Assembly (NCBI RefSeq): GCF_000003815.2
Contig: NC_049989.1
Span: forward strand, 6,379,647 to 6,443,646
Source of the DNA: Branchiostoma floridae
Lineage: Eukaryota > Chordata > Leptocardii > Amphioxiformes > Branchiostomatidae
Reading direction: 5' to 3'
Length of the DNA stretch: 64,000 nucleotides
Part shown: positions 1 to 64,000 of the stretch, piece by piece
Position numbering within the stretch: position 1 is the stretch's first letter
Layout of the letters: every line of letters starts with the position of its first letter
The notes under the pieces: model-generated
What the model saw: only the letters and a program-made list of their open reading frames with translations
Database searches by the model: none
What the model was told of the DNA's origin: nothing
Translations under genes and position numbers: made by a program

Positions 1-3000
1 TAATCTCGCGTGAGTTAGCGTTTAATCTCGCGTAAGTTGATGGAGCGGTGGAGAGGATATGATCTTTATTAGAGTGCAGTCAGGTTTGTACGGGTCATGC
101 CTTTCCCATTAACCCCAACACTCACAATGGAATCATGATGGATCTGTGCTTGTCCAGATGCGTACATCTCTGCCTACCCGACAATACCTTGTCCGAATTA
201 ATTTGGAGGAATTAAGGGAACAAAGGTGATATCACAAAACGTAACGACAGTGCATCTAGTTCTCGGTAACCTCACTGTTACCCTTGGTTCATCATAACAT
301 TGGCTCGATTCAATATGCAAAACACAGTGCTGTTTAACCAGATGGGAAAGAATTGTGGAGGTTCGTCTGGGATACGACCAACTTGAGATTTTTCTTGGCG
401 CTTTTGTTACCAAACATTCAGGTTTCGACCACCACAATAAAGCTTTGATGCCGATTGTCGAAACTATCAGCTTATTGCCTTTTGCATTACTTTCATGGTG
501 CCACAGCGCTTCTCATTGGCTTACGGTAAAACTTTTAGCACGGTCGTAAGCAGTTTGTAATTGGAATTCGGTATGACTTACTGAGACCCAGTGCTCTATC
601 GATCCATGCTCCCTTATCGGCACGGTGAGTTAACCAAGTTAAAGCAGCCTCCCCGCTACCCAACAGGCTTGATCAGGAGATAAATCAGTCTGTAGACGAA
701 TCCTTTTAGAACTGTCCTTTCTTGCTTCACGTTGATCATTGTTTTGTTTCGTTTGTCGGGTTTGATTTAGAAGTTTACCTTAGGCCTTTTACAGTTCATC
801 GTTCTTCGTCAGTACTCTAAGCGAAATCGACGTCTGCTTAAGTAACGGAATTTTTGCTATTCTTTCTTCGTGAAAAGCCTATTGACAATCGCGTCTGTCT
901 TAAGGTATTGAATCCGCACTCATGTTTCGCTCAATGCGTTTTCATTCTCTCATATGCTTTAAGGTGGGCCACGTAAAACAATAATATCAATGCATAACCC
1001 TTTGCAACAATTCTAAGTTAAGCTGCCTTGACCCCTCAAACCTAAATAAAGGTACTTTAGCAAGGTTTTTAGCCTGCCACATCACAACGAGACGAATAAT
1101 ATTACAACGTCCAACTTTGTAATGTCATAACTTATGTTCAAGATTGCACCACCGCCTCAGCTCCAGTACCCCATACTGTCTATAAATAACCTAATAATGG
1201 ATTTGTGGCATCTGTACTTCCATCTATAGACAACTTCACTTTACGAGCAACTGCAGCATTGGCAGCATCGCCGATACTCCTATCCACGTTTCCATTATAG
1301 CCTGGAACACACGTCTACAAAATCATGTCTGTATCACGTCTATAAATTGCTATGGAGTCGCTTCTAGCAACTACTGATCAACAGGCACATTTTAGGATAC
1401 ACCAGCGCTACAGCCTTCACCTTCAAAACACATTTCATATAGAATGAAAGGTTGTATTGATCTGGTACAGTGCCAGTGGTTCTTGTCCCTGTGGGTTAAT
1501 ACACGACCCATTCACACTGGGACTGGGTTACAAGGCTACCGCATCGACCTGCGGGGACCAGGTTCTGCTGATCTGCTTCTTCAGTGTGCTCATCGTCAGC
1601 TAACTCATCACATTAAGGATTCTTGTGGCCACATGAAAGATTTAGGAAGAATTTTATGATAGTTAGTTTATTGCAAAGTCTTGTCCGAAGGCTAGCAATG
1701 GAAATTACAATTCTTACCTGCAGGAATAGACTTCGGTAAAGATTCTACAGCTCATATGTAGGATGTACCTGCAGGCGCGTCCCTCCTGAAGGTTATCAAT
1801 GAAAGTTTCTTATGATTTTGGTGCTGCTAATTTGCATTATAAGAAACTCTATATAAAGACTCAACTTACGTTAGTGAATGAGAAATGAAATGACATAAAT
1901 ATTTGGCTGCTAATACAAAAAAATGTACCTGGAATAGAACTACCAATGTGATCCTCTCGAACTCATAAAACATCCCCACTTTTGGGGCCAATTTCTTCCC
2001 TTTTTCAGTCTGCTAATAATACTCTGGCGCTGTATGAAATGTGATGAGTCAAAGTGTGACCACAGTCATATAAATCTGTATAGCTCTGCTTCTGCTACAT
2101 AATAAGTAAATTCACACCGTCTTCTTGTCACAGCAATAACTAGATTCTGTCAATGTCAATTGACCTGCCAGGCGTGCCGCATCATTCACCGTTTTTCGGT
2201 ACACAGGATATGAATTGACTGGTATTTAAGTACAGCCAGGACACAGGGGAAATTTGAAGGTAAATCTATTTTCCGCCACATATCGATAGAAAAGACTGAC
2301 TATAATAACACCTACGAAACTTGGTTTCTAGACTTGACTGCTTCTTTGTAGCCAGAAGGATGTTGTGAGACCTATACAGATCTTCTAGTTTAAAGAATGG
2401 TGATGATATTTTTGACAAATCAGGATTCAGAGCAATTGAAAAGTGCAAACTACGTAAGCTGATAAAAGTCCGTGCTTTGGGTTTGCGGCCTTCTATAGTT
2501 TTTTTTTTTACTTCTCATTAATATCTGCCCTAGTTTATCTGTGGACAGGTCGATGATGGAAGGGATCGAACCGCCCGCTAAAGGTCCTGTCATGTCCATT
2601 TGTGCAATTGAAACATGCTGGGAAATCTAATTACGCTAAATGCTGAAGGGCGTCCGTGGGAGGTGCGTCATATTAGTCAATCTAATTTTCTATTCACGCT
2701 GTTAATGAACACAAAGGACAAAATGACGGAAACACAAGCGAAATCGCTCTGTTGATTACTGAGTTTTGTCGTCTGTTCCATATCCTATGTATATGGCCAT
2801 TGATAAAGTTTGATTGTTCTTTATTTATTTATTCACAGCACATCTTGCTTCCGATATCCAGCATAACCGTTAGTCTTTTTATGCATGCTTGTAGTTTTCG
2901 AAACTGATACACCTTTTGATTCAAAATATCTCAGGAAGCAGATAAGGGGACCTCTATTTCTTGACGAATATGTGCTATAATCGTTTTATACTTGAAACTA

Positions 3001-5630
3001 TGTTCGTCTCTTCCCCCCTGTCTGCAGGGTATAATCTCTGTGTACAGTACGAACATCCCGAGTGCGCCAGGTTTGTATTGGACTTCGTGCGACGCTCATA
3101 ACAATTTATCGACTCCGGACATCGATTCTCATTTGTTCTTGGAAAGAGAGCTAAGCTATCGATGTGGTTACTGGAGTGAAGTGTGTCAGGCTATCCATCT
3201 GTCGTACCCGCCATGCGGGGCTCTAGTTTACATGTATGATTTAGTAAGGTTTATACCGGGCATCAGTTATATCAGGTTAGGCTAACTGCCAAGAATTAAA
3301 GATACAGTTTATCTTCTGCAGCTAGCGGTTACAGGCTTCACAGTGCCTAGGGCTCTATTTTACATGTATGATTTAGCTGTATTCATACCAGGCTTCTGCC
3401 TTATCGGAATAGACTAACTGCCAAGATACGCTTTATCCTCTGCATGCATTTAGAAAAGAGACTACGGCAAGTTGAAAATGCAAGTATTCTCTGTGGGTAC
3501 TTTCCAGATAAAAGGGAAAATGGAGTTATATATGTACAATTAGTCCTGACTATAAACTATTCTAGAGGAAAGTATTGGGAGCACAGGCATGCCGTTGTTC
3601 TACAAAATATATTAGGTAAATTTAATCATACTAGTGCACTGTAAGCACAAGTTACGAAGAGTAAAACAGAGGGAACAAAATCCCCGTTCTCTTTGGTTTG
3701 ACATTTAGTCAAGATGGCGGTCATTATTGACGCCTGACCTTCCCATAATTCCGTAGTACCCACCCCCACACAAGTGCCCGGATCTGCTCTAGCGGGAGAT
3801 TCAATGTTCGGGGTCAAATTGACAAAATTAGCCTTGGATGACTGAGGTAGACCTTCTATCGATCCGCCGCGATGTAAGAGCGTTAGGACATTTCTGGATC
3901 CCCACTGGCGCGATGCCCGAATGTGATCATGGTAATGAAGTTGAAGTCACAGACTATCGGTTGAAGGTTGGTTGGATGAGATAAAATCAACCGAAGGGAC
4001 CGTCTCTGTATACAAATGGGTTTGATGTCCTGCTCTCTCCATAAGCAACTAGATTACTTGTTGCCTGACCTGAACTAACCTTGCAAACTTGTAAAGTTTG
4101 ACAAAAATGACTAAACTTTGGTGTATTGACGATAGTGTATGAATACCTTGGTGACATAATAAATGGGAGTAATGGTAAATTATCGTCACATAAAGACGGC
4201 TGTAAACATTTTCTGCTGCCATTGAGTTACGAGGTATTATCCTTACATTTATATTGGGTCCTCCTCGCCTAGACAGTGTGTCTTCGTACGTCTGACAACG
4301 TTTGACCCATGAGACATCAACATTCTGAGGAGAGAATATGAGGCAATATTGCACATAAGACTAAAATCGTTATGAGCCATACAAGTCTGAGATGTTTTGA
4401 ATAAATTCTAAAGTAAGGATCACGTCGTAAAATATCTTTGACCCTTGTAGAATATTAGTCTAAAATATCTATGACAAAAGAATATTGCTTATGAAAAATC
4501 TCGCAGTCAAGACGTCTGGTACATAGTACATGAGAAATGCTGCCATCTTACAAGACAGATTACTTCCAATATACGCAATGCACACAACATGAAATGTATG
4601 TTGCACACATCGCAGCCCGCGCACATGACAAACACTACCTGTCGATACCTCATTTAAACGACATGGTGTTCAATTAAGCCTTGATAAATACAAACGGATC
4701 CCGGAGCCGCCGAGACATGCCGCCATATGGTCGAGAACTAGCTGTCAATAATCCACGCGACGGGCCAAGATTGATAACATCTCACTGCTGAGGCGGGGCC
4801 GAACATTGATTGGGACTTTATGAAAGGGTCCTGGGGTCTATCCCCTTCATTTAACATAATGAAGCCTCAGATCTAACTGAACAAACGCGGGATCAGAGGC
4901 GCTGCTCACGCTATTTCATGGGTTGTGGTCCCGCCACGCCCCGAAGGGGAAAGGATTGGAAAATGAACGGGTGTTCACACAAATGTCGTGGCACCGGTGT
5001 CAAGGGAACTCACTGTGAAGCTTCTGACATAGATGAACATACATATTTATGTAGTAAATCGTATGCGCAGTAAGTCCTTGTAGAATATCGGTATGAAAGA
5101 ATGATGACTTACACATGGTTTTCGTGCCTCACATGCCAAGGGAGCCTGTGGCAGATCTACCAAAATATATTGCTAGGCATGAAAATGGTCAGTCATGAAG
5201 ATTATCTTTGAATAGGTATACACAATGATGAATTAAACAGTTACAGTTGTCTTCTAAAGATGTATGCTTGCTAAAATGGCTATTTGAGGAAGAAAGACAC
5301 GCTCAGTGTTGCTGCTACATTGATCAATCCGACAAAATGATAACTATCAAAAAACGTTCTTTGCACTTTACAAAGCCCACTGAGTCTTGTACGGAAAGTG
5401 CTAGTTGTTAACCTAGACGGGTGGAAGGAAAGTTTCTTCTGCTTCCTTCCCTCAAATTTGTATTTGTATTTTTTGACAAGAAATCATTACACTACGACAG
5501 CCAAGATAGCTCGCACTGGTAACGGCTGACACACGGTCTCAAAGGTGCTTTACGACAGATACTCAGACTATTTTAAGATTTCTTCATTCCACTTTATACT
5601 TATAGACGTTGTGTGTACTGTTTTCTCCAG
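1..5630. other. No gene recognised; AT-rich flank
   Basis: I see no convincing coding exon here. The open frames are short, lack family signatures and have no good splice context. The first 45 bases hold two copies of a TAATCTCGCGT-type word. A 132-bp-period duplication lies at 3217-3447. The missing N-terminal exon(s) of the cobalamin carrier that starts at 5631 should lie in or before this stretch, but I could not find a signal-peptide exon. Confidence 0.5.
3217..3447. repeat. Degenerate tandem duplication, period about 132 bp
   Basis: The block starting GGCTCTAGTTTACATGTATG at 3219 recurs as GGCTCTATTTTACATGTATG at 3351. Both copies then carry a TACCRGGC motif, a GACTAACTGCCAAG-like motif and a TTTATCYTCTGCA motif in the same order. 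The two copies are diverged, so this is an old duplication. No coding role is apparent. Confidence 0.75.
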
Positions 5631-8471
5631 GAGAGGCTTCCACCTGAAGGACGTTCCCACAGGTGAGCTGTCTCACTACGTCTTGGCGCTGACCGCCACC
5701 TGTCAGAACCCCAGGAACTTCTACGGACACAACCTGCTGGAGGCCATAGACAGGGCGCTGTTCCACTTCCCCACGGCGGAGTTCAACAACTTTTACCAGG
5801 TACTTTTTTCTTAGACTGTGTTGGTTGTTGCTTCTTTACTTTTAGATCTATTCCGTACAGTTATCAAAGTTGGTCACATGCTACTACGTAGCCAGAGATA
5901 ACCCAGCAGCTTGATGGAATAGCATTCCGGACTGCTGTTCCTTTTCGATTCTTACTAAGTTAGCGTTGTTCCTTATCTTTTCCTTTATGTCACATCCATA
6001 AGTCAAATTGATTACCTTAAAGAATTGTGACTGAATTCTAATCATTGAGTCTTTATGTCACTTTTGTCTGACAGTTCAGCCAGGGTGTGCTTGCCATCTG
6101 CGGTGCGGGAGCTCCAGTCAAACCCAGACTCATCAAGGACCTGGCGAAGGGACAGCAGGCTGACGGTGGATACCCGTTCGGTGTCGGTGAGTACACCAAC
6201 CGACCGAGCTACGAACTGTAGGAGACGTCCTCGCAAGAATCGTCTAAAAACCTGGTGTTACTTCTTCATATCGTGGGAAGCTAAGAGACACATCATTGTG
6301 TTGAATAAGATAGGATGTCCTGGATGACATTCATTGCGTCGGTTTTACTCTATAGTACCGCTCTCATTAGGTTTTGGCGAGAGCTATAACTGATTTGAAG
6401 CTTTCCCCAGTTGTAAGTTGACCTTCAGGTACCTTCATGGAAAAAAGCATAGCCTTCACGTACTCATTCTCTACTGCTATCACTAGGAAAACATATTCAT
6501 ATTAAAGTTTTTAACTGACATTCAAGACAGGAATTTTCTCACCTCGAATTTTCATGAGCAACATGTCCATTTTCTCTCTGATGTTCCCCAGACGCCACAG
6601 CAATGTCAATCCTTGCCCTTTCCTGTGCGGAGAAGCAGCGCATCCACAAGCACGACAAGGACGAGATCAAGAGGGTGTTTGGGAAGGCTGTGAACTACCT
6701 CAGGATCCAACAGAGGCCTGACGGCAGCTTCGGCAATCAGCACAACACCGGTCTGGCTGTACAGGTGGGATGAAACTGTTACACACGAAGGCGAAGTTGA
6801 TAGAGTAGCAATCGGTAAACTGACTTAGAAATCAAAACAACTTTGATAGGACAACAAGTAATATATGTTGGTGCGTAGTTCACATGGTATCTTGGTTCCA
6901 CGGTTAGAAAATCTTCATTTTGGACCTGAGGGTCAGGAGTTCCAATCCCAAAGGTTGCCACGCAGCCCACATCCATGGTACTGGTAAGGGTACTTATAAT
7001 TATGACACGGAGTAAAGCCATGGTACACTGAACACGCGTACGGTAGTTTTCGAAGCATGTTTTTTGACAGCCAGCAAAGCACTTAACCCTTTTCAGACCT
7101 AAAGACAAAATGATACATTTCTCCGACAACTGAAAAATTAGCTTTTCAGTCAGCCCACTGAAAGGTCAATCTTTTAATCCGTCCCATTGGCGCCCTCCAG
7201 GCTATGATAGCAGCAAACCTGGAGCCGGCCACGTGGCGGTGCCCGGACGCGCTGACCACCCTGACCCGCACGCAGCACCAGGACGGGTCGTTCGGACAGT
7301 TCTTCCAGACAACCGTGCAGGTCCTGCCGGCGCTGGCCGGGAAAACGTACGCCGACGTCAACAGGATCATGTGCGAAATGGGTAAGTATGAACTGTAGTG
7401 AATAGACACGTGTCCATTTTATTTTATATGTGTAACATTTTGAAATGCACTCTCGCGAGATCATAGCCTGTCATGAGTTGTGTCTGAGACGACGTCGGGA
7501 TTTATCATCTGAGTAGATCGGAGAACACATTGACATAACTACATACTTTTTCATGACAAAGAGGAAGACACAATATAAGATAATTCAACATGCCGTGCCA
7601 ATCATGTAATGCAAGAGGCCAGAAGGCTGTAACGTAAAAGTGATATCACTCAAAGCAAGCAAATATGCATTCCATGTAACAAAAACACTGATTTGTCTCT
7701 CTTGTCAGCACCGATCATGGATGAAGACGAAGAAAGCTTCCTGATGACCGAGTATGACCTCTATGACCCGGAAGAGGAACCCAACCATTACGTCAGTAAC
7801 ATGACGGTCCAGTACACCATCCACAGCGACTTCCACCCTAACGTGTCGGCCAGTATAGAGATCACTGTACCCAGCAACACCAGCTTCATCGACATCATGG
7901 ACCTCGCCGCAGAGAGGGATGAGAGGTTCAGGTTAGTGTTGAAAAGTAATTTGAATGATCATTGCCAATACACCAGCTTTACTATCCGTGCCGATGTTGG
8001 AAATAATTGAACTCCATAATTCGGATTCACTTAATTTTCACACACACACAGGTATGAAGCGCCGGACACGAAATGGGGCCATTACGTCAGTGCCATCGGG
8101 GAAGTGACGGAAGATCACGACGAGAAGCGATACTGGACAATCATGTTGGACCCAGACATCTCCATAGATGAAGGTAAATTTCAATGTTTAAATCGGCCTC
8201 TTTCTCTCGGTTCTTATCTTCCGCTCTTCCTCTTTCTTTCTCTTTCTTAGTTACCCTTTTTTTTCACAACCCTTCATCTCCATGGGCTCTCTTTTCTTCA
8301 TCCGTTTTCTGTCCCGGCCTCTGCTCTAATGTCTTTTCTTGTTTCTAATGGATTTCGTCAGTGTCGAAATAGATTCACTTGTTTGACATAAAACCTTATC
8401 TTCCAGGCATTGACCACTTCATTCCGGATGATGGCGATCACGTGATCTTCAGGTACCGGAAATACGACTAG
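5631..8471 (+). CDS. Transcobalamin / gastric intrinsic factor-like cobalamin-binding protein (7 exons, N-terminus missing)
   Basis: Exons are 5631-5799, 6075-6186, 6592-6764, 7201-7381, 7709-7931, 8052-8173 and 8407-8471 (stop TAG). All are bounded by AG/GT and their phases join into 347 residues. By family knowledge such proteins are secreted cobalamin carriers with an alpha/alpha barrel followed by a beta domain that closes over the vitamin. Barrel signatures seen are ELSHYVLALTATCQNPRNF, the VDATAMSILALSC-type helix, DGSFGNQHNTGLAVQ and TTVQVLPALAGKTYADV. The C-terminal part has the typical WGHYVSAIGEV stretch, YWTIMLDP, GIDHFIPDDGDHVIF and a short basic end. The family is usually a little over 400 residues, so about 80-110 residues including the signal peptide are missing; those exons were not found upstream. 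An acidic insert (DEDEESF, DPEEEPN) opens the fifth exon. Orthology to one vertebrate paralogue (TCN1, TCN2 or CBLIF) cannot be set by eye. Confidence 0.92.
6890..7100 (+). repeat. Possible tRNA-derived SINE in a cobalamin-carrier intron
   Basis: Between the third and fourth exons, a GGTTCCACGGTTAG stretch is followed about 35 bases later by GGAGTTCCAATCCC. These resemble the A and B boxes of a pol III promoter. The tRNA-like part continues into unrelated sequence, as in a SINE. The match to box consensus is imperfect and the ends are not defined. Confidence 0.35.
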
Positions 8472-9450
8472 GAAGCCATATTGGACCGTCCTGTTACCAG
8501 CGCCCCAGAATGCATCTCTCTATCTGAGGCTCATCTTACAGCTGTGTTGCCGCCATATCTTGATCCATTCCAAATACAATAACAAAACATAAAGAATTTT
8601 GCCATGGAAAAGGTATTCGTTTGACCTTTTAAAGGTCTTTTATAGACCTTTTTTTTATCATTTACAGATGTGATGATTTCCCATACTGGCTCTGTAAAAT
8701 GGAGTTTACTCAGAGCATGTTTCCTAATAACATGTTTATACAACTTCTTTACTGCAAGGACTAAACGATGTTTATTTGTCCTAGATTTGTTTATAACTTT
8801 TTAGGAAACTGCAACAATGTGGACTGAAAACACTATAATATTGTTTAAATTTCTTATTTCTTACTGAGAAACTGTTATTGAAGTCCAATACAAAAATTCG
8901 CCGTCAGGTTCTCGATGAAACAGATATATTTTCACTTTATCTCCTTAACTACGAATTTGTGGGTTTACGTCGACAAAAAACGTTGACACTTACGCCCAAG
9001 GCGTCCACCATAAATTGAGCCGCTATCGTGCCATATGGCAGGCTCACAGATATTATACTAATTTGGGTTCGTGATTTTTGCTGTCTAAAAGAAGTACCAT
9101 CTGGTCTTCAGATAGAAACAAGTGTCAAAATATGTCCACTGACCACTTAATTGTTTGTAAGCCTCGTACTGATGTACATAATTTATGTAAATAATCTAGA
9201 CCGACTCAGCAATATATTGAATGTAAGATCCGTGCCGTTGGCGTTACTATGGCGACGTGCTATCTCTTTTTGTCGGCATGTTTTGTCGACGTCTCGTTGG
9301 ATATTTGTGACAACCTGTCCTTGGTGTTGAACAGATGTTGTTATGTTTAGTCTGGATCAAAGGAAACTTTTTCGATGTAATCAACTTGAGATTTTGTAAT
9401 GAAATAAAATCGTTTCCCGATCAATTCGAGTATTTCTTATTTTGTGTGAT
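8472..9450 (+). other. Cobalamin-carrier 3' UTR and flank
   Basis: There is no coding potential after the TAG at 8469-8471. The stretch is AT-rich and ends shortly after a canonical polyadenylation hexamer, so most of it is probably 3' UTR. The non-LTR element begins just beyond. Confidence 0.5.
9403..9408 (+). promoter_or_regulatory. Polyadenylation signal AATAAA
   Basis: A canonical AATAAA lies about 930 bases after the stop codon of the cobalamin-binding protein, just before the retrotransposon tail. It is the first good poly(A) hexamer I noticed in this orientation. Confidence 0.5.
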
Positions 9451-9451
9451 G

Positions 9452-12393
9452 TTTGTTTGTTTGTTTAATTGCGATCTCCATTAGTGTACATCATAAAATC
9501 ATGCCACTACTCTTCCTGGAGTCATGATAATAAGAATAAATGAAATGCAAAAGAAACAACTTAACATCAAAATCGGATAATTAGCGTAAAATAATAAGCA
9601 AAATAATAAGCAGAGGTCAGAGGTCAAAATAAAGAAGTGATCATACATAACGAATAATGAATAGCAGAAGAAGTTAACTTAATTGATTGAAACACAATCC
9701 AATCAAAAGTGTACTAATAACACAACATAAATATATAACTTAGATGTACTGAAATATAAAAATCATTACCACCATGTGCTCAGGGGTTGTCTTTTGTCTC
9801 GTGTTTTCGCAAGCTCTTTTATCCTAGATTTGAACTCAATGTTGTTGTATGATGTCATTGTGTTTGGCAATGTGTTATAGGTTTTGATGCATCTGTAGCC
9901 AAATGTCCTTGTTTTAGCGTTTGTTTTGGGTTTTGATTGAGTGAATGCTCCTCTAGTAGACAGCCTAGTGTGATGCTCATGTGTGGATTGAATTGTTTGT
10001 AATTGCTTGAAGATGCATTGGGGTTGCCTTTCCTTAACAATTTTGTGGAATGTACATACAGTATTTGTAAAGAGTCTTTCTTTAACGGTTTGCCACTTTA
10101 ACTGCATGTGTAGGTCTTCCAGGTTGGTGTCAAAGGGCTTGTTTGTGGCCAGGCGAGCAGCACGATTCTGGACCACCTGAAGACCATCTCTGTGTGTCTG
10201 TGGTGCAGAGGATAGCAGCACTGAGCCGTAGTCAATGTGTGACAAAACCAGAGCCTGAATAACAGATCTCAATGTACTTTTTGTGAAGTATTTCCTGTGT
10301 CGTCTTATTGTGGCTAGTATGCCTGCCATTTTATTCTTCGTTTTGTCAATATGCGATCCCCATGTGAGACGTTGGTCTATAGTGAGACCTAACAGTTCAG
10401 CCTGTTCTACATGTGTAATGTCTGTTCCATCTATTCTTAGTTCTAATTTGGGATTACTTTTTAGTTTTTGTTGCGTACCCATCATGATTGATTTAGTTTT
10501 TCCAATATTGAGAACAAGATGATTAGTTTGTACCCAATTCCAGATTCGCTCCAAGTCAGTCTGCAATTTGTATTTCAATTTAGCGACGGTGGGAGCCGAA
10601 GCTGAGGGCGTTGAATCATCAGCGTACATGACTACTGTACTATTTGTAACTGCGGGGAGATCATTGACAAATATAGAGAAAAGCAATGGACCCAGGCAGC
10701 TGCCTTGGGGAACGCCGCACCTGGATTCTTTATAAGAGGAAAAACTACCGTTAACGAATACAGCTTGTTTCCTGTTGCCAAGATAACTCTGTACCCACTT
10801 GATTGCCGATTCCTCAAAACCATAGCTCTTAAGCTTGGCTAAACAAATATCGTGGTTAATGACATCAAATGCCGCGCTAAAATCTAGCATAACGGCGCCA
10901 ACCAAATTCCCTTTATCTATCTCCCCCAACCAGTAGTCAGACATTTGTATAAGGGCACTAGCTGTAGAGTGTGATTTTTTATACGCATGTTGGTTTTCGG
11001 AAATTATGTCATTGGAAACAAGGTAAGTTTGAATTTGTTTCTGGCATATCCTTTCCATGACCTTGCTAATTGCTGGTAACAGGCTGATGGGGCGACTGTT
11101 AGGTCCGCTAAGCGGGGCGGATTTATTCTTTATAAGTGGTAGAACCTTTGCTATCTTCCATTGTGAAGGGAAGATGCCTTGCCTGATGGAACAGTTAAAT
11201 ATGTGACATAATGGGGGAGCAATGTGATCGGCGCAAAGTTTCAACAAAGTGTTGTCAACATTGTCGTGGCCAGTAGCATTACCTGGGGGCAGTGCTTTCA
11301 ACAAAGCGTGCACCTGCTCGACAGTTACATATTGAAAGGAGAAGGAACAGTTCTTATTAGCCATGATATATTCTTCTACGGGTGCTACTGAGTTCGCTAT
11401 GTCCGGGGTATCATCTTTGGAGAGTTTTTGTATTTTTTCAATGAAATATTCGTTGAAATATTCAGCGATTTCAGCTGGTTTTGTCAGTATTTGTCCGTCC
11501 ACTTCAATGGAATTCGGTGCACTTGAATTGTTTTTACCTAACATTCCGTTAACAACTTTCCAGAGTTGCTTGCTGTCTTTAGTGCTACTGCATAATTCAA
11601 TTTGTTCCTTGTAGAAGGCTTTCTTCCTCTTTCTGTTTTCATTTACTACTAAATTCCTGAGTCTTTTGTAGATCTTGTGGTCTGATTCCATTCCCGACAC
11701 CTGTGCTTCACGCTTTGCGTTGTCACGCTGTGCCATGAGTTCTCGAAGGTCGCCGTCTACCCACTGGGCGGGCGACGCCCTTACTGAACACTTTCTGACA
11801 GGAGCGTGTTTGTCGCATATCTCTGTGAAAAGAGCCATGAAACACTCCAAAGCGTCATCTACACATTCTTCATTTTGCACTAGGTGCCATGGAACAGACA
11901 AGATATCTAACAGGAATTCATCTAGGTTGAATCGTTTATACGAACGTTTTTGTACGATTTTCGGTTGGCCCTTTGGAACTTTCGTTTTGCGAGTAGTGTG
12001 TATAAGATTGTGGTCTGAAAATCCTACAGGGACGGACTGTGTGCTTGTTAGTTTTTCAGGCCTGTTTGAAAAAATTAGATCTATACAAGAAGAGTTTACT
12101 GGACCTTTGGAAGTCTTGACTATTCTAGTTGCTTGATTAACCATTTGTTTAATATTCAATGCAGTCGACTGTAGGTAAAGTTTGTCTCTTAAGGTACAGG
12201 TCATGTTTGTCCAGTTGATATTAAAATCACCTAGTATTAATACTTCCTGTTCTGTATTTGTCGCCAAATCAAATGCCTGTATGATTCTGTTGAAGTAGTC
12301 CAACTTGGCACTTGGAGGCCTGTATAGGCACCCTACCAAGATTGGCTGTGTGTGTGGAATGTGTATTTGCGCCCAGATAAATGTGTATCTCTA
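9452..12393 (-). mobile_element. Non-LTR retrotransposon (CR1/Jockey-like), 5'-truncated
   Basis: A LINE copy reads right to left. Its 3' end has an (AAAC)n tail, seen as TTTG repeats on the + strand near 9452-9466. The body carries an open EN-RT frame. At the 5' side the frame meets an in-frame TAG near 12394-12399, right at the 3' tail of a second element, so the copy is truncated within the endonuclease. The frame is uninterrupted, which suggests a fairly young insertion. Non-LTR type rests on the APE-type endonuclease motifs, the reverse transcriptase and the lack of LTRs. Confidence 0.9.
9766..12393 (-). CDS. LINE ORF2 fragment: partial endonuclease plus reverse transcriptase
   Basis: The frame is open from just below 12394 to the stop at 9766, about 875 codons. 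It begins inside the endonuclease with the QPILVGCLYRPPS strand, then ILGDFNINW (catalytic Asp/Asn region) and a GFSDHNLI box. The reverse transcriptase follows with FPSQWKIAKVLPLIKN, SRPISLLPAISKVMERI, AVMLDFSAAFDVINHD, GVPQGSCLGPLLFSIFVNDL and the catalytic VVMYADDS box. The C-terminal tail (LVLSHIDYGSVL, then VQNRAARLATNK, TFGYRCIKTYNTLP) is the usual CR1/Jockey-type extension. No start methionine belongs to this fragment because the true N-terminus is lost. The copy could not retrotranspose alone because half of the endonuclease is missing. Confidence 0.9.
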
Positions 12394-12397
12394 GTTA

Positions 12398-13045
12398 AAT
12401 AATGACAATGACAATGATCTTTATTTGCATGTCCATATGGGCTAAATGCAGTAGTTACATAAAACGTTTCTGTAAAGAATCTTTACAGTGTCAGTAGGAG
12501 AGACAGAACAACTAAGGCTATGCTACACTGTAAGTACATCTATCGTTTACAAAATAGTCAAATATGTAAAGCTATGCTATTCTACAGTTTACATGTCTCT
12601 TTCCTCTTCTTGAAACAAGTGTATATGAATTCACAGAGTTTTTGCAGTATAATGTTGTCAGATGATTTCATTATGTATATTATGTATAAGTTAATCTTTT
12701 ACTAACTGTTTGGCTCGAGTATCAAAGTTCAGGGCACTAATAAAAGTTACGTACATCGCTATATAACTCACACTCCAATACAAAATGAACTTTATTTTCA
12801 ATATGTTTGGAGTTACAAAGTGCACAGATTCTATCACTCGGAGGAGTCCGGTTATATCTTCCTACTTCAATTTGTAAGGGGTGATCACTAATTCTTAATT
12901 TAGCCATGGCTTGGCGAGAAGTTGATAAGTTTATGTCTTCATTAGTACACCTCAAACCAAATACAAATCTCCTGTGCCAATGTATATCTGGGGGTGAGCC
13001 AGAGTAGTTTGTTCTACCGAATGAATTACGTCTGTAAGTCAACAC
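12398..13045 (-). mobile_element. Second, different LINE remnant (RT C-terminus and 3' tail)
   Basis: On the minus strand, a frame at 13045-12737 encodes a typical late reverse transcriptase tail: RQAMAKLRISDHPLQIEVGR followed by CALCNSKHIENKVHFVLEC, a Cys/His knuckle (C-x2-C-x8-H-x4-C). The copy ends at its 3' side with AATAAA and an (ATTGTC)n tail, seen on the + strand as repeated AATGAC at 12402-12418. The tail type differs from the neighbouring LINE, so this is another family. The 5' part is missing. Confidence 0.8.
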
Positions 13046-13299
13046 GGACTTCTATATATGCTGTTCCACCCGCTCCAGGAGACAGTGTTATGGAGAAGAC
13101 GGATGTGCCTTCAGATCTCTATCTTGGCACAGATCATGGCGTCATTACAACCCAATTTGATGCGGTGCTCCCCCTCCCGCTGTGGTACCCAAATCATAAC
13201 GGTTCCTCTCGCGGGGTTAGCGGGGCCATTTCCGCCCAAATCACGCGCAGACACGCACGGATGGGGAAACTTTCACGACTGTTCCCCTGATGAAGCGTG

Positions 13300-13505
13300 C
13301 TCGGACGGGGGTGATTTTACGACATGCCCTCGACAGGGCAGGCATATCAATGAACTGGAATAGTTTCACGCCATACCTCGAAGCGTTGTAAACATGCTCG
13401 GACGGAGGCACATTACGACTCTAATGTTCCCGTGCAGCATGAGATATTTTACGACATACCCCTGTTGACTTGACGTGTGGGGGAAGCTACTTTACGGCAT
13501 ATCAT
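13300..13505 (+). repeat. Degenerate repeat of a TTTACGACATACC-like word
   Basis: Variants of TTTTACGACATGCCC occur near 13315, 13366, 13410, 13449 and 13491, spaced about 39-51 bases. A GCTCGGACGG word also occurs twice (near 13299 and 13396). The spacing is irregular and the copies diverged, so this may be an old decayed satellite or the remains of a mobile element. Confidence 0.45.
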
Positions 13506-15254
13506 GGACACTGCGACCTTGGGCTCTAAGGAGCAATTTAACTCTACAAAAACAGATTATTATGAGTGGCTATCGAAGGTGCCTCAGTCGGCAAAAAATG
13601 CCTACGATTCCCGTGGTGAATTACTCTTTTTATTGCTTTCTGAAAGAGGAGTTTTTATTTCTCATGTTCAAAGAAATAAGCAATATAGAAATTGTCATCT
13701 TATCTGTGTTTTTAACCCAACCCCATGTAACACTAAAAGAAAAAAAAACATCGTGCTGAGGTTGTGGAGGTATACGTACAACAAAACTTGCATGAGAAAC
13801 AAATCGAGCACATCTCATATACAAGTCATAAATAATAGGTAAGAAAACGTTAACCTAACCACGAATAGAACTACTGAGAATTGCTGCTTTCCTACAGGGC
13901 AGTTGTACTATTGTAGATCTGCTCTAATCATCAGTCTCTAATCAGGACCTCAATTTATCCAGCATGATCCGCTGAATAATAGACTCACGACGACGTTTGG
14001 TTTGCATTCAGAAGGTCCATGTGCTAATGAACCTATTTGTAAAGATAAGTACTGCGTCGTATGAACTTCAAAGCGTGAAATTCACTTTGATTGAACACAA
14101 ACTGCACGTTATGGAAGGCGTTAACCCTCCGCGGAGTACTCTTCGCGGAGTGACTGAAGAAATTACAACTTTTGCAGCAGCCCAGCATGCCTTCTACCTG
14201 CGAGACGGCCGTAAAGTTTTCTTGTTTAGCACGTCATAAAGCTCACAGCAAGGTTACATGATAAGAGGGCGTCGCCTCCTGACACCTATTATAGACTTGA
14301 TTGAGTGTTGGGCATTATCGCTGACCTCAGTGGGAATGAGAAAAATGACAAGAAGAGAGGTAGAAGATGCCAGATTATAATATTCTAGCCAGCCAGAGTA
14401 CAAGCGGGTTTTTAAACGGAGTATAAGGGAACCATTTAGGCAGTATGTCTGTAGGTGTGCCTGTGTGTGTTCCAATGTAGACAAGTTATATAATATAACT
14501 TACGGTACTGTTACTTCTTGTCGCTACTAATATAACAGCGTGGACCGGGTGAGTTATCAGATGTAAAAATGGGCCATTGCGCTATATTAGACCACATTGG
14601 CATTGCTCCTGTTATAAGACGTTTCAATGGAAAGGAGTCTTGCAGGAAGGTTAGCTGATAGAACACACAATGTACACAGTTGGTAAGTCATGTAGGCCAA
14701 TCAGTCTCATCGAGTTGTTACGTGTTGGCTCGTTCTAGACGTTACTTTCGGTCTAAGATTTATGTTTCTAGAATTTGAAGTCCTTAAGGTTACTGGATAC
14801 GCCCACGGTACGGAAGGCGAGAGTGGCAGGCTACGTGGACATTTCCCACAGGGCTTACACCAAAGTTTTGACGGAGAACTTCCATTAAAAGTTGATGAAG
14901 TAGTGGTTCCCGCGAGTCACGTCATTAATGTGCGAGTACCGATCTCGCCCCCATGATGTATAGCGGCAAAGTCATGCGTGCATGTTCTAACAGATACCCA
15001 CCATATCAGTTCTTAGTTATTATATATGATAAACCGACCTTCGCAATAGTGTGGACAGGAGACGATTCGATGTATACAGAGTGCAGAGTGTTTCCGGTGG
15101 AGAGGAAGCTTTAAGGAGGAGACGCCAGGCAGGGAGGCTTACATGAAGTGAATGGATGCTACAAAACGTCGGAACTGCCACATTGTCTATTTCAAATCGC
15201 TGTGTAGCATCAGTATAATAGTCCATGGTAGCCACGGAAAATCTTATAAATGTC

Positions 15255-15512
15255 CTTTAACGTATGCATATGTACATAAGTATAGTCCCAATAACCTTTT
15301 TGTACCATTGCTAAATTCGTAAAGTTAATCAGTATTAGTAGCTACTTCTCTAGCGCATTGCAGTAGTGAGTGTACTGTTATGTATGCATATACATGTACA
15401 TTAGTACATGAGGCTCCAAGCCCTCATTGTACGATTGATAAATTATTTAAATGAATCAATACTACATTTACTAGCTACCTCTCTAGCGCATTGCAGCCGC
15501 GAGGGTACTAGT
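15255..15512. repeat. Tandem duplication, period about 120-135 bp
   Basis: A GTATGCATAT...TACATNAGTA block followed by TAGCTACYTCTCTAGCGCAT appears twice, at about 15263-15375 and 15382-15505. The copies differ by several small changes. Confidence 0.7.
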
Positions 15513-15790
15513 GACATATCACAGCACTGAAACTAGGAAACGCTCGTATTTCTCCATTTGACTGGATGAGCTTTAGGTGCAAATTTCCCATTAAGATTTG
15601 ACAATGGAATCTTTGCCTTTAGGCTATACCATTAACAGAACGTGATACTGACGCGTAGGCTTTAGGGAACAATCTGTGATGGGTGAAACATTTTCGTGCA
15701 TGGTTTTATAGATATGAGCGAGAGTACACAAGCATAACTCTAAAAAAATAACGCTCAAAATGCTGAAGAAACATGTCGGCACTACTCTAC

Positions 15791-15900
15791 TTTAATGAAG
15801 CAAATTCTTTTTCGTTTCCACTACTAAAACTAATAAAGAACTAAATTTAATGAAGCAAATTCTTTTTTGTTTCAACTACTAAAACTAATAAATAAAGTAC
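15791..15900. repeat. Tandem duplication, period 56 bp
   Basis: A segment starting TTTAATGAAGCAAATTCTTT occurs at about 15791 and again at 15847. The second copy has a small AATA insertion near its end. The copies are nearly identical, so the duplication is recent. Confidence 0.8.
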
Positions 15901-16280
15901 TAAAAACTAATTGCAAGTAACATGCTAAGAAGAACATGAACAGTTGATGACCATGCCGCATGTATGTGACAGGGTATCAGTCGTCTGTATTGAAATATGT
16001 TATAAGTCGTATTTGTGGGACATGCATCTTATATGTACAGAACGTATTTTTGCCTAAATGGCACAAGAAAAATGTTTTAGCCCAGTTATTAATTTCCGAC
16101 AAACTATAATAACTTAGCCTAACCAGTGGAAGGATTTCGAAACGGAATACACAAGTTTTATCCTTCTTATCAATCTAAAACATTAAATCTTGGACACTAA
16201 GAAATCTGTCAATCATTTCACAATGTACGATGTAAAATGGTAGGATGAGAAAGCCGATGTTATCGTTAACCAAGTCCATT

Positions 16281-18191
16281 CTAGATACGGAAAAACTTAA
16301 TGGAGTGCCGATCAGAAACGACCAACTGTCCGTCATGCATGGCCAGTCCCATTGGGAAGTTCAGTCCGTGTTTCTCCTGTGTCAGCACGTGTCTGATGAA
16401 CACGCCGTCCTCACTGAACAAGGAAACACGGTGGTTGACACTGTCTGCCACCAGCATGTTGTCCTCACTGTCCGTGATGACATCCGCCGGGTAGTTCAGC
16501 TGGCCAGGCCCCCAGCCAAACGATCCTGTCGTGAAGAGATGTCGGCCGGCGGGGTCGTATATCTTCAGGTAGTTATTACGCATGTTACTGACGATGATTT
16601 GGTTGCTGCTGTTGACGGTGACATGGAGGGCGGACTGCTGCTGACCTTGACCCTTTTCCTCGAACTTCCGAATTATGTCACCGCTGGGACTGATTACAAA
16701 CATTTGGGTCCCGATAGTAACGATGATGCGTCCGAATCTGTCCACAGCAACACCCCTTGTGGTTGCCTTTATGTCTGTAGCCCCTGCCACCTGGATGATG
16801 TGTTCCTCCCTCCTCCCATGTCTGTCCAGCACGCGGATGCTGTGTCCATCTCCTGTCACCAACAGCTCACCGTTTGTCAGTACTGCCACGCACAAGGGGT
16901 AGAAACTGAGATCGATCTTCTTAGAGGAGCCATCTTTGTCAAGAAATTGCAGTCGCTTGTTGTCGCGATCGGTGACTACAATGTTTCCGTCCGTGGTGAC
17001 AGCAAGTGATGTTGGCCAGTTAAACTCGGTATCGCCACTTCCTTTCTTCCCAACGGTTTTCAAGAGTATCGGCACTCTCGTTTGCCTGATCCCACCCATC
17101 AACTTAGCTACTTTCTGCTCCACGTTAACTTGACAAACTGGAGGAACAACGGTCAAGGTAATAAAGTCCTTGGTCATTTCAGGGCGTTCGTCCGTATTTT
17201 GCTCCGTCCATTCAGTCAGTTCTCCGGCCGCCGACAGCACCTCCGATGGGCTCCCGTACTCTAACACATCGTCCATGTGCTGGATACGGCTCCTGGCTGA
17301 AGCCAGGTCTACCTCAGCTGCCTCCATAGCTGTTTCCAACTGCGCCTCCCGTGCAGCATTCATGGCACGAAGCTGGCTGATTCTGTCATTCTTCATCTTC
17401 TCCACGGCCTCAATGATGGCCTGTGTCTGGTTTGCAATCTGTTCTTCTGTGCGCTGTACCTGTGAAGGCCACTCATCCCGCACTGACTGCAACTGTTGGA
17501 TCCACTTCTCGTGCCAGCCTGCTGTGTTTTGCACTGTCGACAGTTTCCCCTTGATCTTCGCTTTCTCCCTCTCCGCCGCCTCCTCTAGCTCCACATACTG
17601 GTGATCTTTGTGTGCCGTGACCACACAGTGCAGACAAATGACCCGGTGACAGGTGTCACAGTAGAACTTGTTCAATTCATTGTGATCCTCACACCTGAAG
17701 GTCTCGCTTGCTGGGAGCTCGGTGGATGCCTGACCAGATTGCAGTTCTTGAATCGTTACAACTTTGTGTGACCTGGTGATTTTGAGCCGACGGTGTACGC
17801 CGTTACACGTTTGGCACATGTGGTCAGTACACTCAACACAATAAAACTCAGCGGCATTACCCTTGTCACAGACCGCACAGGTGACACCTATCTCCCGGGG
17901 ATCTGATGCTTCACCATCCTCCTTAGCCTGTTGTTGCAGAATGTCGTGCAGCTTGCCGACAAGAAAGTTGGACTTTAGCCCCTGGACGCCATTTTGCGGG
18001 AGCGCCACGTCCTGTCGGCACGTGGGACAGGCCAGTTTTCCGTCCAGCTCTGCGGCCAGGAGCTTCTCCAAACACAGTTGGCAGAAGGTGTGAAGACACG
18101 GCAGCATCTTAGGCTGCTTGAAATCCTCCAAACAGACTTGACAGACGAGAAATTCATCGGTAATTTCGTTTATCGCGAAATTGGACGCCAT
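16281..18191 (-). CDS. TRIM-NHL protein (RING, two B-boxes, coiled coil, NHL propeller)
   Basis: A single uninterrupted frame of 636 residues from the ATG at 18191; an in-frame ATG at 18230 would add 13 residues. The later one is chosen because the RING then starts near residue 17 as usual for TRIMs. RING ligands are C17, C20, C32, H34, C37, C40, C55 and C58 (C3HC4). B-box 1 spans about 105-145. B-box 2 (about 167-197) has the full C-x2-H-x7-C-x2-C-x4-C-x2-C-x4-H-x2-H pattern. A coiled coil follows (about 200-325), then NHL repeats (about 385-636) with motifs such as FNWPTSLAVTTDGNIVVTDR and LNYPADVITDSEDNMLVAD. By family knowledge it is a RING E3 ubiquitin ligase whose propeller may bind RNA or protein. 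I see no filamin repeat between coil and propeller, unlike TRIM2, TRIM3 and TRIM71. TRIM genes are greatly expanded in lancelets, so one-to-one orthology should not be assumed. Lack of introns could reflect retroposition or the ancestral one-exon state. Confidence 0.94.
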   Translation of the reverse strand: MASNFAINEITDEFLVCQVCLEDFKQPKMLPCLHTFCQLCLEKLLAAELDGKLACPTCRQDVALPQNGVQGLKSNFLVGKLHDILQQQAKEDGEASDPREIGVTCAVCDKGNAAEFYCVECTDHMCQTCNGVHRRLKITRSHKVVTIQELQSGQASTELPASETFRCEDHNELNKFYCDTCHRVICLHCVVTAHKDHQYVELEEAAEREKAKIKGKLSTVQNTAGWHEKWIQQLQSVRDEWPSQVQRTEEQIANQTQAIIEAVEKMKNDRISQLRAMNAAREAQLETAMEAAEVDLASARSRIQHMDDVLEYGSPSEVLSAAGELTEWTEQNTDERPEMTKDFITLTVVPPVCQVNVEQKVAKLMGGIRQTRVPILLKTVGKKGSGDTEFNWPTSLAVTTDGNIVVTDRDNKRLQFLDKDGSSKKIDLSFYPLCVAVLTNGELLVTGDGHSIRVLDRHGRREEHIIQVAGATDIKATTRGVAVDRFGRIIVTIGTQMFVISPSGDIIRKFEEKGQGQQQSALHVTVNSSNQIIVSNMRNNYLKIYDPAGRHLFTTGSFGWGPGQLNYPADVITDSEDNMLVADSVNHRVSLFSEDGVFIRHVLTQEKHGLNFPMGLAMHDGQLVVSDRHSIKFFRI

Positions 18192-18230
18192 TTTAACCGG
18201 AAGTACAATGCTTAGGTCGTACTCTGACAC

Positions 18231-21200
18231 AGGAAGGTCAAAGGGTGGCGGGACGTTCCATTTCGGGTGTTCAAATGGGGGAGAAGTTCAGCTTCACAAC
18301 TATATTCAGAGGGTCTATCACTATGTATCAGGAGTGACCCCTCCTGTAATGAGTTCTACATTCTCTCAAATGTTCTAAGAGAAAAGGCTATGGATTGCAA
18401 AATAACAGGACTGAAAGGGTTTTGAAGATTTGCCAGCGCATCGGTTTTGAGGTTATACTTTGAGTTTGATAACTTTCTTTGATGTTGAAGACTGTAACGT
18501 TAACGTTGCTTTTTACATTGCGGTTGACGAGATCAGAGCAAAGTTACAAACCATCAAGTTACAGCAAGAAATAAAAGCGCGATACTTTTGAGCAATCAAA
18601 TGAACGCTTAAAGAAGATTTATGGAGTCATTTGCGTAAGGCAAGTCATTAAAGGGGGATCTTCATTATGGCGAAGCTGCTATGATGAGGTGAAGGAGGTT
18701 TTCATAGCAATTTGTGTCAAAGATGTCTGACAACAGGGGAAGATTTAGCCAGTAATGTTGCAATTAGCAAAGGTCATTGGGACGGTATAGCTCTCGTTTA
18801 AAAGATACATCGCCAGTGCGTCGGCTACAAAATCAGGATTTTAAGCGTTTGGCTGATTTGTTAAGAAAGCCGACTAAAGTGACTATTCAACTGGGCGGTA
18901 GGAGAAGTGCCTAAACCACATATTCTTACCCTTGCGCTGTGATATTTAAAGCACCGGTACAAACATATCATTTATCAGCCTCCACAAAATATGGCATGTT
19001 TTAGATGAAAAATCAAGTCTCACAACTGCCACTGTATATCACCGAGCGCAGTTACCTGCCAGAGCTGCTATAATTACCCACATTCCCCAGCAGCTAATCC
19101 CACATTCGGTCCCAAAGGGGCGGGAAATGACACGTTAGCAAAAGACACAATTAGGAAGAATCGACTGGAGAAAGAGCAAAAGATTACCTATAAATGTGTC
19201 TTGTGTAATTGGACACCCATACTAATGGCACGATGTTGAAAGGCTTCGAATTCGGTTCATTTGGCAGCTCCAATAGCCGGCCTTATTCAGCCACTGCCAT
19301 TGCTGGTGATGTCGCTGACGTTAAAAACACCTACTTTCGTATGTTCGATGTATCGTCTCTTGGTGCGGATGAACTTCAACATGGCAAACAAACAGGAATA
19401 GTGAAAGCACCATTCTTATAAAATACTGTTGATAACGACTCGTTATTAGTGTGCTGATTCCTGTGGTGAAAATACACTTCACAATTTTAGCTAATTGTCT
19501 TACTCTCGACAAACATCGACTTCGTGGTGTTTATTTTCAGGGGTTCAGCATTTTTGTCCAGCAACTGTGAGCATAAGTACAGACAGCAGACTAAAAATGT
19601 TGAATATTGAAAGTGATTATAACCGTGTTATAACCAACATATAACTGTCGCTTAGGTGAAAAGACGGTCGGCACGATTTGCATATCAGAATTTAGCAATA
19701 TCACTTTAGACATTCTCTGTTGCGGCTTCACTTCTATCCATTAAAGTTCCAACTTTTTGCAATCTATCTGATAAGAATTGTTAAGGAGAAAAGGCAGATG
19801 AATCAGGAATAACAACACATACCACTATGTTTGATTCGTAATGAACATCCTTCTGCGGCTGTACAATTTGGAGAATGTTACCAACAGATGGCGAGCCATT
19901 AGCTAAAGTGCTGTTATCCATTTTCATTGCCGCTGCCGCTTAAAGTTCCCATTTTCGGTAATTTGACGTTTTCTTTCTCAGAAGAAGGGCAAAGGGCGCG
20001 AGTGGAAAAACGGTCACGAAGTAGGAATACTTTTCCGAGTGTTCTTGTGCCACGCCACCCGCGTGGTTTGGTAATAATACTCCGCCCATACATGTCGTTA
20101 GCTGTACGTCTAGGAATGGCCATGACGTTCCTTTCCTGGTAATCAATACCGTTATGTGGAGAGAGAAGATTAAAGATATGCGATGTCCTTGGTAATTTCC
20201 AGACCAGTTGTTCGGTGACAACTTACGAGCGAAAGAGGGATTCATGTATGTACATGTTTTTGCTTCAAATTGCAACTGCCAAATGAAGAACAAGAAGACA
20301 AATTGCAAATGCTGTTGTGAAGTTACGTATGCAATTTGTCAGCGAACGGCATGGTCTTGAGACGTCATTACCAGACGACAGACTGTGTGACTGTGTAACG
20401 TTGTTCGGTACTTTCATCACCTTGTCACTGTCGACGATTAAAGCTCCCATTTACGTTAATTGCAGCCCTCTGATCTCACCCGAACTCGTTTTTGTTCACC
20501 TACCATCCACCGATGGTGAAAACTTGACAAGGTAATGTTGCAATCGTTACCAAGGTGATTATGATATGAAAGGAACTCATTTCTGCCCTTGTCACCCCCC
20601 GGTACGCGCCCTGATATAATTACCCTCCCGCTATGAGGTACAAAGGAATACGTGATCGACCTGTTGGGCTCTTCATACGTTCTGCACGCGGTGAAATTAT
20701 GGATTTTAAGCCGACTTGTGCATTGAACATCCCAAAAGGCCGTGTGTATGACTGGATTGGGTACTGTAAGGCTGTCAGGGACACAAACTCTTCAGCTGCG
20801 TATGCAGAAAAAACGTAGTACTTTTTTGTGTCAGCAATGTTTGACCTTGACAAGTGTGGTCTGTATATTTCCAAACAACAGAGCAAGATTGTACATGTAG
20901 CAGCGCAGGCATTAAACATGAATATAATGTTAATGTATACTTCATTGTACACAGATTGTAAACACTTTCTAAAGCGGCTGTATTACACATATATAGATCT
21001 ATGGTGTGATTTTCATCCCAACTCACGAAATGGACTCAACAGGCTACACAATATTAGTACCTTGCACACTAAGATAGAACTAAGCATTAAAACATAGATG
21101 AACAGACTCTGAGGTTCCGCTGTTTGTATGGCGTATATGATTCACTTTACAAACTCGATTTGTGCATTTCGCAACGTTGACAGGACACCGTTACAACCTA

Positions 21201-23884
21201 GCCTTCTTCGCGAACCTGTTAGGTGCGGCTGGCGTTTATTTTTTTGCCGGGAGCACTGATTTGCGATCTTCAACATGGACCAGATTCTAATACCGGTGGA
21301 TATCAATATCATAGGTGGGCTGAAAGGGTCTTCGCCGGCATTAGAGAACCTTTCCCATGTTGAAAATCGCAGATCAGCGCTCCTCAAAAAACAAACGTAG
21401 GCAGAACTTAGGAGATCTTCAAAGAAGGCTAATGGTCTGCCAACTTCCTGTCCAGATGGAAAGATCGGCAGGGTGTGACAGTCAGACAGATCAGCACGGT
21501 TGCTTAGTAACGCTTGCAGAAGTGTTGTAATGTATACATCCCGTAGTCATGGAAACGTCTTAGAATATCTGACGCAGGCTATCAAGCATATGATGGATTT
21601 TTGCGAAGGGGTATGGTTCCGATGACAGCAAGCTAAGGGCGGATGTATGTCCATATTTGGACGTGAAGTGCGGTCAGCTGAGAAAGAAAGAATACGTTTT
21701 GGGGAGACAACAACCTTGTATTCTGCTACAAATGTTATGATTTTGAAATAATCTTTTTTTTTTTGTCAACACACGATAGGCCTAGGCGTGGTAATAACGC
21801 ACAACCATGACGAAAAGTGATATTTACAAGAACAGGCGACTCACCATATGATCCCTTTGATCTTAAGCCTCCCTTACGAAAAGTGCACTGCGGAAAGGGC
21901 CAGATTAAATCGCACTACCACTAGTGACTCCCCCATTGCGCTGCCGGTTCAGGGACGTGTGGAAGTGATCTCATAGCACCCTGACGACGAGAGCTTTTGT
22001 TCCACAGACAAGATTTGCCGAGGCGTCGTCACGAATTTGTGAGGTGATACGCGCTAAGCTAGCTGGAGGGGCGGATCTGTCCTAGGATTTAGGCGCTTAA
22101 TCTTAGACTATCCTAGATCCTGGAAAACACTAGTGTTTGACGTGAAAACCATCACCTGGGGTATGATAACAGGTGATTGGCGACAATCATGCTGAACTGC
22201 CTACTCATCGTCTGGTAATAATAGACATCAACGGTTGAAAGATTTACAATAAAAAAATGTTGCAATAAGTATCAATTGATATTGTTGTGCAAGGAGTATT
22301 CAACTCCTCGATGAATATGTGACTCATATGTGTAATGAAAAAAATGTCATCAAAATTTTCAGACTTTTGCTTGGTTCTTCGTTAAATTCTACTTATTGCA
22401 CAAAAATTACTGCAAAAAGGATCGGAGCCAAATCGTCTGATAGTTGATTTGGTCGAGAGACAGCAAGGACTGAAAAAGCTTGTTATGTATGGCTTGTTTC
22501 TACAGGGTTTTCGACGTCACCGCTAGGTATACACACAACAGCGCAGTGCGAACGGCTTACCAAGGCCTACCTTACAGGAGCTGCATATGAAAAATTAAAT
22601 CTCTTTGCAGAGAGGTGGGATTATGCTGGCCGTGTTGTACCAAACGGGCACTTTGTTTCAAAGCACAGTGATTTCACAGGGACTCAGTAACAGTCCTCTC
22701 GTGCGTCTAAGAAACAAGGCGTGTTTTCACAACGGTTGTAAATGATCTTGAGAAAAAGGCCACCGCCTCTATAATCTACCTATATGTAGGGACAACTTTT
22801 CCAGATGCTTTATGACAGGTTTTGTGGGCCATACAGATACGTGCATCGTATTGCCCTTGATACCAACTGGAGCGTAGAAGACATCATGTAGGAATTTACT
22901 GGCGTGTGTATTACAATCTGAAGCTTATGGGAATATTACATTTGGGACAACAGTTCTATATTAGCCTGTGCAAAACTTCATTTTAAGGCTAGTCTGATTG
23001 AGGAAAGGCGAGAGTTTTAGAGAATTTTTTCAGCGGCCTCTAACTGCAATGATTCCTGAAATAGGTTGACCAGCCAGTATTATAGGGATGATTGCAGAGT
23101 GTGTTTGAAGTACATACCGATATATGGTACAGTTGGTTCTCATACTGTGTTTCATGCCATCCCTGTCCTTGGTGCTGAATATGTAGTTACAAAGATTCTT
23201 GTTTGGACACTGACGTCATGGAAAAGTTACGCCTCATCTTCCAAAGCAGATAATGTTTCTTCAGTCTTTACAGATATCATTCAAGAAATATATCGTGATA
23301 TTTCCACATTAGGCCACAGAAAGTAAATTTTATGGATGACATCAGCGCTCATTAATTTTCGCCTGATTTCAGAAAAAGATATTTTCTTCTTCGGGGATGG
23401 TCAGATAGACCAAAATAGGCAAACATGTTGTGTTGTAGCCTAATAATCATACTTGTAGAAGTGACTCTAGGGAGGTAGCCATGACTTTAGTTGCAGAAGT
23501 GAAACTTGCTGGATAGTTGTAAAAGTGCCACCAATATGTAAGCCATGAATGTAGTTGCCATCTTGGCAAGTGATGCCAGTGCATTCTCCTACGCAAAGGC
23601 GAAACAGAGTCGTCAGAGGGACTCCATCTGTTTTCTAAATGACTGACGGTACTCTGCTATAGGAGAATGTGCCAGTGTACCACACAAGTGTCACTTTTAC
23701 AGTAATTCACTTTATATTTATATATTTATTAATACAGGAATGAATGCCTTGTTAGTTGTGATGCCACGTTTGTCACTTATTGCTACGTTTTTAGTGTACG
23801 TGTCTATTTTGAAAATTTAGCCATTTTTTGCCCTTGATTTTTTTCTCGCTATCTCATTATTTTTGCACTATGCATAGGATATCA
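18231..23884. other. No gene recognised; one foldback element
   Basis: No open frame here has recognisable domains, and no exon pair with good splice sites stood out. The stretch contains the snap-back repeat at 21251-21383. Immediately left of it must lie the TRIM promoter, but no clear TATA box was identified. Confidence 0.5.
21251..21383. repeat. Snap-back (foldback) element, about 133 bp
   Basis: The ends are inverted copies: GAGCACTGATTTGCGATCTT at the left matches the complement of the right end (CCATGTTGAAAATCGCAGAT, then CAGCGCTC) with a few mismatches over about 28 bp. The dyad continues inward, since ATTCTAATACCGG pairs with CCGGCATTAGAG. This is the shape of a miniature foldback transposon. 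No target-site duplication is clear. Confidence 0.7.
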
Positions 23885-24130
23885 TCCATGAAATTTACTT
23901 GCTGCGGCCTTGTGGCACATGAAAATAAAAAGTACAAATGACAGTGGGTCACGGATTAACGTCCAGTTCTGAGGACTGCGATCATTTCCAGTAGCGTGAA
24001 TGTGGCTGATTCGAACTAACGACTTCGGCCCAAACGCAGGGTCACTAACCACTGGGTTACTAGTATGCACGACTAATCTTCTCACTTGAACAGATGTTGC
24101 CTCTGCAACTTTCACGCACCTTGAAATTTA
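23885..24130 (-). mobile_element. tRNA-derived SINE (head on minus strand)
   Basis: Read on the minus strand, 24085-23990 carries TAACCCAGTGGTTAGTGACC followed by GTTAGTTCGAATCAG. These match the A-box and B-box layout of a pol III promoter at about the right spacing. Unrelated body sequence follows. It does not form a complete tRNA cloverleaf, so it is called a SINE and not a tRNA gene. Confidence 0.55.
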
Positions 24131-26690
24131 CATCGTAACAGTGTGAGTGGCACCGACAAATTTATATTCCTCTTGAGTTTTGACAAACCGACCAAAGCTA
24201 AATCCGTACAGTCCTACATTTTCATCATTACCAAGAAGCGAGAAGAAGCCGAATTTCTTTGTTAGACTTAGATCTGTGATACTTTTATGTATATATATGT
24301 TTGTCTTGTTATGACCTGTAGCTTGGTTTGGCAAAAATGTACAGTTAAGTTCTTCATTCAGTAAAGGAAGCCTGAGGCACTGTTCAGACATCCTATTCTT
24401 TCAGATCCGCTCAATTTTGAGACATCTGTCAAACTACCGGGTTCACGGTCGATATACGTCCGTACATAACCCGAAGGTCACGTCTCACCCTATTACAGGA
24501 GCTTCTAATCACAAAACTTCCGCAAGTCCATAAAATTACATCCTAACTCGTCTCCGCCTTACAGTTGATGTACATGTATTGATTGATATCGACGGAAAGT
24601 TTCCGGCTTCTCCTACAGAAACACTCCATTGAAAGCCAGATGCGTAAAAGGTTTGGAGCAATCAAGAAATGTTTTGGTGACAGATGTTGTCTATTACGGT
24701 AAACCCCGGAGAAAATTTCAATCTTGTAAAGTTACGCTTTGTTGACGAGCCAAGGAGGAAGGTGCGTTGAAGTTCTAGATATATAGATAGCTTGAAGGTA
24801 TATCCCGGTAAGATGTGACAATGAAGTCGTTTTTGGTACACTTTATCAACTAGTAAGAGAAGTGATATCATGCCTGTACCTGCATTAAGCAAAAACTGTC
24901 CCTAGATTCACCTGAAGCTATTGAATCATATATCTAGAACTTTGCTAACGATGTGTTGACAATATTGAGATACAAACGAATGAAAGGATATACGTTTCTT
25001 TGATTAACGATGATAGAGACAAAATCCTCTGAAGTCTTCACTCTTGTGCTTCTGACAAAATTGTGCGTCACGACGTACAAAACGTAATACCACCACAAAG
25101 CACCACCTACATTAACTAAGGTCCACTTTGACATAGGTGATACATTAGCGGTATCATAGCTATTATTTGAAAGTTTCAAATAGGACTTACGCAGGGATTT
25201 TCGTTCATTTATGCATCAAACCAAAAGCGTGTCCTTAATCTTTCCTTAAGGTAATGGAAGTACGCTAGACCCATTCATTAGCTTAAGTGCTGACTGCGGC
25301 CGCCAAACGTCCATCAATGTTCCTCACATGGCAGCCTTTCAAGTCCGCTCACTGCTTTATATGGTGCTGTCTCAGCAGTAAGGTTGTAACAAATTTGTGG
25401 GATTTCTAGTAATCTAGTCATTTCTCACAGCTGAATGTCAACTTAATACTCTCTATTAGTAATATGATCATGGCATTCTCTCTCCTATGAATAAAGGAAA
25501 GAAGTATGCAAACCGATGGATCGCTGAGGTAGAGGTCTGTTCTGAAAAAGTATTTTCGGAAGAAGATATAAGCCAGAAGAAACTGGTTCTGTCTATAAAT
25601 ACATCCAGATATATCATCCTGGTTTACGGCTGGTACATAGTTGAGCTGCTGTCGGTTATCGGAGCGGACAGTAACTATGATGAAAAGTATGGTATACTGG
25701 TTACTATGACGACAATTCTCTTTACTGAGCCTAAACTGCGATTCGTTATCGTAGAACACAACCTTCGAAAGAGCTGCCCGAAAAGAAGTCCATTGTGGTG
25801 ATTGTAGTCTCCATCCGGGTAATTGGTAGATCTTTGGGCTTTTGCCAAGTTGTCTGCCATTAGTTATAGAGGGGTCTATACATCTATCTAGTGGGGAAAT
25901 ATCCTATGGTGGATATGGGTGTATATGTCACGATGTAAAGTCTGCATTTCAAGAAGTAACGAGGACGTGTAAGACCGTTTCCAGCAATATGTAGCATGCT
26001 TTTAAAAGATTTTGATATCACTCTACCTATATGTCACTATCTTCTTTCTGTGCCTGTTTGTGTTCTAAGATCTTCACCGTAAGCCTGATTTGTACTGTAC
26101 AAAACCGCTACATTCAATTCTTCGCCCTAAGCCTTTTACACTTGGCGTTTGTCATCATTAAAGACCATCAAACATTTAGCGGATAATCCGCGGCTCAAGT
26201 GGAGACGGATCTCATTTCACGGAGTCTGCTTTCGACGGGAACCTGCCAGGTTATCGGCCGTCAAACATAGCCGCAAATCCCACAAATATCTCTCTCTGTT
26301 TGGAACATGCGTGGGGAATTTACTGTTACTGAATTGTAGAGGGAATAAACATAAATTTCACTGGCGCAATAAGGACTGCGTTTAAAACTAGTCCTCTTGA
26401 GTATGTTTCACAGGATCTCAGACATAAACCAATAATGTGTGGTTAACCGGTTGGTAGATCATATAACTACAGCTATAGTCATGCCTTCTATTCTTCTTCT
26501 GATACAGACAAAATGTGATTAAAAACGATAAATTGTCAGCAACTTCCACTCCCTAAAACGAGGATTTCTGAGGATGATACTAGATGACTGAGGACGTATT
26601 TTACGAGCATTCTCAAAATTGACTATTACAGTACTCAAGGATGCCTCTCCAGAGTAGGGGCGCCACCGTGTGAGAATCAAACACAGTGCA
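24131..26690. other. No gene recognised
   Basis: The sequence is AT-rich with scattered frames under 115 codons, none with a recognisable domain or good splice context. I see no clear repeats in this stretch. Confidence 0.5.
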
Positions 26691-26790
26691 GGACCTCCTT
26701 ATAGTAAGGTTCTTTAGGCACAACCAAGGAGTACCTACTTCCAACGTTTCGGTGTCATCATCAGGGTAGAATGACTGGAAACTATAGCTA

Positions 26791-26973
26791 CTTATTGCTG
26801 CTACTTATAGCCGATGTAGGTGGCGCTGCAGCAGCAAGAATGCCGTCCCAAACGTGGCTCAGCTTGTATCCCCCCTCATCGTTGTTCATGACTGGAGCTG
26901 ATTTTCTGATCCAAACTGCTTCTTTAATCCAGCGTATTCTTCTGTTTTCCTCTCTGTCGATGTTTCCAGTCAT
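26791..26973 (-). pseudogene. Fragment of Penelope-like endonuclease C-terminus
   Basis: The minus-strand frame reads NRRIRWIKEAVWIRKS, then a MNNDEGGYKLSHVWDGIL block. The pattern of a basic helix, IKEAIxIRK, MNxDxGxYxLSxxWD is what I know from the C-terminal end of Penelope-like polyproteins. The fragment has no reverse transcriptase and ends in low-complexity Ala/Ser before its stop. It is presumably dead. Confidence 0.6.
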
Positions 26974-26979
26974 TCTAAC

Positions 26980-27008
26980 CTGATGATTGTGTCTGATAGA
27001 CACCGAAA
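26980..27008 (+). ncRNA. Hammerhead-ribozyme-like core in the Penelope repeat arm
   Basis: CTGATGA at 26980-26986 is followed by a small hairpin (GTGTC 26989-26993, loop TGATA, GACAC 26999-27003) and then CGAAA at 27004-27008. This is the order of a hammerhead core: CUGAUGA, stem II, GAAA. Two unpaired T before the stem weaken the match, and stems I and III with the cleavage site were not established. The opposite arm keeps CTGATGA and CGAAAC but has lost the stem hairpin. Hammerhead motifs are known in Penelope-like elements. Confidence 0.35.
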
Positions 27009-27356
27009 TGCTGGAAGTAGGTATCCTTTGGTTGTCCCTAAAGAAGCTTACTATATGAATAATTGCCAACCTGATGAAGTTATTTACGGACAGTGCAGGA
27101 TCGTTGCAGCAACAGTACTCCAGAATCTATATTATTTCCAGAAATCATCTGCTGTGAAAAGTACCTTTTGCCAATGATCCGGTAATATCGACACCAGTAT
27201 GAAGGGGACAAAAAAGGACACAAGTACAAGGAAAAGTACAGTGAATCTCGAGTAAAGGTCCGGGTCACGCCAGGCGACTGTGCTAAACTTCTTTTTGGGT
27301 GGGGGTGTAGGTGCGGTGGTAGAAATATTTGCGACAATATTGCGATAGCCGTGCAT

Positions 27357-27447
27357 ATGTAGCCTCTACCAGGCCACGTGGATCGGTGGTCTTATTGTAG
27401 AAATTGGACAAATAGAGTCAATAGTACGTCAGGGGAGTCGGCCGGTC
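27357..27447 (+). repeat. Copy of a dispersed repeat shared with the 55-64 kb region
   Basis: The block begins near GTAGCCTCTACCAGGC and includes GTAGAAATTGGACAAATAGA and GGGGAGTCGGCCGGTCAA. The same block recurs near 55863, 57948, 61313 and 63382. It is a dispersed family and not coding. Confidence 0.75.
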
Positions 27448-28063
27448 AAGTAGAAACATTATCCTCACCACGAGTAGTGTATGTGTCTTGAAAACATTAA
27501 CTGTCTTGTTACAGAAAAGGCTTTCTTACATCCTTGTAGGTTTGTTCTGCTTGGTTCTATGATATCCAGTACATCTTTTTAAAAGTGCATCTTTACTAGT
27601 ACTTTCCCCAAGTTCCTGGGAGAAAGGTAGACTTCTAAAGGGCACTGAATGTATAGATGGGTGTTTGGAAAACTGCTGCTTCAAAATGGTTTTGATTGAC
27701 TTATTCTGACTGGCTTCTATCTAATAGACATCATCATCTAGAATTATTGTTGACGCATATCTATATATATATCAGCCCTTGTCCTTGATGCATAATGTAT
27801 TAGAAGGTATAGATAACACTATCATAACAGAAACGAGTACGTCCCATATCACTTCACGTCTTCATTATTATAGAGCAAGGATTCTGCACTTAATGGAATT
27901 ACTTCCACATTCCTTAGCATTTTCATGGTTATTTCCTTGCGGGAGTCTTCTTTTAATTAAGACCACAGAACTTTTCCCTTGAGTAATTATTCATGAAAGA
28001 CTGTCCTTAAAGCGATCTCCATTCTTATCTAATAAAGAGAAGAGATCCACATACTAGACATCA

Positions 28064-28130
28064 GTAATTAAGTACATGGCGCCCGGCAAATGTTCAGGGA
28101 ACAAAAGACGAAATGAAGTATGGGACCGCC
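28064..28130 (+). repeat. First copy of a 67-bp paired element
   Basis: TAATTAAG, ATGGCGCCCGG, GGGAACAAAAGACGA and TGAAGTATGG occur in this order and spacing. The same series recurs at 30435-30510 in the same orientation. There is no coding potential. It could be a duplicated cis-regulatory block or an old repeat. Confidence 0.55.
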
Positions 28131-28165
28131 TGGGCGAGACTAACCTTCAGATCATACAATGACTG

Positions 28166-28491
28166 CAGGGCTCGAAACACTTTTTTCTGCATATCTGCAC
28201 TGGTGCAGGTAACATTGAAAATTACCTGCACCAGACAAATTTTACCTGCACCACTCTGAATTTAGGAAGTATGAATCATACTAAAATTGTTCAGGAACCA
28301 TTACTATTTTTTCTTTTATACTTTATAGGTGCTAACAGTCAATGCAGCTAATAACAATCCATATACACCTACATCATAGGACATTTATGTATAAAACCCA
28401 GTGCTTGGACCAGCGCAGGTAGACACCAAAAATACCTGCACAGCTCCAATTTTACCTGCACTAACATGCATATGTGGTATTTCAAGCCCTG
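28166..28491. mobile_element. Small non-autonomous DNA transposon (326 bp)
   Basis: Terminal inverted repeats are CAGGGCTCGAAACAC at the left and GTATTTCAAGCCCTG at the right. The interior contains several TACCTGCAC words in both orientations. Size and CAGGG ends suggest a hAT-like MITE. The flanking bases share only AATG, so a target-site duplication is not firm. Confidence 0.65.
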
Positions 28492-30434
28492 AATGTACAC
28501 ACGACTGTCTACTATCGGAATCGACACCGGAGGCACACACGACAGAGCTAAATGTCAAAAACCATGTTTTCTTTTGTCCCTTACAACGGCCAGTCTTAAT
28601 CCATGTATACTCAATCGTTTGTATCATGTTATGACTTTTAGAATATGTATAAGTTTTACCATCCTCCTGTGTCCAAGATATGAATATGTTCTTGAAGGAA
28701 AGCGTCGAAATCCGCCAGGCTATACGGGGAGGTACCCAAAGGTCGACCAGAGTACTAGATAAGATTCGTTGTTGAGAAATAAGTTTGTACGTATAAAAGT
28801 TGGTATTGAACTACTATTGATAAAGCTTTAATTAAAGACAATAAAAGGGCGGACATTATCACATTCTTTGTCATCCTTTCGAGTATAGCTATAACAAATG
28901 AAACCGATCTTTTGTTTGACAACTATCGATACATAATGAGACTCGAAACATTTCGTAATCAGGCCCTTCAGGACATTCGGTCTCTTAATTGCATCATTCT
29001 TCAATCTGATCTGGTATAGAGATAAGAAGGTCATACTCCGGTGAAATGTTCAAATGGATTGGATTTCGTAGTCAGATGAATTTTGCATTCCTCCTCAAAA
29101 CGAAATAAACGATGCCCTTCGTCTTAACTTGGCACCTATAAGATAATCATAAAGACAACAAATTTTAGTTGGCATTACACTAGAATATGCCAATAGAATT
29201 CTAGAAGAAAATTGTGCCTTCCGCACTTCACACGGATTAATTAAGGTCATCTTACATTTCCACACGGACTGTTTGCGCTGTGTCTAAGAGCGGACAGATC
29301 TTTTCCAGTGCACAAACATGTCAATGATAAGTATTAGCAATGGTTCAGAGAAAGATAATCAAATCATATAATGCTTCACTTGCTTCGTGTACTTCTTGCC
29401 CTTTGATCGAGTGCATTGGTGAAGAAAATAAAAGTTTTCAATGGTAATTATGCACACCCAATTTCGCGTCTGAGCCCTTAATCTGGTGAGGCAAGATGTC
29501 ACCTGGGCTATCCTTCAAACAAAAGTAATCTAATCATATTCTCAAGGTAACCAATATTCTATAACCATGACCATACTTTACTTATGAAGTTTTACTTCGG
29601 TATGGTGAGATAGACAAGCAAAACTTGAAAGAATGGAGTTAACGTCACATCATGTCAATTACTTCTATGGTATTTTGGTACTTAGTTTTCAACGATGTTA
29701 TCTATTTCCCATTGTGCATTATCAGTAGCATTTAAAATATTAATGATCCTTCATAAGACTAAGCTGGATTAGACTCGAGAAAATCTTACTTTGTTCAAGG
29801 AATACAAAGGAACAAAACAGCTTTTAAAACACTTCCCCTGCATTGAGACAAAACAAAGGCATCGGCCTGGAGTGGATAGGGTGTAGATAGAGAATGAATA
29901 CTGAATGAGGTTTATCAAGATAAGAGTGTTTCATGATGACCAAGCAAATATTGATGTAGGACGGGACACGAGGCCGTTGTCATCGTTGCTGTGTTTCTCA
30001 ACTGTTTTCCGACCTTGTATAAAATTATCACTGCGATATATCAAGCCTTCAAATGACAGCATATCGTTGGCATATTTGTCATGCCCGCCACAGGGAGCCT
30101 GCAATTTGTGTCATTGCTTGTCCATTATGTTTGTCGTCACGGATGATTAAGGGTAGGTGTCGTGGGTCGGCCTCTTTTCCTGATCATCTCCAACTTTGTG
30201 TTTTGTGTTATGATTGCCTCGGAAAATGTTTTTGACACTTCAGTGACACGTAAAGAAATCATTGATAAAATCATATGACGATCGATTTGCCCAATTTTTG
30301 TGTTATGTCGTTACGATTTTTTCACATGTTGCTACATATTTGTTTTTGATAACTGCTTATTTGGACCACTGATAGCCATCAATTTCTATTGTCTTAGGAT
30401 TACCTCGCCGGTCCATAATGTAGCTCCAACATGT
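28492..30434. other. No gene recognised
   Basis: AT-rich sequence with several AATTAA-rich stretches near 29.1-29.3 kb. Frames are short and without domains. Confidence 0.5.
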
Positions 30435-30510
30435 CGCTAATTAAGCAAATGGCGCCTGGCTACGATCCGTGGAAACAAAAGACGACTTGAAGTATGGTCC
30501 CCGGAGGAGG
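30435..30510 (+). repeat. Second copy of the 67-bp paired element
   Basis: This matches 28064-28130: TAATTAAG, ATGGCGCCTGG, GGAAACAAAAGACGA and TGAAGTATGG in the same order. It precedes a GC-rich stretch (30510-30640) that ends in a GCAAAGGTAC donor-like site. Confidence 0.55.
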
Positions 30511-30690
30511 GGGTTGACCTGTGATCGCCGCCGCTCCAGGCAGAAGAGGACTGTCTTACAAATGTAGATCGGTACCAGACGGACTCAGCGCTAGCTGTGA
30601 CAGGAGCGGAGCTTTCTTCGCTCGCCGCAAAGGTACGGTTGATGTATGTTTCATATGTCTGTATAAATGACTAAAAACGGAAACAAAAAC

Positions 30691-30853
30691 AATCTCCAAG
30701 CAGATCCTACGGTAGCATAAGATAGTTTCAAAAGCTGCAAGAGGAGCGAAGCCGACCTATGAGTGTGTTTGGCAAATGTACACCTCTTGGCTGACTACAC
30801 TCCTTGGCCAGTTTAGCACTATCTTATGCCATCGTAGGATCTGCTTGGAGATT
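30691..30853. mobile_element. MITE with 36-bp terminal inverted repeats
   Basis: AATCTCCAAGCAGATCCTAC at the left end faces GTAGGATCTGCTTGGAGATT at the right. The inverted match runs about 36 bp with about two mismatches. The element is 163 bp and has no coding capacity. Its CTCCAAGCAGA terminus also ends the foldback elements at 56-64 kb, so they may share a transposase. Confidence 0.8.
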
Positions 30854-33800
30854 TATTCACAACATTGGTTCTTAGCATTTACAATCGTGTGTTTCAATGT
30901 TACCAAGTCTATATGTCTTTTTGATCTTTCGTAAAATAGCGTCACCAGAACATTCCCTGCACGTAATAACAGACGTTAGACATATAGAAAATTGTAGATT
31001 TTTTTGCAATAGGTTATATCTATATGTGGTATATTTTTACCGTTAAAGGTTTTGTTATCTCTTCTGAGTGAAAAACGGCCCGACCTATTTAAGTATATTC
31101 AACCTTAATGGTAACTTAAGCAGTTAGCCCGCCTAACTGAATATCCTGTCTGTAAAGAGTGTAACTCTAACCAGTGATGATAACTCTGAAAAATGAAATC
31201 CCTGACGAACATATATAGACTGTAGATTAAGAAAGTTCCTTAGAACGTATACATGATACACTGTGTTTCCTCTTCCTTACCAGGGTATATCTATGGACAT
31301 AATGAGGATGGTACATCGGGTTGGCGTGACGTGATTCACTAAACTCTATAGAGACGACAGAAGACGAGGGTGTGCGAGTCAGAAGAAGAACCAAAACATG
31401 CCGAAGTCTTGTCCGGTTATCCCTATCCCCCTAATGTCCCCAATGAGGAAAGTCAGTCCAGGACGCCACATCAGCGACCGGATTGCGAGGTTTGGATATG
31501 GCGAAGCGCGCAGGCGTCCAGACTGAGAACAAACTATGGACACCTGTTACAGACATTCTGCAGACGGCATGTGAAAACAGTCTTCGTACAGGCTCCGGTA
31601 TTGCCTATGCCAATGTGAGATGAGATAGTTGATCATGGCTCTGTTTGAATAGTGATGACTGAATCAGCATAATGATAAGGTCTAAACCTCTAGCTAAGTG
31701 TTACGCCTAATAGCAATGTTTACCAAAATGTAAATCATGGTGGCAATTTCCTCGCAGGCGACGGCCTTACCAAAATCAGTAAATACAAGGCGAGAAAAAA
31801 CATGGTTATGGAAATTGTGGGGGTCATTTATTGTCCTCCCAATGCCATGAAATGTATGAAGACATTGTCAAAGTAGGTGCCCATTTAATTCACTGATCAC
31901 TGCTTTGTTTTACGAAAGTCGGCTTATTAGCTTTAACGATGATCACCATTTGTTTGTCGTTGAACCCTCCTGAATGGTGTCATTAGAATACGGTGAATTA
32001 TAGAATTTGTCATTTTACTAGTGCATTATTACTTAAGTTGCTAATAACGCCTGATATGTGTTTCGTATTTAGTTGTATATCAATAAGTAATGAATTATTT
32101 TGCCCTTATCCACTCCGTCCATATGAGGGTTACTATCATTAGTGTTGAGGTAACATAATGTTTGTTTAGCAAGTACATTGTTTACATTGTAAGACGAATT
32201 TGTCTTGTATATAGATCTAGTTCTGCGATACGGTTAAATGTGGTCATGTCTGTTTTAACACTTAAGGTCTGAAAAGTGAATTTTGTGACCTTCTTATTCT
32301 GTCCTTTTTATCCTTTTTTTGTGATATCATCTTTGTATAATCTATTTGGTTTCCTTCAATTTAACAGTTATGAATGTGAAATTACCTTCTTGATAATTGG
32401 TTGCAACATTGTATGAATTTAACCATTTTTCATTGGAAACGCGACAATAAACCCTGACGTGTGATGCGTCCGTTTGTTCCCTGGTCTGTTCCTTCGTTGT
32501 ACAAACTTTTTACTCGAAGACTACAACAACTGTTTGTTTTAGACAGTCACATACATTTAGAGCTTCCAACTACGGGTATAACCTCATTTCTTACATAATC
32601 ACAAGAATTATACTTAAACGATCGAGACCAGTACAAATAACTTTATATGATAATCATTGAATATGTCTCAGTTGAACAAAATATTGCAAATGAACATGGA
32701 AATAGAAGTTACAGACAGTCAAGGACAGTTTAAAGATTTTGAAGAATATGAATCAAGTTTTTGACAGTTGCTTGGAGCAATTTAGAAAAATAAACACGAT
32801 ATATCAAGTACTTGCGGCGATTAAATTGTCAAGGAAAATATTTGTTTTAAGTGGACCAGACACATAATGATAATACTAAATGTACTATCAAAGCAAAGCG
32901 TAAAACGCTATCTGCAAAATCTTGTCGTAATTGTTATCATTATCAACTTTGGAGTCTCATGCGGCATTTCCTGATGAGAGACCATACACGACTGTGTCCT
33001 CCAAACAAACATCAATCACGTTAAGGCTACTCTCTCACACATACACGTACGCCACACTCTCCGGCCAGTGACCTGGAGTCGCGACATGACGAGCCATACG
33101 TACAACACACGTACAGCACGTATACATTGTACACACACAATGACATTATTCATCTCCGTCATGCAGTCACTGCTATTTGTTGTGGGAACTTGGAGCGCGC
33201 GGCACAATAACTTTATGAAATGATATGTAATAATGACTTCTTCATACACTAAAACATAATTTCCACTAGTATTAGCATTGAAGTTGAAACTGGGATGTAA
33301 CATTGATACCAAAATTATACATGACACCCTCCTTAATAACCAATATGATGATGATCAATATTGAACGGAAATGAACGGAAGAACAATATCTGTAGAGGAA
33401 AACCATCATGCAGTTAGATACAATTCTATCCCTGCCATACACGTTTTGAATGGACTATATGTGTGGGACGTCATCGGTTTCATGAATGATGGATGTATCT
33501 CAATCATGTTCCTTTCATGGTACAGATAACACTATACATGTATATCCCTATTAAATAAAGTCATTGGCGGTAACTTATTCCCATCAAAAGCACCTTACAG
33601 GGCATACGCCTGGACGGACAGGTCGTTTGCCAGCACCAATTAACCGGCTAATGGGCACAGATAAAAGCTCCCTTTAGTCTCTTTGAACTGTACCCATAAA
33701 TCATCGCGGTGTTTCTAGTCTACTGATCAAACAGACAGCGGTCGTGGCCCCATGAACTTTTGCACTGCGTCGTCATGAACTATTGCCCCGCATTATCTAC

Positions 33801-36130
33801 AGTTAGTTTGATGTCAGGAGCAAGGAGCTGGATTCCAAGGCTAGAGATACAAAAGCAGGAGGCCTTGCTACAGCACCAAGGGAAGCCGCTAGGAGTCCAA
33901 AATCGACCTTGATCTGCCCATGACCCTCCCGCATATCCATTGCTTCTTGAGTTACGCTGCGCAAAGTATGTGTAATAAAGCACACACCAAAAACAAGACT
34001 CACAAAGGCTGGACTTTGCTCATCCTAACAAACCAGCTTTTCTGTCTCAGTGCACTGAGGGAGAGTCGACGGGGAAAACAGTGCCTGTGGTTTACAATCT
34101 TCGCTTTTCTTGTGTCAGTCTTTCGTTGTGAATTGTCTGTCTTGTTTGTGTTTATTTCATACTGATGTGTCAAGTTGGAAGGAGTGAGTTGGTGGGAGCT
34201 CGGCGGGCAAGAAACCTGTCGTGGGTAGCTTGATACTTTAAAAAAATGAAAAGTCGAAACGCCTTTGTTTCTCCTGTCTAGTCCTCTTACTTTTTTTTGA
34301 ATTTAGTGATACCAAATTAAAAACGGGTACTGACAGCTTAAAGAAAGTTATTTTGGGTTCCTTTGTATTCTTTGCTTCGTAAGGATTGATGCATGGGCGC
34401 ATTGATTCGATGTATCATGGAGAAGGTAGGCGACTACATCATTGTCTGCACAACACAACGCAACCTGTCAAATATATCACCTCACATCACATGGAACCCC
34501 TCATTATATGTATATAAAGTGAAAAGAAGGTGAGAAGAAATTATCCTCACCTGATTGACCTGCCATAGCCTCCATTTCGCACACTTCATTTTTTTTTACC
34601 AGCGCTAAACAAACAACAATGGTCGTTATTACCGAGCTTTCTCATAAGCTATCATGTCTGACGGAATCACCTGGATAGAATTAGGGACAAATTGATTTTT
34701 TTAAATCTCAAACTTGTGTAGGTACAGGGAGAGACTATAGGGTGTATATGCCCCCAAGACCAAGAATAACCAGCATTTGAAAATTGCGGTCTTGTGCCCA
34801 CTCATTTAAATGTAATTTTCTTAAGAACTTTATATCACATTGACAAATACAATTTGCTAGAAGACTAACGTTAGAAATACGGGAGTAATCCAATATCTTT
34901 GTCATATACATGTTTAAATTGCATCTGAAGCCTTTAATTGGGCACATCAATGACCATAGTTTTTTTAGTTTTTTATTTATGAGTTTTTTAAAACCCACTC
35001 GTTAACTCGCAGCAGGTGGCGCCAATGTTGTCAAAATATCCCTCAAGTTATCTTTTTAAAGGTTTTTAATTTGGGGGAATGCAGTGTGTCCTTTGTAGAA
35101 AAATGGCTTCAGCTCAGCATCTATCATTATTTTAGTGCGGACCCCAGGGAAAAATCACACTGCTCTGCACTGCCCAAGGTACAGCACAGTTCACCTATAG
35201 GGTTATTTTTGTCATAGATACAAAGGATGATCAGAAATATCAAGACACTGCGACAATCGAAGAGTAACAGGACTCAGGAGAGTCCATATGGTTGAATGTG
35301 AGGTGAAATAAAAACCAAACACATGCTTATAAATATACGCACAAAGTGATATTACAACAAGATCCAAGAATCATCTTACAAGCGTTGTATTGCAGGCCTA
35401 TAAGAGCATCTTGTTTATACACTATTGGGTGGCAATAGGTCAATGAAAAATAAATTCATTAGTGCCAACTGAAATGTGAGTGGACAGCACTAAAATGTGA
35501 GGTTGTTGCTTCTTTCCTGTGTGCATTACATTGTCGGTACATTTGTACCTATATACCCGGTACCTCATTTTGTACAAAATGTACATTCTGGACAATGTAA
35601 ATATGAAATATGAATGGAAATATTCTTCTTGTTCTCTGTATCCTCATCATTGTACAGTAAGCATATACAACCTAATACATGTACATGTATACATTTATAA
35701 ATATCATGAATGCTAGATTGAACTTTGACATTTCAAAAAATAATCAACACTTTGTAAATTGACTGAAAAAAAGTTTTATGGCACATTTTCTAACCTTACA
35801 CTCAAAGGCCCATAACATTTCCACATGGCCATTCGCATACAGGCCAAAATTCACAATATTACTGGTAAGCCTTACATTTTACAGTCATGTATCATATGTA
35901 CAAACTTAATATATCTCTACTATTTCTTTAACCTTCTTGATATAATTGATATAAATGCCTAATTACCATATAATAGGATAATTTCTTATCTTTGAAGTAG
36001 GCAAGTGATGAAGTAACAACAGTATGCTAAATTATGTATATTTGTTTGAGGGATACTGTACGATTGTTCTGGTAACCGATTCAAGATGCAAACTATTTTT
36101 TTTTGCATCTCACAGGACTGGGTTTCTTGT
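30854..36130. other. No confident gene; possible transcript near 31.3-32.4 kb
   Basis: A patch of higher GC at about 31360-31620 is open in more than one frame and follows a CTTCCTTACCAG acceptor-like site (31281). An AATAAA lies near 32446. A non-coding or short-peptide transcript is possible, but no frame has a recognisable family. From 32.5 to 36.1 kb the DNA is AT-rich and I see only a dispersed-repeat copy near 33.8 kb. Confidence 0.35.
33780..33985. repeat. Dispersed repeat, copy 1
   Basis: A stretch with GCTACAGCACCAAGGG and GGAGTCCAAAATCGACCTTG resembles 50200-50460, which has CTGCAGTACCAAGGTTGCC and GGAGGCCCAAAATCGAACCT in the same order. Family ends were not defined. Confidence 0.45.
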
Positions 36131-36136
36131 TTTATT
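36131..36136 (-). promoter_or_regulatory. Polyadenylation signal for CENPJ
   Basis: TTTATT on the + strand reads AATAAA on the minus strand. It begins about five bases after the CENPJ stop codon. Such a short distance would give a very short 3' UTR, so a later signal may be used. Confidence 0.4.
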
Positions 36137-36140
36137 TTCT

Positions 36141-37592
36141 TCACATCCTTTTGTCCACAACGATGTTTCCATCCTTGTCTTTGACACGGATCCGCCCATT
36201 GCTGTACCTGGTCTCCTGCTTACCATCTGGGTACACAGTTTTCACTGTTCCATCTGGGTACTCTCGTTTCTGAAAGTACACAAAGGAAAATGGTCAAATC
36301 ATTGTGCAATCGACTCAGCACAATTTTTGATTCAACTACACCATCCTATGTTGTATACAGAAATAAAACAAGGCAAGAGTTGTTCCTTTTGATAAAATTA
36401 TGGCTCTTGGTGGTAAATGTGCAAATGTAAATGCATACTTTTTGCCAGATTAGCTGAAGAGGCTCAGTGGGCATCACTCCAACATTACCTTGAGTACATG
36501 GTGTACAGGTAAAGTTCCTTTCAACAAAACAGAGTCCAACACATTTTAAAGTCAGTAAATGAAAGTATGTTTTGAGAAGATTGTACATGTACCTTGTAGT
36601 TGAGAGTGTGTATTTCTCGCTGTCCATTGGCAAACTCAACCACCCTGTCTCCACTTTTGGACACTCTTAGCACAGTGCCATCCTGGAAAACCAACATAAT
36701 TCTATTAAAGGTTCAGTGATCTAAAAGATACATCATAAATCCCCTTCTTGGTTTGAACAAATGAAAATGTCCAGCCTGAATGTGAATTGATTTGGACCAA
36801 ACCATATTACTTACTACTTTCTGATGATCCTTTCACGTTTGAAATGGTTTGTAACATACCTGAAAAATACTTTCTTCATCCCCATTAGGAAACAGATATT
36901 TGATAGTCTGGTCTGGGAAAGTGATTTCTTTGGTGCCATCTGGATAGTGCTTCTCCATTTGACTGTTGGGAAACTGTAGGATCTCCAGACCATCAGGGTA
37001 TGTGGTATGGGTAGTCTGCGCCTCTGCATAGTAGTAGATCTGGAACAAGGTAAACCGTAAAATAAAAACACAATTTACATTCTTGACACACAACTGTCAG
37101 TAAATCATACCAGGTACAATTCAAACCAATCACAGGTGTGGTTACATCAGGGTTCAAGCCAGTCTGAAATATTTTTCCGTCCCCTGGATTTTGAATTGAG
37201 TGCCAGAGGTGTGAGATGTTACACGGAACGTGTGACAATCCTTGGGGGGTCTGGGAAAATTTTGAATCTAGATGGGAATATTTTGCTGGTAGAGTAGAGT
37301 CAGCTTGGTTCAATGACATCTGTGCTCAACGTTCTATGACAAGATTTAATCTGTATCTACTTTGTTTCTGTAGTTTTATAGTTGACCATACAGAAGTCAC
37401 TGGAATTTTTGATGTGTATAAAGCTTATGTTATAGTATCAGCTTTACTCACCACCCGTTGGTCAGGCATGATCTGTTTAATGTCTCCGTTGCAGAAAGTG
37501 ACGATGAGCGTCTGTCCGTCAGCGCTGATCTCCTTCCTTGTCCCATTACTGAAGGTGATGACACGTCTTCCGTCCTTCAGAACATTCTCAGT
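36141..37592 (-). other. CENPJ: CENPJ C-terminal TCP/G-box domain exons
   Basis: Four exons encode successive beta strands of the single-layer sheet that binds STIL. Visible repeats are [88 protein letters not shown] and [15 protein letters not shown]. The protein ends [17 protein letters not shown]. The glycine at each turn is kept, so the domain should be functional. The exon just upstream (38113-38523) is acidic and proline-rich linker. Confidence 0.93.
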
Positions 37593-40500
37593 CTGTCAGG
37601 TAAAGTCAAAAATCTGTGACAGCTGTAACAGACCTTTACTTGTTTGCTCAATACAAAGTAAAGTAACATAAACATAAGGTGTAAGAAGTATATGATGAAG
37701 TTTGAAACATACATGTACCAAAGTATTGTATACAGCTAGGTTATACATGCACTCGAAAAATAACATATCAACCTGAATTGTCCATAATTCCTTGACAAAG
37801 ACTGGAGTCGATCAGTCAATTGGGTATTACTAACTAAGCATTATTTCTTGTGTTAGAAATTGCAGTTGAACTTCATCCTGAACACAAAATATTGCAAACT
37901 CCCAATACATAAATACACCAAATATGCTGATGTCACCATGACTTTTCTTCTGAAGCACTTACTATGGATTTTATTCAGACACCGTAAAGATTAGTGCAGT
38001 CATGCAAATATATGGTAACTTCATCTAGCCTTACTAGTTTAAGGAGATACACGTACATAGCCATCCACAGAGAATTAATGAGATCATTATGTAAATTACA
38101 GGGAAGAGTGACCTTTCCATCTCCATGTTGAAGATGCTCCACTGCATCAGCATCCTCTTCTTCCAAGCTCAAGTCCTCGTCTCCTGCAAACTTCACGGCC
38201 TTCTTCCGCTGCAGTGGTCTCCTTGGCTTTGGGCCATCGGATGTCTTAACCCCAGAAGGGTGCTCTTCCAGGGCTGCAGCTATGGGAATCTTCCTTGGAG
38301 TTTCTTCAGGAACGGAGTCAGAATCCCACTCGTCTAGGGGAAAATGACCTGTACGTTTTTCCTTTCGGTCTTTCTGTGATTGGAGCTGAGATTTGGGTGG
38401 AGCGGGCATTTCTGGAGACTTGTCGCTGTCTTCACTGGACTTCGTCTCTTCATCCTTCTCTGGAGAGATTTCCTTTCTCACTTTTTGCTTGTGGAAGGCC
38501 TTGGCTGGGGCGTGGTCTTTCTTCTGTAGTCAAAAGTGTGTATCAGATTACGTTATTGAAATATAGATACAGATAAAAAGTATGTAGGGTCCAAATGTTT
38601 TTTTGTTCTTTTGTTCTGGAGTGTGGAAAGAGCAGCTGACTGCAACAAACCTACAAACCAGGGTTCTAGGCAGCATCTGCCCTTCAGCCCTTTGACAGAA
38701 TTTTTCAGTTTGCCCATTTCATCCTGTGTAACTGACAAAAATCGGCATGTAAAGATATTAAACAAATGAAATTTTGCAGGATCCCAGAAATTCAGCACAG
38801 ATTCCATTGAACCAAGCTGAGTCTTACTCTACTCTACCAGCAAAATTTGCCCTTCAAAATGCAGGAAACTGTTTTAGAGGGTCTTACATTGTAGATTTCA
38901 AAATTTTCATGGACCCCCCTTGGACCACTGCGTGGAAGCCTCTGGCACTCGCACTCAATACTCAACAGGATTTCTGTTCAAAATCCAGGGACAGACGGAA
39001 AAAAATTCAGACTGGCTAGAACACTGCTACAAACTAGCAACAACTGAAGAAATATCAGGTTTTGAACACCTGACCTTAGTGTCTGCTTTACTCCAGGCAT
39101 CTAGCCTCTGTTTCTCCATCATTCTCAACTCTTCCCGGAGCTCCTGGCTTTCATTTTGAGCTGCCTGCAGCTGGTTCTTTAACCGGTTCAGACTGCTCTG
39201 CCAACGCTGTTCCCTCCTCTGTAGTTCATCTTGTAACTCCTGAACCTAGACGGGATAAAAAGGTGTCTTAACCTTTAGAAAATGGATTACCTAAGCTGCA
39301 TTAGGGCTAAGGGTAAAATGTCACCAAATCTAGAGTACAGTAAGTTGATCCTGCATAATACATACCTGTTGAAGACTGTTAAACCTAACAATCCTTGTGT
39401 AATCCATATACTTCTTTTTTCTTATGTAACTGATCTGACTTTTAAAAAGCAACGTGCAAGATACACAAATAGAGCTTCAAAGATAAAATCTTCAAACAAC
39501 ATATGTATAATATATGTAGTTGGGGTTTCTTTAATTCAAAGTATGTGCAGCCTGTAGTATGTAACATCAATAATATCTCTACAGACATACAATGTATTCT
39601 ACTAGCATACAACACTGAATGACTGAAAGCTGTGGTAAATTTGAAGTGCCAACCTAATGCCAATGCACTCACGATGGCTTCCAATCTAATTTTGAGCCAA
39701 TACAAAGCAAAGCTGTGCTTTTAGGGAAGCTACGGGTGTTGAAGAAAGGCTTAACTGTTACATGTATCTTGTAATGACAAAAAGCAGGTAACAGGCGTAT
39801 AACCAACCTGCTAGTACATTGTACTTCTATTTATGGGTACAGACAAATTGGTGTCAGCTTAAATATACAAAATGTAACTGACAATGTGCAACACTGAATT
39901 CAAAATACACACTCACAGTAACAGTTGACCAGCAAAAGACTAAACGCCATGTGGAGGGAAAAATTGGCCTTCATCATTATTTTTCATACTCTTTATCGAC
40001 CTCCAAACAGAGTCATTGCACTATGATGATGCTAAGATTTGGTACTTCTCAGACCTTTAAGAGTTGATGTTGTTTACCTGATACTGCTGACAGATGAGCA
40101 ACATATGTGGATCCTGTTTTGTCTTTTTGATCTTATCATCTTTGTTATCCTCATCATCCATAAAACAATGTTAAGTATTGATACCCTGAGCCATATACAT
40201 CAAAATCAAACAGCAGGAGGACCGTACAAAATGTACATCTTCTAAGGTTAACATCAAACATAACATTGACAGCCTTTGTTCTCTTACCCTCTTAAGCGCA
40301 TTAGGGTCAATCTGAGGTTGGCAAATTACCACCGCAGTTATAACTTCCCTTCAAAGTAGTCCTGTTCACTGAGGCGGAGTTACATGTATAGTCAGTGACC
40401 TCGAATAGCCTTGCGTGTTAGCTCCTTACCAAAGCACTTAAAGATTCTGGCATACAGGTACTTTGTACTTTGTACAAATTTTCTTCACACGATAGCGCTA

Positions 40501-43500
40501 ACCCTCACCAGTCAGGGACCAAGTCACTTTTGCCTTGGGGAGAGAAGGTAGCAGAAGGATTACCCAGTTGTAGTTGGTAATTGGTTTTGGCCGTATACCA
40601 AGACTTTACTAGTAAATACCCTCTTTACAAACCTGATGAAGCTATTCATAGACATCTCACCATAGGAGCTTCAAATCAAGAGCACGATTTCATCTCTGAT
40701 GCAGACTGGGCAACTAATATTAGCAGCTGGAGCAGTGGCAACTATACTACTACTACTCTTTCCGAGCGTCAAGCCAGTAGCGACTTTTGAGTTGATATAA
40801 TCTGCATTGAGAGAAGACAGAAACTGCATCAAAAGGATTTGATTCTTCGCCATAAGATGGAATAAGAAATCGGACTACTCCGGTAAAACAGGAGACTGAG
40901 AACATGGCAAACAACAGTTCTGCTGCAATGCCTGGACCCAGCGAGTTGCATCATGCAGATCCGTTTGAATGCTATGCCTGGCACGTCCTGCTACAGAACA
41001 TGTCGTATGATGAAGCTGTCAACGCCTGCTCCTGGTACGAGGAAGCTCCCTTCAGCAAGGTAGTGACTGTCCTTTATATCCTTGTAGGAGTCACCATTGT
41101 AGTCTGCAACATTCTTGTGCTGTGGGGAATCGTGGCTAAGCAAGAACTCCATCAGCCCATGTATTTCTATGTCGCAAACCTTGCCATTACGGACTTGTTG
41201 GGTGGGGCAATGATTCTGTGGCATGTCCATTACAATGTAGATCACCACATGTACAAGCCGGGACCATACAATGTCTTACAGGTGAGGAGTGTCACCATGT
41301 TCTCCCAGTTTATGTCAGCGTCTGCTCTGAACTTACTGACTATGGACAGGTTTGTGGCAGTTAAGTACCCCATATTGTACTACAACCAGGTTACTCATGC
41401 CAGGCGTAATGCAGGTGTAGCGATTGTGTTTTCTTGGGTTGTACTTGCTCTGGTTGTGTTTCCAACATTGATGGGATGGAACTGTCTGGAGGAACCATAC
41501 TTGAGACATGGACACTGCATAGGACTTTTGCCCCTAGGGTACATCATAAGTAATGCATCTCTGATGCTCCTCCTTATTAGCATTTTGCTGTCCGTGAACA
41601 TCGTTGTGTATAAGGCAGTAAAACAACGGCAGGCAATAAAACAGAGAAAACAAAGAGAGTTGTTACAACCCAGCATTGCTGAGGATCAACAAAGAAAAAG
41701 GAAACAAGAACTAAATCAAGCAGCCAACATGGATTCAGACACAAGCAACAACAAACTGGCACCAAGAGCAGAAAAGCAGCAATCTGCAATTCAAACCAAC
41801 AAAGGTTTCCAATCCAGTATCATACAGAAGACACGGGCAGTCATGATCTTTTCCATTGTGGCAGTTGTCTTTTGGCTATTGGGTTTAATAGTTATGTCTG
41901 TCAAATGGATCCTGCAGAAAACATATCCAGAAAAAGACCTTCACAGGCAAGTTATACATTGGGCAGTTTTGTTCTTCTGTTTGAACTCAGTGGTCAACCC
42001 AATTGCAGGTATTGTCCGACTGACCGATCTAAGGGAAGCTATACGCCAGCAGCTTGGTAGACTCCTGCCTGGTTTCTGTAAATTATGTTATTGTATGTTT
42101 CAGCAAAAAAGTGCACAAGAAAATCAGCAGTGTGAACAGAATGATACTGATAAGCAAGAGAAACAGATGGTAGAAACTGAAATGCATGCAAACATTACTT
42201 CAGGACTTGATATGCATGGTCATAACACACGCGTTTTGGAAACTAATGTATAGAAAGGCATAGAAGACTGTGCTTCAAACATAGGTCATATTACAAGAAA
42301 AGAAAAATTCATAATGGTTCACAGATGTAAAGCAAAGCATTCATCAAACATTTTTGGAAAGAGGGACCCTAAGCTGAAAAATGTTTCTTTGCTACAGCTT
42401 GCAAAGATTGCAAATAAAGAAAGAACAAGTGAGGAACATCCACTGATATGACAGTATGTACATGTAAATGGCATCCTGATCCATACCCACTATCATCAAG
42501 AAACAAACAGGTTGTGGATTTAGATTTTCATCTGCAAGGTTGTTCTCAATTCAAGCACTCCCGTGTAGATTTGTGTTTTTCAACATGATTATTTGTAACA
42601 TAACATGATTATGATTAACATAATCTATGTCAGGATACTTCAAAAATATCTTTAGAATAACCGAAAGAAATTTGTTACAATCAGTCACATTTTTGAAATC
42701 AAAACTAGATAAAGTATGAATTGAAATTGATCGGATAAAAAGAAAGAAGAATGCTTTCATTTCATGAAAAATTTGACTAGAATGGATTGCCGTGGTCCGG
42801 CAGCTTGCCGTGGTCCGGCAGCTTGCCGTGGTCCGGCAGCTTGCCGTGGTCCGGCAGCTTGCCGTGGTCCGGCAGCTTGCCGTGGTCCGGCAGCTTGCCG
42901 TGGTCCGGCAGCTTGCCGTGGTCCGGCAGCTTGCCGTGGTCCGGCAGCTTGCCGTGGTCCGGCAGCTTGCCGTGGTCCGGCAGCTTATACAGCTTGGTGT
43001 ATATGGGAATTAAGTACAAATGTATCAAAACCATTTGATTGTAAATTTCTTCCTGCACCAAGGAAAGTTTGGTATTGTACAGCTTAGTCGAGTCATGGTT
43101 GGTATTCTATGTACATTGTACGTGTGCTTGCATGTAAATCTGCTTGGGAGAATACATTAAATGTCTGGGCTACAAGTCTTTGTCTTTCATCATTATGACC
43201 TACTAGACCTTTGGAAGAGGAAACAGACTGAAAGGTCTTGCTCTATTCATTGAGTTAAAGGCTTTTAATGGAAGCCTAGGTCAACCAAATTAGATCTTCC
43301 CTCAGTCATACTACTGTTTCAATATCCAATGTGAAACTCATTGTATATAGCTACAACAGAATTACCTACTACACAGGGTTGAAAAAGCCGATAATTAGCC
43401 AGATTGCCTGTACTACCATACATTTGTACAAGCAAACAAGAAAAACCTCTTCTACAACACAACCACCGCCTCAAGACAACCATTGTTTTACTGTTCCAAA

Positions 43501-46500
43501 ATAGAAGAATGATTGTCATTAAAATTTCAGGCCAGTTAAAAGTTGGTTCCATCCAGTAGATATTCCATAGGGCAAGTCTTGTCTAGCCCTCAATACAACA
43601 GTATCAATACAACAGTATCAATACAACAGTATCATAAGACAGTTGTTCTGTTTCCTACCTGTTCCCTGAGTTCCTCTATCTCTGCACGTTCTTTCTTGTC
43701 TGGCTGGAGAAGTGCCTTCTTATGTTGCTCAAACAACTTCCTTTCCTTCCTGCAACATGAAACGGATGCTACTAGTATACTTAATCATGTGTCTTTCCTT
43801 CTAGAAATATCATTACTTCTGCAGTTGAAAGACTTGAGTGAAATGTATACAATCATGTGAATAATCATTGCTTAAAGCTTCCCCAAATGAAAGTACATGT
43901 AAGTACAATTAATGCCAGTACAAATGTATACCTAGTATTTTGAATGTGATAGAAACTTGAATTTGCTAATAGCTGCAATGCTTTTTCTAAGTTTAAAGAT
44001 GTAATGTGTACTGTCTCATACTTGAGTTTCGCTGCCTCCTGTTGTCTAAACTCTTCCAGTCGTTTCAGTTCATCAGATTTGAGTTTCTCAAATTCTGTCA
44101 TCTCCTGCTGCAGACGTTGCATCCCCTGTAAGAAAATCAGGGCATGGACCATAGCAAAGTTTGCAAACACATATCAAAAACAGAATCACTGATATTCCAA
44201 GATAGTAGTGGTAAACCAGAAGATTTAGGAATCACATGTCATAGCCCACTTTTGCTCCATGTACAATGTATGTGTTATATGATAGGGTCAACACATACAG
44301 TATAACAGTTCTGCCTTTGCTCGTACATAAAAATCAAACCCTGGCCTTCTCCTTCTAAGCAAACTCTTTCACAGGAGGAGTTCTGGACCTTGCAAGAATC
44401 TCTAATAGATCAGAAGGAGTATCTGTACCTCTTCCCTGTCAGCCCTAAGTTTTGCCAGAGCAGTGTTCTCTTGTCTGAACCTCTCAATCTCCGTCTCCAG
44501 CTGAGCCAGCTTGTCTCTCAGTACTTTAGACTGGAAACCTTCCCCAACAGACTTCTCTGCAGCAGTATGCAGCTTTTGTTGCTGTTCCTCCTGGAAAAGA
44601 TAAAAGTTTAGACTTTAAGAATGATGATGATGCTCAAAATGTACATGTAGAAGAACCATGATGCACAGGAACAACAGTAGAAAACACCACAAATACAAAA
44701 GCACTGCATTATCATCTTAATGTGCATTGCATGTGTAATATATCATATGTATTACTATAATATACCAGTAATGATTATCCCAATATGGAAACCTCCCAGA
44801 GACGTGATACACATGTACTTCTGAGAAAGTCTGCCTGGTGTCCCCTCGAGACTGTCGACAGGGGCGGCTCTGTTTAGAACCCGGCATGATCGATGGGCAT
44901 ATGTTTCCCGTATATTTGTCCCGGTCGGTTAGATAAATAGGGGAGATGCGAAGAACAGAGGAGAACAGATCGAGCAGAGAAGGGAGAGGGATGCGAGATG
45001 GTCTTGTGTGAATAAAAAGGAACTCCAGCCACGACAACTTCCGAGTCTGTTCTCACTCCTTGCTCTGGACTATCTTCTCATTCTCTACACATGCCTACAT
45101 GAATTCCTGATTGTTCACCTGTTCAGCAGAGACTTTAGGTTTGGAAGGTTTCAGCTTCGGGAAGAGCTTGGCGACCAGTTCAGATGTGGGCGGAGGCTCA
45201 ACACTGACTGGAGCTGGGGCTTCATCAGAGCGTGGGCTACCCTGTCCTCTTGTTGAAAATCCTGTGTTTGAAGTACAAAATACTCATGTTTTTGACTGAT
45301 ACATATTATCAAGGCACCCATTAACACATGTTACCAAAGGAAAGATACAATATAAAAGGGAGCTTGCACTTTTGATTAGCCTGCAAGATTTTGCCCTATG
45401 TTGAGTGCAAGGTCATTTATAAAGTTATTATAAGTTCAAGTCATTATTATCATTATAAAAATACACACCTTAAAAGTAGATTCTGTAAATTGCCAGAGTC
45501 TTTTTAAACAGTTAATTCATCATTGCTAAAAGGTACATGTAAGACCAAGCTTGAGAATGGCATATTTGAAAGAAGGTAATGGCCTACCCAGTCTGTTTGC
45601 CTTGGCTGGTGGTGTAGAGGTGTCGAGAGGAGGGGCGCCTGCTACGATGCTGTCATCCAGCGTGGTGTCATGGTCATCCTCTTCCAGTCCTTTATTACTT
45701 ATGTCCCCCCAACTGTCATCATCATCAAAATCCACATTTCGAGCCTGGGATGACACTGCTGCTGCGTCATCATGGCCACTGGGAGAACCAAGGAGGTAAA
45801 AGAATGTAGGAAATCAACTTGAGAACTTACCATACATGTAATTGTCTAATTTCAAATTGGGTCTGATTACAGTGATATTGATCCAGTTAAGCCCACTGAA
45901 GAGCTTTAGTTCCACTGGTCAAGATAGAAAAGACAGATGCCATGTACAATTTTTACAGGTTCAGATTGTACTGACAAAATGCCCCTGGCTCTTGTCAATG
46001 AGCTCAGTGGACTGCAAGCAGTAGCGTGCATGTTGGGTGAGCAATACAGCTGGGATCGAACTCACGGCTTCTAGTTCCAGAGGTAGGGCTAACTCCTGAA
46101 TTACACATTTACCAATCATGCTCTGCCTTTCAATTGCTTGTGAACAACTTTATGTATCAAATACTAGTATTCAATGTACCTTTCAGAATCCCTGTCATCC
46201 TCTTTCTCCATGTCTGTTCTATCCTGCAGCTCTTCAGCTGTTTCAGCTGACACTGCTACCCCATGTGGTGAATCTGTTTTACTTTCCTGTCCTTCGTCTT
46301 CATCATGCCACCAATCATCGTCTCCCTCTGGCTGTTCTCTGATGGTACAGTCCAAGTCACTGTCTTCCTCCTCTAAAGTCTGCTCCAATTGGACATCATC
46401 TTCATTCATCTTGTGTCCTTCGTCATCACTTTTTACTGGCTGTCTCAAAGACTACATAGAAAATTAGTAGTTTTAGTATATTTGTATGTGCGGGGAAAAA

Positions 46501-49500
46501 AGCACTTCATCCACCCTGCAACTGAAATAGCGTAAAGTTGTAGAAAGATTTAATTCATTTCTGCATGTTCAATGGGATTAAATTCTGTAGGCTGAGTTGA
46601 TGGTGAAAAGTTGCAATTTTACAACTGTAGATAAACAAGAAAGTTAAATCCATTAGAGGCAGTGGGTTGTTATTCACTGTGTCTAGGAAACAATAGTGGA
46701 AGGTGGGGCCTACCCCTCTCCTTCCACAAGCTTTTTTACCACCCCAAAGTCAGGGAGTGGAGTACCAAAAGTCGTGTTAAGTACATTGTACCAAGGATAT
46801 AATGACTAGCCAGGAATGCCAGGAATTGACACTGTGACTTTTAAATCTGGTGTCCACTACACTAGCCACTTGGCCATTCAACACCGCTTAGCTTTAGACT
46901 GTACTAAATATGTTATATACAGAAATGCTGCAAAGTCCTGTTTGCCTGTAAATTAGTGTAAACTGACCCCAGATGGCCCCTGACTCCTGGACATGTTGGC
47001 CTTGGCTGGAGTACTGCCCATGAAGGAAGACATGTTTGCTGCCATTCTCTCCAGCATCTCAAACTCCTTCAGCTCCTCATCTTCCAACTACAACAACAAT
47101 AACAACATCAGACTCAGTTCACTTCATGGTAAACAAATTATATGTACTTTGAAACACTAGCAGTCAGCAAAAATCAACAAAATCAAAATCAAAATCAAAG
47201 GATCATTGCAAGGAAGCAAAGCAGTTGAGCAATGGACAGTGTGAGTTTCCTTTGTCTATTGTGTTTTTTTTGGAGGATTTTAAGTAAAAATAAAATGAGT
47301 CAAAAGTACTGTATGACAAGCCATGGTTTGTTTGTTTGTTTGTTTATTTTTATCTAACCAGGGATACATATCGCCTATTTAGGCGTTTTTCAAAGTTCCC
47401 TGGGGGGCAACCCCGAAACATACATGCAACATAAAAGCGATATCAAGTAACATAAATGGTAACATATCGAGTACTAACGAAAATTAACACAACTTGGTAT
47501 ACAAATGATAAAGTAAAACAAATCAATTATACAACGTAAGCATAATATAACTCGAAATCATTATCAAAATGAAATAAATGGAAATGAATAGAGATTTGCA
47601 TACCAATGTGAACAAAACAAGAAAGACATAATAGTTACGTTTTAGACCATGTGGTATTCTGTTTTGTATATGGTTTTGAAGGTGGAGATGGATGCTGCTG
47701 CTCTTAAGTGTGGAGGTAGCGAGTTCCACAGGGATGCGCCGGAGAACGAGAGAGACTTTTTCTTGTATTGTAGACGTGTTTTAGGTAGTTGAAGCCCCCC
47801 CTGTGTACTGTGCCGGGTGTGGTGTGAGTGTGTTTCAGCAGATGTGGTGAAGAGTTGGGAAATGTGTGGAGGAGACATTCCGTTGAGTGCTTTGAACATA
47901 AAGACAGCCTTATTTCTCTTGTGATGCTGCGCTACAGGGGTCCAGCCCAGTGTGTTCAGAATGGTCTCTCTTGGAGTGTGGTGGTCGCACCCTAGCACTA
48001 CCCTGCCCGCCCTGTGTTGCAACTTTTGTAGTTTGTCAATGCCCCCCTTCCCTCCCTGGTCCCATATGGTGCTACAATATTGAATGGTGTAGCATCTCTG
48101 GTCAATCAGAATTTTATGCTTGTCAGAGGTTAGGGGTAAAGGAGTACAGGGTTAGGTTATTTGGGTGTAGTCCACCATTAAAACAGAACTCTTCATTAAT
48201 TGTCTTAAACTCTTCACCTGTTCCTTCTGTTCCAACTCTTGGAGTCTGACCTGGAAGGACATATCCCAGGATGCAACAGAGGTTGGGCTGCCATGAACTT
48301 CAGCAGTCCTGCCTTCATCTTCCATTTCTTGTCTTGTATTTTCCACAGGTAAAGCATCACCGTTATCTACTGGCTCTTTTGCTACAGTAGGCTGTGGGGC
48401 AACCTTTTCTTGGGTCACTAAAAAGGGTGGTGGAAAATATGAATAATTGATTGATTGGTCAAACAGGATAACAAGTGGTTCACTTTAAAAGAACATACAC
48501 AAAATATAATATACTGTATCACACTGTATTTAAGAAAACTGTCAAGATGTAGCAAACTTTCAAACTTTAAACTAGTACTGCTGTTGTCTTCTTTTTAACT
48601 GAAAAGGGTGACTTACTGCCAGATTTGGCACACAGAACCAAGAGTTAATTCTTCTAACATCAACTATCACATCCAGGCTATAGAGAATCACGAGTTTGCA
48701 ATAAATTTAAAAAACAGTCACCTGCTACAGATTTCCTAACTGGCTGGGGTCTGAGCTTCAGGGTGGTGATGAGTCTTTTGGGCTGTCTCACTGAGCTGGA
48801 GGTTGGAGGGGTGGAATGGGCACTTGTCCTCTGGGATGAAACCTGGATGAAACATGTGAGAAATGTTAATCGAAATACACACTTGTACATGATATAAAAA
48901 GGTAGGTAAGGAAGTCTTTTAGAGGCAGTAGGGGCAGTGGGTTGTCACCTACTCAGGGTTGGACAAGTTTTCTAAAATTCACTTGCCCTATCGGGCAAGC
49001 ACATAAAAAATTTACTTGCCAGAACCAACTTTTCACTTGCCCAAAATTCAAATGATGGTCACTTTTATATGCATTGTCACTTCCAGCAATGGAATTCTTA
49101 TTATTAATGTTTGCCATTGGTTGATGTCATGACTGTAGAAGGTAATAAGTATAAAATCTGACTCAATGGAAAAATCGTACTTGCCCGATCGGGCAAGTGG
49201 GGTAGGTCATGCACTTGCCCGAACAGCTCTTTTACTTGCCCGGGACAATAGGGTTAGTGGACTTGTCCAACCCTGCTACTGTGTCTAGGGCACAAATCAT
49301 TCATATCCTTCCTGTAAGCCAGATACCTGTAGTACCTATTTTTACACCTGGTTGGAGTGAGGAAAGTCGTGTAAAGTGTCTTTCCCAAGGACACAATATT
49401 TAGCCAGGAATCAAACGCTTGAAAGACAGCATACAGCCGCTCTGCCATTTGACGCAACAACCATTCTTATCCAGTATATCAGCACATAAGGAAATACCTT

Positions 49501-52500
49501 GTCATTAATGCTGGATACTTTTTCCCGCTGAGTTGTAGACCTCCCAGTCTGATTAGTGTGTCTGGTCTCCTGTACATCTTCTGAGGGGGGTGTTTTACCA
49601 GCTGTCCTATTTTGAGTCAACCCAAACCTAGCCAAACCCTGGCCTTTCCTCAGAAATGGTCTCTTGGTGGCTTTCTGTTTGGGTCCATCAACATTTTCTG
49701 AGTCCTTCTGTAACAGTGTTTAAATTCCATTGTTATATGTCTATGATCTCAAACTTCATTGACATCTAACTTCAAAAAACTGAATCACAAAATGACATGA
49801 AAAATCAAAATAGAATGAGAGCAGTAAAGGATAACTCACTGTGTAACTCTGCTTTAATATTGCTCTACATTTTGTATACAGAAGTCTTGTCTATAACACA
49901 CCTTAGATTCTTCTAGATGTAATTTCTCTTCAAGTAGTTGTTCAAAAGTTTTGGGTCTCCCTGTAAAAGAAAAAAAAAATTCAGTCAAATTAAGATTTAA
50001 AAAATCTAACAGGCCTGAATAGATCATTATTATACACCACAGGTGATGGTTGGTGAATCCTGTAAACACATTTTCCCAAGAATTGACATCTATAGTCCTG
50101 ATTAGGTACTCACCAGCAGAAAGTGGCTTGATTGGTCTCTCATCTTCTGGTGTTCCAGAGCCCTGCAATGGAGCATAGCGTCTCAGGAAACGAGCTTATC
50201 CAAGCTCAAACATTTGCATTTTGATACTGTTTATGACAAGCTGCTAGAGGCCCGAACACTTCTTGTAACTCCTTACGTCTAAAGCTTCCTGCCACGAAAA
50301 AAACTAAGACCACAGTACATTCATGGCCAAATATACTAAAACAGGAAGTCCTACTGCAGTACCAAGGTTGCCAACCAGGAGGCCCAAAATCGAACCTGAC
50401 CATCAGGTCAACAACACGTACCCACATACCAAGTATCATTGCAATTGCTCAAAACATTCTAGGGATTACTGCCAGACATGAACGCTCGTACACATACACA
50501 ATTGCCCAGCAAAAACAGTATACATCCACTTTTCTGTAGGTGATAAGTAACTCCACTGTTTGAAAGTCTCATGTGTACAAATAATGTCCAAACACTTTCC
50601 CTGCTCATACAAACAAGTTCTCCACAAACCTCTCTATACTGTATTAACCTTACCTGACTGCTGTTAGACCTGCTATCCTTGGGAAGGCTGCTAGGTGGAG
50701 TTGTATTGCCCCTTGAATCTGTGTCATTTCCCTGTTCCTGGATGGCAAAAGATAACCACTATTTTACTATAATTTACCTACTAAGCACAGAAGTTTGGCT
50801 GCTTTAACAGGGTTTGAACAAATGAGTGAATGAATGAATGAATGAATGATCTAATAACATTGTCACTATCAGTCAGTATTATCAGTTGTTACTTAACAAA
50901 AAAAGCAAAATAGAGGAGCCATAGGGTTTAACATATGTACAAATGTGTAAAGTATTCCTTTAAGCAACCTGGGCATGGTCCACTGATTGGTCATCCTCCA
51001 TCTCTGAGGCTGTTTCAGGCAACGGAAACACCCCCTCCATCTCCAAAGGTGGCCCATCATCCATGACAGACCCCAGGTCACTGTCTGTAGGGGCAGGCAC
51101 AGGAGCCTCCATCCTGCTCTGTCTCATGTGGTCATGGGATTCTGGTGCTTGGGGCAAATCATCCTAGTAAAAAGACACAGGTACAATGTAAGTCCATGTT
51201 CCTTTGTGAAAGAGTAGTACTGTACGTCTTTCAATAACATCAGCTACAATACAATACAATCTTTTTTTACATGTATCGTATCTGTATCTGTTTAAATATA
51301 AAATAAATAATACCCCAGCTGGATAGCTTACATACAGAAAATCCTGTTGCGTTGTAACTCAATATGACAAAAGTCGCTAAAAGGTTACTGTATTTGTTTG
51401 CATATTTTTCAAAATATAATGTATTGTTCAAACTTGCTGCCTATAACAAAAGCAAATAGTGAATTCACCAGTAAGGTACACATATGTCTAGAAGTATGAA
51501 TGCCTACCTGAGGTAGAAAAGACTGCGCCAGTCTTCTGGGAGACATGGATGCTCTCGCCAAGGCATCAGGAAGGGTACTCCTGGGTCTGCCAGGGCTGGA
51601 ACCTGGGCCGGCCCTGGGGGGACTTCTGGTGCCCCACGGTCTGTGAGAAGGGCTGAGGGGCTGCCGGCTACCCGTGGGGCTCACGCCTGTCTTGGATCGA
51701 GATGGGCTCCTCTGTTTAGGAGATGAGGGGGCTTTCACTTCACCTGCAAGAAATGAAAGACCCATAATCTGTTGTTTAGGTTTTATTGTTAATTAGAGAA
51801 AGATAACAATGTATGGGAAGTAAGATGTTTGGTTTCAATACGATGCAAAAAAGCCACTTCACACATGGATTCCCAACGTACTTCACACATGGATTCCCAA
51901 TGTAATGCAATCTTTTGAACCTAAAAGATACTGGATGCTGGAACTTTTAGGTACAATTTCATTGGCAACTCGAGAAAATGTTTTCAATGAAAATGTCATT
52001 TTCTTCAGACACATATCAAGTGTTGTATTAACGGTGAAATCTGACCTCCCCAATGCCCTGTCCTCTGAGCCACCAACAGGCTCTTCATCTTCTCTTGCTC
52101 CTGCCGGATCCGGGCTAGCTGCTCCATCTGTTGCCGTAGCAACTGCTCCTGCTGTTCCCGTTGCCACGCCTGGAGCTGGTGCATATGACTCATCAGGTGA
52201 GCATGCTGTTTGGCTCGGACATGCTCCATCATGTCTGCATCTGAAAGGACAGGAGAGATCCTAAATATTTGCAAAAACAGGTTTATGTTTAACACACTCT
52301 TTCTTGTCTCTATCATCAAAATGTACTATTTATCAGCAATAGCCAATAAGCATATTGTGCAGATAAGAATAAAAGATTTGAACGTGTAACATCAACACCT
52401 ATGCAACACCTGTTTAATCAATATAATAATATGGGTATACCTGTGATCAAAGGAGCTCTTCCTCTGACAGATCCTGTTGCATTATGCATGGGAAATGAAG

Positions 52501-53411
52501 CACATGTACATGAAATTTGCCATCAGAGCTTTGGAGATCAGTCTTTCAGAATACAAAAAAAACATGCACATGTGCATACATGTATCAATATTTTTGTAGG
52601 GTTTCTACAATGTATTTTTTCTGTTGTTATTTTTCTCTAGCAGAGCATAAGTAAACAAAAGTAATCCATTCCAAATGTACCTTTTTGTGATAATGGTAGT
52701 GGTCCCCCTTCAAGGCCTTGCCCTCCAACACTATGTGAAGGCTGCACACTAGACTCTATCATTTGGCCTCCTAGTTCTGACTTGTTCCACGCATGCTGTC
52801 TCATGACACCCCCTGTGGTACTGTCCAATGGCTCCTGATTCTCCTTCCCATTTACATAGGGTAGTGAAACAGCTGCATCACCTCTACCACCTTTGTTCAT
52901 TGTCTGCAGCATTGAGAAGTTTGGCATTGCTGTGGTTCCATACAGCTGGTCTCTGTTCTGTGGAAAGCCAGGCAGACTGTGTCCATCCATGGGGAAAGAG
53001 GGTGCATCGGCTCCACCAAATCCTAATAGGACCCCTGATCGTGGTCCTACAGGGGACGAGGAAATGCGGCACTTTGGGCAACTTTTAATGTTGTTGTAGT
53101 GTTATGAAAAGGTATCATCTATTCTTATAATCCAAAAGAGTAAATCATGAATATGGACAGGTTTCAAAAAGTGATGAAATAGAAATCTTTACTAGCAGTC
53201 AAGCAACCCACAATACTTTGCACACATAGTCTCAACAACTGGCCAAATGAATGCCATAAAAAGATGTAATTTTGCAGTCAATACAACAAATCTTATACCA
53301 TAACTATCCAAGGGAAATGCTAGCCTCTCTCTTCCAGGTAAGACTGGTTGGGATGGTCCGTACGCAGGGATATCCCCCTGTCCCTGCATCTTTGTTCCTG
53401 TTGACTTGTGT
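36141..53411 (-). CDS. CENPJ: Centromere protein J / CPAP (SAS-4) centriole assembly protein, 24 exons
   Basis: Exons, 5' to 3': 53299-53411 (5' end tentative), 52681-53046, 52046-52240, 51508-51743, 50969-51163, 50654-50737, 50114-50162, 49902-49960, 49498-49707, 48722-48842, 48218-48417, 46968-47087, 46180-46451, 45588-45778, 45119-45261, 44429-44590, 44022-44125, 43659-43749, 39075-39245, 38113-38523, 37452-37592, 36860-37039, 36593-36682, 36141-36269 (stop TGA). Every junction has AG/GT and phases agree, giving about 1,337 codons from the ATG at 53389, close to the vertebrate length. CPAP sets centriole length, binding tubulin through its N-terminal half and STIL through its C-terminal TCP domain. 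Signatures include GVLLGFGG, a Gln-rich [12 protein letters not shown] helix, [51 protein letters not shown], a long coiled coil and the C-terminal repeats. The first intron junction and true start are unproven because a gap lies just upstream. Confidence 0.95.
37148..37335. mobile_element. Truncated hAT-like MITE, inverse copy of 38659-39026
   Basis: It starts CAGGGTTCAAGCCAGTC and shares blocks such as TCCCCTGGATTTTGAA and TTTTGCTGGTAGAGTAGAGT with the complement of the element at 38659-39026. The far end is not recognisable. It lies in a CENPJ intron. Confidence 0.65.
38659..39026. mobile_element. Non-autonomous hAT-type transposon with 8-bp target duplication
   Basis: The element is 368 bp, with ends CAGGGTTCTAGGCAG and CTGGCTAGAACACTG. 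It is flanked by the direct repeat CTACAAAC at 38651-38658 and 39027-39034. The 8-bp duplication and CAGGG end fit the hAT superfamily. There is no coding capacity. It lies in the CENPJ intron between exons 38113-38523 and 39075-39245, only about 48 bases from the latter. Confidence 0.85.
40904..42253 (+). CDS. Rhodopsin-class GPCR, EDG/cannabinoid-like (S1P/LPA receptor relative)
   Basis: An intact 449-residue single-exon gene with the ATG at 40904, preceded by a purine-rich context. The short N-terminus carries N-glycosylation sites (N3/N4, N32). Seven hydrophobic segments lie at about 52-77, 86-110, 125-150, 170-193, 208-236, 312-335 and 350-372. Class A marks: [10 protein letters not shown] with D97 in TM2, DRF at 148-150 after TM3, W178 in TM4, NSVVNP (361-366) in TM7. 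MGWNC at the end of TM4 and a loop-2 Cys pair (C194, C205) in place of a TM3 Cys are typical of the EDG, cannabinoid and related receptors, which sense lysophospholipids or other lipids. Oddities: CWxP in TM6 is FWLL, and the NPxxY Tyr is absent (NPIAG). The third intracellular loop is long, Gln/Lys-rich and about 70 residues. The gene lies antisense in a CENPJ intron. The exact ligand cannot be read from sequence. Confidence 0.9.
   Translation: MANNSSAAMPGPSELHHADPFECYAWHVLLQNMSYDEAVNACSWYEEAPFSKVVTVLYILVGVTIVVCNILVLWGIVAKQELHQPMYFYVANLAITDLLGGAMILWHVHYNVDHHMYKPGPYNVLQVRSVTMFSQFMSASALNLLTMDRFVAVKYPILYYNQVTHARRNAGVAIVFSWVVLALVVFPTLMGWNCLEEPYLRHGHCIGLLPLGYIISNASLMLLLISILLSVNIVVYKAVKQRQAIKQRKQRELLQPSIAEDQQRKRKQELNQAANMDSDTSNNKLAPRAEKQQSAIQTNKGFQSSIIQKTRAVMIFSIVAVVFWLLGLIVMSVKWILQKTYPEKDLHRQVIHWAVLFFCLNSVVNPIAGIVRLTDLREAIRQQLGRLLPGFCKLCYCMFQQKSAQENQQCEQNDTDKQEKQMVETEMHANITSGLDMHGHNTRVLETNV
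42413..42418 (+). promoter_or_regulatory. Polyadenylation signal of the GPCR gene
   Basis: AATAAA lies 160 bases after the GPCR stop codon. This fits a separate transcript ending within the CENPJ intron, before the minisatellite. Confidence 0.55.
42788..42985 (+). repeat. Minisatellite: 11 perfect 18-bp units
   Basis: The unit TGCCGTGGTCCGGCAGCT is repeated 11 times with no visible mismatch. Each unit has self-complementary arms (TGCCG and CGGCA) around a 5-base centre, so either strand can fold into a row of hairpins. It is GC-rich in an AT-rich intron. It stays open in several frames only because 18 is a multiple of three. Confidence 0.97.
43591..43632 (+). repeat. Three 14-bp tandem units next to a CENPJ exon
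   Basis: CAATACAACAGTAT occurs three times in a row, 26 bases from the donor side of exon 43659-43749. Confidence 0.85.
44734..45089. mobile_element. Solo LTR (356 bp) with 4-bp target duplication
   Basis: The segment begins TGTAATATATCATATG and ends TTCTCTACA, so its ends are TGTA...TACA. It is flanked by CATG on both sides (44730-44733 and 45090-45093). Inside are a TAGATAAATAGGGGAG TATA-like box near 44930 and an AATAAAA poly(A) signal near 45011, in the right order for a + strand LTR. No internal retroelement genes are present, so this looks like a solo LTR left by recombination. It lies in a CENPJ intron, 29 bases from exon 45119-45261. Confidence 0.7.
45870..46112 (-). mobile_element. 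tRNA-derived SINE, minus orientation
   Basis: On the minus strand the head reads TTCAGGAGTTAGCCCTACC then GTGAGTTCGATCCCAG, matching the A-box and B-box layout. The body extends towards lower coordinates into a CENPJ intron. The lower end is approximate. Confidence 0.5.
46650..46900 (-). mobile_element. tRNA-derived SINE, same family as 48921-49458
   Basis: On the minus strand the head is AATGGCCAAGTGGCTAGTG followed by GTGTCAATTCCTGGC. The body contains AAGTCGTGTTAAG and ends with ACTGTGTCTAG and GAGGCAGTGGGTTGTTA-like sequence seen also near 48921. It lies in a CENPJ intron. Confidence 0.65.
47325..48150 (-). mobile_element. LINE 3' fragment (RT C-terminal tail), in a CENPJ intron
   Basis: The minus strand encodes [60 protein letters not shown] and [17 protein letters not shown]. 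This is the standard C-terminal extension of CR1/Jockey-type reverse transcriptases. The 3' end has (AAAC)n, seen as TTTG repeats at 47329-47345. The tail type is shared with the LINE at 9.5 kb, but the protein differs. Only the last portion of ORF2 remains. Confidence 0.85.
48921..49458 (-). mobile_element. tRNA-derived SINE interrupted by a MITE
   Basis: The SINE parts are 48921-48953 and 49276-49458. On the minus strand the head reads ATGGCAGAGCGGCTGTATGC then GCGTTTGATTCC, a good A box and a fair B box. The body shares CTTTCCCAAGGACACAAT, AAAGTCGTGTAAAG and GGCAGTGGGTTGTCAC-type stretches with the copy at 46650-46900. Confidence 0.65.
48954..49275. mobile_element. MITE with perfect 14-bp TIRs and 5-bp target duplication
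   Basis: The ends are CAGGGTTGGACAAG and CTTGTCCAACCCTG, a perfect inverted pair. Flanking CTACT at 48949-48953 and 49276-49280 is the target duplication. The interior has many ACTTGCCC and GGGCAAGT words forming sub-hairpins. It is non-coding. It sits inside the SINE at 48921-49458, so it is the younger insertion. Confidence 0.85.
49498..50162 (-). other. CENPJ: CENPJ exons with conserved linear motifs
   Basis: Three consecutive exons encode [10 protein letters not shown], then [15 protein letters not shown], then [15 protein letters not shown]. These short motifs match the centre of vertebrate CPAP and are the strongest mid-protein evidence for orthology. The exons are only 49, 59 and 210 bp. 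Confidence 0.88.
50200..50460. repeat. Dispersed repeat, copy 2
   Basis: This CENPJ-intron stretch shares an ordered series of words with 33780-33985 (CAGGAAGTCCTACTGCAGTA, CCAAAATCGAACCTGACC). It ends with ACCCACATACCAAGTATCAT. Its function and ends are unknown. Confidence 0.45.
50823..50848 (+). repeat. GAAT microsatellite
   Basis: A short run of GAAT/GAGT tetranucleotides lies in a CENPJ intron. Confidence 0.85.
51856..51903 (+). repeat. Two tandem 24-bp units
   Basis: ACTTCACACATGGATTCCCA occurs at 51856 and 51880. The 24-bp units differ by one base. They lie in a CENPJ intron. Confidence 0.9.
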
Positions 53412-54458
53412 CTGCAGAAACTTTCTGTTCACTTCCCTTTTCTCCTGCTGCAGTAACTTCGTCAGTAAGGTCAGGTCATGACTGCAAAATATGGCGAAAT
53501 AACAATTACTTAGGTCAGGAAAGGTAAAATGCATAAGTGTTAAATATAACATACATAAGTTGAGAAGTAGCACTGCACAAGTGTCAGGATACTGTAACTC
53601 CTTTACTTTTATTTGTTTACTTGAAATTTCATCACAGTTCACACAGTGAAGTGTAAATTATGATTCTCTCATCATACGTACAGAAGCAGCCAAAGACACA
53701 AGGAACTCAAGGTCTGTGTGAGTCATGGACCTACTACAAGTACAAGACGTACCTACACATACGGTATGGACAGGTTATGGTATGTTGAGATTCATGATAT
53801 CACAAATTTTCGCCTTTAAGNNNNNNNNNNNNNNNNNNNNNNNNNNNNNNNNNNNNNNNNNNNNNNNNNNNNNNNNNNNNNNNNNNNNNNNNNNNNNNNN
53901 NNNNNNNNNNNNNNNNNNNNCCTGCTGAGAATTTTTTTGCATATTTAAGCATATTGATTAATCAGATCAGATCTCCCCAGTCGATGTGGTTTGTTCCGGC
54001 TTGCCGCATTAAGTAAGAAATACTCCAAACCCATAAAGATACAGACATCATATATGTGCATCCCGTATATGTACGGGTTCAACAGGACAAGATCCCTTAT
54101 ACGTTGTGTTTAAAGGACCTTATTATCTCCATGAAAATGGAGATATTATTTTGGGTGTACGTGTGTCTGTCTGTGTGTATGTTTGTCTGTGTGTATGTGG
54201 TTAAAGAGTTAAAGATAAGCAGGTACTAATTATACAGATTATTCCCTAATTTGCATTATTAACGTAAAAGTGTCATATGTACATACAGTAAATAATCAGA
54301 TTGTCAACATTATGACCTGTGTAAGTTAGTCAAAGGTGTACATAACCAAGTATATATTATGCATATATAAAAGTCATTTGCATAATCAGAATATTTCATG
54401 GAGATATGAGGTCTCCGAACTCTTATTTTTCCACGTTCTTGCTGTTCTGAAACTCCAG
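53412..54458. other. CENPJ 5' flank, scaffold gap and anonymous sequence
   Basis: Upstream of the last CENPJ exon found there is no clear first exon or promoter before the gap at 53821. After the gap, 54118-54145 has a dyad (ATCTCCATGAAAATGGAGAT) followed by GTGTGTCTGT-type simple sequence. No gene is recognised before the orphan exon at 54459. Confidence 0.5.
53821..53920. other. Scaffold gap (100 N)
   Basis: Exactly 100 N, the usual placeholder for a gap of unknown size. The order and orientation of sequence to its right relative to CENPJ are therefore not guaranteed. Confidence 0.98.
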
Positions 54459-54605
54459 GCGGTTAGAGCTCCGAAGTATGGCGGCATCCCGAACGACCTC
54501 GGCGACAAGTTGATGGAGTTTGAGTTCGTGGAGAGTCTGATCGAGCGAGGGACGCTGGTTCCCGAGAACGAGGAGGGCACCCAGTTCAAACTCGTCATCT
54601 GTTAG
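54459..54605 (+). CDS. Orphan 3'-terminal exon of an unidentified gene
   Basis: After a pyrimidine-rich tract ending CTGAAACTCCAG, a frame of 48 codons runs to TAG at 54603-54605. It reads AVRAPKYGGIPNDLGDKLME, then FEFVESLIERGTLVPENEEG and TQFKLVIC. Codon use is GC-rich and unlike the AT-rich surroundings, which supports a real exon. I do not recognise the family. No partner exon was found upstream: CENPJ occupies the other strand beyond the gap. The rest may be in the gap or misplaced. Confidence 0.55.
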   Translation, partial: AVRAPKYGGIPNDLGDKLMEFEFVESLIERGTLVPENEEGTQFKLVIC

Positions 54606-54894
54606 GTCCTCGTTATCTGTTAAGTCATGAGATTCGGTCACATAGGTCGCGCGATCGTCATACCATCACTAACTTGGGGCATTCCAGAGGACAATCATGT
54701 AACGTTAAGTCTCTTGCGAAGTTCAACTGTCTTTGTACACAAAATGCTGTTTTAGATCCATGTCGGTTGTTGGTTCTGTCACGAAAAACTGTCGACCCTA
54801 GCCTTTTTAGGGTGGTGTGAGTGCGGGGGAGAGTTTGGGGGCCAAGTGTTGCAAAATTACTTACATATAAAGACAAGGATTTCCTCATATATAA

Positions 54895-55375
54895 GGCATC
54901 GATTAACACACTCATATATGTTCAGCTTTACACACACATATATATCTGGCAGGACAAACACATATATGTTCGTCTGCACACATACACATAACACATCGAA
55001 GCACACGCTCTTATATGTTTCTCTATACACATGCACATATACATGGTAGGACACACTCATATATCTTCAGCATTACACACACACATATATATGGTAGGAC
55101 AAGCACATATATGTTTGTCTGCACACATACACATACACATCGAAGCACACGCTCTTATATGTTTCTCTATACTCATACACATATACATGGTAGGACACCA
55201 ATATATATTTCAGCTTTAAAAGTACACACTCATTTGTTTCAGCTTCACACACACACTTGCGCACACAGACACACCTATATATATAGTATGTCACGTTCTT
55301 ATATGTTTCGCTTTACACACACACACATAATTACGCACACAGACACCCACTCACATATTTACATACATGATAACT
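54895..55375 (+). repeat. Degenerate tandem array, unit about 46 bp
   Basis: Units alternate CACATATATGTTCRGCTTTA and CACACATATATATCTGGYAG followed by GACAAA. Some units carry TCTGCACACATACACAT or CGAAGCACACGCTCTTATAT in their place. The matching array at 60253-60820 has two more full units. The HTHI/YMF-type frames here are by-products of the repeat. Confidence 0.85.
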
Positions 55376-56117
55376 CAGTCATAAATTTCTGAAAGTTATT
55401 ACTGTCACAAGCTATGGTCATGATTCTTTTAAAGTAGAAAGCTCTTACTAGTCGTAAAGAATTGGCGTCGGCTTGGGTCCCCTGTTTTGTTTGAGAAATT
55501 GAAGGGTAGAACTCCAGAAATGTTTGACAAATCTTCATAACTATTTGTATGTTCATAGCTTAAGTGATGATGGATATAAGCTCACGCTACATATGCAAAG
55601 AATGACCTACTTTGCATAATTGTGTGACTTTAGAACATGAAGAGAGTGAGATTAACTTTAATTGGAAACTTTGCAAATAAAGACATCATCTGCAAAATTG
55701 GTGTGTGCTGCAAATCATATATACGTATATGTATCATATAATTATACGTTTGGGCTGCAAACACTCCAACCGTTTGTCTTTTGTCGTCACCAATGATCAT
55801 AGAAAATATCGTCATGTTAGTCCAATGTTAAAGTATGCGGCAACGGTGTGGTGAGGACCAAGGTTAGCCTCTACCAGGCTTCGTAGATCGGTGGTCTAAA
55901 TGTAGCAATTGGACAAATAGAGTCATACTACACTAGGGGAGTCAGCCGGCCAGAACAATCATTTCCTCCGTAGGTCGCAAGCTGTTCCCTAGCTGGCTGT
56001 ACTTCTCTGGCCGGTTTGCCTATATTTGTTCCATCCTATGGTTTTCCGGCCAGCGACCTATGGAGTCTGGTATAGATTAGACTGTGGTACCAAACTTGCA
56101 TCAATGTTAAATGTTAA
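55376..56117 (+). other. Anonymous AT-rich spacer, duplicated near 60.8-61.56 kb
   Basis: There is no coding potential. The near-identical second copy is at about 60821-61563. It includes one copy of the dispersed repeat (55863-55960) and an inverted pair CCGTAGGTCGC / GCGACCTATGG around 55976-56060. Confidence 0.7.
55863..55960 (+). repeat. Dispersed repeat copy (family of 27357-27447)
   Basis: It contains AGCCTCTACCAGGCTTCGTA, GATCGGTGGTCTAAATGTAG, ATTGGACAAATAGAGTCA and GGGGAGTCAGCCGGCCAGAA. Confidence 0.8.
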
Positions 56118-56505
56118 GCGGCGTCACATATATCTGTGCTACAAAACATAGACATATGTGCGTGGTGAAGCACATATATATATATGTTTTGCAGGCAGAT
56201 GTATGTGTAACTGGTGCAGCACATATGTCTGCCACAGGACACAGATATATATGCGCTTCAGCACACACATATGTCTGCGTGCAAAACAGATATATATGTG
56301 TGATTCACCACACATATATGTGTGCCGTTGAAAACAGATATATCTGTGCTCCACTAAGCACATATGTCTGTCTTCGACGGCACACATATATGTGTGTGGT
56401 GAATCATATATATATCTGAATTTGACGGCACACATATGTGTGTATAAAGTAACACATATATCTGTTCTTTGCAGCACACATATATGTGTAGAAAGTCATA
56501 TATAA
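56118..56505. repeat. Palindromic-word array 1
   Basis: About 16 words of the CACATATATCTG / CAGATATATGTG type lie at a 23-24-bp pitch, with 8-12-bp spacers. Adjacent words tend to be inverted relative to each other, so both strands can fold into rows of hairpins. Confidence 0.9.
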
Positions 56506-56790
56506 AAAGGAGTCGAACCCAATAATCCAGGATCTAGAGTTAGCTTTTGACTAGTTTTAGAGTACAGTAGACACTTGTGATTTTGTATCTTACACCTTTC
56601 TTAATCTGTTATGTTAATTGTAATTATCCCACGGGCAAGAACTTGCAATTAACTTGTCAATATATAAATCTCTGTTATTTTTGGAACATGGTTATGTGAT
56701 TTAAAAATATATCTGATAATATACTATCACCGATATGTTCTTTAATGCACTGGCTCGCCCATCCATTCCAGCCGATTGGGAGTCGCACTA

Positions 56791-56978
56791 CTCTCCAAGT
56801 AGAGGTTAGGCTCCAGCTGTTTTTTTAACGTTTTTTGGTCGTTTTTTTATCGGACTCTCTATTTGTATCTTGTTAGGGTTTGACAACACAAGATACAATA
56901 CAAATTAGAAAGCCCGATAAAAGCTATTTAAAAAAAGGTAAAAAAAAAACAGCCGGAGCCTAACCTCTGCTTGGAGAG
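56791..56978. mobile_element. Foldback element, copy A
   Basis: The arms start CTCTCCAAGTAGAGGTTAGG and end CCTAACCTCTGCTTGGAGAG. The inverted arms are roughly 85-90 bp around a short TTAGGGTTTGACAA centre, and include AGATACAATACAAA with its complement. There is no coding capacity. Confidence 0.88.
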
Positions 56979-57039
56979 GCCTGCAAGTTCACGGGAATAT
57001 TCAACTTGCTCCTGCTAGCCTTTACTAAGGTGCCGTTTG

Positions 57040-57515
57040 CATATATTATATCTGTGCTACAACACACAGATATATGTAAAGCGGCGTCACATATATCTAT
57101 GCTACAAAACACAGACATATGCGCGTGGTGAAGCACATATATATCTGTTTTGCACGCAGATATATGTGTGACGGGTGCAGTACATATATGTCTGCCACAG
57201 GACACAGATATATATGTGCTTCCGCACACACATATGTCTGCGTGCAAAACAGATATATATGTGTAATTCACCACACATATATGTGTGCCGTTGAAAACAG
57301 ATATATATGTGCTCCACTAAGCACATATGTCTGTCTTCGACGGCAAACATATATGTGTGTGGTGAATCACATATATATCTGTCTTTGACGGCACACATAA
57401 TGTGTATAGAGTCACATATATATATATATCTGTTCTTTACAGCACACATATATGTGTAGAAAATCATATATATTTGTAATTTTTGGAACATGTATATGTG
57501 ATTTACACACATATA
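57040..57515. repeat. Palindromic-word array 2 (used as reference for the pattern)
   Basis: Word centres lie near 57093, 57118, 57141, 57164, 57187, 57212, 57234, 57257, 57281, 57305, 57327, 57352, 57374 and 57398, a pitch of 22-25 bp. Spacers are also mirror-related: TTTTGCACG after 57147 faces CGTGCAAAA at 57241-57249. GTGGTGAAG near 57125 faces AATTCACCAC near 57265. The array is thus one dyad centred near 57200 and a second centred near 57339. Confidence 0.92.
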
Positions 57516-57596
57516 TATCTGATAATATACTACTACCAATCTGTTTTTTAATGCTCTGGCTCACCCATCCATTTCAGCCGATTGGGAGTCGCACTA

Positions 57597-57794
57597 CTCT
57601 CCTAGCAGAGGTTAGGATCCGGCTGTTTTTAAAAACTTTTTTCAGTCGATTTTTATCGGGCTTTCTATTTTGTAGTGTATCTTGCATTGTTGTTAGGGTT
57701 TGACAACACAAGATACAATACAAAATAGAGATCCCGATAAAGATGACTAAAAAAAATGTTAAAAAACAGCCGGAGCCTAACACTGCTTGGAGAG
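57597..57794. mobile_element. Foldback element, copy B
   Basis: Left end CTCTCCTAGCAGAGGTTAGG, right end CCTAACACTGCTTGGAGAG. Both arms have the same order of blocks as the other copies, with the inner TTTTGTAGTGTATCTTG / AAGATACAATACAAAA pairing. Confidence 0.85.
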
Positions 57795-57831
57795 CAGAGA
57801 CGCACGCGGTCGCGCTGAATCTAGGACCCAA

Positions 57832-57930
57832 TTGTGTGTGTGGTTGTTTGTTTGTTTGTTTGTTTGTTTGAATCATTGTTTATTCATAAAAGCTCAAATC
57901 GGCCTACAGGCCTGCAAGTTCGCGAGAATA
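57832..57930 (-). mobile_element. LINE-like 3' tail with (TTTG)n
   Basis: TTTG repeats are followed by AATCATTGTTTATTCATAAA and GCTCAAATCGGCCTACAGGC. On the minus strand this reads as a 3' UTR with AATAAA and a (CAAA)n tail, like the two LINE tails elsewhere in the window. Copies recur near 59178-59270, 63283-63340 and 63722-63795. Confidence 0.6.
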
Positions 57931-57947
57931 TTCAACTCGCTCCCGCT

Positions 57948-58045
57948 AGCCTTTACCAGGCTCCTAGGATAGGTAATCAGTAGTCTAATAGTAGAAATTG
58001 GACAAATAGAGTTAATCTTTAGTACGCTGGAGGAGTCGGCCGGCC
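57948..58045 (+). repeat. Dispersed repeat copy (family of 27357-27447)
   Basis: It contains CCTTTACCAGGCTCCTAGGA, GTAGAAATTGGACAAATAGA and GGAGGAGTCGGCCGGCCAA. Confidence 0.75.
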
Positions 58046-58377
58046 AAAGGAGTTATTTCCTCACCTGATTTTTAAAAAGAGATTAAATTCTACCTGTCTG
58101 GAGCTGAAAGAAAAATACAGCTGGCTCGCTAAAGCAGTTGCGGTCTAAATAAAAACAAAATTTCTGTATTCTAGCCTTGTATCAAATCAGACTTAATCTT
58201 CAAGTTTCAAATCTTCGATAAACATTGAGGAAATTTTTTTAATGAAAATCCAATCCTCTGGCAACATTCGTTTTTCGCCTCAGCCTGGCCTTCAGTTACG
58301 TGGTGACCTCTTATGACCTCCTCTGTCTGGCCAAACTGCTAGTAATATGTACTTTTGTCGTGTCTCAATAAAGACTA
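58046..58377. other. Non-repetitive spacer, absent from the second copy
   Basis: No coding potential is seen. This spacer is part of the 885-bp segment (58026-58910) that is missing after the second gap. Confidence 0.6.
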
Positions 58378-58862
58378 TATATCGTTTGCATATATCTGTG
58401 CTACAACACACAGATAAATGTTATGCGGCGTCACATATATCTGTGCTACAAAACATAGACATATGTGCGTGGTGAAGCACATATATATCTGTTTTGAACG
58501 CAGATATATGTGTGACTGGTGCAGCACATATATGTCTGCCACATGACATAGATATATATGTGCTTCCGCACACACATATGTCTGCGTGCAAAACAGATAT
58601 ATGTGTGTAATTCACCACACATATATGTGTGCCGTTGAAAACAGATATATGTGTTCCACTAAGCACATATGTCTGTCTTCGACGGCACACATATATGTGC
58701 GTGGTGAGTCACATATATATCTGTCTTTGACGGCACACATTTGTGTGTATAAAGTAACACATATATCTGTTCTTTGCAGCACACATATATGTGTGGAAAA
58801 TCATATATATGTATATCTGTTATTTTTGGAATATGTTTATGTGATTTCAAATATACATCTGA
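58378..58862. repeat. Palindromic-word array 3
   Basis: Same word and spacer order as array 2, including CGTGGTGAAG, TTTTGAACG, GTGCAAAAC and CCGTTGAAAAC spacers. Several words are shortened by two bases. Confidence 0.9.
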
Positions 58863-58937
58863 TAATATCCTACCACCAAGCTGTTATTTAATGCTCTGGC
58901 TCGCCCATCCATTTCAGCCGATTGGGAGTCGCACTAA

Positions 58938-59134
58938 TCTCAAGGCAGAGGTTAGGCTATGGCTGTTTTTTTAAACGTTTTTTTAGTCGTTTTTATCGGA
59001 CTCTCTATTTTGTATTGTATCTTGTATTGTTAGGGTTTGACAACACAACATACAATATAAAATAGAAAGCCTGATAAAAACTATTTAAAAAAAGCTAAAA
59101 AAACACAGCCGGAGCCTAACCTCTGCTTGGAGAG
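58938..59134. mobile_element. Foldback element, copy C
   Basis: Left end TCTCAAGGCAGAGGTTAGGC, right end CTAACCTCTGCTTGGAGAG. It has the same inner pairing as the other copies. Confidence 0.85.
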
Positions 59135-59177
59135 TAGAGACGCACGCGGTCGCGCTAAATCTAGGACCACACGGGGG

Positions 59178-59270
59178 AATTGCTTGTGTGTTTGTTTGTT
59201 TCTTTGTTTGTTTGTTTGTTTGAATCATTGTTTATTCATGAAAGCTCAATTCGGCCTGCAAGCCTGCAAG
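59178..59270 (-). mobile_element. LINE-like 3' tail with (TTTG)n, copy 2
   Basis: TTTG repeats are followed by AATCATTGTTTATTCATGAA and GCTCAATTCGGCCTGC. It has the same layout as 57832-57930. Confidence 0.55.
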
Positions 59271-59327
59271 TTCACGGGAATATTCAACTTGCTCCTGCTA
59301 GCCTTTACTAAGGTGTCATTTGCATAT

Positions 59328-59760
59328 ATTATATCTGTGCTACAACACACAGATATAGATTAAAGCGGCGTCACATATATCTGTGCTACAAAACATAGAC
59401 ATATGTGCGTGGTGAAGCACATATATATCTGTTTTGCACGCAGATATATGAGTGACTGGTGCAGCACATATATGTCTGCCACAGGACACAGATATATATG
59501 TGCTTCCGCACACACACATGTCTGCGTGCAAAACGGATATATATGTGTCATTCACCACACATATATGTGTGCCGTTGAAATCAGATATATATATGTGCTC
59601 CACTTAGCACATATGTCTGTCTTCGACGGCACACATATATGTGTGTGGTGAATCACATATATATATGTCTTTGACGGCACACATATGTGTGTATAAAGTA
59701 ACACATATATCTGTTCTTTGTATCACACATACATGTGAGGAAAATCATATATTTAGATCT
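59328..59760. repeat. Palindromic-word array 4
   Basis: Same word and spacer order as arrays 2 and 3. Small length changes in the TATATA cores shift the pitch by two bases in places. Confidence 0.9.
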
Positions 59761-59872
59761 ATCCATTATTTTTGGAACGTTTATGTGATTTCAAATATGT
59801 ATCTGATAATATACTACCATCAATCTGTTCTTTAATGCTCTGGCATCTCAACCGATTGGGAGTCGCACTTAT

Positions 59873-60070
59873 CTCCAAGCAGAGGTTAGGCTCCGGCTGT
59901 TTTTAGACGTTTTTTTTTTGTCGTTTTTATCGGACTCTCTATTTTGTATTGTATCTTGTATTGTTAGGATTTGACAACACAAGATACAATACAAAATAGA
60001 AAGCCCGATAAAAGCAATTAAAAAAAAGCTAAAAAAACACACAGCCGGAGCCTAACCTCTGCTTGGAGAG
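59873..60070. mobile_element. Foldback element, copy D (cleanest)
   Basis: CTCCAAGCAGAGGTTAGGCT at the left faces AGCCTAACCTCTGCTTGGAG at the right. The arms then pair through CCGGCTGT/ACAGCCGG and TATTTTGTATTGTATCTTGT with its complement, with a TTAGGATTTGAC centre. It ends 21 bases before the second gap. Confidence 0.9.
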
Positions 60071-60091
60071 TAGAGGGAGTATTAGACTCCT

Positions 60092-60191
60092 NNNNNNNNN
60101 NNNNNNNNNNNNNNNNNNNNNNNNNNNNNNNNNNNNNNNNNNNNNNNNNNNNNNNNNNNNNNNNNNNNNNNNNNNNNNNNNNNNNNNNNNN
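60092..60191. other. Scaffold gap (100 N)
   Basis: Exactly 100 N, a placeholder gap. The sequence to its right restarts a block already present from 54842. Confidence 0.98.
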
Positions 60192-60252
60192 TATTGGGGG
60201 CCAAGTGTTGCAAAATTACTTACATATAAAGACAAGGATGTCCTCATATATA

Positions 60253-60820
60253 AGGCATCGATTAACACACTCATATATGTTCAGCTTTACACACACATAT
60301 ATATCTGGTAGGACAAACACATATATGTTCAGCTTTACACACACATATATATCTGGTAGGACAAACACATATATGTTCAGCTTTACACACACATATATAT
60401 CTGGTAGGACAAACACATATATGTTCAGCTTTACACATACACATAACACATCGAAGCACACGCTCTTATATGTTTCTCTATACACATGCACATATACATG
60501 GTAGGACACACTCATATATCTTCACCATTACACACACACATATATATGGTAGGACAAGCACATATATGTTCGTCTGCACACATACACATCGAAGCACACG
60601 CTCTTATATGTTTCTCTATACTCATACACATATACATGGTAGGACACCAATATATATTTCAGCTTTAAAATTACACACTCATTTGTTTCAGCTTCACACA
60701 CACACTTGCGCACACAGACACACATATATATAGTATGTCACGTTCTTATATGTTTCGCTTTACACACACACACATAATTACGCACACAGACCCACTCACA
60801 TATTTACATACATGATAACT
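60253..60820 (+). repeat. 46-bp tandem array, second copy (expanded)
   Basis: It has three near-perfect units of CACATATATGTTCAGCTTTA plus CACACATATATATCTGGTAG where the first copy has one. The rest matches 54895-55375. Confidence 0.9.
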
Positions 60821-61563
60821 CAGTCATAAATTTCTGAAAATTATTACTGTCACAAGCTATGGTCATGATTCTTTTAAAGTAGAAAGCTCTTACTAGTCGT
60901 AAAGAATTGCCGTCGGCTTAGGTCCCCTGTTTTGTTTGAGAAATTGAAGGGTAGAACTCCAGAAATGTTTGACAAATCTTCACAACTATTTGTATGTTCA
61001 TAGTTTAAGTGACGGTGGATATAAGCTCACGCTACATATGCAAAGAATGATCTACTTTGCATAATTGTGTGACTTTAGAACATGAAGAGAGTGAGATTAA
61101 CTTTAATTGGAAACTTTGCAAATAAAGACATCATCTGCAAAATTGGTGTGTGCTGCAAATCATATATACGTATATGTATCATATAATTATACGTTTGGGC
61201 TGCAAACACTCCAACCGTTTGTCTTTTGTCGTCACCAATGATCATAGAAAATATCGTCATGTTAGTCCAATGTTAAAGTATGCGGCAACGGTGTGGTGAG
61301 GACCAAGGTTAGCCTCTACCAGCGGCTTCGTAGATCGGTGGTCTAAATGTAGCAATTGGACAAATAGAGTATTACTACACTAGGGGAGTCAGCCGGCCAG
61401 AACAATCATTCCCTCCGTAGGTCGCAAGCTGTTCCCTAGCCGGCTGTACTTCTCTGGCCGGTTTACCTATATTTGTTCCATCCTATGGTTTTCCGGCCAG
61501 CGACCTATGGAGTCTGGTATAGACTAGACTGTGGTACCAAACTTGCATCAATGTTAAATGTTA
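60821..61563 (+). other. Anonymous AT-rich spacer, second copy of 55376-56117
   Basis: Near-identical to 55376-56117 with scattered single-base differences. It contains the dispersed-repeat copy at 61313-61402, here with a GCG insertion (CCAGCGGCTTCG). Confidence 0.8.
61313..61402 (+). repeat. Dispersed repeat copy (family of 27357-27447)
   Basis: This is the second-block equivalent of 55863-55960. Confidence 0.8.
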
Positions 61564-61950
61564 AGCGGCGTCACATATATCTGTGCTACAAAACATAGAC
61601 ATATGTGCGTGGTGAAGCACATATATATATGTTTTGCAGGCAGATGTATGTGTAACTGGTGCAGCACATATGTCTGCCACAGGACACAGATATATATGCG
61701 CTTCAGCACACACATATGTCTGCGTGCAAAACAGATATATATGTGTGATTCACCACACATATATGTGTGCCGTTGAAAACAGATATATATGCACTCCACT
61801 AAGCACATATGTCTGTCTTCGACGGCACACATACATGTGTGTGGTGAATCATACATATATATGAATTTGACGGCACACATATGTGTGTATAAAGTAACAC
61901 ATATATCTGTTCTTTGCAGCACACATATATGTGTGGAAAGTCATATATAA
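61564..61950. repeat. Palindromic-word array 5 (equivalent of array 1)
   Basis: Word for word the same as 56118-56505, with a few substitutions. Confidence 0.9.
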
Positions 61951-62235
61951 AAAGGAGTCGAACCCAATAATCCAGGATCTAGAGTTAGCTTTTGACTAGT
62001 TTTAGAGTACAGTAGACACTTGTGATTTTGTATCTTACACTGTTCTTAATCTGTTATGTTAATTGCAATTAGCCCACGGGCAAGAACTTGCAATTAACTT
62101 GTCAATATATAAATCTCTGTTATTTTTGGAACATGGTTATGTGATTTAAAAATATATCTGATAATATACTATCACCGATATCTTCTTTAATGCACTGGCT
62201 CGCCCATCCATTCCAGCCGATTGGGAGTCGCACTA

Positions 62236-62422
62236 CTCTCCAAGTAGAGGTTAGGCTCCAGCTGTTTTTTTAACGTTTTTTGGTCGTTTTTAATCGGACT
62301 CTCTATTTGTATCTTGTTAGGGTTTGACAACACAAGATACAATACAAATTAGAAAGCCCGATAAAAGCTATTTAAAAAAAGGTAAAAAAAAAACAGCCGG
62401 AGCCTAACCTCTGCTTGGAGAG
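62236..62422. mobile_element. Foldback element, copy E (equivalent of copy A)
   Basis: Left end CTCTCCAAGTAGAGGTTAGG, right end CCTCTGCTTGGAGAG. It shares the loss of one inner block with copy A. Confidence 0.88.
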
Positions 62423-62485
62423 GCCTGCAAGTTCACGGAAATATTTAACTTGCTCCTGCTAGCCTTTACTAAGGTGCCGTTTGCA

Positions 62486-62970
62486 TATATTATATCTGTG
62501 CTACAACACACAGATATATGTAAAGCGGCGTCACATATATATATGCTTAGCAGCTACAAAACACAGACATATGCGCGTGGTGAAGCACATATATATCTGT
62601 TTTGCACGCAGATATATGTGTGACGGGTGCAGTACATATATGTCTGCCACAGGACACAGATATATATGTGCTTCCGCACACACATATGTCTGCGTGCAAA
62701 ACAGATATATATGTGTAATTCACCACACATATATGTGTGCCGTTGAAAACAGATAGATATGTGCTCCACTAAGCACATATGTCTGTCTTCGACGGCAAAC
62801 ATATATGTGCGTGGTGAATCACATATATATCTGTCTTTGACGGCACACATAATGTGTATAGAGTCACATATATATCTGTTCTTTACAGCACACATATATG
62901 TGTAGAAAATCATATATATTTGTAATTTTTGGAACATGTATATGTGATTTACACACATATATTTCTGATA
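62486..62970. repeat. Palindromic-word array 6 (equivalent of array 2)
   Basis: Same as 57040-57515, with a small CTTAGCAG insertion near 62545 and one AGATAGATATG change. Confidence 0.9.
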
Positions 62971-63042
62971 ATATACTACTACCAATCTGTTTTTTAATGC
63001 TCTGGCTCGCCCATCCATTTCAGCCGATTGGGAGTCGCACTA

Positions 63043-63239
63043 CTCTCCTAGCAGAGGTTAGGATCCGGCTGTTTTTAAAAACTTTTTTCAGTCGTTTTTT
63101 ATCGGGCTTTCTATTTTGTAGTGTATCTTGCAATGTTGTTAGGGTTTGACAACACAAGATACAATACAAAATAGAAATCCCGATAAAGATGACTAAAAAA
63201 ATGTTAAAAAACAGCCCGAGCCTAACACTGCTTGGAGAG
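63043..63239. mobile_element. Foldback element, copy F (equivalent of copy B)
   Basis: Left end CTCTCCTAGCAGAGG, right end CCTAACACTGCTTGGAGAG. It shares copy B's variant ACACTGC end. Confidence 0.87.
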
Positions 63240-63381
63240 CAGAGACGCACGCGGTCGCGCTGAATCTAGGACCCAATTGTGTGTGTGGTTGTTTGTTTGA
63301 ATCATTGTTTATTCATAAAAGCTCAAATCGACCTACAGGCCTGCAAGTTCGCGAGAATATTCAACTCGCTCCCGCTATCCT

Positions 63382-63454
63382 TTACCAGGCTCCTAGGATC
63401 GGTAATCAGTAGTCTAATAGTAGAAATTGGACAAATAGAGTTAATCTTTAGTAC
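63382..63454 (+). repeat. Dispersed repeat copy, cut by the deletion breakpoint
   Basis: It matches 57948-58025 and stops at AGTAC, where the sequence jumps to the equivalent of 58911. Confidence 0.8.
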
Positions 63455-63481
63455 ATTTCAGCCGATTGGGAGTCGCACTAA

Positions 63482-63678
63482 TCTCAAGGCAGAGGTTATG
63501 CTACGGCTGTTTTTTTAAACGTTTTTTAGTCGTTTTTATCGGACTCTCTATTTTGTATTGTATCTTGTATTGTTAGGGTTTGACAACACAACATACAATA
63601 CAAAATAGAAAGCCTGATAAAAACTATTTAAAAAAAGCTAAAAAAAACACAGCCGGAGCCTAACCTCTGCTTGGAGAG
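63482..63678. mobile_element. Foldback element, copy G (equivalent of copy C)
   Basis: Left end TCTCAAGGCAGAGGTTATGC, right end CCTCTGCTTGGAGAG. Confidence 0.85.
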
Positions 63679-63721
63679 TAGAGACGCACGCGGTCGCGCT
63701 AAATCTAGGACCACACGGGGG

Positions 63722-63795
63722 AATTGCTTGTGTGTTTGTTTGTTTGTTTGTTTGTTTGTTTGAATCATTGTTTATTCATGAAAGCTCAATTCGGC
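63722..63795 (-). mobile_element. LINE-like 3' tail with (TTTG)n, copy 4
   Basis: Equivalent of 59178-59270, with a perfect TTTG run of about seven units. Confidence 0.55.
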
Positions 63796-63869
63796 CTGCA
63801 AGCCTGCAAGTTCACGGGAATATTCAACTTGCTCCTGCTAGCCTTTACTAAGGTGTCATTTGCATATAT

Positions 63870-64000
63870 TTTATCTGTGCTACAACACACAGATATATGT
63901 AAAGCGGCGTCACATATATCTGTGCTACAAAACATAGACATATGTGCGTGGTGAAGCACATATAATCTGTTATGCACGCAGATATATGAGTGACTGGTGC
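63870..64000. repeat. Palindromic-word array 7 (cut by window end)
   Basis: It begins like array 4 (ATCTGTGCTACAACACACAG) and runs off the window. Confidence 0.85.

Follow-up and report, generated by a model that had tools for sequence, protein, structure and literature searches.

Seven arrays of ATATAT words in an arm of repeats

The window, a stretch of 64,000 nucleotides of Branchiostoma floridae DNA, contains seven arrays of ATATAT words, the number given in the original prediction; the seventh is interrupted by the end of the window and continues beyond it (Table 1). In six of the seven arrays the top autocorrelation lag was 24 (z 6.1-10.1, with 300 dinucleotide shuffles per array and a 95% limit of 3.1-3.2 for the best lag). 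No lag was significant in the partial array 7 (best z 2.7, limit 3.3). The periodicity was thus retained against dinucleotide shuffles, at lag 24. Lags 22 and 26 were also positive and lag 23 was negative, because purines and pyrimidines alternate within the words. Steps between word centres, as measured with a crude run finder, were mostly 14-34 bp, with outliers of 9-9.5 bp (three, at split words) and 45-51 bp (four, each with a missed word). Therefore, the steady pitch of 23-24 bp that had been proposed holds as an average but not for each step. As expected, a word and its inverse alternate: by eye, the alignment has CACATATATCTG-like followed by CAGATATATGTG-like words, part of which are complete palindromes. 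A full array has about 16-18 words by manual count (16-20 by the run finder in arrays 1-6), of the same order as, but above, the 14-16 anticipated. Open frames of 120-161 aa span the arrays on both strands and appear, by eye, to be by-products of the word periodicity. The window had no match to Rfam at the gathering threshold and no tRNA, and two patterns searched against viral contigs found no match.

Homology between copies begins at the terminus at 54833, and an array with a 48-bp period starts 73 bp from it; this sub-terminal part of the arm, with its array, has matches at the ends of two other blocks of the genome, B and C (see below). Every array is followed by a different near-palindrome of 200 bp. 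The region of the one past array 2 (57580-57810), when folded as DNA, gave -68.3 as compared to -20.6 for shuffles. Arrays 5-7 are near copies of arrays 1, 2 and 4, and nothing beside the near-palindrome at 63478-63681 corresponds to the array 3 stretch (58025-58910).

Table 1. Features of the arm in the window and of the three blocks in the genome
Feature	Position	Strand	Remarks
Left terminus, block A	54833-54858	+	reads GTTTGGGGGCCAAG.., other copies TATTGGGGGCCAAG..
Sub-terminal array	54906-55218	+	TRF period 48, two ATATAT words per unit
Arm between 48-bp array and array 1	55219-56117	+	dispersed repeat at 55865-55968
Array 1	56118-56504	+	
Near-palindrome past array 1	56788-56978	+	outer arms 36 nt, 94% complementary
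Array 2	57030-57478	+	mirror centres near 57200, 57340
Near-palindrome past array 2	57594-57797	+	folding z -15
Array 3	58382-58815	+	
Near-palindrome past array 3	58934-59137	+	
Array 4	59318-59756	+	
Near-palindrome past array 4	59872-60073	+	
Assembly gap	60092-60191		exactly 100 N, contig junction
Second terminus copy	60192-60217	+	first base is the start of the next contig
Second 48-bp sub-terminal array	60265-60667	+	TRF
Array 5	61565-61949	+	98.3% identity to array 1
Near-palindrome past array 5	62233-62422	+	
Array 6	62478-62924	+	99.3% identity to array 2
Near-palindrome past array 6	63040-63242	+	
Additional near-palindrome, 200 bp	63478-63681	+	counterpart of that at 58934
Array 7	63850-64000	+	continues to 64281 past the window; 97.3% identity to array 4
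Block A	window 54833 to +132243		far end inverted
Block B	+157583 to +224935		67.4 kb
Block C	contig C2		31.1 kb
Terminus shared by block ends			TATTGGGGGCCAAGTGTTGCAAAATT

Spacers and folding

The spacers TTTTGCACG (57148) and CGTGCAAAA (57241) are exact reverse complements. On a consensus parse typed by hand, the mirror sums near 57200 and 57340 were better than those of letter-shuffled spacers (1/1000 and 0/1000 shuffles as good, respectively). Their excess was marginal over real spacers that were permuted (49/1000 and 17/1000) or flipped (55/1000 and 68/1000), and with the best over all centres the figures were 171/1000 and 68/1000. Of the mirror-image spacers proposed about these two centres, the relatedness in both orientations is firm, and the exact mirror order is suggestive.

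Array 2 folded to -214 kcal/mol as compared to -121 for shuffles, so that the suggested test of folding energy against shuffled controls came out positive. When the words were kept and only the spacer letters shuffled, the mean was -151 as compared to -191 for the native array, and none of 200 shuffles was as low. The array is a long inverted repeat that folds, as a hairpin-RNA precursor would be, and the hairpin-forming capacity of the arrays is real. This could suit a small-RNA locus in which one strand is transcribed, the hairpins are diced and pairing is under selection, as could the slow divergence of the arrays: arrays 1-4 differ by 5-6%, and the adjoining AT and palindrome segments by 9-18% (Fisher p ≤0.009 in all six pairs). 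However, gene conversion accounts equally well for the latter, a third adjoining segment ranged from 0/51 to 8/56 changes, and among near-identical copies the arrays were not clearly slower (10/827 changes as compared to 35/1831 elsewhere, as summed counts with no statistic and excluding the 48-bp array, 9/478, and the mixed stretch 58910-59462, 7/546). Across six copies pairing was within the range of shuffles (297/500), one pair had changed on both sides where 1.3 were expected, and none of 141 consensus pairs was compensated. A larger set of 26 distinct copies, kept out of 55 after copies shorter than 340 bp or below 83%, and then those at least 97% like one already kept, were dropped, had a paired fraction of 95.4%, above permutations (2/500), and 8 double changes where 3.5 were expected (5/500), but the kinship of the copies alone could suffice for this small excess. 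Thus, of the idea of a selected hairpin structure, folding beyond shuffles stands, whereas covariation is null in six copies and slight in 26; we regard a small-RNA locus as highly improbable.

The arrays recur in three blocks with inverted ends

A search elsewhere in the lancelet genome had been suggested, and in the stretches read of the animal's own genome (513 Mb) three blocks with these arrays, A, B and C, were found, with the common terminus TATTGGGGGCCAAGTG... The blocks range from 31 to 77 kb, and the arrays sit within their inverted arms. Within the stretches read, 6 sites on C11 and a further 2 on C2 match the 26-bp terminus with up to 5 mismatches, and the terminus returns inverted at the far side of each block, 8 ends in total. 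Termini and flanks were read out at five places. The common left edge of the copies lies at 54835, 60194 and 75299 of the window's numbering and at 13782113 and 13813246 of C2. Identity between copies is mostly 96-98% (pieces of at least 250 bp and 93% identity). The flanks gave no match in the three comparisons made, which were of 132-157 kb with the left part of the window, of 132-157 kb with the left flank of block C, and of the left part of the window with C2. The blocks have, that is, the same ends, mutually inverted, at several unrelated sites.

Where both edges can be read, in blocks B and C, they carry a direct repeat of exactly 7 bp, GCGTGAC for block B and GAAATAC for block C; the edge of block A is unreadable. 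A 7-bp match arose by chance 19 times in 200,000 random draws. These repeats are as expected of a target-site duplication of fixed length, and a 5-bp duplication with C..G as the ends of the element is indistinguishable from one of 7 bp.

The polarity of the arrays reverses within the blocks. With copies shorter than 180 bp or below 80% left out, 62 arrays were found on C11 and 12 on C2. In block B, all 10 arrays of the left arm are in the plus orientation and all 8 of the right arm in the minus orientation; block C has 8 plus arrays and then 4 minus, and block A has 20 plus as far as 86 kb, followed by 19 minus and 5 plus. Block A consists of many contigs and has three left ends and these 5 arrays of the wrong polarity, block C is interrupted by a gap of some 10.3 kb, and the arms of block B are colinear for the outer 0.4 kb only, with re-ordered modules and assembly gaps further in. 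The exact word CACATATATCTG, searched on both strands, was absent from the C11 stretches read beyond blocks A and B, and on C2 it is confined to block C.

An ordinary higher-order minisatellite or satellite without any mobile unit, whose 48-bp dyads multiplied through slippage and unequal exchange, would account for the TRF periods of the arm repeats (24 and 48 bp), for the length changes among array copies, which are mostly AT steps, and for the tandem units, which follow from array to array at 963, 1344 and 940 bp as calculated from coordinates. The reversed polarity, the common ends that return inverted at the far side and the 7-bp direct repeats argue against it. Moreover, the arrays are not long, homogeneous and head-to-tail with a single period: they are about 0.4 kb long, the units differ in length, the words alternate, and, in the stretches read, no exact word lies outside the blocks. 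We consider this explanation improbable. In a variant, an ordinary satellite is combined with a false tandem made by two haplotypes placed side by side. The copies on either side of the 100-N gap are 97-99% alike, and amphioxus heterozygosity is given as 3.2-4.2% in excerpts of one report (PMC12500494). This variant was rejected as insufficient, as it leaves the other genomic sites unexplained; haplotype duplication may still be true of the contig that starts at 60192.

Since the blocks have shared ends, inverted far ends, 7-bp repeats and a reversal of polarity, the arrays of the window are very probably part of the long inverted arm, full of tandem repeats, of a very large DNA transposon of the foldback type. 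The shared ends and 7-bp repeats suggest, on a direct reading, that the unit inserted as a whole. The view that the arrays are more than a simple satellite is borne out in that they lie in mirror-image arms of a mobile-looking element, and repeated inverted duplication, the origin first suggested for them, fits and extends further, to the inverted arms of blocks of 31 to 77 kb.

The core of block B

Between its arms, block B has a core of about 32 kb with no arrays and no exact word CACATATATCTG on either strand. The core is fragmentary in look and was seen in this block only, blocks A and C having none as assembled. Among 120 core frames of at least 58 aa (frames of low entropy, containing N or crossing a 10-kb locus edge were dropped), one was above the Pfam cut-off, an integrase-core exon that matched rva_4 at 4e-7, in part (profile positions 101-151 of 194). 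A second pass, with 55 of 70 new frames of 32-57 aa, found no further integrase domain. Pfam matches to HTH (0.002) and AAA (0.0042) did not reach their cut-offs and did not stand out from the unrelated hits of the scan: CCCAP (0.001), DUF6901 (0.0029), herpesvirus glycoprotein B (0.0048) and DUF6675 (0.0065), which are at chance level given 120 frames. A PDB comparison of core frames gave a weak hit to EccA1 (0.0082). The AAA-like frame had weak NCBIfam hits to EccA (0.01) and spore_V_K (0.012); the HTH-like exon had NCBIfam hits to myo_inos_iolE (0.00042) and three others (0.0025-0.015), all of the NCBIfam hits being far under the cut-offs. For the HTH-like exon there was no PDB chain up to 0.1 and no phage record.

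The pairing of an integrase with an AAA ATPase recalls Tn7- and Mu-like systems. An undescribed giant chordate transposon of 67 kb, with a 7-bp duplication, its own rva_4 integrase and AAA ATPase, and arrays of dyad words as a docking lattice at its ends, is nevertheless rather unlikely, a reading that loses weight with AAA and HTH scores at chance level in the scan. The unit could instead be a composite, in which a piece of host DNA became enclosed by two ordinary foldback elements and the integrase exon in the core belongs to an older, unrelated insertion. The fragmentary look of the core and its absence from blocks A and C are consistent with this, and in excerpts of a report on flies, foldback elements move long segments between them (PMC6431247); the 7-bp repeat at the outer ends, however, implies that the 67-kb block inserted as a single unit. 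A composite is a possibility, if the less probable course. With regard to the arrays themselves it would be a sub-case of the foldback transposon, and the odds of the two overlap.

Comparison with known elements

FB is a foldback element with repeat-filled arms. Tetris, also a foldback element, has long inverted arms with internal tandem repeats, and the arm repeats of Galileo are said to carry extra transposase binding sites (both PMC4079207). The unit of B. floridae resembles all three in the tandem repeats inside long inverted arms, the satellite-like character of these repeats, the target duplication and the rearranged modular forms. In contrast, it is far larger, at 31 to 67 kb and more, has a 7-bp edge repeat and an integrase exon inside a core that spans about 32 kb, and, in place of a 220-bp repeat, has a 24/48-bp lattice of dyad words alternating with a 200-bp palindrome.

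Teratorn has a piggyBac transposase and a TTAA duplication, and Maverick/Polinton elements have polymerase B and capsid genes and a 5- or 6-bp duplication. Unlike in Teratorn, the edges here are GCGTGAC and GAAATAC rather than TTAA, and unlike in Mavericks there is no 6-bp duplication; no piggyBac, polymerase or capsid profile was matched in the 120 core frames of at least 58 aa, in which introns could hide genes. In size, tens of kilobases, and possible cargo, the unit is in the same class as these elements and the composite foldback units of flies (PMC6431247).

Ginger elements have an integrase-type transposase and occur in lancelet; Ginger1 is about 2.6-7 kb, with terminal inverted repeats (TIRs) of 40-270 bp and a 4-bp duplication of the CCGG type, Ginger2 has TIRs of 50-180 bp and a 4-bp duplication, and their relatives TDD-4 and TDD-5 have 5-bp duplications (PMC2836005). 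An integrase-type enzyme would be a likeness, and the 5 bp of TDD-4/5 would match the alternative reading of the edges. However, the arms here are of kilobases and the duplication is of 7 (or 5) bp, as compared to 4 bp and TIRs below 0.3 kb in Ginger.

Among AT-rich repeats, the fragile-site minisatellites FRA16B and FRA10B have units of 33-42 bp, replication in vitro is stalled by 14 units of FRA16B (PMC9714581), and palindromic AT-rich repeats are on record (PMC4940405, PMC3197554). The arrays are AT-rich and palindromic like these, but FRA16B and FRA10B are not presented as transposon arms in excerpts of that report, and the arrays have alternating words and mirror-related spacers. The 'mirage' minisatellites of lancelet, which are unstable in length and duplicate gene exon-intron borders (PMC3087553), are likewise lancelet minisatellites; the arrays differ in lying within the arms of blocks. 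By title or start of abstract, the literature searched contained no account of such an array or element, with Repbase and most subscription journals outside its scope.

A model for the arms

We propose that the ends would be recognised, and the unit mobilised, by a transposase, for which the core's rva_4 integrase is a candidate. The lattice of words at a 24-bp pitch, which begins 73 bp inside the end as the 48-bp array, may offer many docking sites for this enzyme; it is possible that the words are a binding array, most naturally for the transposase. The arms would have grown by inverted and tandem duplication, first of 48-bp dyads and later of units of about 1 kb made of an array and a 200-bp palindrome. 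The capacity to form hairpins may be a by-product of this growth, and may in turn promote further rearrangement.

The arms would illustrate one origin of minisatellite and palindrome arrays, through growth at the ends of a mobile element. If the words are sites for a transposase, the question of why dozens of end sites occur in some transposons could be put to a direct test. Moreover, as lancelets are an outgroup to the vertebrates, a 67-kb unit apparently inserted whole would show that DNA transposition moves very large segments.

Structure and folding of the arrays

The seven arrays of ATATAT words were located by self-comparison and word finding where they had been predicted (see the table), the last being cut by the window end. 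Their steady pitch was also borne out, as A1-A6 all had their autocorrelation maximum at lag 24, with z values of 6.1-10.1 relative to 300 dinucleotide shuffles per array; the peak was not seen in A7, which is too short to show one. In an alignment read by eye, CACATATATCTG, an inner spacer, CAGATATATGTG and an outer spacer follow one another in strict alternation. Some words are full palindromes, and the inner and outer spacer classes are each found in both orientations.

The original prediction also held that the spacers of array 2 are mirror images about two centres. This stands against letter-shuffled spacers, which reached the mirror sums at the centres near 57200 and 57340 in 1/1000 and 0/1000 trials, but the exact order is only marginally special: permuting or flipping the real spacers matched it in 17-68/1000, and when the best of all centres was taken the sums were matched in 171/1000 and 68/1000. 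Folded as RNA, array 2 reached -214 kcal/mol (+ strand) and -218 (- strand), against -121 and -123 for shuffles, and as DNA -119.6 against -57.6. Because shuffling the spacer letters with the words unchanged never gave folding as good (0/200; mean -150.8, native -190.6), the spacers contribute to folding; permuted and flipped spacers folded as well as the native array in 3/200 and 9/200 trials.

A5 is 98.3% identical to A1, A6 99.3% to A2 and A7 97.3% to A4, the remaining pairs showing 88-94%. A gap of 100 N precedes the contig of A5-A7, which starts at 60192 with the first base of the element terminus. Array 6 carries an 8-bp insertion, GCTTAGCA (62545-62552), the sole length change among six array copies that is neither an AT step nor a single base.

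Recurrence and shared ends

Across the 513-Mb assembly (431 contigs), exact CACATATATCTG words number 364, and the reversed pattern, used as a control, 213. Among the matches listed was a cluster on a second contig, C2. The window lies at 6379647-6443646 of its own contig, C11. The stretches read were C11 up to window position 244000, with 188/364 of the words, and an 80-kb region of C2 that surrounds the cluster, with 28/364. As the remaining 148 fall below the control's 213, the counts suggest few further copies in this genome. The exact word is absent from C11 1-54832, 132343-157581, 176001-207999 and 224937-244000 (window numbering). On contig C4, four exact words at a 112-bp step (4116097-4116444) perhaps form another tandem array.

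Copies share a common start at one base (54835, 60194, 75299 and C2:13782113; inverted at C2:13813246), mostly with 96-98% identity. The terminus, TATTGGGGGCCAAGTGTTGCAAAATTACTTACATATAAAG, occurs with ≤5 mismatches at six sites on C11 and two on C2 in the stretches read, delimiting blocks A, B and C. Direct repeats of exactly 7 bp stand at both edges of B (GCGTGAC) and C (GAAATAC); random pairs matched over 7 bp in 19/200,000 cases. Should the element include the preceding C and the following G, the duplication is 5 bp, and the two readings fit equally well. Three flank comparisons gave no homology match. At a third left end, +75293 to +75300, which is perhaps a further insertion, the contig has only seven flanking bases, CGCGGCC, unlike the two repeats.

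Array polarity is inverted between arms: B has 10 + arrays in its left arm and 8 - in its right, C has 8 + and then 4 -, and in A all 20 arrays up to 86 kb are +, followed by 19 that are - and 5 that are +. The arms of B align over the outer 0.4 kb at 95.5%, with deeper modules matched in a different order; those of C match over the outer 1.47 kb at 98.4%.

Features of the window and of the related blocks (positions beyond 64000 are counted from the window start; L008, L009 and L030 are stretches read)
Feature	Location	Strand	Remarks
Arrays A1-A7	starts 56118, 57030, 58382, 59318, 61565, 62478, 63850
Terminus copies, C11	54833, 60192, 75300, 157583	+	≤5 mismatches
Terminus copies, C11	132243, 224935	-	≤5 mismatches
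Terminus copies, C2	two	one +, one -	≤5 mismatches
Block A	window 54833 to +132243		assembled length 77 kb, in many contigs; duplication not readable
Block B	+157583 to +224935		67.4 kb, ~2.3 kb of it N
Block C	C2:13782114-13813245		31.1 kb; one gap of ~10.3 kb plus smaller gaps
Reverse-transcriptase-like ends (by eye)	L030:8709-8999, L030:9185-9472 (core of B); L009:8529-8948 (arm)		apparent nested retroelement pieces; two L030 frames without Pfam match
Non-LTR retrotransposon	9766-12390	-	endonuclease and reverse transcriptase matches; single long frame
TRIM-NHL frame	16281-18287	-	667 aa; RING, B-box, NHL (TRIM-type)
Rhodopsin-type GPCR	40856-42253	+	single frame
Tandem repeat	42787-42986		perfect 18-bp unit, 11.1 copies of TTGCCGTGGTCCGGCAGC, 100%
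Dispersed repeat, ~107 bp	55865-55968, 27360-27466		83% identical
Distant copies of that repeat	57947-58062; another in L008		first lies upstream of array 3

Coding content of the core of block B

One of 120 core frames, each of at least 58 aa, matched rva_4 (Pfam PF24764, integrase core; E 4e-7, 30.4 bits, cut-off 26) over profile positions 101-151 of 194. An HTH-domain match (0.002) lies in a frame ~4 kb upstream on the same strand, and an AAA match (0.0042) in a frame on the opposite strand; being below their cut-offs and level with unrelated hits in the same scan, these alone carry little weight. The AAA-like frame also weakly matched EccA and stage V sporulation protein K (PDB, NCBIfam), and by eye a neighbouring frame (L030:5553-5693) has a Walker-A-like GTGKT. 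As the integrase match is partial and 55 shorter core frames (32-57 aa) held no additional piece, the gene structure is tentative; introns may interrupt the enzyme, or it may be broken. No counterpart of this core was found in A or C as assembled.

Divergence of the arrays

Substitutions among arrays 1-4 amount to 5-6%, against 9-18% in the adjoining AT and palindrome segments (Fisher p ≤0.009 in 6/6 pairs); in a third, short neighbouring segment changes range from 0/51 to 8/56 between pairs. The slower change could be due to constraint or gene conversion. In the near-identical pairs A1/A5 and A2/A6, the summed counts for arrays (10/827) and for three other matched stretches (35/1831; 55330-58030) are not clearly different, and spacers changed at 1/308 columns and words at 9/438.

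The hairpin reading holds for folding capacity, but we do not claim selection for structure. Consensus pairs include no compensated pair (0/141), and a 150-pair structure in six copies paired no better than shuffles; with the partner slid by two bases, 64-67% of cells in these copies remain paired because of the AT repeats. The 26 distinct copies show a small pairing excess (permutations reach the paired fraction in 2/500 and the double changes in 5/500), of a size that relatedness alone can give.

Words and spacers are alike in variable columns across arrays 1-4 (23/219 and 18/154), and heterozygosity in the 26 copies is 0.072 and 0.080 (p 0.13). The alternative to a role in transposase binding is that the arms grew passively by inverted and tandem duplication.

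Discussion

The shared ends, inverted far ends and 7-bp repeats argue that the unit is mobile, and the arrays very probably belong to a giant foldback-type transposon, as its outer left arm. Tetris and Galileo have the same plan on a smaller scale (PMC4079207), and Teratorn and fly composite foldback units, which mobilise long segments, fall in the same size class (PMC6431247). Ginger has an integrase-type enzyme in common with block B but differs in size and TIR and, on the 7-bp reading, in duplication (PMC2836005), and FRA16B-type minisatellites are likewise fold-prone AT-rich repeats (PMC9714581).

The dyad lattice starts 73 bp from the element end and fills both arms. Galileo arm repeats are reported to hold transposase binding sites (PMC4079207). 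Taken by itself, the step of assigning that role to the lancelet words is tentative and somewhat doubtful; an ordered dyad lattice of this kind would most simply be a set of such sites.
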